From Ptychodera flava (Eukaryota > Hemichordata > Enteropneusta > Ptychoderidae): a stretch of DNA of 64,000 bases. Shown in pieces: positions 1 through 64,000 of the stretch. The translations under genes were made by a program, and so were the position numbers. The DNA lies in the NCBI RefSeq assembly GCF_041260155.1, contig NC_091930.1, forward strand, positions 41,019,523-41,083,522, read 5' to 3'. The number at the start of each line of letters is the position of its first letter. Positions within the stretch are counted from its first letter, which is position 1. Below the pieces are notes generated by a model that did not search any database, was not told the DNA's origin, and saw nothing but the letters and a program-made list of their open reading frames with translations.

Positions 1-1249
1 GTTTCTCCTAGAGTCACAGAATCGCCATTTATTGTGTACCTGCTGTATCTATGTTACACCATCTTCATTCAAAAGGGATTTTCCCAACATATTTAGACGG
101 AGAATGTATCATGACGTTTACTGTAGGGTGCATAAGTTAACGTCAATTTTTAATCGTAAACTGAAGAAACTCAAAGTAGATCAAAAACGCAAATTTTTGC
201 CCGTAGCTAGTTTGCTCAACCAAACTCTAACCTGGTTTAACTAAGGGTACATTCTTGGGACTCGCACAAGTATAGGTACATTTCTCCATTGTTTGAGTGA
301 ATCATCAAAACTTTACTATATGTGAATTTAAATGCCTATTATTTAAGCTTTGATTTCCAGAAAACAATCTCTTGAACATGAATTTCTCACTGGTGCAAAA
401 ATAACCCCCCGACAGTCGTAGACCATTCACACAAAAACTTGTCTGTCAGTTCCTGGAGCATATATTTCCCACATCGTCGTTTTCTGATTCCTCGGCGACA
501 GAAGGGAGATTGTAAGGCTAATTTGGCTGTCAAATATACCATATATCTCGCCCCGTGGCTATTTTTAAACGGCAGGTGAGGCACATTGACTTTATATTTG
601 TCGCAGTCAACTGCAGCGATATCACCATCGCACTGTAGATCGATATCCTAACAGAGTACAATGGAATTGCATTTGTCTGCCTGTATTGGAATGCGGAAGT
701 GAAAGAGTTCCAGCCCGACATTTGTCATGACGATATTATCACGTGACTGTAGGTAAACATAAACGTAAACTCACCAGACATTGATCACTTCATAGGTCAG
801 AACGAAAAATATGACCCTCTCTACACACGCCCACATTGATGACAAAAAGAATTACTACACCTACAGTTTACTGACTCAACGCCTTCTGTTTTCTATCATC
901 AATCAATCATTAATTTTGTGACGTCATATCTTGTCCTGTCATGGATAATGGGACTATGCAAAGAACATTGCAATCATTCGCGATAGCCATACAGGCTTTC
1001 ATTTACCGCATCGATCTGCGAAGTTTCGATCTACTCGTTGACAGTCACGCAAGTCGACAGGTTGACAGAGAAGTGCGCTCGAATAAACTGTTACGCTCTT
1101 TGAAAATCGGGAAGTCAGGCGCCGCAATAGTGTGACCGTTTAGGAAGTGACGGAAAGACACAAGTTAATAGTCCGCAGTACTACAGTACATGTATTGCAT
1201 ATTATGGTACTTTTTTTAATGGAACATGTCGACAGGCAAGGAGTTGTTA
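1..1249. other. Intergenic, no gene recognised
   Basis: I see no coding exon here: the open frames are short and lack ATG starts or recognisable motifs. A full palindromic CRE-type octamer (TGACGTCA) lies at 919-926. The stretch ends at the TTA target duplication of the next element. Confidence 0.6.
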
Positions 1250-1483
1250 GGGATGGACCATTAGATCTTGGGAGGGGGTGGTCACAATGAAATTGTGAAT
1301 TTTTTTTTTGTACTATTGTAAATTTCTAATTTTTTTTTTTGCAATTGAGATTAGCTGTGCAATTTTTTTTTTTCAGAGTAAATTTTCAGATTTATAATTT
1401 TTTTAGTTCGTTGCTGTCTGAGGATAAAAGAGGGCAAAGATGTAGTGCGAAGCACCACAAGCGACCGTGCAAGTGGTCACGGG

Positions 1484-1650
1484 GGACGGCAGGAGGGGGT
1501 TGTCCCCCTCCTGTCGTTGGAGCTTTTGAAAAATAGAGATTAAAATGGTGTTATTTTGTGGCACTTGGGGAGTATTTTTGTGGGTGGGGGGAGGTCAGGA
1601 GGGGGGTGTCCCCCTCCTGCCATTGGAGCTCTTGAAAAATAGAGTTTACA
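1484..1650. repeat. 107-bp hairpin repeat, two units (left block)
   Basis: Two copies of a unit of about 107 bp contain a short hairpin of the form AGGAGGGG..TCCCCCTCCT, followed by a segment starting TTGGAGCT and ending GAAAAATAGAG. The same unit recurs twice at 3858-4065, on the other side of the nested element. This suggests that the nested element landed inside a pre-existing tandem array. Confidence 0.7.
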
Positions 1651-1667
1651 AGTCATTGACAATGACA

Positions 1668-3857
1668 TAGTCCCCACTTGTAATAGGAGTATTAGTCTTG
1701 ATGGGGCAGGGAAATGTGATCATTAAGAAGTATCACTGGAGTGTATATGTTCAGATGTATGGACACATAGGTCTATGTCATTGTTCCCATTTGAAACAAG
1801 AGGCATGTCTAAGTTATGGTTCTAAATCGGGAAAAAGATCAGACTTCTAGCTGTATTGGCCAGCCAAGAAATACTTATGCGCATAATAAATGAGGTACAA
1901 GATGTGACATCTTAAGGTCTATTATCCTATCAAAATTGAAGCGTAAAGAACTTGTGGTTACTAAGTTATGCATATATATGCATAATCAAGGTCAAAGGTC
2001 ATCAAGGTCACGAGACATTTTGAAAAAATTGTATTGCTAATTAATCCATATATGCCAAAATTCAGACCTCAAGCTATATTGACTTGCCCACAAATATATA
2101 TGTGCTTAATTAATGAGGTAAAGCATGTGTTGTCATAAGGTCTCCCATCCTACTAAATATAAAGGACATAGCACTTGTGGTTACTTATTTATTGACATAA
2201 TCGTGTATTTTAGGTAAAAGGTTATCGAGGTCACATGACATTTTGTCAAACAATTTCTATCCTATAGTCTATCCCTATATACCAAAAATCATACATCTAG
2301 CTCTATTGGCTCGCTCAAAATTAGATATGTGCATAATTAATGAGGTACAATATGTGGCGTCATAAGGTGTCCCATCATACCAAATATGAAGGGTGTAGCA
2401 CTTGTGGTTCCTGAGTTATGGACAAATATGTATATTTGAGGTCAAAGGTCACCGAGGTCACGTGACATTTTGTCAAAAAAATTGTATTGCTAAGTTATCC
2501 CTATATACCAAAAATCAGACCTCTAGCTCTATTGGCTCGCTCAAAATTAGATATGCGCATAATTAATGAGGTACAATATGTGGCGTCATAGCTGTCCCAT
2601 CATACCATATATGAAGGGTGTAGCACTTGTGGTTACTGAGTTATGGACAAATATGTATATTTGAGGTCAAAGGTCACCGAGGTCACGTGATATTGTGTAA
2701 AAAATGTTGTCTTGATAAGTTATCCCTATATACCAAAAATCAGACATCTAGCTCTATTGGCTCGCTCAAAATTAGATATGTGCATAATTAATGTGGTACA
2801 ATATGTGGCGTCATAACGTGCCCCATCATACCAAATATGAAGGGTGTATTACCTGTGGTTACTGAGTTATGGACAAATATGTATATTTTAGGTCAAAGGT
2901 CATTGAGGTCACGTGACATTTTGTCAAAAAAATTGTATTGCTAAGTTATCCCTACATACCAAAAATCAGACCCCTTGCTCTATTTGCTCACTCAAAATTA
3001 GATATGCACATAAATAATGAGGAACAATATGCGGCGTCATAAGGTGTCCCATCACACCAAATATGAAGGGTGTAGCACTTGTGGTTACTGAGTTATGGAC
3101 AAATATGTATATTTGAGGTCAAAGGTCACCAAGGTCACGTGACACTTTGTCAAAAAATTGTATTGCTAAGTTATCCATATATACCAAAAATCAGACCTCT
3201 AGGTCTATTGGCTCGCTCAAAATTAGATATGCACATAATTAATGAGGTACAATATGTGGCGTCATAGGGTGTCCCATCATACCATATATGAAATGTTTAG
3301 CACTGTGGTTACTGAGTTATGAACAAATATGTATATTCGAGGTCAAAGGTCACCAAGGTCACGTGACATTCTGTAAAAGTGTCTGAAATATCTGCGTGAA
3401 TGGATGGACTCACGGATGGACTCATGGACGGACATGACCCAATCTATAAGCCCCCTGGACTTTATCTGTGGGCACTAAAAACTGTGTCACTGCATCCTTT
3501 TTGCAATATGAATACGATGAGAAACTAAATTTTTATAATTCGTGGCCTTATACATGGCAGTCTATGGAGATCTGCCTTATACATGGGAGTCTATGGTCTG
3601 CCTTATACATGGGGGTCTATGGAGATGAAAACTAAAAAGTCCTCTAACACGGCCAAATTTGATCGCATTGTGAAACAAATCGACGTGCATCTGTATGAGG
3701 TAGGGTACTATCCTTGTACCAAGTTTGAACGAAATCACTCCAGGCATCTCTGAGATATCTGCGTGAACGGACGGACGCACGGATGCACGCACGCACAGAC
3801 GCACGCACGGACATGACCAAACCTATAAGTCCCCCCGGACGGTGTCCGTGGGGACTA
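1668..3857. mobile_element. Nested element with TAGTCCCCAC ends and tandem core
   Basis: The segment starts TAGTCCCCAC (1668-1677) and ends with the inverted copy GTGGGGACTA (3848-3857). Its right end is a hairpin: AGTCCCC and GGAC pair with GTCC and GGGGACT. A related, more degenerate right end lies at about 3440-3478, so two termini of the same family stand in tandem. The core is a 225-bp tandem array. Short terminal inverted repeats, a 3-prime hairpin and a tandem-repeat core resemble Helitron/Helentron-associated elements described in marine invertebrates. That class assignment is inference. No open frame of interest is present. Confidence 0.5.
1800..3385. repeat. Seven tandem copies of a 225-bp repeat
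   Basis: The landmark GAAGGGTGTAGCACTTGTGG and its variants recur at about 1938, 2161, 2388, 2613, 2839, 3065 and 3290, a spacing of 223-227 bp. The first two units are the most diverged. Most units carry three AGGTCA half-sites (for example 2439, 2446 and 2455) followed by CACGTG. The array forms the core of the nested element. It is far too long and too regular in its unit to be a CRISPR array. Confidence 0.9.
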
Positions 3858-4065
3858 AAAATGGTGTTATTTGGTGGCACTTGGGAGTATTTTTGTGGGG
3901 GAGGTCAGAGGGGGGTGTCCCCCTCCTGCCATTGGAGCTTTTGAAAAATGGAGATTAAAATGGTGTTATTTGGTGGCACTTGGGGAGTATTTTTGTGGGG
4001 GGAGGTTAGGAGGGGGGTGTCTCCCCTCCTGTCATTGGAGCTTTTGAAAAATAGAGAATATGGTG
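3858..4065. repeat. 107-bp hairpin repeat, two units (right block)
   Basis: These are two further copies of the unit seen at 1484-1650, with the same G/C hairpin and the same TTGGAGCTTTTGAAAAAT segment. They are separated from the left block by the nested element. Confidence 0.7.
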
Positions 4066-5381
4066 TTATTGGTGGCACTGGGGAGCATTTTTTTCAGATT
4101 ACACATCTTCCTCTGAAACATGGTCTTCTTGCTCCTCAGTAGCTTCCTATAGTTTTGAAAATTGACTATTTTGGTTTCCTGGCTTCCCTTTCTACTGCGT
4201 GGTGAAATGCCTACATTCACCCCACCAAACATCATGCATATCTCATGATTTACAATTGATTTTGACAAGCTGAGAAGCTGTTTGCAAAATATAGTGAAAT
4301 TTGCATATTTGTGTTTTTAGAGCAATTGTTGCCCTTTTTTGATCAAAACATCTATTTCTCTGTAGCAGCATGTCCAAATTGATTGGATGTGTGTAGATGT
4401 GGTGAAATTTCAATATTTGTCTTTTTAGGGCAATTTATGCCATTCATGGTCAAAAAATCTGTATTCTCTGAAAGGGCTTGTCCAATTTCTTTGAAATTTG
4501 CTACATAAGTCCCTTAAGATTTGTTTAAATCATGCTCTTTTTGTGGTGGAAAAATTCTTCAGATAATTGTCATTCAGCATTTGCTACACACAAACGATTA
4601 TTCATGCAGATTTATTCAGTATTTGTTATCGAGAAACTTTCAAAGTTCAACCTTTTGTGTATTTTTGTGTTGAGATTTGTTGGATAGATGGCATTTTACG
4701 TAGTGTATTGTTGAATGTTAAAAATGTGTTGCTGTTGTTTTTTGAGGCTGTTTTTTGAGAAAAAAGAATTGAAAATGCCTTTTAAAAAGCAAAATAATAC
4801 ATAATGACTTGATATGTTGTTTTATCATTATTGACGTGTTTCTACTTGTTCACCCATTATTCATCATGCATTCAACATTGCAATAAAATGCTGTGAAAAA
4901 ATGAACCTGATGTGGCCTGCATCTGTTTACCTTGATCTTAAAGGCAAATATAACTTTCTGTCTTGACAACCATACCATAGTTTCAATGTTTTACCTAGTG
5001 TACCTGCTTGGTTTGTATGCAGGAAACAAGTAGAAAACAGGCTCTACAATTTTATAATTTCCAAGTGATCAGAATACAAAAGTCCTTAAAAGATAAGATA
5101 ATCACAACTTCCAGTATAAGGGATACAGTCACTCTAAATGTATAAATTAAATTAAAAATGTGCCTGGAGGATGTACTAAAAATACAGAAAGTTGCTTCCT
5201 GTCGGTAAAATTTAAAAAACATTCAAGATTTTGAAGACTGTTGCAGATTCTTTTTACGCATTTGTCTTCTTATTTATTTTTATTTTGCAAACTAGTTTGA
5301 AGATATTTTTTTCCTATCTTTCTGCTCTGAATTTTTTTTTCTGTTTTTGACCACCCCCCCCAAGATCTAATGGTCCATCCC

Positions 5382-6278
5382 TTAGCAAAGATCAGTTGAT
5401 TAGCTCTTGGCCAGGTCACGCACGATCACGCTAGTCCATGAGTCACTGAAATACTATGCATCCTATAGACGGACTGTCAATGACATTTCGTCGTACACAA
5501 TATACACTTGCTTGAATATTCACATGCTGTTCTTCTCATATTTTTTCTGATCGTCAGTGTATTTTTCCTCTCTTCTGAATGTTTTTCAGTGTAATTTTGC
5601 TTCACACAACGACGTTTATTCATCACGTTTTAAAGACATTGACTTTAGTCCTTGTTATCATATACCTACATTAACGTGAATGTGTAAAGCTATTCAAAGA
5701 AAGCGCCCTCAGATCCGTGCATTTTTTTTTACGTATCACGCCCCGGCCCGGTGCCCAAATATGGGCAATCGCGTGCATTTCTGAACTATCTCGATTCTGG
5801 TTACTACGGGCGTTGGTATCCGCAAACATTCCATTCGTACACAAAGCCAGCGCGAGATTAGGAAAACGGCTGCTCGCTCAGATGGCAGTTGCGCGTGGCG
5901 ACATTGGAGCCGCGCCGGTGACATCGGCTTTTATTTCTAAATTCTAGTGAAATCCTGTGTATACTAAGTGCGTGCCTGTTCAGTATAAATTACCAGAAAC
6001 TGAGATCACGCTTTGTCCTTCTTACACCTCGATTTCAGCCTTGCTCTCTGTTGGTCACGTTCATTACGGATGTTGTTTTGCGCGTTCCAGAATTCTGCAG
6101 GTAAACAAATGACGTCATTATGTATATCAATCCGTGACGGGAAGCGGCCATCGTATTTCTGAAAAAACTGATACAAATGGCGATGAAAATTTGATATCGC
6201 ACGCATTTTCATCCCCTAAACAATGTTGAATATTATGTAAACTACATATTTATCATTCCATAAGGTATATGAGAAAAC
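5382..6278. other. CpG-containing upstream region of gene A
   Basis: No coding exon is recognised; the 76-codon frame at 5717-5947 has no family resemblance. CG dinucleotides are denser than in most of the window, and a palindromic CRE octamer TGACGTCA lies at 6110-6117, 0.67 kb before the ATG of gene A. This may be promoter-proximal DNA of gene A, possibly with a non-coding first exon, but no transcription start can be fixed from sequence. Confidence 0.3.
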
Positions 6279-6394
6279 CTTTACGGCCCTGATACGGCTT
6301 TTGCGGCCCTTGGTCGTACGGCGTACGGCCCTTGCACGCTCGGGCCCTTCCGCCGTACGACCTCGGCCGCAAAAGCGGTATCAGGGCCGTAAAG
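6279..6394. repeat. GC-rich foldback hairpin (116 bp)
   Basis: The left arm starts CTTTACGGCCCTGATACGGC and the right arm is nearly its reverse complement, ending GCCGTAAAG at 6394, with a short loop. The GC content is far above its surroundings. It is probably a miniature inverted-repeat element. It lies 386 bp before the ATG of gene A. Confidence 0.8.
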
Positions 6395-6688
6395 ATTAAT
6401 TAATCTTCTGTTGTGCGAAATAATATTTATAATTTATTTACTTATTTATTGTCATTCATTTCACATTTCAGTTGTGAACATCATACTGCGATGCAAGGAC
6501 AGCTACATTGTTGCAATTTGGACCATTGGTTCAATGAAGCACAACACATAAGCTTACAAACACGCTAGCACACATAAAATGCGCTGCGAATACATTCAGT
6601 TAAAGAGATGTGAATATTACTAACTTTAGATGTAATATATCAGTTACTTAATCGTCAACTTATTAATTGAATGCTATCGTCGTTACTA

Positions 6689-6733
6689 TTTATTTATTTA
6701 TTTATTTATTTATGTATTTATTTATTTATTTAT
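6689..6733. repeat. (TTTA)n microsatellite
   Basis: About eleven TTTA units with one interruption, ending just before the splice-acceptor-like TATTCACAG at 6731-6739 that precedes gene A. Confidence 0.95.
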
Positions 6734-6779
6734 TCACAGTTGATGTGTACGCCAGTTTCAATTGCTGAACAGACATAAC

Positions 6780-8444
6780 ATGGGAGATAACGGTAAAGAT
6801 TTGTACGACAAGGCTTTATTCCTATCCGCCTCCTGGGGTGATCATGGGTTCAAATTACCTATACTAAATGAGTCAATAATCAACGAGTTCTACGCCAAGC
6901 ATGTAGATTCGCGATCAGATACCAAGCCCAGTATTTTCTCAACAATTGTGGCTGACAAATTTGATAGGGATGTAACGCTGAGTGCTCAAGAAGCAGGGGT
7001 GACCCTCATACCCGCAAGAAGAAAGGCAGGGTCAACACCAACGAATGATCCACCAGGCTTCCATTGGCTGTTAAATCATGAGATCTACTATCCTTCTCTG
7101 TCTGAATTGAAAAATGTCAAGTTCGTGGTTGGTCTAAAACCGTTGACGTCTGCCGTAGCTGAAGATGTCCAGAAAAATCTATTTCACGATGCAAAGTTAG
7201 TTCTTCTTCCTGGTAGCAACACACTGGGGGCGTTGTTCGTCTTTGATTCTTGGGACATTGGCAAGTGTGGTTTACCGTACTTTCATAGAGTTATTTTGAA
7301 AGATTTACACACGAGAAGAGGAGAGGCTCTAAAACTATATGCAACAACCCTCGATGTGACAATCAGTTCACAACAACAAGCAGATATACAAGCAGCAGGA
7401 ATAAAATTGATTACGGCAACAAGAAGTGAGTATGTCGACCAAAAGATGACCCAGTCCAATTACTTTGGCTCTCCAATTATAAAAGCTACTACGGACACCT
7501 AAAGGATTTGCAGAATATCAAGTGCGTGGTCGGTTATGCTCCAAAAACATGTGATGCTGCGGCTAGCATCCGCAAGGATCTGTTTCCTTACGCGAAGTTG
7601 TACCAGATCAACCCTTTCCATCCACAATACTGTCAGCTGGCATCCAGAGAACGAGAGCAGATCGACATGAAAATGCTTAGAGCAGCCGAGGAGGCCGACG
7701 CAGTGGTGTCTATCGGTCCTTCCATGTACGAGCACTTTGAGAATGAATACAGAGCTATTCCAGAGAAGAGCGTGCCCCATATTGAACTCATACCTAAGGT
7801 TGGGGAAGAATTCACTGTTCGAGACGTCAAGTTTCCACCGAATATAAATGAACCTGTAGTAGTGTCGTATGGAGAAGTTCTTACCAAAAATGCTCAAGAA
7901 GAATTCATAACAAAAGCAGCTGCTATCAGTAATGTCACAACAGCTTTGAAAAGTACACGAATGCGCCCGCCAAGGTGGAATATATACGTGGCAGGTGTTC
8001 AGAATGAAGAGGCGTTCCGTACATGCATTACCGAAAACAAGCAAAGAGACTTTCTGGATCTAAGAACTACGCCAGAATATAGCCCCACTCAGCTCGTTAC
8101 GTACCTCCTCCGGTGCCATCTTTGTGTTATTGCAGAGAATCCTGCAGAGTATGGCTTTCTCGGCTTGGAAGCAATGCTGATGGGATTACCTTCCCTCGTA
8201 GATAAAGATTCTCAGCTGGGATACCTAGTTGATACAAAATTCAAAAGTTATGCAAACAGTTGTCTTGTCAACAAGAAAGACCAATGGTTTGATAGAGTAA
8301 TGGATGTAGTGTCGTCTCCGCATTCGGCTTTGGAAGATGCAATGAAGTTGAAGACTGACTATCTTGGCAGCAAGGACATGAAGGAGAGCTACACTAGATT
8401 TGCTAATTTATTTTCAGATTCCGAAGAATCTACGCCATCTAATG
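6780..8444 (+). CDS. Gene A exon 1: GT-B-type region with duplicated N-lobe
   Basis: The start is the first ATG (MGDNGKDLYDK) after an acceptor-like TATTCACAG. Residues 1 to about 145 form one N-lobe copy (ALFLSASWGDHGFKLP, then GVTLIPARRKAG, then SELKNVKFVVG). Residues about 146-330 are a second copy (GALFVFDSWDIGKCGLPYFH, GIKLITATR, DLQNIKCVVGYAPKTCDAAA). The C lobe follows, with VVSYGEVLTK and the signature AEYGFLGLEAMLMGLPSLV, which matches the donor-binding EX7E region of GT4-type retaining glycosyltransferases but with Ala at the first acidic position. One -1 frame step is needed near 7443 (A run); past it the reading continues DDPVQLLWLSNYKSYYG, which aligns with gene B. The exon ends at AATG|GTATGT, phase 1. 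Whether it catalyses anything is unclear. Confidence 0.75.
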
Positions 8445-11400
8445 GTATGTATTCTGAATAGTGAATTTTTATTTTACAAATAATAACATTACAAAATACA
8501 ACTTTTTATCAACAACCTAGTAGACAGAAAATATTTCTCAATTAAGATAAATTTACTCTTTATTCCTTAGATGTTGTGTAACCGTAGATTTGGACGAAAT
8601 ACCATGGACAACATGTCTTGAGGATTTAGAAAATCAGTTGAACCGTCTGTCCAGGGAGACACCTGACAACGAAGCTGCCATAGCTGCTGTCGTAAAACGT
8701 ATGATGGATTTATTGAATGCTTTAAAAAGATGTCAACAAAGTTACAAACGAAAAGCAGCTAAAGTGGTGGAAGAAGAGCATCATTTATTGATAAACGATT
8801 CACGGAGGGAGGGCATGGTGTGCATGAAGTGAGGAATATCATCGAAGGGTCTCTTCGTTTGTCATGCAACTTTCTCAGCTTTATTAATCTCTATATATTT
8901 AAGTCCAGCTGTAAGAATGGAAGGCTTGCTAGTAGCCTAGAACCTCTCCTTGTAACCGAGGAAATAAAAGAGAAGCCGCAAGGATGGAATTACCGCTACA
9001 TCTGCAGGTCGTATATGATGAGGAAATGTTTCAGGCTGTTGAGAATTACTTCACTCAATGTAAGTATAAAATTCAAACAGGAGGGATCAAAGATTTCGAC
9101 TTCTCATAAAGACAAGCACGAACGAGAATGGTCATTGCTTTTGCAATGCTTCGTTCTTCGCTAATATAAGACCCTGTAAAGAATCCAACTCTTTGAACTT
9201 AGAAGCGGAGAAAGTGTGAAAGTTCATTTTCTTTTTACATGAGATAATGAGAATAGGGTAAAGTTACACTTCTTCGAAATCATCAGACATTAAGCTGTTC
9301 TTGTAACATACATCTGTGATTTGTATTGATACACGTGTGATCGTTTCTACATTACTTGTAATTTTGTAATGTTGGAGTCGTCGTAGTTTATTATTAGATC
9401 TTCCTAGCTCACAGACATTAACTTTTGTTTTCATTAAAATAATTTTGCTTTTGTTGAAGGCAATGGCGTTCAAAGTGCACACAAACTTGGAAAACCCGAG
9501 AGTGAACTGGGAAGTCCTCCAGACAATATGGATGAAGGTACTGCAGGAGAGGCATTTCCTAGAGATGAATCTGCTATTTTGGAATTCGACGAAGGTTATG
9601 GCGAGTCTGAACTTGGATCAGATGTAGATGTGAGTTAACCTTGTATTGCCTTCAGCCCCTGTACTATGTGTACAGAGTAGATTTTAGCGAGGTTAACGTA
9701 AATCCCCAGAAAACTTGACTCATCAAAAACAATTGCCTAGATCGTCCACAGAATATGTCCTAGAAAAGGTTTCCCTCATATTGTAATAAATTATGTATAG
9801 GTAAAAAGTCACGTACTGGCAACATATATCCAGGCTATTGCCACAGTAATCTTATCGCGCTCGTATTTAGTGGGAATTACGAGTTGAGGTACCAGTCTTT
9901 GGAGCTGACACACCAAGATGTAGATTGTAATACAACCTTGTACTTTATTGCAAGATGGCGACCATGTCGTTCATCGTCAAAGATCTGATCTCGAGTTCTC
10001 TAGTCTAAGCTCTCTACAAAGTTTAATACAGCTCTAAACGTACATAATTAAAAAAAAATATCACGTGGTAATTTTCCCGCCGTCTTTGATAGTTTCTTAG
10101 GATTAAATAAGATCACACCATGGAATTTCCCGTTCTCGATTGTTCTCAATGAAATCTTAACCAATAATCAATTAAACTATCACACTATCTCTTATCTGCT
10201 TCTCATACGATCTGAGTCAATGACCTTCACAAGCCTTGGCCAGGTGAGGGACGCTTCGAGATAAAATCTCTACAGGGAAGGGCGTTACACTGTAATGTGA
10301 CAACCGTAGCGGTTGCCTGTTTTTTCAGGAATTTCTTGTCCGGTTATAACTCTCAAGGTTACCATTTTTACAATAATATTATATCGAGATTTTGCAGAGA
10401 GACATGGACGTCTGCCTTACAAACTTTTAAATGAACGTTACACCAGAGAAAGACTTGTATCCACAATTAAACACTTTTTGGCAGGTATCACAAGCTGGAA
10501 GGTAAATGCTATATCCCTCTTCGACAAATGATCGTTGATGGCATCAGTGACATCGGTCTTCAGTTAGTGACCACTATATATTTACTTACAGATTGATATA
10601 TGGCGGGTGTCACACGTTGGGCATGATGCGCTCGCTATTTCTGAAACACCTGATATGACTTCTTGGTCTTTTGGCCAGAGGTTCATATATCTTTTTTCAT
10701 GAATTGACTCTGTTGTGTGCACCAGTTCTTCACTGTCTGTTCTGCGCTGTTTTGTGCCTATGTTAATAACAATTGACTATGCATTACGAATTTTGACCTA
10801 GTGTTATATGTCTGTGATAATTTAACTATTACACATAATATCAACTCAAAGTATCTTACTAGCGTTGTTTGCCTCATAACGTGACAAAGGAGCGACTTAT
10901 AGTGTGTTCAAATGGGAGACCTATTACAAAATTTAGGGATCAATCTTTCATTGCTACTTTTTATTTTTCTGATATAACATATTACTTGAGAGAAGATCGT
11001 CCTTCCGTAGTTTAAGCGTTTCACATCAATATGAAACAAAATTCAAATTGCTTTCTCATAATATACAATTTGCATCATAGTTTTATTAGATTATTTCGGT
11101 TTTCATAACTTTAATTTTGGAAGGAGCTTCGATTATGTATCTTCAATGCATGCATTCCATTTAGTAATTTTCCTCCATTCAGTAATAAAAAGTACATACA
11201 TGGACAGAAACAAACAATCGCTTTGTTAAACACTGGCATCATCATAAAATGTTTCATTTATTGTGATTTTTGAATCGCTTTTGTTTTACCCAGCCCGAAG
11301 AATTGGATGACAATATGAAACAAGCAATTGTTACCGAAGAAAAAATACCCTCTATAGAAGGTAAGGGACTGGGAATCGTCACCACCTTTGTTAAGTAATC

Positions 11401-14400
11401 AGGAACTAGCTTTCGTATAACCTTTGTAATATATGTGCAGGCACTCATTTATCGACTCCAAACATTTTTCAAGTGATTGTAAATTTGAAACTAAGATAAT
11501 CGTTATCTGGCAAAATCAAACGTAGTTATTGCGCTTAGCAAATTACGAATGTTTGGGTTTTCCTTCTGTCGCTAAACAGGGAGATTCTTGTGTCAAACTG
11601 CAATCACCTAGAATGGACACTTATTACCCAAGGCATCAGGGATAGCATCCACACCAACTTGCAAACTGAATGCATATTGTCACAGAGTACGGCAAATATA
11701 ACCCACCAAAAATGGGTCGAACATTTCTGTTTTATTAGATATTAAGGATTATCACATGAACTGGCCCGAATTCCCACCTGTGTGACATAGAACAGGACGG
11801 ATAAAAAATGAGGTACACTCTGTGTGTCATCGAACGGAATCTCCGCGCTCGCCACGGTCGTAAACTTGTGTCATATTTTGAAAAGCCACGGAATCTCTGA
11901 GAATGAGAATTGGTGTTTCGATCGTGTCGTTGCATTTACTTCATAAATCTATTTGTAACTATTTTAAATAACTCTGAATACTATGGCTATCCGTCGCTAG
12001 CACGGTGAAAGCTATGTCCGCCGATGGCTGACTTGCCTTGGCATCGGCACAGCGCGAGACAATGATTGACACGTTCACGTGACCGAATACGATGACGTCA
12101 AGCAGAGAAAAATACCACGGGATTATATATAATTATCACACGCACAGGGCAAGTTTGTCGTCTCCGAACAAAAAATGCGGGATTTATTCTCTTGTCGTTC
12201 TACGTCACGTCAACCCGCGTCTCTGTCATCAATTTCGGTGGGTCGGATCTTTTTTTGCGTCGATCTTCGGTGTATTTGTCAAAGTAAACAACAAACTGTT
12301 GGCCGGTATTCTCCCACGTTCAAAATGTGTCTGACGTGAAAATATCGTAAACATTAATCACGATTATTGGAGTATGACAAAATACATCAACTTAGCAATT
12401 TTTTGAGTCCTCGTGTTTTAGTTTTGTCGCCAATATTCATGGCGGTTCGTATCCGTATAGACCCCACCGACGCCTGAACTTTCAACACACTGTGTACACT
12501 GTGTACTTTCATGCGGCAGACATACGGTTTCCACTGCAACAAGGGGTCAGGTGCGGTGTCCAGGCCTCCAAAAGTCATGCAATGAAATCGATATTTTCAC
12601 AGACTACGACAATAATAATCCGAACAATGTAAACACAAGAGTGTACCGCCTGTATATTCCGAAGGAATTGCGTGAATAATTTGCGGAAACAACGAACTCG
12701 AAGCTGGTCGCGTTACCGTGGGTTCCGTAAGCATTGCAACCAGGGTGGCGCGAGGTTTACTGAGTTCACGCCATCGAGATTCAGTCGATTTTTGTTCCCA
12801 AAAATAGCATATCTTCGTCTGAGGTAAATTTCTAGGCCTATGCTATCTTTGAAATAGTGTATAACTTTGCGGAAGGTACAAGTAGACAGAGAGGTCGACT
12901 GGCATTTGCTCCATACACGAACGAACGTGAACGCCGTGTTCCTCGATCAAGCGACGGACGACTGGAAATGAATGACAACTTGCGAACGGTGTATTGATAT
13001 TATTTCTAAAGTAGTTCAAAAGTTTATTGCGGAATCATCATGGAAAACTTCTCTTACTTGTCAAAAAATAACGAATTCGTGTGACGTAATGACCGTGTCA
13101 CCACTCGTCTATTACTCGTGGTGACACGGTCATTACGTTACTCGTATTACCTTCGCTAAACGAAGAAAAATATTAGGGAATAATATCTAATTATTTTGCT
13201 GAAAAAAAATCGTTGCAAATTACATTGCTTTCCCGTTATAATATGGAAGCTTTGGTTTCGTAGGAAAGGCGACTTGTATTCGAACGTTGTGTTCAAGTTC
13301 TCGCGATTATATAAAGGAAAGTGACGTTGTCTACGCCGTATAAATTAGTTCATATATGCTTGAGAAAAATACCCAGTGGTTAAGTTCAATGACACTGCTG
13401 TCTTTGTAATCTGTGCATAACTTCTGCCATGAATCATGAGAATTGGGCGGAGACAGAGATATCATCTGAAATTTGGCGTGCATATGCTGCATCTGACTAG
13501 GAATGAACGCCTTAAAACTTTCCTGCAGTTGATATATATCATTATAAACGTAGTTAGTGGCAGTAAATTTGTTATAACTTCGCTTTTATTGTTTATGCCT
13601 TACTAATTTTCAAAGAAAGAAGTTACTGCAGTTGACCCTCAGTAATTTGATAAGTGCAGTTTGTCTTCTGGGACGAACACAAACAACGTATTATCGAATC
13701 ACACTGTTATGAAAGAAATTTCAGCAATGTACATATGTAACGCTTTCAAACGACAAACATAATAAATCAATGGACATCGATGATGATATAGATAAGCATT
13801 CATCAGCTTTCTTTCTTTAATGCAGTATTTACCGAAGGAAATATGAATATCAGGAGAACTTTAGTCCAGTTGAAGCGATTTGTACAGCAACTCATCGGCT
13901 ATGGTAAGTCAATATTTATATAATTTTGTATCCATGCATATAAAACGATTATTTTTTATATCGCAAAGTCGTAGAAGATAGTAGACGTCATCGCTTACCG
14001 CAATATCAATACAGAAGCGCACATTATAGCAAACAAACTGGAGTGATAAGCGACAGGCGTTTATCGGACATGGGCAAACATCGGGACAAGATGAAATACA
14101 AGTTCATCGCATTGTAAATGGCGAACGTATGATAATCAAATCTCTGAGCGCAAGTAAAATTACTTTTTATAGCTAAAAACAAATAACTCAGGCAATGACA
14201 AATAACAGAAGTATACTTACTTGTTAAACAACATGTTCTCCTAGATAAAGCTGGACAACTATGAGTGTCGTGGAACGAGTTCCGCAACACTGTGGGATTG
14301 TATCATAGCGATCACGATTTGTTGCCTGCACTTGGCCTGGTGCTCCTGACCGTAATATTGATGACATCCTTTCTTTCGGCTGAGGCATCATCAATATTTC

Positions 14401-16389
14401 CGTTATGAGCACAATCCTTTGGGCGGGAAACATATCTTGAACTTGTCCTTGCTATCATGGGCAATTATTTAACTTCAGAATGATTATGTCAAGAGTGAAC
14501 TTCTTGACCGCATAGGGTCACTGCTAGCCCACAACGCTTGTGAGTGCGGCGTCAACAAACGTGATGGTCCAAGCTTCAATAGTTTTAACCATAATAAAGA
14601 TTTGGCGGTGATAGAGTAATAAAGTCATTAAAATAGCTTTGAAATTCAGGCATCAATATATATACCATCGACAGCAGCCGAGGGCTGTGATGTTTTGTGT
14701 CAAGGGTCGCCGTCCTGGTGCATAGTGCTCTGGGTAGCCGGACTTAACGAGCTGACTCATTCGTAACCCTGAGTCCACTGCCGCGATCATTGTAGTCCAG
14801 AGCCCGCCGCCGTCGAAGTTGTAGGAAAATAAAAGTTAAGCTGTGCAAGCACAATTATTTACAGTAACATAACTCGTAATGATATACAAGAACCGAACAA
14901 CCATACGCTGTATGATCAATTCACGACATAACTACCCCATTTAAACTCGATAACATCGTCGATGTTATAGATAGGGGAACATCGTGAATCTCAACCAATA
15001 AGACTGTTTCAAAGGAGTGACAAAACATACGATGACAAACTTTTTTAAAAACTAAAACTGGCGGCTACAATTCGGTAGACATTCTTTATTTTGCACATGA
15101 TATATTTCCCGGTTGTGTGTGTGTGTGTGTGTGGGGGGGGGGGTGGTGGTGGGGGGGGTGTACTCCTGATATTTTCATACAGGGTGTGCCACCGAAGTTG
15201 AAAATATCTAACCATGTATATTCCAAAAATACGACACCATTATCAGATATTTGCTTGACAAATTTAAGGATTTTCACCTTTATTTCGTTGTATCTGAAGG
15301 TTTTCTTAAAGCTTGGGACATTTGTGTTTTGTTATCGACCCATACTTTGGATTTTTTCGTGAAAAAGTGACCGCTTCGGGCGGCGCATACCCGTACACCT
15401 TCCTATAGCAGTACCCTCGGGATGTTTTCCCCTAAAATGGTATTTTATAACGTTCTTTAATTTATTTACATAATGTATAGAGAAAAGACGAGTTGAATTT
15501 CATGTGATGCTACATTTATTTTCAATTATACTTTGAATTTTATAGGTGTTAATCAACAATGGTACGTTCGAATTTTGGGTCAGCAGGAATCTGGAAAGGA
15601 GCGAGGACTCTTCAATAATCCACATGGACTTCGATGGCACCATGATCAACTTCTCATCTGTGACACAGATAACAACCGTATCCAGGTTCTGGATAAACAC
15701 TGCAAGTGGGTGGATGAAATACGATTTGATGATCGAGACACGTTTCCAAAAGCATTTCAGCCATGGGCCGTAGCCATATACAATGAAAACTACCACATAA
15801 CTGATATCGGTAACAACCAAATTATTATTTGTGACAAGCGTTACAAAGTCATTCAGCTTATTGCTAACAGTAAAGACATTTTGGTTTATGGCATCGCGAT
15901 ATTGGCTGGTCATGCTTTGGTCACTGACCAGAAGGGGAACAGTGTACTCAAATACACCGGGGAGGGAGACTCATTACAAGGTGCAAAGGTGGGATCTCTG
16001 ATGACGCACAACTGGGGTACCCCTATTCTGTTGTTGCAACAAATAACCGTGTCTTAGTGTCAGATGTCAAAAAGCATAACATAAAGGTCTTTGATTCTGA
16101 TTTGAGTTTTGTGACCGCCTATTGTAGTGAAGGTACAGGCAAAGGTGAGGTTAGGTATCCACTAGGCATGGATGTAGATGCATGTGGAAATATTTACATC
16201 TGTGATAAGCTGAACAACCGAATTGTGAAACTGGGATCCCATGGGAAGTTTATCTGCCACTTATTCCATGGCGACTTAGAAAATCCTATGGACATTGCAG
16301 TCAACGGGGCTGGCGACATAATCGCCGTTTCGATGTTCGGTGACATTGCTCGACCTGTGAACCAAATCCGAGTATTCTTCAAGCATTAA
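6780..16389 (+). CDS. Gene A: GT-B-like / TRADD-N-like / NHL fusion protein, six exons
   Basis: Proposed exons are 6780-8444, 8588-9059, 9460-9629, 11294-11360, 13826-13903 and 15546-16389, about 1,100 residues in all. From N to C terminus the protein has a duplicated N-terminal Rossmann lobe, a GT4-like C lobe, a TRADD-N-like domain, acidic and helical linkers, and an NHL-type propeller. All introns are GT-AG with phases 1, 1, 0, 1, 1, and these join without stops. The frame must move by -1 at four places (near 7443, 8784, 8965 and 15958), each in a short A, T or G run. There are no other in-frame stops, and similarity to gene B continues across each place. It is therefore either a gene with consensus errors or a very young pseudogene. 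The function is not known; the architecture suggests a cytoplasmic adaptor or sensor (no signal peptide or membrane span seen). Confidence 0.75.
8588..9059 (+). CDS. Gene A exon 2: TRADD-N-like domain
   Basis: The acceptor at 8586-8587 (CCGTAG) keeps phase 1 from exon 1; the better-looking acceptor at 8569-8570 would run into a stop. The exon encodes a helical N-terminal part (LEDLENQLNRL, MMDLLNALKRC) and then the conserved core EGSLRLSCNF, LEPLLVTEEI and LPLHLQVVYDEEMF. This is the pattern of the TRADD N-terminal domain and its invertebrate relatives: a beta strand with alternating hydrophobics, a helix ending in V/I-T-D/E-E, then PLxLxxxxDExxF. Two -1 frame steps are needed, in a T run near 8784 and an A run near 8965. 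The donor CAAT|GTAAGT is strong, phase 1. In known proteins this fold mediates assembly of death and immune signalling complexes; that role here is inferred. Confidence 0.65.
9060..9459 (+). other. Gene A intron 2
   Basis: GT-AG intron with GTAAGT donor and TTTTGTTGAAG acceptor. No other content recognised. Confidence 0.6.
9460..9629 (+). CDS. Gene A exon 3: acidic linker
   Basis: In the frame set by exon 2 the segment reads as an acidic, low-complexity linker containing ELGSPPDNMDEGTAGEAF and ends EFDEGYGESELGSDVD. The tail resembles the gene B linker (DEGYDDSEAVEE). It enters in phase 1 and leaves in phase 0 at GAT|GTGAGT. It probably spaces the TRADD-N-like domain from the propeller; no fold is expected. 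Confidence 0.6.
9630..11293 (+). other. Gene A intron 3
   Basis: A GT-AG intron of 1.66 kb. It holds a short Penelope-type retroelement relic (10383-10505) and otherwise nothing recognised. Confidence 0.55.
10383..10505 (+). mobile_element. Relic of a Penelope-type retroelement (3-prime part of ORF)
   Basis: A short stretch reads YTRERLVST in one frame, and at nucleotide level it closely resembles 63924-63995, the C-terminal coding part of the retroelement at the right edge of the window (shared GAGAAAGACTTGT and TTTTGGCAGGTATCA). It is a small fossil fragment in an intron of gene A. Confidence 0.6.
11294..11360 (+). CDS. Gene A exon 4: short linker exon
   Basis: Preceded by TTGTTTTACCCAG and followed by GTAAGG, phase 0 to phase 1, it encodes about 22 residues (PEELDDNMKQAIVTEEKIP and a few more), acidic and probably helical. 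It was assigned because it alone restores the phase needed between exons 3 and 5. There is no clear counterpart in gene B beyond the shared phase pattern. Confidence 0.55.
11361..13825 (+). other. Gene A intron 4, with CpG-dense part
   Basis: A GT-AG intron of 2.5 kb. The stretch from about 11,990 to 13,140 is denser in CG than the rest of the gene and holds a CACGTG site followed by a palindromic CRE octamer at 12093-12100. An internal promoter is possible but unproven. A perfect hairpin lies at 13085-13137. No coding exon was found. Confidence 0.4.
13085..13137. repeat. Perfect 20-bp inverted repeat with 13-nt loop
   Basis: CGTAATGACCGTGTCACCAC at 13085-13104 is followed by its exact reverse complement at 13118-13137. 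It lies inside intron 4 of gene A. It is probably a miniature foldback element. Confidence 0.9.
13826..13903 (+). CDS. Gene A exon 5: helical linker
   Basis: The acceptor TTTAATGCAG and donor ATG|GTAAGT define a 78-bp exon, phase 1 to phase 1. It encodes about 26 residues containing LVQLKRFVQQLIGYG, an amphipathic helix that resembles the gene B exon 5 segment YVQQLPKWVKKLMG. It leads directly into the propeller exon. Confidence 0.65.
13904..15545 (+). other. Gene A intron 5
   Basis: A GT-AG intron of 1.64 kb. It includes a GT/G-rich microsatellite at about 15114-15160; nothing else recognised. Confidence 0.6.
15114..15160. repeat. (GT)n / G-run microsatellite
   Basis: About nine GT units run into alternating G runs and GGT. 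The opposing short frames here (HTHTHT-type) are translation of the repeat and not genes. Confidence 0.95.
15546..16389 (+). CDS. Gene A exon 6: NHL-type beta-propeller, C-terminus
   Basis: The acceptor GAATTTTATAG opens the exon in phase 1 (GGT), giving GVNQQWYVRILGQQ. Blade motifs typical of NHL repeats follow: GLFNNPHGLRWH with LLICDTDNNRIQVL, FQPWAVAIYNE with ITDIGNNQIIICD, VLVSDVKKHNIKVFDSD, and YPLGMDVDACGNIYICDKLN. The last blade ends in VNQIRVFFKH and a TAA stop. Roughly six blades are visible, about 281 residues, as in gene B. One -1 frame step lies in a G run near 15958, and similarity to gene B resumes beyond it (GYPYSVVATNN). NHL propellers bind protein or RNA partners, and here the propeller is probably the ligand-recognition end. 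An ATTAAA polyadenylation-like signal occurs near 16533. Confidence 0.8.
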
Positions 16390-18861
16390 AGCTCTATTAT
16401 AATGCTGTATTGTTGTGATGCATTTTCTGATGTGTATGTTCTGTTATAAGATACAGTTTCTTGTTCTACTCTCTGAATATTTAGTTTTCAACAGCCTTTA
16501 TGCGTGCAATGCAGTCTATGTTACCTATTTGAATTAAAGTGCGTTCCACGTATATCGCTTATTGTTCATGATCAAAAGGCTAAATTGTGCTGCATTGTAT
16601 TAAAGCGTACAAACGGAGGAAGACAAAAATATGCTTGTTTTCTTTCAGACAAATAATGAATATTTGAGCAAACGTTAAGACTATTGTCCCTCTTAGCAAC
16701 CTGAAGCATAATGCATAAGGGAGTGTCATAAGAATCATCCATTCAATATCAATTTGTTACATTTGAAATTCCAAAGTGTTGAATTATCGGTCAAGTCCTT
16801 TCCTGACTACCTTCCGGCAGTCAACTGCAATATTAGGCAATCTTTAACTACGATAAAGTAAAACGTATTTGTCTTTATACGAGTTAAAAATTTCACGTAA
16901 GATTGAACCTACAGTTCTACATAAATGGAAAACAAGACAGCTTGTTACCGTTTCTGCAGTCCGAAAAGCAAATGTTAATGTCACTTTCGTGTTTGATTGT
17001 ATGTGAATTAAGTTGTAGTTCTTTCAATTGTATTATTGTGGAATAACTTTCATGTCTGCAAATTAATAAATTGTATGTGACTAAAATGCAAACCTGACGA
17101 TTTACATCAAATTAAATCACCCAGAATGTATACGTTCGGTTCAATTTTAGTCAATGTCGTCAAGGCCGCTTTCTGTTCGGCCCAAGTACTGTGCAGTTCG
17201 TTTATTGTTAAAATAAGGAATGAAAGCACATTTAACATATCTTTAAGGTTTGCAAGTGTAACATTTATTTGTCTGTTGAAAGGATTAGTAAAATGAATCA
17301 TTACAGATGAATAGTTGATATCCATTTGGGATATATATGAGCATTCATAAATAGAGAATTTCATTCTACCATAAATAAGTAATTCTCTAATACCAGTATT
17401 GTATGTTCATAATGTACCGATGCAAATTTGATAAGAAACATTTCAAATTAAAATCTTACTGAGAATGAGACAACCAACGTAATGTTTTTGTACATTTTTA
17501 TCTGTAAACAAGAACTTCATTATTATTTCAGATACCTATACCGATTAGTGTGTCGACATCCTTTTCATCATTTTCTTGCCTTCAATGAAGCTGTATTTTT
17601 GCATCAGTGACGTCACCATGACCAGTCACGAGGTTTATTGTTTAGGGTAGGCTTAGCTATTGCGGACGTTGTACCACCACAGGGTATCGCAAGCTATCCA
17701 GGAGTTGTAATCAATTAATGTAACATATTAAACCTTTTTCATTATACAAGTCATACCTGTGTCGTGTGTTTGCCTATACCTTACCCTCGCTATCTCTCTA
17801 TAGTTTTTCAAATAAAACAGTCAATACCTGTTCATTGCCCTTCCTAACCCCTTCATAAATTTGTTCCTTGATGATCTGTTCACCATATTTCTTTTCTGTA
17901 CCTAACTACCACCTTCAAGGCCACAAATGGCAATATTCGTAAAACCTTACGGAGTGTTGAGTTTTGACACATTTGAAGTTTGTTTAGCAGTACCTGACTC
18001 ACAAGTTCATAAATACTTGTGTCCACATTTTAAAAGGGTAACTTTACGATAAAAGGTGCTACTTAAACAGCAGCGAAACGCAGAGAGAAATTTCGAACGT
18101 GTTTAACCCAAAGACAATACTTTCACTGCACATTACAGTAAACTGTTTGGTGAGCCTTATACATAGTCAATTACCTCATTATTTTGGAATGCCTTTCTAG
18201 CATCAAATTCAAGGTCGGTGAACATGCCGCGAAAACTGTTTTCATTGTTTCTTCAGCATTTTATTGAGCTCATAAGTTCAATCTTCTGACATTACAAAAT
18301 GTTAACATGCAACCCTGCCTTACGTCCGGTGTGATGATGGTACCGATGATACTGTCCCTACTTGAAATGTAACATTTTTTGCCCTGACTAACACGCTGTA
18401 ATATATTTACATATCATTTTTCAAGTGAACAATAAAGAAAAAAGGACAAAACAGCAAGTCTTAATCGACGTGTGCGGGGATTATAAACAAAATCTTTTTT
18501 TTCTGTTACTGCTATTACTGATCGGATTGTCTTACGCACGCTTTACGAAATGTGGCACACTAATCTTTGATAGGTGCACAACACTGACTTCGCTATTATT
18601 AAAAATTATGTGTAAAATTTATGTTCAACATAAAAGAATTTTAATCTGTCGATCGAAAGAGCATGTAGATCGAGCAGACATGTAGCCTCATCGCTATTCA
18701 TTCGAAACTACTCTCTCAACGCGATCGGTGTAAATGCATGGGTTTAATGTTGTATAATATTGTAAAATCTCCACTGTCAATTACAAATGTAGTAAAATCG
18801 AGTGAAAATTTCTGCCAACTTCCACGTTCACAAGTAATGTTAATCAAATTCTCAACGATCT
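16390..18861. other. Intergenic, no gene recognised
   Basis: This contains the 3-prime flank of gene A and AT-rich DNA. No exon, RNA gene or repeat is recognised. A CRE octamer TGACGTCA lies at 17608-17615. The frame at 18425-18685 starts at GTG and looks like chance. Confidence 0.5.
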
Positions 18862-19606
18862 TACATTAAATGAATGCAAAAATGTACTTGTCCAGAGCCT
18901 TGTCGAGGTAAAGTGAACATAGATTACGTTGAGTGATCAAGACCTTCGTAGTAATATAAACATCACCTCACTAAATATGACCGTTAATTGATAGGATCGA
19001 TGGGGGGTGAGGTCTTTTGAACTGCACCTTTACGACCTTCTTGTTTACAAATAATTTATTGCATGTCCGATATCTAGATGCATCATGTCAAAATAGTAGC
19101 AACGCATACATTTTTCGATGCGGATATATACGTAAACGTTTAGCTGTAAAAATAAGCAGCACAAATATACGATACGATAATGTTTTTTATTATTTTCTAA
19201 AAAATCACACTCAAACTTTCGTACATCTACTTTAAAATCCTATTCCTAAATTAAGACCCTAGCCTCTCACGGTATATATCATTTCGAAATTTCTGACTCT
19301 GATTCTAAGTATAGACCTTGGCAGGTATTTCTCACTTCAAATTTCCCGACTTATCACTTCAAGCTTTCAAAATTCTCACTCCAAAATGTCAGACTTCTCA
19401 CTTCTAAATTTTGTTTCTAAATTTAGATTTGGCAGGTATTTCCTACTTTATAATTTAGCCACCCCCTGATCCCTTTTATCTCATGACACTTTGACAAGCT
19501 CGTGGCTGAAGGACATAAAGGTTGGGAAAATGTGCCTGCCAGTCATGATTTAATAGTTAAGGTTTGCATCTTTACATTAAATGAATGCAAAAAATGTAGT
19601 TGTCCG
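18862..19606. repeat. Scrambled, diverged pieces of the 6.7-kb unit
   Basis: The block 18862-19090 matches about 25313-25530 of array copy 1 (shared CCAGAGCCTTGTCGAGGTAA and ATATCTAGATGCATCATGTC). The block 19150-19606 matches about 24990-25340 (shared GGGAAAATGTGCCTGCCAGT). The order is inverted relative to the array, and divergence is clearly higher than among copies 1-3. These look like remnants of an older, rearranged copy. Confidence 0.65.
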
Positions 19607-20206
19607 TATAACGCCGGGAACACACAGACCTGTACGCAGGGCTTAGGTACACGATCTCGATGTGCTCAGCTGCACTTCTAAACTTACGTAAAGCCCACTT
19701 TTGGGAGTGGGTCGGAGGCATGGAGGCCGTAAGCGATCGGGTCTAGGCAACTGTAATTGCGATGTACTCACCTTTGGTTCGAAATGCGATTCAACTGTTA
19801 CAAATAATTACATAATTCACAGAGAATAACAACATTCAAACAGATCTTGTGTGTCGAGAGGTGACTCCAATCGCGAGCAGTATCAATGACAGTACTCGCC
19901 CGGCGCGGTGTCACGATGTCACCAATGCTACACCGTGCACTGTTCAGTCCGAGTGCGATGTTTCCAAGTTCAACAAGTGATGTCGTGTTTGTAAAACGAA
20001 CCACCGTAATGGCAAGAAAATGCCCTAAAAATCTTAAAAGTTGACGAAGATTTGCTAACGATCAAATGCACAGAAAATGCACTACTCTGTACCTGTTTCA
20101 CTATCAGCAATCTGACATCGTTTAAGTTTTACCATTGACCCAGTTGCGTTTATGGTTTTATTTGTTTCACAGTCCGTGTCATCGATACTAAAATCAAAAT
20201 TAAATG
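19607..20206. other. Intergenic, no gene recognised
   Basis: Sequence between the old remnants and the first array copy. No gene, repeat or RNA is recognised. Confidence 0.5.
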
Positions 20207-21178
20207 ATGATGAAATCTTCAATCGTGTATTTTGCAGCTAATTTTGATATTTTGGTCAGGCCGTCGAGAAGCGGGCTATCAAATATTTCCTTTATCAACA
20301 AGAGACACAAAAATTATTCTCTAAATAACAAAGAGGAGCTCTATCAGTGGCTGGTTCACTTGTTTTAAATTTTTAGAGAAATAAGTATCCATAATTTGTA
20401 TTTTTTGTGAAGTTTTTTTGTTTCTCAACTTTTGAGTAAAAGGTTCCTTCAGAATAGTCAGCTGTATTGATTTAAAAGTTAGTTTGTAAATCCCTTTAAA
20501 TAGTTTTATATATTATTGTCAAGTTAGAATGAGATGAACAATTGTAATAATTTGTAGCTTACATTTAATTTGGTATAGATAGGTTGGTGACATCTTTGTG
20601 TATGGATGTATGGATGGGTGCATAGATGGATGGGTGCATGCGTGCATACAGGGAGGGGTAGTAATTGTTTGTTGCGCATGGAAATAGGGGAGAGCCACTT
20701 TTTCTCGTAACACTTTTTAAAGGTCGTTATTTTACGTGCAGTGTCATTTTGAAAACACCCGCCCTCCCTAGCGGTAATTACTATCCAGTCCCTTATTAGC
20801 TATATCGCCATTTCGCAATTTCGTCGATTATAATTAGCTATTTCAACTCATAGCGAATTAAGAGTTCAGTCGTCATTCCTCAAAAATGGCCCAAAACCAA
20901 TATTTGTAAATGCAAACTACTATTTGCCGGAGGGTTTGTGGTAGAACAGGTAAGGCTTACACGGCCGATCGGCGTACATACCAACACGAAGTCCTATGCA
21001 AATTCCTTCCGATGGCTATCTTAAAATAGAACTGACATCAACCAAACAGTCAGGTAAAATGTTAATTGTTACATTTATAGCGTGGAGACGTGTTAACCAC
21101 ACAGTGCACGGTTCATGTGTATTTAATAAGCAGAGGAGGTGACTTCTTACCGGATCGGCGGTTCAACAAAATGTAAAC

Positions 21179-21209
21179 ATAGACCCTCGAGTTTTTCTCG
21201 AAGGTCTAT
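21179..21209. repeat. 13-bp stem, T5-loop hairpin (copy 1)
   Basis: ATAGACCCTCGAG, TTTTT, then the complementary arm with one mismatch. It is the same hairpin as at 27742 and 34455. Confidence 0.85.
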
Positions 21210-24200
21210 GATGTAACTGAGGTACCACGACCCGGCCAATTGATAGAACAGCCTCCTTTAGAAAACAGGAACAGAACATACTGGAAGGGTGCCAAAAGCG
21301 TGACAGTAACGTCGGTGCCAAGATTGCGCCACAATCTGTGTATGGGTTGTCAGACTGATTGCAAGCCATTTATTTCTATTGTTTCAAAGTTTTGCCATAA
21401 AAAATCTTGTTTTCTCCTATTTCAGTGTCTTCACCTGTCGACCGTTGGAGCACGTCAGTGCAGTTTTAAGCTGCAAAGGTAAATTTTATGAGCATTTTCG
21501 CACCGTAGAATTTTCCCTTATTTTTTCGAGACCTCTCACGTGCAATCCTTTAACCCTTCCACCATAATCGTTTTTCCCAAACTCATTGTTATCAATGGCG
21601 ATCTTGGACCTGTTTATGCAGGGAACTTGGATGAAACAGATTGAGGTAACACGCGCCTACGGGACAAAATTCGGGCTTTTAAATTTTACCAATTCGCTTT
21701 TGATCTACCACTTGCTCTTGGTAAAAGAAAAGTTTTTATAGTCTTAGTTTTCATGGCGGCCATTTTAAATTTCATATATCGCGAAATCGTAGATAATTTG
21801 TCTCGCCTTTTGCACTGTGACTCCTGATTTTTATTCTTGTTATGGGAAGAGAATGGTCGAAAGTTTTATTGGGGAAAGTTTGAGAAAATTAAGTCTTTCA
21901 CTTTCGAGGCACTTTCATCAACGGATGACCGGAGAGAGACACAGGCTTAGCACGTGATCGCCAACGGGCTAATCCCAACAATTGCATTATAGTCAAGACT
22001 GTCGCAATGTCTTTTTGCCGCACACAGACGTAGATCGTAGACGTTTCCACTCGCTGATAATATTCACATCGTTCTACACCAGGCTGACGTCCTTGACCTG
22101 CCAAGACTTGGAAGTACTTCGCGGTGAGTATTTTCCTTTTCCTCAACCAGGATTTCAGTCTCTAGTCAGCAGCGTAACCGAGGTTCCACAGCACACCGCC
22201 GCCCGTTTCGCGTGTGCTTCGTGTCAATTATGCCCTCTTTATTCATATACGTTATTACGGATTTTCCAACAAATCGGATCATCATGGTACACTACCAGAA
22301 AATATTATTGCGGTGAGCTCAAAGGAAACAACACTTCTGCAATGCCGGTAAAATATCAGATTAAAGTGAAATGCAGCAACTGAAAAGAATTTTACTAATG
22401 TTGTCATGATGGTCACGTGACAGTTGTACTAATATGGAAACACACATGAACGAAATGAAAGTCGGAAACCTCTGTATTGCAATCCTACCGTTGCATTGTT
22501 TCACTTTAGGTGTTTGTCTGGTCCTTGAAACTAAATGGATTTTAGTTATCTCTCTGCCTGGCACCAACTGGGCCTTATTTTAGGACCCACAGAGGGAACA
22601 TTAGCTCAAAACTGTCAAGTCTGACTGCAAGGCCACTACATTCTTAAAGGCAGGGGATCGTCGGAACTGCGCTTGTGCGACTTTGTTTGACAAGCAATGT
22701 ATTTCAAGCATGATATCTAGATTTGCACCAAATCGACATAGCTGCAACATTAAATATTCATTGTTAACAAACATAATTTAACATTCATAAATCGCTAACG
22801 TACCCTAGATACAGTGTTTACATCGGTCATAGGGGTCCCTGGCAACCTTTGAGCAGAGTTCGGACGACCTCCACCCCTTAGTTTTGTGTTTGAGACGAGT
22901 GATTAGCGACAACATGGACGCCGCTCGACCGTTTAAATCGGTCACCAATGTCCTTATACCTACGGTCACACAAATATTTAGTGTTCATGCATACGGTTAA
23001 GACGTGTTTTGTCTTGTATGTGCTTGCACAAACAATTGTTCTATAAATCGCAGGATCAACTAGCGCAAATAAATCAAATAACTCAATAAATCATGTCTTC
23101 TATCTTTTCAAAAATCAACGCACTCACAGAAACAGGGTGCAAATTGACAACCATAAAATGTACTTTGGGCAGGTAGAAAAGTTAGAAACTCAATATGTGT
23201 GGATTTTTTCGCAATCACTCTGAAACACACACCACAAAATGTTTGGATTATTCTAAATCAGGAGTTATATCAATTCAAGCCAACACAGTTCATTGTATAG
23301 ATGACGGCAAAATTCGACCACCCCTCAAAATAATGGTACAGTCCATTGGGTAGCTCCGTTGCACGGCATCAACTCTTGAAAGGGTCTAGTATTTTCAGTA
23401 CTATGATGTTCCTTGTTAGCACTGCAGTATGCCTATCATTATACTGCTCATAAATTCGGATGTTTTGACAACATGAAGTAGAAAAAACTTCGGTCGCCTC
23501 ACCACATAAAAAAAATACAGGAAGGCTATAAAGCATCCAAAATGCCTGACGTTTGCAGCAATCGATATATCCGGACATATATCGTGCCATTGCATGAGCT
23601 CTCTCATTATGTAGAACGTTCTATCGTAAGTGCAGATTAAAAATCAAAAGAGAATAATGTAATCGGAACCGTCGGCTGGTCAGAACATGTTCAAATCTAT
23701 ATATCGCTGAACAGTTAATCCCTTGCCAAGATGGGTATTATTCCAATGCATTATAGCCCCTGCGTACATATATACAGTGCAATCCAAATGATTGGTTTTC
23801 ATCCGGCGAGCTGTATGGGACTTTTCGTCTGAGTTACCTTAATGGCGGATAGAGATAGAGATAACCTTCACTTCCTAATCAATGCAACCATAATTCTTCT
23901 CTATTTGTCCAGTCTAGTACATTCGACTTTCACTGTAGTAAACAATGGCATTTTCTTGCTGTGGAAATTTGGACGCCTACATTTATGAGTAGCAGCAAAT
24001 TAAACTTGCATGTCAAAACATTGACAATGCCGAACTATAGATTCTTGTACGAGTTGGCGGAATTGAAAGTCGGAATGCTGCATTTATTCAAATATCAAAC
24101 AAATAAATCGACTGTATTGGTGAAAATTTTAAATTTTCGGTAGCTTTCCAACAGAACAAGTTACTATTCACATCATTTTAGCCGCCAGGGAGAGCTTGTT

Positions 24201-26059
24201 AAATGATATGGCCCCGGGTAGGTATGTTGTAAAGTAATTTTAACACAATTGCAACATGTTTGATAAAATTTCCTAGTTATTAAACAGTTAACTATTTCGA
24301 TATATTAGTTGCAAGTTGAATATTTTAAAGTATTTGATGACATGTTTATCAAAAACGAGAAATGTGAAACGAGAACTCAAATTATTTATTCTAACAGTTA
24401 ATTTCTGCAAATTAACTTCCCAAAACTTACGTTTAGGGAAGTTGCTATGCAGACGTTTACGTCATTTCCGTGTAACCCTACGAGCTTACGATGTCAGCGT
24501 GCGAATACTGTTTTCGAATATAGCCGGGGGACATTTGTTGACACTTGTTTCCGACTCTCCAGTCTTCTAAAAAGCTTTGTGGACGTTGATTGTCTCTGAG
24601 ATTATAATGTTTAGCTTATGAGCGTTGAATTATATGCCCAAAAATATGGAAGGAGTGAATGGGATGTAACTTGAGAGTCGTACTTTCGCTATGCCCTATA
24701 ATTATGTTTAATGTCGAAGTAAACATTTTTAGCAAACAAAATTGGTCACACTCTCTGTCTACCCATTCAGGAAATACAGTGTCTATTGAAACACATTTCG
24801 CATAGAATTATTATCAGCAACGATTGTCGAAGTCAAGATCGGCTTGGATTAAAAATGACCAACCAATTATATATTATCCCTATAGAATCGTAAATTTACC
24901 CGCTGTCGCTTGTAAACCCGTGCAAAATAATAACAAATTCTGAATTTGTTTCAGGTTTTGATATGTTTAACCACGTAATATGTAGTTCTCTTACTGTAAA
25001 AAAGCAACACAAATATATGACACGATAATGTTTTATTATTATTCTTCATAAAATTACACTCCGTACATCTCACTTCAAAATTTCGGTTCTAAATATAGAC
25101 CTTGGCAGGTATTTCTCATTTCAAAATTTCCGACTTCTCACTTCAAAACTTTGTTTCTAATTTAGAGACTTTCTATTTATTTCTCACTTCAAAATTTAGC
25201 CACCCCATGATCCCTTTTATCTCACGACACTATGATAAATAATGGCTGAAAGACATCAATGTGGGGAAAATGTGCCTGCCAGTCATGATTTAATAGTTAA
25301 GATTTGCATCTTTACATTAAATGAATGCAATAATGTAGTTGTCCAGAGCCTTGTCGAGGTAAAGTGAACATAGATTGGGCTGAGTGATCAAAGAGCTATC
25401 ACAATAATATTACACAATAATAGGCCTAATACATCGCCTCGCTAAAAGGAAGGGGGGTCTTCGGAGCTGCGCCTTTGCAGCCTTCTTTTTGACAAACAAT
25501 ACATAGCACGCCTGATATCTAGATGCATCATGTCAACATTGCTGCAACGTGAAATATCATGATGTAAGCTTACGTTATGATTAAACAGATTTTAACTTTA
25601 GTCAATCGCGAACGCATCTTTGAAACAACGTTTACAGTAATTGGCCCTATATTGCTGAAATAATAATTATATTTGTAGCCACGGGCGGTGCACCTGCTTT
25701 TCAGAGCCGGCCCGAGGGTGCAGTGTATACAAGGCTGTATGGATCCTATATTTTAGTAAGTTTAGGGCCGCAAGTAGCTTAAACCTTGTGTCAAAAAAAA
25801 AAAAAAAAATAGAGAGAGACAAGACATTATGACGCGAAAAAGTATTCAAAAATATTGTGAAAGTTGACTGTTATGGTTGTTTTGTACAAATGAACGATGT
25901 CAAGACTTCTCACTTCAAAAATTCGTTTCTAAATTAGACTTTCGCACGTAACTTCTCACTCTAACATTTGGTTACTCAATTTAGACAGTATGTATTGCAC
26001 ACTTTTAACTTTCCTTCTCAGTTAGCACGTACTTAGGGAGGCTTATCGGTGACACAGTG

Positions 26060-26235
26060 TTTTTTTTGCTTATTATCCTACAAAATATTCGTTTTTCTTA
26101 TGCAACAAAATTTTGTTTTGTTTTTATCCAACAAATTTGTTTATTTTATCTTACAAAATTTGGGTTTTTTGTCTAACTAAATTTGTTTCTTTATCTAACA
26201 AAATTTGTTTTATTTTATACAGCAAAATTTGTGTG
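26060..26235. repeat. ACAAAATTTG minisatellite (copy 1)
   Basis: Irregular tandem units of about 30 bp built on CAACAAAATTTGTTT. The same block occurs at 32790-32945 in copy 2. Confidence 0.8.
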
Positions 26236-27741
26236 AACTCACGTGAGCACACGTGAGCAAATGTCACAGCGATGTGTGTGTGTCTGACTGTCTGTCATTC
26301 TGTCTGTCTGTCCTTCCGTCTGTGGACAAATATCTCACAAAAGCTGATCAGATCAGAATCAAATCTGGTACATAGACTTAGTTTGCAAATGACAAGAACT
26401 GATTAGTTTATAGCGGGTGTGGCTTGCTTACTTTTTGCTCATTTGCATAAAAATATTTTATGAAACCGGTTATATCTTGAGAACAACTGCACACAATTTA
26501 GTTAAAATTGCTACAAACGTTGATCACACCAAGATATATCAGCCATGTAAGGTATTGAGGTATGACATGAAAGATAATTACTAATTTGTATATTTTTTGG
26601 TCAAAAAGTTGTTCCACAAAAAGTTTTGGTCTTAAAACTTTGATATTTGGTATACGTATTCCTAGGAATGATTCTCATGTGATATCTTTAAATTATGATG
26701 AAATCTTTCATTGTGTATTTTTGCAGCTAATTTTGATATTTTGGTAAGGCCGTTCTGAGGTGACTGGCAAACATTTCCTTTATCAACAAGTGACACAAAA
26801 AATTATTCTCTAAATAACAAAGAGGAGCTCTATCAGTGGTTGGGTAACTTGTTTAAATTTTCAGAGTAATACGTATATAATTTTGCATTTTTTGTGAAGT
26901 ATTTTGTTTCTCAGCTTTTGAGTAAAAAGTTCTTTCAGAAATAGTCAGCTGTATTGTTTTGAAATTTGTTCGTAAATCCCTACAAATACTTTTATATATT
27001 ATTGTCAAGTTAGAATGAGATGAACAATTGTAAGAATTGTAGCTTACATTTGGTATAGGCAAGTTGGTGACATCTTTATGTATGGATGTATGGATTGGTG
27101 CACGGGTGGATGCATGCATGCATGCTATGAGGGAGGGTCATTGTTTGTTGGGCGGCAGGGAAATAGGGGGAGAGCCACTTTTTTCTCCTAAACACGTTTA
27201 AAGGTCGCTATTTTACGTGCAGCGTCATTTTGAAAACACCCGCCCTAGCTATCGGTAATTACTGTTCAGTCCCTTGTTTCGCTATTTCGCCATTTCGTCA
27301 ATTATAATTAGCAATTTCAACATGGTAGGGTGTAAAATAAGAGATCGATACAAAGAGCGAAAATACTGAAAATAAAGATATCTAAATTTAGTCTATGTGC
27401 ATGTCATGTTATAGAGTGGTGAGATTAAAATCGATTTTGAGGGAATTGAGATGCGGATTCAAAACGAATTAAGATTTCATTCGCGAATCCTCAAGAATGT
27501 CCCTAAACCAATATGTGTGAATGCAGACTACTATTTGCCAAAGGGGTGTGTGGTAGTACAGGTAAGGCTTACACGGCCGATTGGCGTACATACCAACACG
27601 AAGTCCTATTCAAATTCCTTCCGATTGCTATCTTAAAATAGAATTGACATCAACCAAAAAGTCAAGTAAAATGTTAATATGTGTTTAATAAGCAGAATAG
27701 GTGACTTCTAAACCGGATCGGCGATTCAACAAAATGTAACT

Positions 27742-27772
27742 ATAGACCCTCGAGTTTTTCTCGAGGGTCTAT
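27742..27772. repeat. 13-bp stem, T5-loop hairpin (copy 2)
   Basis: A perfect inverted repeat: ATAGACCCTCGAG, TTTTT, CTCGAGGGTCTAT. It lies 6,713 bp before the identical hairpin in copy 3. Confidence 0.95.
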
Positions 27773-28108
27773 GATGTAACTTAGGTATTACGACCCGGCC
27801 AATTGATAGAACAGCCTCCTTTATAAAACAGGAACAGAACATGCTGGAAGGGTGCCAAAAGCGTGACAGTAACGTCGGTGCCAAGTTTGCGCCACAGATC
27901 TGTGTATGGGTTGTCAGACGCCATTTATTTCTATTGTTTCAAAGTTTCGCCATAAAAAAATCTAGTTTTCTCTTATTTCAGATTTTTCACCCGTCGACCG
28001 TGGAAGGACGTCAGTGCAGTTTTAAGCTGCAAAGGTAAATTTTATGAACATTTTCTCACCGTAGAATTTTCCCTTATTTTTACGATACTCTCACGTGCAT
28101 GCCTTTGA

Positions 28109-28191
28109 CCCTTTCGCCATAATCGTTTTTCCCAAACTCATTGCTATCAATGGCGATCTTGGACCTGTTTACAGGGAACTGGGATGAACAG
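28109..28191 (-). mobile_element. Short MITE, minus orientation, present in all three units
   Basis: Read on the minus strand, it shares CAGTTCCCTGTA, ACAGGTCCAA and GGCGAAAGGG-type ends with the insertion at 28977-29059. Counterparts lie near 21553-21645 and 34822-34905. It was therefore in the unit before tandem amplification. Confidence 0.65.
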
Positions 28192-28976
28192 GTTGAGGTA
28201 GAACGCGCCTAAGCGACAGAAATTCGAGCTTTTAAATTTTACCAATATTCTTTTGATCTACGAATTGTGGGGTTTATTTTGAAGCTCTCACAGTTTTAAA
28301 GTTTTCACAGTCTTAGTTTTTAAAAATCGAAAATTTTATTTTTCCCCATAGAATTAACACAGGTAGGGCGGCAATTTTGAATTTCATAAACAGCGAAATC
28401 TCAGATAATGTGTCTCTCATTTTGCACTGTGACCCCTGGTTTTTATTCTTGTCATGGTAAAAGAATGGTCAAATGTTTAATTGAGGTATGTTTAAGAAAA
28501 TTAAGTCTTTCACTTTCGAGGTACTTGTCATCAACGAATGATCGGAGAGAGACAAACACTTATCACGTGATCGCCAACAGGCTAATCCCAACAATTGCAT
28601 TATAGTGAAGACTGTCGCAATGTCTTTTCGGCACACACAGACGTAGATCGTAGACGTGTCCACTCGCTGATAATATTCACATCGTTCTACACCAGGCTGA
28701 CGTCCTTGACCTGCCAAGACATTGAAGTACTACGCGGTGAGTATTTTCCTTTTCCTCAACCAGGATTTCAGTCTCTAGTCAGCAGCATAACCGAGGTTCC
28801 ACTGCACACAGCCGCCTGTTTCGCGTGTGGTTCATGTCAATTATGTCCTCTTTTTCATATACATTATCAGGCATTTTCCAACAAATCGGATCATCATGGT
28901 ACACTCCAAGAAAATATTGTTTCGGCGAGCTCAAAGGAAAAAAACACTTCTGCAATGCCGGTAAAAATCAGATTAA

Positions 28977-29059
28977 CCCTTTCACCCAGTTCCCTGTATA
29001 CAGGTCCAACTTTACCATAGTAAACAATGGATTTGGAACAAACCATGGTGGTGAAAGGG
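28977..29059 (+). mobile_element. 83-bp piggyBac-like MITE, only in copy 2
   Basis: The ends are CCCTTTCACC and GGTGAAAGGG. The left flank is TTAA (28973-28976) and the right flank TGAA (29060-29063), a TTAA target duplication with one change. Copies 1 and 3 show the site without the insert (in copy 3 GATTAAAATG). A TTAA duplication with CCCT-type ends fits the piggyBac superfamily. Confidence 0.75.
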
Positions 29060-32000
29060 TGAAAATGAAAATGCAGCAAATGAAAAGAATGTTACTAATG
29101 TTGTCATGATGGTCACGTGACAGTTGTACTAATATGGAAACACACTATGAACGAAATGAAAGTCGGAAACCTCTGTATTGCAATCCTACCGTTGCATTGT
29201 TTCACTTTAGGTGTTTGTCTGGTCCTTGAAACTAAATGGATTTTAGTTATCTCTCTGCCTGGCACCAACTGGGCCTTATTTTAGGCCCCACAGAGGGAAC
29301 ATTAGCTCAAAACTGTCAAGTCTGACTGCAAGGCTACTACATTCTTAAAGGCAGGGGATCGTCGGAACTGCGCTTGTGCGACTTTGTTTGACAAGCAATG
29401 TATTTCAAGTATGATATCTAGATTTGCACCAAATCGACATAGCTGCAACATTAAATATTCATTGTTAACAAACATAATTTAACATTCATAAATCGCTAAC
29501 GTACCCTAGATACAGTGTTTACATCGGTCATAGGGGTCCCTGGCAACCTTTGAGCAGAGTTCGGACGACCCCCACCTCTTAGTTTTGTGTTCAACGGTTT
29601 TAGACGAGTGATTAGCGACAACATGGACGCCGCTAACCTTTTAAATTGGTCACCAAGTTCCTTGTAACTACGGTCACACACAGAATTCTAGTGTTCATGC
29701 ACACGGTGAAGACATGTTTTGTCTTGCTCAGTGCCTTGGAGTGCTTGCACAGACACTCGTTCTATAAATCCCAGGTTCAACTGGGAAATAGCTCAATAAA
29801 TCCCGCGTTCTATCTTCTCACAAATCAAATCACTCACAGAAACAGGGTGCACATTGCCAACCATAAAATGTACTTTGGGCAGTTAGAAAAGCTAGACACT
29901 CAATACGTGTGGATTGTCTCTCAATTACTCTAAAACACCCACATCACAAAACGTTTGGATTTATTCTAAATCAGGAGTTATGTCAATTCAAGCCAACACA
30001 GTTCATTGTATAGATGACAACAACGCACAACATTCGACCACCCCTCAAAGCAATGGTACAGTCCATTGGGTAGCTCCGTTGCACGGCATCAACTCTTGAA
30101 AGGGTCCAGTATTTTCAGTACTATGATGTTCCTTGTTAACACAGCAGTATGCCTATCATTATACTGCTCATAAATTCGGATGTTTTGACAGCATGAAGTA
30201 GAAAAAACTTCGGTCGCCTCACCACATAAAAAAAATACAGGAAGGCTATAAAGTATCCAAAATGCCTGACGTTTGCAGCAATCGATATATCCGGACATGT
30301 ATCGCGCCATTACATGAGCTCACTCATTATGTAGAACGTTTTTCCGTACGTGCAGATTAAAAATCAATAAAGAATAATGTTATCAGAACCGTCGACTGGT
30401 CAGAACATGTTAAAACCTAAATATCGCTGAACAAATAATCCCTTTACAAGATGGGTATCATTCCAATGTATTATAGCCCCTGCGTACATATATACAGTGC
30501 AATCCAAATAATTGGTTTCCATCCGGAGAGCTGTATGGGACTTTTCGTCTGAGTTCCCTTAATGGCGGATAGAGATAGAGATAACCTTCACTTCTTAATC
30601 AATGCAACCATAATTCTTCTCTATTTGGCCAGTCTAGCAGATGCGACTTGCACTCTTGTAAAACAATGGCATTTTCTTGCTGTGGAAATTTGGACGCCTA
30701 AATTTATGAGTAGCAGCAAATTAAACTTGCATGTCAAAACATTGACAATGCCGAACTGTCGATTCTTGTACGAGTTGGCGGAATTGAAAGTCGGAATGCT
30801 GCATTTATTCAAATATTAAACAAATAAATCGACTGTATTGGTGAAAATTTTAAATTTTCGGTAGCTTTCCAACAGAACAAGTTACTATTCACATCATTTT
30901 AGCCGCCAGGGAGAGCCTTGTTAAATGATATGGCCCCGGTAGCTATGTTGTAAAGTAAGTCTAACACAATTGCAATATGTTTCATAAATTTCCTACTTAT
31001 TAAACAGTTTACAATTTCAATACATTAGTTACAAGTTGCATATTAAAATAATTTGATGTCATTTTATCAAAAACGAGAAATTATGAAACGAGAACTCAAA
31101 TTATTTATTCTACAGTTATTTTCTGCAAATTAACTTCCCAAAACTTACGTTTAGGGAAGTTGCTATGCAGACGTTTACGTCATTTCCGTGTAACCCTACG
31201 AGCTTACGATGTCAGCGTGCGAATACTGTTTTCGAATATAGCCGGGGGACATTTGTTGACACTTGTTTCCGACTCTCCAGTCTTCTAAAAGCTTTGTGGA
31301 CGTTGATTGTCTCTGAGATTATAATGTTTAGCTTATGAGCGTTGAATTATATGCCCAAAAATATGGAAGGAGTGAATGGGATGTAACTTGAGAGTCGTAC
31401 TTTCGCTATGCCCTATAATTATGTTTAATGTCGAAGTGAACATTTTTAGCAAACAAAATTGGTCACACTATCTGTCTACCCATTTAGGAAATACAGTGTC
31501 TATTGAAACACATTTCGCATAGAATTATTATCAGCAACGATTGTCGAGGTCAAGATCGGCTTTGATTAAAAATGACCAACCAATTATATATTATCCCTAT
31601 AGAATCGTAAATTTACCCGCTGTCGCTTGTAAACCCGTGCAAAATAATAACAAATCTGAATTTGTTTCAGGTTTTGATATGTTTAACCACGTAATATGTA
31701 GTTCTCTTACTGTAAAAAAGCAACACAAATATATGACACGATAATGTTTTATTATTATTCTTCATAAAATTACACTCCGTACATCTCACTTCAAAATTTC
31801 GGTTCTAAATATAGACCTTGGCAGGTATTTCTCATTTCCAAAATTTCCGACTTCTCACTTCAAAACTTTGTTTCTAATTTAGAGACTTTCTATTTATTTC
31901 TCACTTCAAAATTTAGCCACCCCATGATCCCTTTTATCTCACGACACTATGACAAGATAATGGCTGAAAGACATCAATGTGGGGAAAATGTGCCTGCCAG

Positions 32001-32789
32001 TCATGATTTAATAGTTAAGATTTGCATCTTTACATTAAATGAATGCAATAATGTAGTTGTCCAGAGCCTTGTCGAGGTAAAGTGAACATAGATTGGGCTG
32101 AGTGATCAAAGAGCTATCACAATAATATTACACAATAATAGGCCTAATACATCGCCTCGCTAAAAGAAAGGGGGGTCTTCGGAGCTGCGCCTTTGCAGCC
32201 TTCTTTTTGACAAACAATACATAGCACGCCTGATATCTAGATGCATCATGTCAACATTGCTGCAACGTGAAATATCATGATGTAAGCTTACGTATGATTA
32301 AACAGATTTTAACTTTAGTCAATCGCGAACGCATCTTTGAAACAACGTTTACAGTAATTGGCCCTATATTGCTGCAATAATAATTATATTTGTAGCCCAC
32401 GGGCGGTGCGCCGGCTTTTCAGAGCCGGCCTGAGGGTGCAGTGTATACAAGGCTGTATGGATCCCATATTTTAGTAAGTTTAGGGCCGCAAGTGCTTAAA
32501 CCTTGTGTCAAAAAAAAAAAAAAAAATAGAGAGAGACAAGACATTATGACGCAAAAAGTATTCAAAATATTGTGAAAGTTGACTGTTATGGTTGTTTTGT
32601 ACAAATGAACGATGTCAAGACTTCTCACTTCAAAAATTCGTTTCTAAATTAGACTTTCGCACGTGACTTCTCACTCTAACATTTGGTTACTCAATTTAGA
32701 CAGTATGTATTGCACACTCTAAACTTTCTTCTTAGTTAGCGCGTACTAAGGGAGGCTTATCGGTGACACAGTGTTTTTTTGCTTATTAT

Positions 32790-32945
32790 CCTACAAAATA
32801 TTTGTTTTTCTTATGCAACAAAATTTTGTTTTGTTTTTATCCAACAAAATTTGTTTATTTTATCTTACAAAATTTGGGTTTTTTGTCTAACTAAATGTGT
32901 TTCTTTATCTAACAAAATTTGTTTTATTTTATGCAGCAACATTTG
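32790..32945. repeat. ACAAAATTTG minisatellite (copy 2)
   Basis: The same block as at 26060-26235, with small length changes. It is followed by a TGTCTGTC-rich stretch near 32990-33045. Confidence 0.8.
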
Positions 32946-33407
32946 TGTGAACTAACGTGAGCACACGTGAGCTAATGTCACAGCGATGTGTGTGTGTCTG
33001 ACTGTCTGTCATTCTGTCTGTCTGTCCTTCCGTCTGTGGACAAATATCTCACAAAAGCTGATCAGATCAGAATCAAATCTGGTACATAGACTTAGTTTGC
33101 AAATGACAAGAACTGATTAGTTTATAGCGGGTGTGGCTTGCTTACTTTTTGCTCATTTGCATAAAAAATATTTTATGAAACCGGTTATATCTTGAGAACA
33201 ACTGCACACAATTTAGTTAGAATTGCTACAACGTTGATCACACCAAGATATATCAGCCATGTAAGGTATTGAGGTATGACATAAAAGATAATTACTAATT
33301 TGTATATTTTTTGGTCAAAAAGTTGTCCACAAAAAGTTTTTGTCTTAAAGCTTTGATATTTGGTATACGTATTCCTAGGAATGATTCTAATGTGATATCT
33401 TTAAATT

Positions 33408-36400
33408 ATGATGAAATCTTTCATTGTGTATTTTTGCAGCTAATTTTGATATTTTGGTAAGGCCGTTCTTAGGTGACTGGCAAACATTTCCTTTATCAAC
33501 AAGTGACACAAAAAATTATTCTCTAAATAACAAAGAGGAGCTCTATCAGTGGTTGGGTAACTTGTTTAAATTTTCAGAGTAATACGTATATAATTTTGCA
33601 TTTTTTGTGAAGTATTTTGTTTCTCAGCTTTTGAGTAAAAAGTTCTTTCAGAAATAGTCAGCTGTATTGTTTTGAAATTTGTTCGTAAATCCCTACAAAT
33701 ACTTTTATATATTATTGTCAAGTTAGAATGAGATGAACAATTGTAACAATTTGTAGCTTACATTTGGTATAGGCAAGTTGGTGACATCTTTATGTATGGA
33801 TGTATGGATTGGTGCACGGGATGCATGCATGCATGCATGCTATGAGGGAGGGTCATTGTTTGTTGGGCAGGGAAATAGGGGAGAGCCACTTTTTTCTCCT
33901 AAACACGTTTTAAAGGTCGCTATTTTACGTGCAGCGTCATTTTGAAAACACCCGCCCTAGCTATCGGTAATTACTGTTCAGTCCCTTGTTTCGCTATTTC
34001 GCCATTTCGTCAATTATAATTAGCAATTTCAACATGGTAGGGTGTAAAATAAGAGATCGATACAAAGAGCGAAAATACTGAAAATAAAGATATCTAAATT
34101 TTAGTCTATGTGCATGTCATGTTATAGAGTGGTGAGATTAAAATCGATTTTGAGGGAATTGAGATGCGGATTCAAAACGAATTAAGATTTCATTCGCGAA
34201 TCCTCAAGAATGTCCCTAAACCAATATGTGTGAATGCAGACTACTATTTGCCAAAGGGGTGTGTGGTAGTACAGGTAAGGCTTACACGGCCGATTGGCGT
34301 ACATACCAACACGAAGTCCTATTCAAATTCCTTCCGATTGCTATCTTAAAATAGAACTGACATCAACCAAAAAGTCAAGTAAAATGTTAATATGTGTTTA
34401 ATAAGCAGAGTAGGTGACTTCTAAACCGGATCGGCGATTCAACAAAATGTAACTATAGACCCTCGAGTTTTTCTCGAGGGTCTATGATGTAACTTAGGTA
34501 TTACGACCCGGCCAATTGATAGAACAGCCTCCTTTATAAAACAGGAACAGAACATGCTAGAAGGGTGCCAAAAGCGTGACAGTAACGTCGGTGCCAAGTT
34601 TGCGCCACAGATCTGTGTATGGGTTGTCAGACGCCATTTATTTCTATTGTTTCAAAGTTTCGCCATAAAAAAATCTAGTTTTCTCTTATTTCAGATTCTT
34701 CACCCGTCGACCGTGGAAGGACGTCAGTGCAGTTTTAAGCTGCAAAGGTAAATTTTATGAACATTTTCTTACCGTAGAATTTTCCCTTATTTTTACGATA
34801 CCTCTCACGTGCATGCCTTTGACCCTTTCGCCATAATCGTTTTTCCCAAACTCATTGCTATCAATGGCGATCTTGGACCTGTTTACAGGGAACTGGGATG
34901 AACAGTTGAGGTAGAACGCGCCTAAGCGACAGAAATTCGAGCTTTTAAATTTTACCAATATTCTTTTGATCTACGAATTGTGGGGTTTATTTTGAAGCTC
35001 TCACAGTTTTAAAGTTTTCACAGTCTTAGTTTTCAAAAATCGAAAATTTTATTTTTCCCCATAGAGTTAACACAGGTATGGCGGCCATTTTGAATTTCAT
35101 AAACAGCGAAATCTCAGATAATTTGTCTCTCATTTTGCACTGTGACCCCTGGTTTTTATTCTTGTCATGGTAAGAGAATGGTCAAATGTTTAATTGAGGT
35201 ATGTTTAAGAAAATTAAGTCTTTCACTTTCGAGGTACTTGTCATCAACGAATGATCGGAGAGAGACAAGCACTTATCACGTGATCGCCAACAGGCTAATC
35301 CCAACAATTGCATTATAGTGAAGACTGTCGCAATGTCTTTTCGGCACACACAGACGTAGATCGTAGACGTGTCCACTCGCTGATAATATTCACATCGTTC
35401 TACACCAGGCTGACGTCCTTGACCTGCCAAGACATTGAAGTACTACGCGGTGAGTATTTTCCTTTTCCTCAACCAGGATTTCAGTCTCTAGTCAGCAGCA
35501 TAACCGAGGTTCCACTGCACACAGCCGCCTGTTTCGCGTGTGGTTCATGTCAATTATGTCCTCTTTTTCATATACATTATCAGGCATTTTCCAACAAATC
35601 GGATCATCATGGTACACTCCAAGAAAATATTGTTTCGGCGAGCTCAAAGGAAAAAAACTCTTCTGCAATGCCGGTAAAAATCAGATTAAAATGAAAATGC
35701 AGCAAATGAAAAGAATGTTACTAATGTTGTCATGATGGTCACGTGACAGTTGTACTAATATGGAAACACACCATGAACGAAATGAAAGTCGGAAACCTCT
35801 GTATTGCAATCCTACCGTTGCATTGTTTCACTTTAGGTGTTTGTCTGGTCCTTGAAACTAAATGGATTTTAGTTATCTCTCTGCCTGGCACCAACTGGGC
35901 CTTATTTTAGGCCCCACAGAGGGAACATTAGCTCAAAACTGTCAAGTCTGACTGCAAGGCTACTACATTCTTAAAGGCAGGGGATCGTCGGAACTGCGCT
36001 TGTGCGACTTTGTTTGACAAGCAATGTATTTCAAGCATGATATCTAGATTTGCACCAAATCGACATAGCTGCAACATTAAATATTCATTGTTAACAAACA
36101 TAATTTAACATTCATAAATCGCTAACGTACCCTAGATACAGTGTTTACATCGGTCATGGGGTCCCTGGCAACCTTTGAGCAGAGTTCGGACGACCCCCAC
36201 CTCTTAGTTTTGTGTTCAACGGTTTTAGACGAGTGATTAGCGACAACATGGACGCCGCCTAACCTTTTAAATTGTTCACCAATTTCCTTGTAACTACGGT
36301 CACACACAGAATTCTAGTGTTCATGCACACGGTGAAGACATGTTTTGTCTTGCTCAGTGCCTTGGAGTGCTTGCACAGACACTCGTTCTATAAATCCCAT

Positions 36401-38355
36401 GTTCAACTTGGAAATAGCTCAATAAATCCCGCGTTCTATCTTCTCACAAATCAAATCACTCACAGAAACAGGGAGCACATTGCCAACCATAAAATGTACT
36501 TTGGGCAGTTAGAAAAGCTAGACACTCAATACGTGTGGATTGTCTCTCAATTACTCTAAAACACCCACATCACAAAACGTTTGGATTTATTCTAAATCAG
36601 GAGTTATATCAAATCAAGCCAACACAGTTCACTCCATAGATGACAACGCACAACATTCGACCACCCCTCAAAATAATGGTACAGTCCATTGGGTAGCTCC
36701 GTTGCACGGCATCAACTCTCGAAAGGGTCCAGTATTTTCAGTACTATGATGTTCCTTGTTAACACAGCAGTATGCCTATCATTATACTGCTCATAAATTC
36801 GGATGTTTTGACAACATAGTAGTAGAATAAACAAGTAGAATAAACTTCGGTCGCCTCACCACATAAAAAAAATACAGGAAGGCTATAAAGTATCCAAATG
36901 CCTGACGTTTGCAACAATCGATATATCCGGACATGTATCGTGCCATTGCATGAGCACACTCATTATGTAGAACGTTCTATCGTACGTGCAGATTAAAAAT
37001 CAATAGAGAATAATGTTATCGGAACCGTCGCTGGTCAGAACATGTTCAAACCTATATATCGCTGAACAGTTAATCCCTTGCCAAGATGGTATCATTCCAA
37101 TGCATTATAGCCCCTGCGTACATATATACAGTGCAATCCAAATGATTGGTTTTCATCCGGCGAGCTGTATGGGATTGTTCGTCTGAGTTACCTAATCGCG
37201 GATAGAGATAGAGATAACCTTCACTTCTTAATCAATGCAACCATAATTCTTCTCTATTTGGCCAGTCTAGCAGATGCGACTTGCACTCTTGTAAAACAAT
37301 GGCATTTTCTTGCTGTGGAAATTTGGACGCCTAAATTTATGAGTAGTAGCAAATTAAACTTGCATGTCAAAACATTGACAATGCCGAACTGTCGATTCTT
37401 GTACGAGTTGGCGGAATTGAAAATCGGAATGCTGCATTTATTCAAATATTAAACAAATAAATCGACTGTATTGGTGAAATTTTTAATTTTTCGGTAGCTT
37501 TCCAACAGAAGAACTTACTATTCACATCATTTTAGCCGCCAGAGAGAGCCTTCAAGTTGTTAAATGATATGGCCCCGGTAGCTATGTTGTAAAGTAATTC
37601 TAACACAATTGCAATATGTTTCATAAATTTCCTACTTATTAAACAGTTTACAATTTCAATACATTAGTTACAAGTTGCATATTAAAAGAATTTGATGTCA
37701 TTTTTATCAAAAACGAGAAATTATGAAACGAGAACTCAAATTATTTATTCTACAGTTAATTTCTGCAAATTAACTTCCCAAAACTTACGTTTAGGGAAGT
37801 TGCTATGCAGACGTTTACGTCATTTCCGTGTAACCCTACGAGCTTACGATGTCAGCGTGCGAATACTGTTTTCGAATATAGCCGGGGGACATTTGTTGAC
37901 ACTTGTTTCCGACTCTCCAGTCTTCTAAAAGCTTTGTGGACGTTGATTGTCTCTGAGATTATGAATTTTAGCTTATGAGCGTTGAATTATATGCCCAAAA
38001 TATGGAAGGAGTGAATGGAATGTAACTTGAGAGTCGTACTTTCGCTATGCCCTATAATTATGTTTAATGTCGAAGTGAACATTTTTAGCAAACAAAATTG
38101 GTCACACTATCTGTCTACCCATTTAGGAAATACAGTGTGTATTGAAAACAACATTTTGCATAGTATTATTATCAGCAACGATTGTCGAGGTCAAGATTGG
38201 CTTGGATTAAAATGACCAACCAATTATATATCATCCCTATGGAATCGTAAATTTACCCGCTGTCGCTTGTAAACCCCTGCACAGAAATAACCAATTCTGA
38301 ATTTGTTACAGATTTTGATAGGTTTAACCAAATGAAATATGTATTTCTCTTACTA
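33408..38355. repeat. 6.7-kb tandem unit, copy 3 (right-truncated)
   Basis: Similarity to copy 2 starts at 33408 and stops near 38355, after TATTTCTCTTACT, so the last 1.7 kb or so of the unit is missing. The final 150 bp diverge more. Contents match copy 2 apart from the missing 83-bp MITE and many one-base length differences in homopolymers. Confidence 0.9.
34455..34485. repeat. 13-bp stem, T5-loop hairpin (copy 3)
   Basis: Identical to the copy 2 hairpin, with a perfect stem and a TTTTT loop. Confidence 0.95.
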
Positions 38356-41041
38356 CCAGGACGGCAAATTTCAATATTGTAACACGATTTCCTATGTTTA
38401 TCAGTTGAAGCACTTGATTTAAAAGGCCGGTAATAAAACACCTACATACGTCAGGTGACCTTTGATCTTGCTAACGTTGGACAGGTGTACTCTAAGATTT
38501 CAAACGACTGTTTTAAATTCAAACCCAACGCCTCAACTGGCTTGCTTAGCACATTATAAAACGTCGGCAATTTAACAGCAGATATCTATTTAAAAGATTT
38601 CAAATGAAAGTAAAAAGAAAGTTCTATTACGCATATTTCGGATTTGAAATCTGCTACCGTACGTTCTAATTTTTCTTTGAAGTTGAATGTTAGAGGAACC
38701 AGTTTCTGAATTTCATTTTAATATTGATTTGTAGTATATTTAAATAAAAAGGCTGCACGCAAACTAAGTGTTTACCCTGGAGGGTGCTACTACGGTCAGG
38801 GTATGCCTACTATACCTGATTTTGACCCTATCCCTTCCCTGCGGTCTCATATATTTTTGACTAAAAATGTTCATGAAAAATTTAATACTGAAATTTAACG
38901 CTGTCTGTTTACCAAAGCATGTTGACTTTTGACTCCTTCCATTTAAGCTACATATAGGTGCTTACCATTAAGTCCAATCTTCAGAGTGATATTTTGACTG
39001 CCGGTAAGGCTGTTTCAGTTCCCAAGCGAAGGATTTGTTTGCTTGTGCTTGCTCGTGACGGATACTTGCATTTCGTAAATTGTTTAGTTGTTAAAATCAA
39101 ATCTGTATATTCATTGTCAATGTTTGAAGAAACGTTCTGTTGTCACACTTCGGTGATCACTTTTACATTACTTGCTTTTAATTTCGAACCTTACGAGGAA
39201 AATGCAAAAATGTACAGTTAAATGGACTTAATAGAAAAAACAGCAGAATTTATGTATTGTAGTTTGAATTTTTAAGGTAAATCGGCACCCAATTAGAGAC
39301 CTAGTTACCCAGGCTTGTTTCACGTTACCCTTCTACAAGAGCATCAAAACGGTAGCAACTAACTGTTATTTAAACCATCAACTCCTTACTCGAACCAGTG
39401 AACAAAATTCACTTTCCCGCTGAACAACTACATCACTTAAAGTTTGGCTGAAGGTTTCACATAAAAATAGACTACCAGTAAGATATTTAGAGATCGATGA
39501 TATCATTTCCATCCTACTCTATCTAAAAAAATATCTAGCAGGAAAAATCAACAACATGTTGGCTATAAGTCATTTGGAGCCAATTTCTTGGATTTGTGTA
39601 GTATAGAGCTCAAAGAAAATAAGACGATTTATTAATGTGTGACTGTGAATTATATTATCACATGATGGTGGAGACCATATGATATAATATCAAAGTTGAA
39701 AAACACAATAGTTGTTTTTGGTAGCCGAGGTTTCCAGCATCTTTTCAAGCAAGAATACATTGTTGACGTATAAATAAATCGCTAAAAGCAATATTTAGGA
39801 ACAAGATATACCTGTGTCAAAGGTTCTGCCTTCTATGTTTGATAAATTTTAATCGTTTCATATTTGTCGGTAGTGTTTTTTCCCTCCCAAATAGAAAGGA
39901 GCGGAGAGAAAGAGATGGACTATTAGATACGAGAAGCTAACTACGAGCAGTATTTTAAACATAATTATTAATAATTACGGTGAGAAATTCTGAAGTCATT
40001 CAAAATCTAAATATGATTTTAGCCCGCAATGAAGAAGAAAAAGCGCAAATATTGAATGGCGAAGGAAAAACAGAAAAGTCTGCCATTAGATTTCAAAACA
40101 CGCTTTTGAATCTTGATGAGTAGCAACACAGCAAATAAAGATGATATGGCAGCTTACTTGTACATTCATATAACTGCATCATGAATGATGCAACCATATT
40201 ATCATAGGTGTGGATTTCTTTCGGATTGAGTGTTGATGTTCATTTCTGTACACTATTGATGACTATTTCGAGAAAGATTAAATCGCAGTGATTTATAATG
40301 CAAATTTGTAACCTCTGTATAGTCAAGACGGATTTAAAGGCATGCTAATAATTTTAACAACATCTTGCAAACAGTTGCAACATCAAAACATGTCCAATAA
40401 TAAATCTCAAGGGCTTTGGTTAAACGAGACGATAGAAGACGCTGCACTTGAAGATCAACGTGGTACTGATCTGGCAGATTATGACAGGAGGAGGAACATT
40501 ACTTTTGTGACAGTTTATCTGCACTAAAGAAGAGAAACTTAAACCCAAACTGATCAGATCCAAGATTCTCATACTGTACTGATGTGAATTAATCGAACAT
40601 CCATAGGTATCTAGCATTCAAAGAGAGCACAGTGCGAATTCCCCTCCACAAGGGAAACGGCATGTTATGGATAATAGAGTCGGTTGAAACTTAAACAGAT
40701 CGGACATTTTCACCGTGCAAACTGAAACCAAGCAACCACACAAGGAGTTGGAAACTGAGTAGGAAATGAAGTCAGACGGTTACACTGGAACCTTTTGTAA
40801 GGGTCAAAGGAATAATATGACACTTTTACCTTACTCAAATGTCTTTTAAACAAGATATTGGATCGAAAACATTGCCTAATATTTGTGCTATTTGATTTTC
40901 TCTGGACATATCGATTGAAGATTGAACTGATACTATTTTCTTTAAAGACCAAAATAACATCCTTTGTCCGTTTACCATGTATTACGAATGTGGTATGGTT
41001 TAACACCGGCTATCAACATTTGGGCTGTTTTTTGGTCAGAG
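38356..41041. other. Intergenic, no firm gene
   Basis: Unique AT-rich sequence. The only protein-like stretch is a frame of about 50 codons at about 39970-40123 that ends in a stop and is rich in Glu and Lys; it has no partner exon or recognised family and is not called. Nothing else was recognised. Confidence 0.5.
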
Positions 41042-41530
41042 CACAGGGCCTCACAAGTGGCTATTTAAGTCAATATTACAGCGTTTTTCTTTCATGTTCA
41101 ATGTTACAAATAAACCAGCTGAAGAGCACAACACTTGTGTAGCTGTCTTTTGTGTAGCTTGTATTGGCATGTATAGTGCGCCCTCAATGGGGAATGTGAT
41201 CATATGTAAATGCGACCTTTAGTTCCGTGACCTCTAGCCATGCCTACTTCCTGTCCTCGCTATGCTTACTGAGTTACTGTACTATATTAGTACAGTAAAC
41301 ACAGCGACGTCTGTACGCATGGCCATGGCATGGCTAGAGGTCACGGAACTAAAGGTCGCATTTACATATGATCACATTCCCTGTTGAGGGCGCACTATAC
41401 ATGCCAATACAAGCTACACAAAAGGCAGCTACACAAGTGTTGTGCTCTTCAGCTGGTTTATTTGTAGCATTGAAAAAGAAAAAAAACCCGCTGTAATATT
41501 GACTTAAATAGCCACTTGTGGGGCCCTGTG
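41042..41530. mobile_element. 489-bp palindromic foldback element
   Basis: The element begins CACAGGGCC and ends GGCCCTGTG. The two arms are nearly perfect reverse complements for about 240 bp up to the centre at about 41286 (TACTGTACTATATTAGTACA). GTCAGAG flanks both sides (41035-41041 and 41531-41537), a 7-bp direct repeat consistent with target duplication. CA-starting inverted ends with a 7-8-bp duplication suggest a hAT- or P-like non-autonomous element. It lies 266 bp upstream of the gene B ATG. Confidence 0.9.
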
Positions 41531-41795
41531 GTCAGAGATGGGCTTTGCCTGTTTCTTTTGAATAAATTTTGTCTACAAGATATGAGATTTCAAATTTTTT
41601 TGGGAGTTGAAAATTGACACTTTAGAACATGAACGATTTGGCACATAATATTGATATTATTGCTACTGCGAAAACAATAAATGTTAACAAAGTCACACGT
41701 TGCTACCAACTCCCTATTGTCTTAGTCATATGCACAAATATTGAGTATTGAAAATAAAAAGCATGTTTGTAAATTTATTTTCGGCCAGTTCGGAA

Positions 41796-43313
41796 ATGGC
41801 ACTGAGCGAGAAGCAGAAAGAGCATCCTGGAGCATTGTTTGTATTTGATACTTGGGACAAGAATAAATATGGATTACCTGCTTTCCACCGGCATTTGGTC
41901 AAATCTTGGGCAAGAAAAAAGTAAAACCTCTTCAGCTCTATTCAACAGTTCTGTCTGATGAAATCAGTGAGAAACATAAGCAAGATGCACTAGAGCTTGG
42001 AGTAACCTTGATAAAGGCTCGACGGAAGGCAAGAATCCCTGCTCGTGACGACCCGGTAAGAATCGCATGGCTGCACAATTTTGAGAGTTATTATCCGGAG
42101 ATCTCTGAACTGAAGAATATCAGATACATCATCGGTTACTCACCGAAGACTGGCGATGCTGCAGCAGATATCCGAGATGGGGCGTTTCCTTCTGCACAAT
42201 TAGTTCTAATTAACCATGCAAGTCCAGAAAACGATTGCACCTTGGTACACCAGGAAAACTTACAAGAGTTTAATCAAAGGATGCTGAAAATGGCTAGTGC
42301 AGCAGATCTCATATTCTCTATGGGACCAAAACGTCATGACTTTTTCCAAAATCAATACAGAGTATGCATTGGGAAGAAGAAGCTGGAAGCCATTCCTCAT
42401 AAAGAAATACCACCAGTGCCACAGCAATCGTTCTTCGAGAAAAAATTAACTTTAGGACAGGCTATTAAGCATAATCCCGTCTTATTAACATATGGAGAAA
42501 TTGATAAAGATCGATTAGTGCAGGCTTTTGAAGGTCTCGCATCGTCATTTAGCTTGGTTGTTGAAGCGAGTCATAAATTCCACAGAGATCTCCCAGGTTG
42601 GAATATCCTCGGAGTCCCCAGTGCCTTGAGGGAGAAAATGAGCAATCTACTCAAAACTAAAATAACGAGCGACTTAAAAGTTGTGTTTCCACGCCTCTTC
42701 GAAGATCTTAATTTGGACAGTCTGGACGAAAATTTGTGTCAAAGTCACATCTGCCTTCCAATTCAATACTATGACGAATACTCTTTTGATGGTTTGGAAG
42801 CTCTAGCTCTTGGAGTGCCTTTGCTGATTGCAGAGTATTCACATCTGGCGCATTTCATTAAGAAATATTTGCCGAAGTATTGTGACCGTTACATAGTAAG
42901 GAAGGGTGAACAGTATCCCGATGAAATAATTAGCACATTGTGTGAAATCGAAAGAGCATTTGAAATAGCAGGTGAACTGAAAGATGCCTTCATGGCAAGC
43001 GAAGACGTGACATACAGTTTTGAAACATTCGTTGCAATGTTTACCGATGATACAGACAGCGATGACAATGAAATAGTTAATCTAAACCCTCAAATCGCAC
43101 ATCGGGAAAAGGCAGCAGAGAATGGTCAGGAAATCTGTAAAGAATTTTATCAACAAGAATCACAGTATGAGGGCGCACAACAAAGTGATCAGATAGAACA
43201 TACACAAAAGCCTGTCACCACAAGGACTGAAAGAGTGCATGCACCAGATAACCAAAGGCCACGTGATGTCATGGAGGATTCATTGCCAGGAAATCGAAAA
43301 TCAGAAAGTGCTG
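41796..43313 (+). CDS. Gene B exon 1: GT-B-type (GT4-like) region
   Basis: ATG at 41796 gives MALSEKQKEHPGALFVFDTWD; an in-frame ATG at 41763 is an alternative. The N-lobe runs to about residue 200 (GVTLIKARRKARIP, ELKNIRYIIGYSPKTGDAAA, AADLIFSMGP). The C-lobe runs to about 385, with PVLLTYGEIDKDRLVQAF, LPGWNILGVP and the donor-site motif YDEYSFDGLEALALGVPLL. An acidic, Gln-rich tail of about 110 residues follows. The first position of the EX7E-type motif is Asp. One -1 step lies in the A run at 41915-41920; upstream of it the frame ends VKSWARKK, downstream it goes on VKPLQLYSTVLSD. The donor is GCTG|GTAAGT, phase 1. The tail probably links the enzyme-like fold to the TRADD-N-like exon. Confidence 0.8.
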
Positions 43314-46300
43314 GTAAGTTATCTCGATTGTTTAAATACAGAAGATTTCGATCTGATTCGAACTTACAACGTACGGCGCCAATAACCTGACGAAGTCATC
43401 ACAGTAAAAACCATTCCGCCAAAGTGTTTCCGTTGTTTTAAGAAGGTTTTCAAATGCTTTGCCTCGCAACGTTGTTCTATTAGTGCTTATGTATAATTTC
43501 AAAAATATCACCCTGTGTAAGATAAAAATAGAATGGCGTAGTTTGAATGACAAATATCGCGTTATCTCTCACCACATGCAAGTAAATATGAATAACATAT
43601 AAAGAGGACCCAATGTATGCACATTAGTGGTTTCGTCCTTTGACAGTGAGAGCTTTTCGATAGAACAATTGAAAAAAGGTTAAAATGTGATAAATGACTG
43701 CAACGTACATTTCTAATTCGTTACTTCGTTACTGCTGAGTGAAAGTACAATCTCAAAAAAGTAACATCCCTAAACAACAACAGCGTACTAGTCGTATAAT
43801 GAATGAAGTTGTTCACGAGGTAAATTGATTAATCTTTGTACCAGCCAAGTAAAGAATGGCTTATGAATGTGATACGTTTTCAAGAGTGATACAAACACCA
43901 AAGTAGAAAGAAGGAGTAAACGTTTTCCAGTTGATTCTGTTTTCGCCTTACACGAACCAAAAAGGAAGAATTTCTAATAGATATAATTACAGACATAAAC
44001 TGTCTTATAAATACAACGTAAGCTTCACTATTCGCAAAAATCTTTTATTTGCTATGTGTGGTCTCCTTATAAGTCTTGACATTCTTATTTTATGGTACCG
44101 TTAGATGTGTTTGAATGAGAGTTCAAACATATAAATCGTCATGGCATTAATGTAATGCAAATTGTCCAATGTCATTGATACTTAGGAGCAGTAAGCTCAC
44201 CTGTCACCAAATGTTTGTCAATGAAATTATTTATGATAAGTGAAAGGACTGAGGAGGCAATTAGGGGAAATTAATTTTGCCGGTTGTAAACTTGCAACTT
44301 TAACGCGTTACGAATCCTGACAGCACTAAAAAGGCCAACTACAATACAAAATCGATCAGCTTTTCTCATTTACACTTGTAGAATTAACTGTGACGATCAG
44401 GTTAAATGAAGAAGATTTCCAGGAAGCTATAAGAAACACTTGACAGCGAAACAGGAGAGCATATCAATGAGAGAGCGAATCGACAAGAAGAAGAAAGTGA
44501 CAGCCCGCCATTGCGTGAGAGAAAGCTTACAATACAAATAATAATCAAAGAGAACAACAAATCCTTCTGGGACAGAGTGCACGATGCATTGAATGGAAAC
44601 AATGCAAAACAATTTATAGACTTTCTCGTCAATCAGTGCAAAGATAATCATGCGATATTACTGAAGGTCTCTGAAGGATCTTTAGTCTTGCGCCTGAAAT
44701 TCAGTTGCCTCCAAAATCTCTGTAAGTTCGAAGGTAACTGCAAAACAGGGATATTTACTCAGCCTCTTGAACGCTTCTTGATAACCGATGAGATGAGAAC
44801 AGCTGCTGAAAAAGCAAGTACGCCTCTACACCTTGTCGCTGTCTACGATGATGAAAAGTTCGAAGAGGTCTCTCGTTTTCTTATCAAAGTAAGTCAAAAG
44901 TATCGATTTGGTATGATCATTTCAAAGTGCCTTCTGCGTGTATCTTTAAATTCGTTCATGTAACACGAGTTCCTGTAATGTTTACAATACCGTTGCCTAA
45001 AGTAAAAGTCTTCGAGGTTTATTGTGTGAATACGCATTTACGAGCTGCCAGTATCTTTTGATGTTGACCAAGAGGAGGGTATTCACTCTTGCTTTTACTT
45101 AAACTTGTAATCTTTCGAATACATCCACAATAGTAAATTTTTTAAACATCTTTTTTCAGCGAGTTTATAGAAACGTTTTCTTATCAGGCAGTTCTTGAAA
45201 AATTTGTGTCCCATTGCTACTTTGTAGCATACATGCTATCGGAGTTTCACATTGGTCAGTTGACAACTGATAGTAATCGGATTTTGATTAACTTTTACCA
45301 GCGGTAAATGTGCAGTAAAGTTTCTATTTGGACATCTATTACGCATTGCAAACTTTACTGATCGATATTTGTCTTCATTCGACCACTCAAATAACATTAA
45401 CAAACTGTTTTTAACTTAAAGGAGATGGTGGCTTTGACTTAACCGAAGACAGTACCAGCTCAGATGATAATGACGATAACGAAAGTAAAAGCAAAAAATC
45501 CGTATGTGGTGGACTGCTCAAAGGTAAGTCATTGTCCTCAGTTTGATCTTTAATTTTTTTCCTTTTAGTCATGGAAAGATAGACCCGCTGATAACGTAAA
45601 TTGCAAGTAGAATATACTTCACGCAATGCACTCTGAAATTTATGACTCTGAACATCGACTCACTACTTTATTTTCTGATAAATATATAACATTTCATTTG
45701 GTTACCACTCTTTAGAAACCTACAGCTGTCAAAACGCCAGCTTGTCGGGAAGAAGAAACAAAAGGTGCAGCAGGTAGGAAATCATTTGCTAGAATTGACT
45801 GATGAAAAATGTGAACTATTAATTTGATTAGTACAGTTAATTGGTAAACTATAATATCCTTTGATTGATAAATAAAGCTCATAAAATAGCGAGTGATGCG
45901 GCAAGAGTGAAGGTGAGTGGACACAGACAGCATCTTGTACTAATCAACAGTGAGCTAGACAGTCGTCGAGATTAGGCTAGAGAACACCCTAAGGCTTCCC
46001 TTGGAAAACCCTTCCAGTTTGTTTCCACTCATTTATGTCCATCACATTGTACTTGTGGTCAGTGCATTGTAGTAGGAGGGATCAACCTTAGAATGAACTA
46101 TTGGAAATATGAAAGTTTCCCGAGGTGGTGAAAATCACGTGGGCTTGTAAGTTAGATAACAAATTAAAAAGTACTCTCAGACTCTGTAGGGAATTTGTTA
46201 ACATTTATCACGTGGAAGAAATAAACGACTTCTAAATGCAGTGATATTGTGCACATCATAATTACATCATAATTATGATTCAGTTGGTACTGAGTTATCA

Positions 46301-48583
46301 AAGGTGGAATCCTAAGTACCCTATACCTTTTTAGGTTTACTTGTGGTAAAGGTTACCCATTTTAAATCATAAAATCGGCAATGGGTGAGAACACCCACAA
46401 TGTATTACAGACTGATAACAACAAAACATTACACAACATGATCCTCATTCAGCTATCAATTGAGAAGGAACTTGCTAAGATGGCACATTGATGTTCTTTG
46501 AGTCAGGTATTGATGACTACTTTCAGCTTTATTATGCTTTGTATCCAATGTCAGGGGATGACAGCAAAATTCCAAGTGACTTTGGGCAAGGCAAGGGAAA
46601 ACAGACTGGCCGACAAGAAGAACTTGACGAGGGGTCCTATGACTCGGAGGCCGACGAAGGTTATGACGATTCTGAAGCAGTCGAGGAGGTGAGTTACACT
46701 AACTCGCGTTGACATAAAAAACAAACATAAAAAGACGTTTTAATTAAATGAATATCTCTGAAATATATCCATATGTTCAATTTATAAAGGTTAAACTTTC
46801 TGCCAAGCGTGATTGGAAAGAATCTTACGTTCAACAGTTACCGAAGTGGGTGAAGAAACTCATGGGTCATATAGTCCTTGGTAAGACGGTTTTCATTTTT
46901 TGCGATTACATTACTTGCAATTTCATTTTTCCAAAGAAACGTCATCACTCTGGTTATTTCGTCTGGATTTTGATGTATTTCTTACATACGGCGTTTTCTC
47001 TATAGTTAGAGCTTCTTGAGATACATATGAAGAGAGCTATAAAATATGCTAATTTTAATATGCTTGGAAATTACAGGGAATAAAAATGTCTTCTTGATGC
47101 AGGTACAAAGAAGTTGTTTTGAAAACTTTCAAAATCTACATTACGTCAGGAGAAAGTTGCAAACGTATTAAGTTATGTAAGAAACAGTGCAAAGATGATT
47201 TGATGAAAAGTTACACCCGCATCTTAAACTAAAAATGCCTCATATAAATTGAGAAGAACGTAGTTAATTTATCTTGGGATATTAGTCTGAGAGGGGTATC
47301 AGGATACCCTAATTTATACATTTGGTGGAAATAGTACAGGATGCTTTACAGACAACCGCAAAGTTTTTTTTTTACATTTTTAAAATTATACTTTGCATAG
47401 CAAAAATGTCCACATGAGTACAAATTATTTGTTGAGCTCCTGACCTTCCTAACGCTTAAATGCTACAAACAACATAAATGTGAGTTTCACTAACTGATTC
47501 GAAAGATCAGTAACAATTCGGAGATCCCGAACGCCTTGAACTCGAGAAAAAGGCACTCTAGTTCTTTGAGTATTAATATAGCATGTAATATAGATGATTG
47601 ATGGTTACATATGCGCTATGAAGGTATTGTAATGTTTTCGCTCATGTAATGTAACTTTGAACTCGGACTCTTTGAGAAAATCATCTCCTAAGAGTATATT
47701 CACTGAATAGCGCATGTCTGTTGTTTATATCTTTACAGATATCAATGAAGAATGGTCTGTTCAGATATTGGGGTTGCAGAAACCTGGAACTAAGCAAGGA
47801 CTGTTTAATAATCCAAATGGACTTCGATGGCATCACGGGCAACTTCTTGTTTGTGACACAAATAATAATCGTATTCAGATCCTAGCCAAACACTACAGCT
47901 ACCGGTCAGTAGATGAAATTCGATTCGATTCGATGACAAATGCTTTCCAGCCATGGGCCGTAACTGTGTACCGTAAAGAATATTACATATCTGACATCGG
48001 TAACAATCAAATAATTATTTGTGATAAATGTCATGAAATACTACAAACTATCGCTGTGACGCCAGATATATCGGTGCATAGCATTACGGTTATAGCTGGA
48101 TTTGCTGTGGTCACCGACCACAAAGGGAATAAGGTACTCAAGTACAACAAGAAGGGAAACCTTGTTGCAAAATACCAAGGTCAAGGCAGTGAAAACACAC
48201 CGATAAAGTATCCCCATTCTGTAGCGCCCGCCAGCAACGGCAGTATTTTAGTGTCCGACGCAAACAACCATAACATAAAAGTTCTTGATTCCGATTTGAA
48301 TTACGTGGAATCATTTTGCGCTGAGGGTACAGGCAAAGGTCAAGTGAGATATCCCCAGGGCATTGATGTAGATGCACGTGGAAATATTTACATTTGTGAT
48401 AAGTTGAACAACAGGATCGTAAAACTGGGATCCAACGGCAACTTTCTTCGTAATTTATTCGAAGGTGACCTAGAATATCCAACGAACATTGCGGTCAATC
48501 CGGCTGGTGACGAAATTGCAGTTTCAGTGTTTGGTAACATTGCTAGACCTGTGAACCAAATATGGGTTTTCTTCAAAAAATAA
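41796..48583 (+). CDS. Gene B: GT-B-like / TRADD-N-like / NHL fusion protein, six exons
   Basis: Proposed exons are 41796-43313, 44434-44888, 45422-45523, 46555-46688, 46790-46880 and 47739-48583, about 1,050 residues. The domain order equals that of gene A except that the N-lobe is single. The introns are GT-AG, with phases 1, 1 (after one corrected base), 1, 0, 1. One -1 frame step is needed in the A run at 41915-41920 and one base is lacking before the donor at 44889; otherwise all exons are open. The protein has neither signal peptide nor membrane segment, so it is probably cytoplasmic. The likely role is recognition through the propeller and signalling through the TRADD-N-like fold, with the GT-B region as a nucleotide-sugar-binding or catalytic module. 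This is inference; no family name is assigned. Confidence 0.8.
43314..44433 (+). other. Gene B intron 1
   Basis: GT-AG intron with GTAAGT donor; the acceptor chosen is CTATAAG, the only one giving phase 1 without a stop. No other content seen. Confidence 0.5.
44434..44888 (+). CDS. Gene B exon 2: TRADD-N-like domain
   Basis: After a charged start (ETLDSETGEHINERANRQ) the exon encodes KENNKSFWDRVHDALNG, KQFIDFLVNQC, EGSLVLRLKFSCLQNL, LERFLITDEM and PLHLVAVYDDEKFEEVSRFL. This is the full strand-helix pattern of the TRADD N-terminal domain and related invertebrate domains: EGS before an alternating strand, an LITDE turn, then PLxLxxxYDDEKF. It aligns with gene A exon 2 (HFIDK, EGSLRLSCNF, VTEEI, PLHLQVVYDEEMF). 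The donor AAA|GTAAGT is strong but ends in phase 0 where the next exon and gene A need phase 1, so one A may be missing from the run. In TRADD this domain recruits TRAF-type partners; the partner here is unknown. Confidence 0.75.
44889..45421 (+). other. Gene B intron 2
   Basis: GT-AG intron with GTAAGT donor and TTAAAG acceptor. Nothing else recognised. Confidence 0.5.
45422..45523 (+). CDS. Gene B exon 3: acidic Ser/Asp linker
   Basis: Between TTAAAG and GTAAGTC lie 34 codons reading DGGFDLTEDSTSSDDNDDNE, then SKSKKSVCGGLLK, phase 1 to 1. It is low-complexity, acidic then basic, and likely a flexible linker with possible phosphorylation sites. Gene A has no equivalent exon. Confidence 0.6.
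45524..46554 (+). other. Gene B intron 3
   Basis: GT-AG intron of 1 kb. An exon-like piece at 45716-45773 is flanked by AG and GT but does not keep the phase. No other content seen. Confidence 0.5.
46555..46688 (+). CDS. Gene B exon 4: acidic linker
   Basis: The acceptor AATGTCAG and donor GAG|GTGAGT bound a 134-bp exon, phase 1 to 0. It encodes GDDSKIPSDFGQGKGKQ and then DEGSYDSEADEGYDDSEAVE. The last part matches the end of gene A exon 3 (DEGYGESELGSDVD), so the two are counterparts. Confidence 0.7.
46790..46880 (+). CDS. Gene B exon 5: helical linker
   Basis: The acceptor TTTATAAAG and donor CTTG|GTAAGA give a 91-bp exon, phase 0 to 1. It encodes VKLSAKRDWKESYVQQLPKW and then VKKLMGHIVL, basic and amphipathic. 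It corresponds to gene A exon 5 (LVQLKRFVQQLIGYG) and joins directly to the propeller exon. Confidence 0.7.
46881..47738 (+). other. Gene B intron 5
   Basis: GT-AG intron ending TATATCTTTACAG. Nothing else recognised. Confidence 0.6.
47739..48583 (+). CDS. Gene B exon 6: NHL-type beta-propeller, C-terminus
   Basis: The exon starts in phase 1 (DINEEWSVQILGLQKPG) and is open for 281 codons without any break. Six blades can be counted from GLFNNPNGLRWH/LLVCDTNNNRIQIL, FQPWAVTVY/ISDIGNNQIIICD, ITVIAGFAVVTDHKGNKVL, YPHSVAPA/ILVSDANNHNIKVLDSD, YPQGIDVDARGNIYICDKLN and YPTNIAVNPAGDEIAV, ending VNQIWVFFKK. These are the D-x-x-N-x-R/I and GNIYICD signatures of NHL repeats as in TRIM2/TRIM71-type proteins, but no RING or B-box is present. 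The propeller is about 60-65% identical to gene A by eye. AATAAA overlaps the stop codon. Confidence 0.9.
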
Positions 48584-51500
48584 ATTAAACCCATTGCACA
48601 CAGCGAAATAGGGAGATGTAACAATACAATAGTTACGAGCCCTCCAAAGTATTGAACAATTCCATAATTTCAAATGGGCCACTTACAAGCAAATGAAGTC
48701 TCGCGAAATATAACGTACGGAAAATTTAGATTTAGTGTTCTATGGTGGAATTACGAACAATGAACACAAAAATCCCAGGTATTTGTTGCGTGGTGACTAT
48801 CGTGGGTGTGGGGAACGACTCGATTGAAAAGATCCCATTCAAGGTGCATATTAACCTGGCATCATGTTTGCATTGTGACATGCTGGCAAACCTTTCCCTT
48901 CGCAGAATAGTATCAGCCTATTCTACCAGCCACTCTTGGCATGATTCTTACATAAATGAGAGTATATTGTGTCATTAGATGACTATCTACAAATTTGAAA
49001 ATGTCACAGAAGATGTTGCACTTTGTAAGTAATTGTTTCAACAATCGCAAAGCATATGCTACACTCATTTTCATGGTTTTTGATGGTTTGTACAGACTAT
49101 ATATTTCACTGAAATATGTTGTTCTACTTAGACTTCGTATTCCTTTAAAATTTTTAAAATATTATCGCAGCACATCGATATTTTGATGTTTTTTAGAAAG
49201 TAGGATGACTCTTTTATAATTGATGTTATGTTTTCTCGTTTTTCTTTGTATTCATTTGTGTTTGTATGGTTCTCACTAATTTTTGGTTTTGATGACGATT
49301 TTATTTACATCATCCCTTTGTAAGTTGACTTGAAAATAGGGTAATCTATTTGTTCATTGTGAATATTTTGACGTGTGTTCATCAGTTGCCGATAATCGTG
49401 AAATTATTAAAGAATTTAATTGTTTCTTCTTTCTGCACATCAAACCGCAGTGTGTCACTGACAAATTATTTTAATCGTCAAACGTACTCCTGTACCCATT
49501 TCACAAATTGAATTTTGTATTATGAAAAGCATAAAGACGGAAGTATCAACGCATTATATTTGTCTATGTTGGCTTCTGTGGAGAGGCACGATTTAATGTA
49601 TTACAGCGCAAAAGGTATCATGGTGACTCTCGGGACAGTTGATTTGGTGGCAGGAAGAAGTCGATAATTGCCAATAACTAACATTTTCCACTTCCAAATT
49701 ATCTCAGCGATCGAGATGCGTTTGGTGCTAATATTAATTGTAATTCTGAACACAACACTCAAAGATAACTTTAATTTTTGCCGGCTGGTTCGTAGCAAAA
49801 GTTGCGCTTACTTTATTTATGAAGGATGATATTTATTTGAAAGAATATAGAAAAGAAACCTTTTTAGAGGTGCAGATTTGTTATTGTTTTAAGAAAGTTA
49901 TGAAGTATTTTAAATTGTAAATTGTATCTTGATCATCTGACAGTCACTCGGAAGATTTATTGAATTGGTGTCACTCGTTCAGGATGGCAATATTTTCGCA
50001 ACTGTTTGTTTCAAAATAAAGTGTCAAAGAGAAAATTCGAACATTGTAGATGTCTATGTCTCTTTCTTAATACTAAAAATGAGTTACTCTTCTTGTATCG
50101 ATGACGTCACCGACAGGGCTATTAGGATACGCTTGTCAAATACAGACACCTAGTAGCACCACCTATTGGTGCTTCTGGAAGATTGACAGTCCGTATTGGT
50201 TGTTTCATTAATCTAGTAAGAATTAACGAACGACCTACTTGTATCAGCTCATTTAACGAAATAGTAATTGCCCTTCGAAGTCATATGATTATTGATTATT
50301 TATAATGACGAATGTAAATAATACACTAAAGGCATTGGTGGATGTTGAACGGATCTGTGTAAAGGTAGGTCTGTCTCTATCAATGTTTTTCTAGCATTTT
50401 AAATTACAGTCAGGCTTCTGTCGACCTTCATCCATGAGTTTGACGACCTCCGGAATGACGTCTGTCATTTGAACACCTATACTGATAGAATCTAACTTTA
50501 AAAGTACCATTTAGATATGAGTTAATTAATTGTCATTACATATTGAGTAAATAATTTCATGATTGGACGACAAAGGCCAATCAGTGCAAGTCGAAAGAGC
50601 AAAATTGTGCAAAATGGTACACAGGCAACTGTCATATTTTCAATGATTTTTTGTGTCCCTCTTTACCATATTCCCGGACCCAAGGTACTATGTCGACTGT
50701 GAGATTAGGTATAAAATACCTGGTCAATGGAAATCAATATCGTTCAGGTCCCTAGATCATGCCAAGACCTAAGAAAAGGACGAATAGAGAATCAAACACT
50801 GCTTATTGTAGCAATCATCTCGTGACATCATGGTTGCTTTCGAGACATAACATAAAACAAGTTTTTGATTTGCTCCGGACTTGGCAATTCTTTATTTATG
50901 TACGTTGCAAGATGACGTATTATCACGTATTGCAAGATGTTAATAGACATTGGTACTTTATCCAGGGCCAGTTGTTACATGATCCGTATACACGGATCGA
51001 GCTTGCTGACTATATTTTATGAATTTGCCTTCAACGATGAGGGCGCACTAAATCTGACTATCGGCTGAGCTTTTCGCATTGACGAACACACGAATTGTCT
51101 GCAGGGAATTCCCGTACTGATATGGTAAAGATTGGGGAAGTTCTTTTGAAATTTGATAAGCCATGATTTTAATTAAAAGTATTTAGGAAATGTTTTTGTG
51201 GGTGTCTGTTCATGGGTAGCCCGTGAATCACTTACCTGTAAATTGTCTGAATCACAGTCATTCTATATGATGGAGGAATAGTCTGAATCAAATATAGGTC
51301 TATCTGTCTACGTCTGTAGTGTAACCTTCTTAGAATGCCATTACATGATACTTGGTAAAGAGTGTTCACAGATTTTATCGATCTACCACCTGTAGTGGCC
51401 TCAGGCGTATCAATCCGTATTGTTGGCTTCATCCGGGTTGTGATATTTCATCTATTTTTATTGTTTTGGAGTTTTCATCATATTTAAGTAGGTTGTCACT

Positions 51501-54500
51501 GTTTAGTAGTATGCTCTCCAGCCATGATAATGAGTGTTAGTGTTAAAACGTAGCTACTCACAGTATGTATGTAGGTGTTTAATTACTGCAGGTAGTCGGT
51601 TATAAAATTGGTATTTTAAAAAAGCGATGCAGAAATCGTGAAAAATTGCTTAATATTTTGAAACGGAGGGCAATCTGATCACTACAAGTACTTGAATTGT
51701 CGTGCAAATGACATCACTGAGCATGGTTTGAACTAACATAATCACTTCTTGGAGTTCTAACTTTGTCCTAACAAGCTCCGCAAACATGACTGACTCAGAG
51801 TCACTTGCGATGTCCGATCAGTTGACGTCTACAAAGTAAGTGTAAAAGCAACAGTGAAGTAATCAGATTGGAGGTTAGATTTTACTAGACGGATTACAGA
51901 GGCAGACGCTTTAGTAAACTATAAAAATCTTGCAAAGTGCTCCCTTAGCGGCTAAAGACATTCGTTGGGTATTCACGATTATTGTTGGTTATGTCATGCA
52001 AACCTGTGGCTAAATGAGAAAAGCAACACAAAATGACGCAATTTTAATGTAATCACGATTGCACATGATTTAGATATGTTAATCATTAGGGAGACATATG
52101 TCGCAAAAACACCTTTTGGAGTTAGCAAGTTTTTAAAAGCTTTTCCCAAAAATAGCCATTGAAGCAATTCAACTGTTTTTTGTCAGAAAGTCAAAAAGTC
52201 TTTGGAGTAATGAATTAATGCTATCTTGTTTTGTGTGTGATGGATTTGAAAATGTAAAAGTGTAGGCATTCACTCTGTTATTTAAGAAGTACCACAATGC
52301 GTTTAAATTCAGAACGTTACAAATGAATGTTACATCGTCTTTAGTAAGAAAATCTGACTCCCAAATAATTGAGATTTTCAACCAAACCTAACAGTTGTGC
52401 TTTCAATACTTCTTCGTATAAATAACTAAACGTATTTTGACGTAACGAGTGATGCTAGCGCTGTGAATAGAAAATTGCGTTTGACTATTTTAAAATGCAA
52501 ACCACATAAATATACCAGTATGTATAATCATGATTAAAAATTAAAATTTTTCTAGTAATTGTATCGAGTAACAAAAAATACTGTGAAAATGACAATTATA
52601 TTATGTACCTGACGAAAAATGATAAAAATGGAAACAAACCAAACCAAAACAAACTTTTATGTTTCTAAAATACACTTGGCGAAGTTCAGTCAAGACAACG
52701 TGCCGCTGTGGTAGATAGGGTAAAAACGTGACCAACGACTTATGGTTCTCAATTATGTGCATCGTGAACAAAAAACTTGCATATATAATATCAGCTTCAT
52801 AACTTATGAACATAAGCAGCTCGTTGTGTAACACAACGCTTGCGTAAAGGTCAAATTTTAAGTGAAATGCAACCCGAAAAAATATACATCCGTAAACCGG
52901 CTTGATGTACTCTGAAGTGTCGAAAGATGTCAAAACTCTGCAAAAAAGGCAGTTCATCACAAATAATCTTACACGTGAACCTCTGTGCTAAATCTGATAT
53001 TTCGTCGACCTGGCCATCCTGACAGCAGATATATTGAAATAGCGCCATTTATCAGTGGTCGCATATTCGTGCAAAGGTTTTTGAGTAACGTTAGTGGGTT
53101 GGTTGGTTGGTTTGTTGTAAGTTTACATCTCCAAAAACAAAATTCTTCAAAAAATCAAATAATTACAACCACCTGAAAAGTTTCATTCCAATGCTATACA
53201 GAATTAACGAATGCATTCTGTAAGAATATGCAAATTCCAAATTCCAAGTTCAAATTCAACCGACCACTTTTATTCTACTTTATGAACTCAAGTAGATTGA
53301 GACGAGAAATTCACAGCAAAACATGACCAGGAAAATCTTAACATTAACAAAAACAAAGAAATACGAAACTATATCAAATATGAATAAGTCTGATATAAAT
53401 TACAGTGTAACTCAGACTATAGAAATATCAAACTCACTTTTAAAAGTATGAAAAATTAAATTGATTACATTTTAATTCTAAGAATTTCTTACATCAAGAC
53501 ACAAAATTCTAACCTAAATATGGCCAGAAAAATATGACAATTTTACGGAAAAATAAGATGACTTGTATTTTCTGTGTATAAACGAGTGCAGTTTCTGAGG
53601 AAAAATAAAATTATTGGCACCAAAAGAAAGTTGATTACAATTTCTTCACATGTTACAAAAAGTTGGCTCTGACAAAAATACAAAATTTCATCCGAGGGCT
53701 TCAATGCTACTTGGAGTCATTTCCTGACATCATAACGAGAAATTCTAACTTGGCTGACAAATATTGAGTTGATAAGAAAATCAGGAAAATTGTGTCCGTT
53801 TTGGTGATGATATGTTTTTTTAGCTTGAACAGTTGTACGGTTGTATTTACTGCAGTATGCAAATGCATATTTAAAGATATAAATATTTTGAAAAGATATC
53901 CCTGCCTACCTACCTACCCTACTTGTGAAAACCATGTTATCGAAAGAGCACAATTTATTTTTTTTATTTTTTTTCAAATTTTTGTTTTTATGTCACTTCT
54001 CAACAAATTTACTATGTTAGTAAATGTTTGTGGTTGTTACTATGGGTAATGACAACTGCTTTTATGATTTTCTTTCGGTTTTGGGTAATAAAAAATTGCT
54101 GTGTTTAACTAATTTGCAAAATTAATGGGTTTAATTAGGCTGTATCTCAATGATGCTTCAGTGTAATATATTACAAATGTTTGGAAATGTTACTATAGCC
54201 ATCATGGCAGCGTCATTGCATTTTATCCTATGTTATCCTGTGAGTTTTCTCTATCTTGAAATTTCGTATTTACATATTTGAATTTTAAGTAATTAGGCTG
54301 CATCTCGACACATGTTCAGCGTATTACGCTAGAATTCAGTGGCATTGTTTCTGAAGTCACGCTTTTTGCATTATCTAAAAATATAATCTCTGGTAACACC
54401 GATATCTCTCGAACTATTCACCCAAATCAATGCATTAGCATCGAGTTTGAAAGAGAAAATAAGGATATTTCTTTTCAATGAAACAGTAGGACCGTGCATT

Positions 54501-55440
54501 TGGTGGGATTAAGACTCAATAACCAAGTGTCATACCAGCTGATGATTCTATTGATATGAGAATAATGTAATAAAAACAAATAATGGTAAAAAATAAAATA
54601 AAATGACTAGAAAGACAGCTCGTTTCAGTAATATCTCAGACAGTAGTCAGAGAACTATATGTTCCTGTGTCGTATCTGCATGAATGTCATGCAGCACACA
54701 TGACCCATTTAGCATATACCAAATGTCAAATTTTACTACTGTTAACAAGAATCCTGAAATTTGAGGCTTTAATTTATTCTGCCCTGCTCATGAATAAGGA
54801 AAAATTTCTGTAAACAGGCTTCATTCTGTTCATTCATAAACTGTGGGACAGAAGTCACACCGAGCGCGACATATCCTCCATGATATCTCAATGCAATCCA
54901 GTAAAAAGATACTAGATGTAAAAAAAGAGGCGTACTGGGAGAAATTTATTACCAGAGCAATATGTATTACAATTGTTACCGACAGAAAACTTTCCTCTGC
55001 TTTAAATCTTTCCTGATTCCGATCGCGACCGAGGATCGTCGTATTGAGCCATTTAGTTTGTTTACACTAGTTTCCTTGTTAACAGGTGTTGCGCACTCGA
55101 CACCGCTGTTACGTCACGTGCTCACTACCTGTTTGTATAGTGTTTGCTGGGGCTTGTCTTAGATATTGCAAAAAATTAACGGAATAGCCACGGGACAATG
55201 CAACATTATAAGATTTAACATATCGTTTTAAACATATTTAACATACTGAAATCACTGGCTTGAATAAAGCATACGCACGCCATGACTTATATGTGTTTCC
55301 GAGTCCGTCTCGAAGTGTCCTTTGATATTTATCACTCTTAGCAACTGTTATAAGCAGTCAGGCTGGTACAACGTCTTGACCAGGCATTTGCTCCAAAATT
55401 TATCTCTTTTGTTTGTCAAACGGCTCCACTCTGGCGAGAA
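48584..55440. other. Long intergenic stretch, no gene recognised
   Basis: 6.9 kb of AT-rich DNA. Open frames are short and none shows family motifs, including the 119-codon minus-strand frame at 52601-52960. A CRE octamer lies at 50102-50109, next to a short hairpin (AGCACCACCTATTGGTGCT, about 50154-50172). Two diverged direct repeats sharing TTAGGCTG(T/C)ATCTC lie near 54136 and 54294. Nothing else was recognised. Confidence 0.5.
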
Positions 55441-57190
55441 TTATTAATATGCAGACTACGATCGGACTGTACTTGTTTCAATTCCTCTGTATCTCAGTAT
55501 CAACACTGATAAAGGTTGAACTTTGAACAGACCGGTGACCTGCGTTAGATGAATCCGATCAAATATTTCATCGCCTCCAACAACAGCTATCAATTTAAAT
55601 ACTTCAGGGCACGTTCTCCATTCTCCAAAATCTTCAGTCAAATTTAAAAATGTCTCAATCGCTGGCCATTTCTATTTCTCTTAGGGCAATGTCGCCACAC
55701 GTATTTTAATGTCAATAGAAGGATTGTGCTGTGACGGTGATCAACGATTTCATTAAAATTTGGACGACTGTTATGATGTACAGACTGAGTTTGGGGAAAC
55801 TCATAGCCCCACATGTGAACTATGTTGTTCAGCGCAATTGAATTAAGTTCCCTTTGAAATGTGTAGTCTTTAACTTTGCATAGAGCAAAGTTTCTAGACT
55901 TGATACCAACATAAGCTCTCTGTCATTAAAGACATCTACTTTTCATATGTCTGTCGGCAACCTAGCGACGAGGAAATCGACCCGTCATAAATTTTAAACT
56001 ATTGTTTGATTACATATGGTCAACAGGTTTTGCAAGCCAAACTTATAGCGGGTTTTACTACAGTGAATTAAATTGAGTAAAGCCATAAATCAATCTCAGA
56101 AATCCGACTACATCACTGAAAATATAGTACAGAGAAGGTGTACATATCATTTTTCAGATTCGTACATTGACTTAGCGAGGTCAAGATTGTGGTCAGCGGA
56201 AGTTTTTTAACAAACTAAGTAAAGGGTACTCCAGAGATAGTAAAACTTTTGTTTAGGTCGTTCATACAAATTTCGCTATATTTAGGCAAGTGAGTAATGA
56301 AATGTATGAGCAGACGATGTAAGACTGCATTCGCAAATACTCCGGAGGCGTATGAATCATGATCTTTTTCTTGTTTAGATCCTCCTTCTGAGGCCTTTAG
56401 TACCATAAAAACACTTTTAAATCCCCGCCGTCTATAAAAAACACGATTGGAATTAATGGGGATAATTTGACCGTTAACTAATTTTGGTGTTGTCTACAAA
56501 TGTCAGCTCATCTACTTTTCTTTTTAAAGTAAACACTTGTTTTTATAAGTAATTTGTAATATTGCAACACATTAACCTTAGGGCATCTGACACTTTTGAG
56601 AATTTTGGACAATATGAAGATCCAATTATCCCAAGTTAGTTCCAATCGTGTTAAAATCAAAATATTTCAAACCCCCCCCCCCCATATCATATGGCCAAAT
56701 ATTTACTTGGTATGTAGGCGCACGAAATATAAACATGTACTACGCAGTTCTGCTTGCAGATGTTTGACACTACCTTTTGTGATGCACACATAAATATTCT
56801 GGTTATAGAATACGTACAGTACTTTTCACACTAGGATTTGCGCAGTATAGCTGAAAGCGATGCGACTCGCTCGAGTATAAGGGTCCATCATCCCCCTTTT
56901 CACCCACCCTTTGATATCACCATCTCATGATACTTCACCAAGTATTTCAAACTTTGTTTGCCGTCAGAAGCAGTTCTGCAGTTAGGATGGTGTAAATGCA
57001 TGTATCAGACGATAACTCGCTAAACAAAGTTTAATGGCCCAGTCTGGCGGTACTCATGTACAAAGACACAAACAAATGAATGCAGGTGTTAAAATTCTTC
57101 TATATCTCAGTACCAGTACTGACAGGGTGAACAGACCGGTGACCTTAAAGGTGTGAATTGAGTCAAACAGAACACCGCCGTTCGTATCAC
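55440..57190. repeat. Diverged 0.78-kb repeat family, isolated copies
   Basis: Blocks at about 55476-55640 and 57000-57190 share a core reading roughly TCCTCTGTATCTCAGTATCA, then AACAGACCGGTGACCT, then a region ending in a TATCA(C/T)C stretch. The same core recurs at 59.9, 60.25, 60.75 and 61.5 kb. The space between the blocks (55.65-57.0 kb) holds no recognised gene. Confidence 0.65.
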
Positions 57191-57225
57191 GTCACACTGC
57201 GCTGTACACGGAACACGAAACAATA

Positions 57226-57471
57226 TGTATAGGATAAAGCCCAAGTACGAGGGCTCTTCTGGTATATAAAGTCCAACCCAACGATAAAATGTCGAGGCCG
57301 CAGGCCGAGACATTTTATCGTAGGGTTGGACTTTATGTATAGGATAAAGCCCGAGTACGAGGGCTCTTCTGGTATATAAAGTCCAACCCAACGATAAAAT
57401 GTCGAGGCCGCAGGCCGAGACATTTTATCGTAGGGTTGGACTTTATATACCAGAAGAGCCCGAGTACGAGG
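57226..57471. repeat. Two 110-bp tandem hairpin units
   Basis: Units starting TGTATAGGATAAAGCCC at 57226 and 57336 each contain a long perfect hairpin: AAGTCCAACC..CGATAAAATGTC pairs with GACATTTTATCG..GGTTGGACTT around GGCCGCAGGCC. The segment AAGCCCGAGTACGAGGGCTC also reappears inverted at 57452, making nested inverted repeats. Confidence 0.9.
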
Positions 57472-57483
57472 GTTTTATCCGAC

Positions 57484-57886
57484 TTAAAAACTATCGCCCC
57501 TAACTGATATATTTTCGTTATCAATGTGTTTACATCAACCGTCCCCTTTGTCAATGTAACATGTTTAGGATATGAATTAAAACTTTTATTTGTGAAATAG
57601 CCTTCCAATGTAATGGAACATCCTATAAATGCCCTAGGGCACATTATATAAATGCCCAAGGGCACAGCAGATTTTGTGTTGCAGCTGGTTTCCACTGTGT
57701 TACCAAATTTGAATAGTAAAACGTACCAGATGTCTACAGAATATGACATGTTCACTTTTGATTGGACAGTACTTTACTACGGCGCTGTCATTCGTTTCTG
57801 GAATTTGGTGACCAAGGCTTTATGAGTAAATAAAACACCCTGAATTGAGCACTCTGATTGGTCAATCAACAGTAGATAGTTTTTAA
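57484..57886. mobile_element. MITE with TTAAAAACTATC ends, copy 1
   Basis: Inverted ends TTAAAAACTATC (57484-57495) and GATAGTTTTTAA (57875-57886) enclose 403 bp without coding potential. The internal segment includes CCCTAGGGCACATTATATAA. The whole unit plus the preceding AGAAGAGCCCGAGTACGAGG is repeated 440 bp downstream. Confidence 0.75.
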
Positions 57887-57923
57887 ATATCAGAAGAGCC
57901 CGAGTACGAGGGTTTTATCCGAC

Positions 57924-58326
57924 TTAAAAACTATCGCCCCTAACTGATATATTTTCGTTTTCAATGTGTTTACGTCAACCGTCCCCTTTGTCAATGTAAC
58001 ATGTTTAGGATATGAATTAAAACTTTTATTTGTGAAATAGCCTTCCAATGTAATGGAACATCCTATAAATGCCCTAGGGCACATTATATAAATGCCCTAG
58101 GGCACAGTAGATTTTGTGTTGCAGCTGGTTTCCGCTGTGTTACCAAATTTGAATATTAAAACGTACCAGATGTCTACAGAATATGACATGTTCACTTTTG
58201 ATTGGACAGTACTTTACTACGGCGCTGTCATTCGCTTCTGGAATTTGGTGACCAAGGCTTTACAAGTAGATAAAACACCCTGAATTGAGCACTCTGATTG
58301 GTCAATCAACAGTAGATAGTTTTTAA
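57924..58326. mobile_element. MITE with TTAAAAACTATC ends, copy 2
   Basis: A direct repeat of 57484-57886, offset by exactly 440 bp, nearly identical by eye. Since the flanking AGAAGAGCCCGAG sequence is duplicated too, the pair arose by tandem duplication rather than by two insertions. Confidence 0.8.
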
Positions 58327-58400
58327 GCAAATTTACAAAATACTTGATGCAAGTGTCAGGGATAAAACGCATCACACGAACAGTCCTGCGGTGAAGACAA

Positions 58401-58890
58401 TCACTGATAAAACTGATTAAAAAGATAGGCTTTCAAACAGCGTTTGAGAGACTCAACATTTCTTGCAGTACGAATCTCTACAGGCAACATATTCCACAAC
58501 GATGGCGCGCACACTGAAAAGGCTCTCTGGCCGTATGCTTTCCTGAATGTAACTTGTCTACAGAATATCTCTGGTAGGAACATACTGCTCTACCAGGTTT
58601 GTTTAATACAAAGGTACAAAGCCTCTAATTAATTTAAAAGTAGTTAACATAATCTTGAACGTGCTTCAACAGGCAGCCAATGTAAATCAAATAATACAAG
58701 TGTAATATGATCAAATTTGCGAGAACGGCTGACTAAACATGCTGCGGAATTTCCAAAAGATTGCAATTAGGGAAGCTGATCTTTGTTAACTCCATACAAG
58801 AGACTATTACAGTAATCCAACTTAGATGTTACAAATGCGTGTATCAATATCTCGGTTGTATTCTGATCGAGAAGTATACGGATCTTGCAC
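58401..58890 (-). mobile_element. LINE (CR1/Jockey-group) 3-prime fragment of the RT ORF
   Basis: On the minus strand the last 60 codons are open and read VTFRKAYGQRAFSVCAPSLW, then NMLPVEIRTARNVESLKRCL, ending FNQFYQ and a stop at 58401. This is the C-terminal tail common to CR1/L2/Jockey-type LINEs (R-x-F-S-x-x-A-P-x-L-W-N-x-L-P). Further upstream, with frame changes, stand VTSKLDYCNSLLYGVNKDQL, SRSRKFDHIT and LHWLPVEARS, also typical. The copy is 5-prime truncated, as is usual, and has several indels. It is not a host gene. Confidence 0.85.
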
Positions 58891-58899
58891 TGGGCAGAT

Positions 58900-61800
58900 T
58901 ATTTTGTCAGAAAGTTTCACAACTAAGTTATCAAGCATTCAGATAGGGAATTTTAGTAAACTACTGATAATCTCTGTTTGTAAGTTCATTGATAGAGGAT
59001 AGGTCACTGTTACAATAGGAATACAAACATTGTGTCAAGCTGTCATTGGTTCACAGTGATCATGTTGGAATAAAACAGAGATACACTTAATATAAGTTTT
59101 TCGCATATAATCTGCCTAATGCAATAACTGTGCTATCACATGTTGACATATACGAGTAAGGCAACTAAATCTTCCGGCTTTACAGAGTAAGTGTGTCAAA
59201 TACAGAGTAAGTGTCAGAATCTACAGTAACCAAATAAACTATGGCTTTGTTATTGGGCAATGGACGTGGGTAACTAATAATATTCATTTTCAAATAGCTG
59301 TTAATAACTATGCATATCTTCACATTTTACTAAAAATGTGTTCTTAAGCACAATTGTTTTCAACAGTGCATAATTCTCGATGATCCTTTCAAACTACAGC
59401 ATGCAAATGAGGGCTTAAAACGATACAATTTGTAATTTACTCAAATGTTCACAACCACTTGAGCGATGACTCAAATCGCAGCCTGTAACAAAATCTATCC
59501 GAGCTACCAAATAATATGGTTGTTTTTTCCTCAATACTTTCAGCAGGATCAGAGTCAAACTTTCCCTTACTTCTGTCTTTGTTATTATCATTCTTACACT
59601 ACTCCACGAAGCATTTCAAACCTTGCTTATATAAAACGTTGGCCGTCAAAATGAGCAGTCAGGCTGGTCCGGCGATGTATTAGGCGTTAACTCTAAAATG
59701 TATTGTTTAAGGTAGAACGCTCCTCGATAACAGAGAGTCGGATTCTCAAATTTCTACAATTCTTTTTCGATATACCGCTTGGCTTGTTTCAAACTTTGAT
59801 TTGGTAAGAGAATAGTTAAAAGTTTCATTGAGCAAAGTTTGAGCAAAAGTTTAAGTCTTTCACTTTCGAGGCGCATACTACCTTAAGGCGATTAATGGCT
59901 CCAATCTGGCTTTTTCAATGCAATACGTAGACATTATAAACCGAATGCAGGTGTTCAAATTCCTTTATAACTCGGTTTCAGCTCTGATAATTGATAAACA
60001 GAGAACGGTCACCTGAACTAGGTCGATTGGTTCAAACACTACACTGGCATTTCTATTATGGTTCTACAACGTTATTGTGAACACATGGATGTACTTCACA
60101 TTTCGTTTACTTTGTCCAAGTATCTTCCATCAAACTCAAGGTGCATGCAAATACATCAGCTGGCATTCTCCATTCAGTTTATCACAATGTCGCCATGAGA
60201 ATTTCGTCAATAAAGCTAGTGTACAGTGACCACATTAAAGAAACTCATATGCACCTTTCAGTCTCAGTATCAATACTGATAATGTCTGAACAGACCGGTT
60301 ATACCTGTACGAGGTAAAGCGGGTCAAACTCTATACTGATATTCGTATCACCACCAAAAAAGTTATCGTCTGTATATCACATATCGTAAATATATGCTAC
60401 GTGTCAGCACCTACCAAAATACATATACAAATAATATCAACTTTGTAAAATGGCCATGTTACAGGGTCACGGACGTGACTGAGTAACTAAGAAGGTTATT
60501 CGAAATTCTCTCCTGTTATGTATGAAGGCACATTTCACACAGAAATCTAATGTTCGTGAATGTTCGTGTCCTTCGCCAACGTTCCATACTAAGAGCTAAG
60601 TATCTAATTAAATTCAACGGTACCATCATATGCAGTCATAAAATGTCCAACTACATGCATCAGATGTAAACTTAAAATTTGTCACTTTACGATGTTTCCC
60701 GGCGCCAGTGTGGCGGTACTTGTGTACCTAGATTCTATAAACCAGATGCTGGTATTTAAATTCCTCTATGTCTCAGTATCAGAACTTATAATCGATGAAC
60801 AGGGCGGTGACCTGAACGAGGTCCATCGGACCACACTACACCGACATTTGTATTACCACCTACAGCTTTGTCGTCATGATTTGAATGTACATCACACATC
60901 GTATACTTTTCCCAAATACCTTCCATCAAACTGAAGTTAGATGTTAATTTCTGCTGGCATTGTCTATTCCATGGAGTAAATATTTCGCTTTGACGCTTTG
61001 TACGTCAATAAAGTGATCATACAGAGACTGCAATAAAGAATCTCATGGAGCCTTCAGTCGTAATAGCATTTTGGACAAGCGGCAGTTGTTTATTGAGATT
61101 TTTCTCCTGACTTTTGTGGCTTTCTCTTTTCGTTGCATGTGCTATTCGGAATTTATTAAATTGGTTGTATATGATTTTTTCGCCTTTGAAATTTTATGTC
61201 TAATATTCATGCACGCATGTCAGTCTAAAATCTTCACAACTCACAAAACGTTGTGGAGAAAATTCCTTGGTAAACTACTGATAAAATTATTTCACTCTAT
61301 ACAAGTTTTTTGATAGAGGATGTGTTAGAGTAACTATACGAGACACTGACATTGACTGTCATGGATTCAAATTAACAACATTGGGCTGTACTCATGGTCG
61401 TCACAAACATTCAGGCATGTTCGATGACATGTATCAGGCATTAACTTAAAATTATGACTTGACGACTACAGCTCCAGTCTGGCGGTACTTATGTTCGAAG
61501 ACACTATCAACTGAATGCAGGTGTTTAATTTCTCTTTGTCTAATTATCAATACTGAAAATGAACAAACCAGTGACCTGCACCTGGTCAATTGAGTCAATC
61601 CAACACCCATATTTGTATCATCACCAACGGCATCATATATCGTTCACTTTTAATTTGCCTAAATATCTTCCATCACACTGAAGGTAGTCCGGTTAGCTAC
61701 TGTAAATTCCTAAGCCGGCATTCTCTGATAGATGCAGTACTTTGTCGCTTTGACTATTTCTACGCCAAGAAACAGATAGTACAGAGACTGCAATGAACCC

Positions 61801-62180
61801 ATGAAGCATTATACACCTCCAGTTTAAAATTGAATGAGGAGAAAACTTGTGGCCCTATCATGGATTATGTCATATTGGACTAGTAGCAGTTGTTTATTAA
61901 GTTCTCACCCCGAACTTTGCGGGGGCGGATGTCTATTTTCTTTACATGTGCTATTACGTAAAATGGAAACTGGTGGTGTATGAATTTTCTGCCTTTGAAA
62001 TTTAATACACATATAAAACAAGATTAACTACTGATAATCACAAACTTCAGCTTTGACAAAAGCTAGCCAACAGTAACCATACAGGGCACAAAACTTGTGT
62101 CTAACTGTCATCGAGTCAAAGTAACGACATGGGTATGTAACAACGAGACGGTCGGAATAAGCTTTCCGCATATATTCTGC
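58900..62180. repeat. Tandem-like array of diverged 0.78-kb repeats
   Basis: Landmarks recur in order: CTGGCGGTACTTATGT, then TCCTCTATGTCTCAGTATCA, then ACCGGTGACCTG, then CTTCCATCAAACTGAAG, then AGAGACTGCAATAAAG, then ACTACTGATAA. Units start near 59.93, 60.71 and 61.49 kb, spacing about 0.78 kb, with a partial core at 60.25 kb and tail parts near 58.95 and 62.02 kb. Divergence is high and no ORF is kept between units, so it is an old repeat and not a gene family. Confidence 0.65.
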
Positions 62181-62189
62181 CGATTTGGA

Positions 62190-64000
62190 TAACTATGCAC
62201 TTATGTGTTTACATTTGGAGAGTAAGGTTTACAAAAAGGTTACATCAACTATACCTGTATACTTTAAGAACCAGTCTGTACCTATTCCGTCATATCGGTA
62301 CACCAAGATAATCTCCAATAAAATATTCAATTACAATAAGGCATTGCAGCACTTAAAAATTGATGAATTCCTCCAGACACCAGCATCCTGTGACTGCTCT
62401 ACATCATCTCCTTTCAAATATATACTCCGGTTGGCCACGTCATCACTGTGACCTGAATTTGGTTGAACATCACCACCTTCGTAAGATACTCTCTTGTGGA
62501 CCTGGACTCTGTTGAGGAATATGCCAGGAAGAGGGCTAAAAGGGAGGATGTAGAGCTAGACACACTGTCAGAATCGGTCAAATCTATGAGGAAAATAGTC
62601 CGTGGCCGACTTAAATCACATATTTGCAGACGACCCAATTCTATAATTAAAAATCCGGATGCTTTTAAGTGTCTGAATGATATTCATGACAAATATGTTG
62701 TCGTCCCTGCTGATAAAGCTGCTTATAACATTGTATTTCTCTGTAAGAAATATTATTTTGAATGTCTTATAGCCCGTGTACTGAGACCTCCACCAACTCC
62801 ACTTATAGACAATCAATGTTCAACAAATCTGAAATTTTGGCAACCATAAGTCACTCATGGATAATTTTAATATTTCAACGGAGGATGACCACAATATGTT
62901 GCCTAGCTTATACTGGATACAAAAACTTCACAAAACACCTTACAAAGCTAGGTTTATCGCAGGATCTTCAAAATGTTCAACAACACAGTATCGAAGATAC
63001 TGACTTCTGTTCTTTGTACTGTTAAACGGGGACTTCATGCATACTGTGATGCTGTCTTTTCTCGGAGTGGTATAAATCAAATGTGGATATTAAAAAATTC
63101 GAAGGAACTCTTGGATAATTTAAAGTCAAGATCTGTTTAAAAAATAACACCTATTAGAGCTTTCGATTTTTTCACATTGTATACCACAATACCGCATAAT
63201 AAATTGCAATAACGCTTGAACAACATCATCAATCAAGCATTTTTCTACAAATCGGTTCACGTCGTTACAAATATGTAGTATTAGGTATAATTCTACATAT
63301 TTTGTTAAAAATGCTACTAATGCTAAAGTGTTTTTATACCGAGAAAGACATTATCAGTATGCTTGATTTCCTCATCGACAACATATTTGTAGAATTTGGA
63401 GGACACATTTTCCAACAGTGTATAGGAATTCCTATGGGTACTAACTGTGCTCCCTTGCTTGCTGACTTATTTCTGTACTCATACGAGGCAGAATTTATCC
63501 AGAACTTAATCAAACAGAAAAAGGTCTCTGTAGCTAGAACTTTCAACTTAACATATAGATACATAGACGATGTTATTTCAATGAATAACTCCAAATTCAG
63601 TGACTATCTCGCTATGATTTATCCTCCAGAATTGGAGATTAAAGAAACTACAGAAACGGCCTCTTCTGCTTCATATCTGGATAATTTCTTGAATTGACTC
63701 AATGGTCACCTATCTACTATGGCTATATGACAAGAGAGATGATTTCAACTTTAGTATAATGAATTTTCCACACCTCATCAGTAATATTCCTCTCAGTAAT
63801 ATTCAACTCTCACCAGCTTATGGGGTGTACATTTCCCAGCTTATTCGATATGCAGGAGCATGCAGTTCATATGGTGATTTTATAGAGGGACATAGCCATT
63901 TCTCTAGAAACTGTTTAATCAAGGTTACACTAGAGAAAGACTTGTCTCTACATTCAAACGATTTTGGCAGGTATCAGCAAGCTGGTAGATAAATACAATA
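62190..64000 (+). mobile_element. Penelope-type retroelement, degraded, cut by window edge
   Basis: Protein pieces on the + strand follow the order of a Penelope-like ORF: an N-terminal region (FNYNKALQHL and PASCDCSTSSPFKY near 62327-62424), then the start of the RT (YWIQKLHKTPYKARFI near 62910), RT core (IPMGTNCAPLLADLF and YRYIDDV near 63430-63570) and the downstream ASYLD and YDKRDDFNF segments, ending SPAYGVYISQLIRYA. The RT motifs and their order are well known from animal Penelope-like elements. Several breaks are present, so the copy is dead, and its 3-prime end lies outside the window. It is of moderate age, since motifs are still easily read. Confidence 0.8.

Follow-up and report, generated by a model that had tools for sequence, protein, structure and literature searches.

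The stretch of Ptychodera flava DNA analysed here (the window, 64,000 nucleotides) carries two genes built from the same three modules. Gene B (41796-48583, +) comprises a GT4 domain, a TRADD-N-like domain and an NHL propeller, in that order and all on a single strand, and tblastn searches with it find a second gene, gene A (6780-16389, +), with identical module order and strand (best E values for the three modules of 3e-47, 2e-8 and 1e-56, respectively). The recurrence of all three modules in gene A, in the same order and on the same strand, puts the arrangement beyond chance and is the best evidence that the parts of gene B make up a single gene. The GT4 copies of the two genes are only 31% identical and the NHL exons share 61% amino-acid identity; the linkers have in common a DEGY segment and a donor phase. 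No tRNA or Rfam match was found at the gathering score. A sequence-only reading had described one gene joining a GT-B fold, a TRADD-N-like domain and an NHL propeller. The peptides that it quoted do lie on the + strand within 41796-48583 (SFDGLEALALGVPLL in exon 1; EGSLVLRLKF and PLHLVAVYDDEKF in exon 2; NHL at 47739-48583), and order, strand and the similarly built second gene speak for its one-gene claim; it named three exons, where we find seven candidates, and overlooked a frame break in exon 1.

Exon 1 of gene B (41796..43313, this and all following exons on the + strand) runs from an ATG through a GT4-conflict domain (~41835-42991) and an acidic linker to a donor (G/GTAAGT, phase 1) within the top 0.2% of GT sites. 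Exon 2 (44455..44888) carries the TRADD-N-like domain (~44523-44888), whose counterpart in gene A lies at 8763-9088 (tblastn E 2e-8). Its 5' boundary is uncertain: exon 2 acceptors are weak in both genes, and an alternative acceptor at 44380/44381 gives a frame conflict. Candidate exon 3 (45422..45523) is acidic and runs from phase 1 to 1; it does not join the TRADD-N-like exon in phase, and fits only if exon 2 is skipped or has another donor phase. Candidate exon 4 (45716..45773, linker, phase 0 to 1) is followed by exon 5 (46555..46688, phase 1 to 0), an acidic linker (..DEGYDDSEAVEE); the gene A counterpart of exon 5 (..DEGYGESELGSDVD) has an equal donor phase, with GTGAGT in both. Exon 6 (46790..46880, phase 0 to 1) is a basic segment with a similar segment at the equivalent place in gene A (13826-13903), and exon 7 (47739..48583) holds the NHL propeller and the stop (PF01436, E 4.7e-18). 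A Pfam scan of exons 3, 5 and 6 gave no match; the 19 codons of exon 4 are below the length usable for such a scan. The path E1-E2-E4-E5-E6-E7 keeps its phase throughout, with a continuous reading frame from E2 up to the stop at 48583 (521 codons including the stop).

Gene A differs at its start, where exon 1 (6780..8444) has an extra N-terminal GT4 half (~6780-7214) ahead of the GT4 domain (~7215-8390); PF20706 scores 77.9 bits over 7442-8440, and 6780-7430, with 19.1 bits, stays under the cut-off of 26. Exon 2 (8588..9059, with an alternative start possible at 8571) encodes a helical-looking segment and then the TRADD-N-like domain (..IIEGSL..PLHLQVVYDEEMF). Five sub-threshold hits within 8590-8775, the best being MbeD_MobD at E 0.015, were judged to be helix-driven chance. 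Possible further frame conflicts lie at the exon 2 starts, at 8571 in gene A and at 44381 in gene B, the latter in the opposite direction to the other breaks described below. The remaining exons are an acidic linker (exon 3, 9460..9629, phase 1 to 0), a second linker (exon 4, 11294..11360, phase 0 to 1), a basic segment (exon 5, 13826..13903, phase 1 to 1) and the NHL propeller with the stop (exon 6, 15546..16389), matched by PF01436 in two pieces (E 6.3e-7 and 1.8e-8). No Pfam match above cut-off was found in the linkers of either gene, and a counterpart of gene B exon 3 was not seen in gene A.

The GT-B claim is borne out by Pfam: gene B exon 1 matches PF20706 (GT4-conflict) with 88.2 bits and an E value of 7.1e-25, against a cut-off of 26. 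The same profile also exceeds its cut-off in every one of the 14 prokaryote genomes used as controls and is thus not specific for conflict systems, so the GT4-conflict label is no proof of a conflict role. GT4 relatives were found neither by a pattern scan of bacterial genome contigs and viral contigs nor in phages; tblastn against plasmids returned none for gene B at E<=0.01 and, for gene A, weak hits alone (E at least 0.6, nine records).

The catalytic features of canonical GT4 enzymes are GR...K and Glu-x7-Glu, the Arg of GR being phosphate-binding. Compared with a canonical plasmid-borne GT4, the one enzyme whose alignment spans the whole domain (16% identity), both paralogues have YGE in place of GR and a Glu-x7-Glu loop one residue short; against yeast glycogen synthase, a weak match (E 0.15-0.16), the first Glu is replaced by Asp in B and by Ala in A. 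Because canonical active-site positions are altered in both genes, GT4 activity appears doubtful in both. The domain may then no longer be a glycosyltransferase but a GT-B scaffold binding a ligand or partner, so that both ends of the protein would serve as adaptor or sensor. That the altered form EYxFxGLEA is common to copies so diverged (31%) suggests that it is maintained and not decayed. However, the comparison draws on one full-domain enzyme and one weak match, and the change may be normal within a conflict-type GT4 group that is still active; we hold the loss of activity to be possible, somewhat against expectation.

The identity of the middle domain as TRADD-N is plausible but unproven. 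In both genes the motif EGSL sets a small residue and a Ser at the presumed beta2-beta3 turn, and the domain is present as a single copy flanked by the globular GT4 and NHL domains; the TRADD-N reading draws its support from this Gly-Ser pair, which falls where the turn is expected, and from the domain's place behind GT4. Profile searches do not add to this part of the earlier claim: searches of Pfam, NCBIfam and PADLOC at E<=10 return no model for gene B exon 2 (most matches weaker than about 0.1 are removed by the program's filters), the existing models PF20694 (TRADD-like_N) and PF13820 (NCOA6_TRADD-N) match neither gene, and a comparison with plasmids gave nothing at E<=10. The TRADD-N assignments of Kaur et al. 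were made with iterated and profile-profile searches (PMC8195603). An AlphaFold model of exon 2 is unusable as confirmation (mean pLDDT 40.6); in this low-confidence model the Gly sits in a hairpin turn and the Ser opens the next strand, and of the RRM-like beta-alpha-beta-beta-alpha-beta order the first half (strand, helices, hairpin) fits and the second does not. Two other candidates for the domain were judged to be chance matches: INTS6, the sole match in a PDB profile search (E 0.28), and COP9 subunit 7, from the single-sequence search (E 0.57 and 1.2).

The NHL assignment of gene B is firm, with 64.7 bits against a cut-off of 20 for PF01436, matched in three stretches. Its closest solved natural NHL chains are Drosophila Thin (1.8e-45) and then TRIM71 (3.9e-33). 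TRIM-NHL proteins carry a RING, a B-box and a coiled coil ahead of the NHL domain; none of these was found ahead of the propeller here, where the scanned upstream exons and linkers (all but the 19-codon gene B exon 4) match PF20706 or stay below cut-off. Between A and B, 25 of 70 fourfold sites differ in the NHL exon and 39 of 55 in the GT4 and TRADD-N-like parts together (p=1.4e-4). This lower fourfold divergence makes a later swap or conversion of the propeller probable, and, as synonymous divergence differs between it and the front part, the fused modules need not have been inherited together.

Coding constraint acts on each module: in all three, third codon positions differ more between A and B than positions 1 and 2. 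For NHL, dN is 0.21-0.24 and dS 0.98-1.01; for GT4, pN is 0.46 and pS 0.78; the two pieces of the TRADD-N-like domain give pN 0.47 vs pS 0.71 and pN 0.39 vs pS 0.90. This constraint bears on whether the locus might be one of pseudogenes, with recognisable exons and one or both copies making no working protein, as the frame breaks could suggest. In gene B, the ATG at 41796 is in a different frame from the remainder of exon 1, with a shift near 41913-41923. When the two frames are bridged with X, PF20706 scores 102.7 bits instead of 88.2 and the longer match covers profile positions 1-372 of 385, so the break sits within the GT4 domain; a 15-base intron at this point was rejected as too short for credibility. 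Gene A has four breaks (near 7430-7442, 8775, 8967 and 15956-15984), and all five fall within recognisable domains or exons. Against decay, none of 16 pieces, each read in its own frame, has an in-frame stop, and all five breaks shift in the same direction a few bases from short runs, like assembly errors, five being a small number. Together with the codon-position constraint, this leads us to regard a pseudogene locus as unlikely.

It is rather improbable that the parts are divided among separate transcripts or joined differently by alternative splicing, with a gene B GT4-NHL form lacking TRADD-N (E1-E3-E5-E6-E7) perhaps as the main product: the donor of exon 3 (CAAAG/GTAAGT, top 0.0% of GT sites) is among the strongest in the window, E3-E5-E6-E7 joins exon 1 in phase and is open from E3 to the stop, and the exon 2 acceptor is weak, but the gene B path including exon 2 is likewise in phase, and exon 2 is conserved at the equivalent place in gene A, where the exon 3 counterpart is not seen.

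We lean towards two diverged copies of one multi-exon gene, encoding a spliced protein of ~1,000 residues that would work like the GT4-TRADD-N-repeat immune-like proteins. The predicted order is GT4 (GT-B), linker, TRADD-N-like bridge, acidic linker, basic segment and TRIM-type NHL propeller. At rest, the TRADD-N-like domain would keep the two ends together; once the propeller binds an invader or danger ligand, the GT4 end would be freed or recruited as the output module, be it an enzyme or a binder with a nucleotide-sugar fold. The proposal of a "sensor or effector protein" in the sequence-only reading is in line with the model that the available text of PMC8195603 gives for TRADD-N proteins. 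We also entertain, as a long shot, that a catalytically silent GT4 has been retained to bind a ligand or partner in two-ended sensors with a TRADD-N switch, a shared NHL part being passed between such genes by gene conversion or exon exchange and the front ends diversifying. That would be the reverse of many TRADD-N proteins, which have a constant N-terminus and a variable C-terminus.

In bacteria as in marine animals, GT4 domains are repeatedly found next to immune-like modules; what the animal forms do is a proposal of Kaur et al. (PMC8195603, available text). According to the portion available of PMC5908797, some TRIM-like NHL propellers bind RNA stem-loops, which suggests such ligands as ones to try with the NHL version. 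The altered GT4 active site offers a simple discriminator between effector and sensor, and the unequal synonymous divergence within a single gene suggests that modules are exchanged.

Among known systems, TRIM-NHL proteins (Thin, TRIM71/LIN-41, TRIM2/3) provide the solved natural NHL domains nearest in sequence, but carry RING, B-box and coiled coil in the place held here by GT4 and the TRADD-N-like domain. Coral papers describe glycosyl transferase group 1 domains with NACHT and LRR (PMC4083563, PMC12314368, available parts), a GT-B domain in an NLR-like layout that resembles the present genes; NACHT and LRR were, however, not found in genes A and B. The text available of PMC8195603 offers precedents both for a TRADD-N with a globular domain on either side and for beta-propellers that are proposed to act as sensors in proteins with TRADD-N. 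In its TRADD-N-WD40 proteins of Branchiostoma and Crassostrea gigas a beta-propeller follows TRADD-N, as here (in Branchiostoma via a low-complexity linker), whereas the Branchiostoma proteins open with a DED and those of C. gigas with HEPN RNase plus immunoglobulin repeats ahead of DED-TRADD-N, and both have WD40, with no GT4 mentioned, where genes A and B have NHL and GT4. The combination had been thought undescribed, which does not hold for its front part: in the same source, Kaur et al. (2021) report GT4 followed by TRADD-N and LRRs in cephalochordates, hemichordates and cnidarians, and more than 500 GT4 paralogues in the coral Acropora digitifera (PMC8195603). NHL as a third module after GT4-TRADD-N was not found in the open-access literature, among the matches listed, and "NHL" has no occurrence in the available text of PMC8195603, figures and source data aside. 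Like genes A and B, the GT4-TRADD-N-LRR proteins have GT4 first, TRADD-N next and then a repeat module; they differ in having LRR in place of NHL, the TRADD-N of genes A and B being putative and gene A having its extra GT4 half (PMC8195603, available text). Judged by domain content and order, genes A and B look like an NHL variant of this recently described, immune-like GT4-TRADD-N family of marine invertebrates.

All three parts of the gene singled out by the sequence-only reading (gene B) lie on the forward strand within 41796-48583, as it had described. The GT-B-fold part, in an open frame at 41867-43390, matches the PF20706 GT4-conflict profile (88.2 bits, E = 7.1e-25, cut-off 26), and the NHL propeller at 47711-48583 matches the NHL profile (E = 4.7e-18). 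A Pfam scan of the middle frame, 44433-44960, finds no family at E values of 10 or below. A tblastn search of the window with these three parts reveals a second set of modules in the same order and on the same strand (gene A, 6780-16389): GT4 within 6912-8431, TRADD-N-like within 8763-9088 and NHL within 15539-16383. Both genes are split by GT-AG introns, both contain an acidic linker of like kind (DEGYGESELGSDVD versus DEGYDDSEAVEE) and both have a basic segment ahead of the propeller. GC content across the window, which we treat as eukaryotic DNA, is 32-41% per 2-kb bin.

The reading frame opened by the ATG at 41796 ends after 42 codons, just beyond an A run, and the gene B GT4 domain resumes in a different frame from about 41921. 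We place this break inside the GT4 domain because the short N-terminal piece resembles gene A at 7227-7301 (68% over 25 residues, tblastn) and because, when both frames are joined with an X, the match to PF20706 improves to 102.7 bits and widens to profile positions 1-372. It is either a sequencing error or a real lesion. In gene A the frame shifts four times, near 7430-7442, 8775, 8967 and 15956-15984; these shifts and the single one in gene B all go in one direction, a count that leaves out two conflicts hinging on the start of exon 2 (8571 in gene A; 44381 in gene B, in the opposite direction). An extra, lone N-terminal GT4 half precedes the GT4 domain of gene A at 6780-7214; the piece 6780-7430 shares 43% identity with gene B across 95 codons and by itself scores 19.1 bits against PF20706, below the cut-off of 26. 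Just 5' of gene B, a long inverted repeat, perhaps a mobile element, occupies 41036-41536, with inner arms (41085-41244 and 41327-41486) 96% complementary and outer arms (41036-41092 and 41480-41536) 89% complementary.

Gene B has seven candidate exons on the forward strand: 41796-43313, 44455-44888, 45422-45523, 45716-45773, 46555-46688, 46790-46880 and 47739-48583. Leaving out 45422-45523 gives an in-phase path that stays open from exon 2 as far as the stop (521 codons including the stop); joining exons 1, 3, 5, 6 and 7 is also in phase, and open from exon 3 (391 codons including the stop). Splice sites were ranked by a weight table, donors against the 3,856 GT sites in the window. All six gene B donors fall in the top 1.4%. 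Its acceptors vary: that of exon 7 is in the top 0.6%, those of exons 3-5 in the top 5.4-7.4%, that of exon 6 in the top 18% and that of exon 2 in the top 50%. The phases of the six candidate exons of gene A agree when checked by hand, if exon 2 is taken to begin at 8588. Four of its donors rank in the top 1.3%, the donor of exon 1 being left out of the scoring. Among its acceptors that of exon 2 is weak (top 35%), and the other four reach the top 3.9%. In gene B the stretch 44381-44440, which lies 5' of exon 2 and is opened by an acceptor, reads ELTVTIRLNEEDFQEAIRNT in another frame; it faintly resembles the beginning of gene A exon 2 and is possibly an additional first strand of the TRADD-N-like domain.

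Judged by alignment, the GT4 site appears altered in both genes, and the domain may or may not be catalytically active. Where L002, a canonical plasmid-borne GT4 from Bacteroides, has GR, both genes have GE, and their Glu-x7-Glu loop is one residue shorter than in L002. In yeast glycogen synthase, which aligns weakly (E 0.15-0.16), the first Glu corresponds to Asp in gene B and to Ala in gene A. These positions are functionally meaningful in GT4 enzymes. All 14 control prokaryote genomes also have PF20706 matches that pass its cut-off, so a conflict role does not follow from the family name.

The modules differ in their divergence between A and B (Nei-Gojobori). For the NHL, dN is 0.21-0.24 and dS 0.98-1.01; the GT4 is saturated (pN 0.46, pS 0.78), and the two TRADD-N-like pieces give pN 0.47 and pS 0.71 (68 codons) and pN 0.39 and pS 0.90 (25 codons). 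Fourfold sites in shared codon boxes differ at 25/70 positions in the NHL, 30/42 in the GT4 and 9/13 in the TRADD-N-like domain (NHL versus the other two pooled, 39/55: Fisher p = 1.4e-4, omitting codons beside breaks and the 25-codon N-terminal GT4 piece, where 5/5 differ). Strong codon bias confined to the NHL would be an alternative explanation of its lower fourfold divergence. Most simply, an exchange or a conversion between the two loci probably affected the NHL exon at a time when their front ends had already diverged.

Between the genes, at about 19300-38400, a unit of about 6.6-6.7 kb occurs in three direct tandem copies, whose identity varies by stretch between about 85 and 96%. Open frames repeat across these copies; the one frame scanned (21973-22380) has no Pfam match. 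Further tandem arrays occupy 1834-3378 (226-bp unit, about 6.9 copies) and 57224-58326 (units of 110 bp and 440 bp). Reverse transcriptase-like open frames in more than one frame, with a YIDD motif seen by eye, span 62457-63989; 63203-63694, one of three frames scanned, scores 19.3 bits against PF00078, below the cut-off of 29.6.

The closest solved chains to the NHL part are Drosophila Thin (E = 1.8e-45) and TRIM71 (3.9e-33), followed by a designed propeller, then TRIM3 and TRIM2. LIN-41 NHL domains are described as binding stem-loop RNA through a positively charged pocket (PMC5908797). At pH 7 the NHL part of gene B carries a net charge of +2.4, and the two NHL pieces of gene A carry +0.2 and -0.8, so an RNA ligand gains no support.

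The middle domain is quite probably TRADD-N, and we label it TRADD-N-like. Both genes have Gly-Ser at the expected beta hairpin, a turn of the type given as the TRADD-N motif; inspected by eye, the segment runs from a strand through a long helix, a hairpin and a further helix to a last strand; it sits between two globular domains, the position reported for TRADD-N; and GT4 preceding TRADD-N is a published pattern (accessible text of PMC8195603). Motif, fold pattern, position and precedent together favour this assignment. Profile, PDB and AlphaFold comparisons speak against it: exon 2 has no match in Pfam, NCBIfam or PADLOC (gene B) or in Pfam (gene A), although Pfam does contain TRADD-like_N and NCOA6_TRADD-N models, the PDB gave nothing usable, and the low-confidence AlphaFold model from a three-row alignment (pLDDT 40.6) has a strand, helices and a hairpin but lacks the expected helix and strand in its second half.

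The sequence-only observation is thus largely right, its TRADD-N part being probable but unproven. Its view that the combination has no described function is only partly right; the interpretation had partly been published. The GT4-TRADD-N pair followed by LRRs, and TRADD-N joined to WD40 propellers, are both described in the accessible text of Kaur et al. 2021 (PMC8195603), which also proposes that propellers sense invaders and reports retrotransposons near TRADD-N genes; the word NHL is absent from its running text. No GT4-TRADD-N-NHL combination was recognised among the literature matches listed for NHL, and the consulted sections of a 2013 survey that counts 107 NHL genes in Acropora (PMC3640398) mention no GT4 fusion. 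Coral proteins fusing glycosyl transferase group 1 to NACHT are described in PMC4083563 and PMC12314368. The new points here are an NHL form of the architecture, a second gene that has it, a propeller exon whose divergence differs from that of the other modules, and the alterations at the GT4 site. Where the GT4-TRADD-N proteins described in PMC8195603 carry LRRs, genes A and B carry an NHL propeller.
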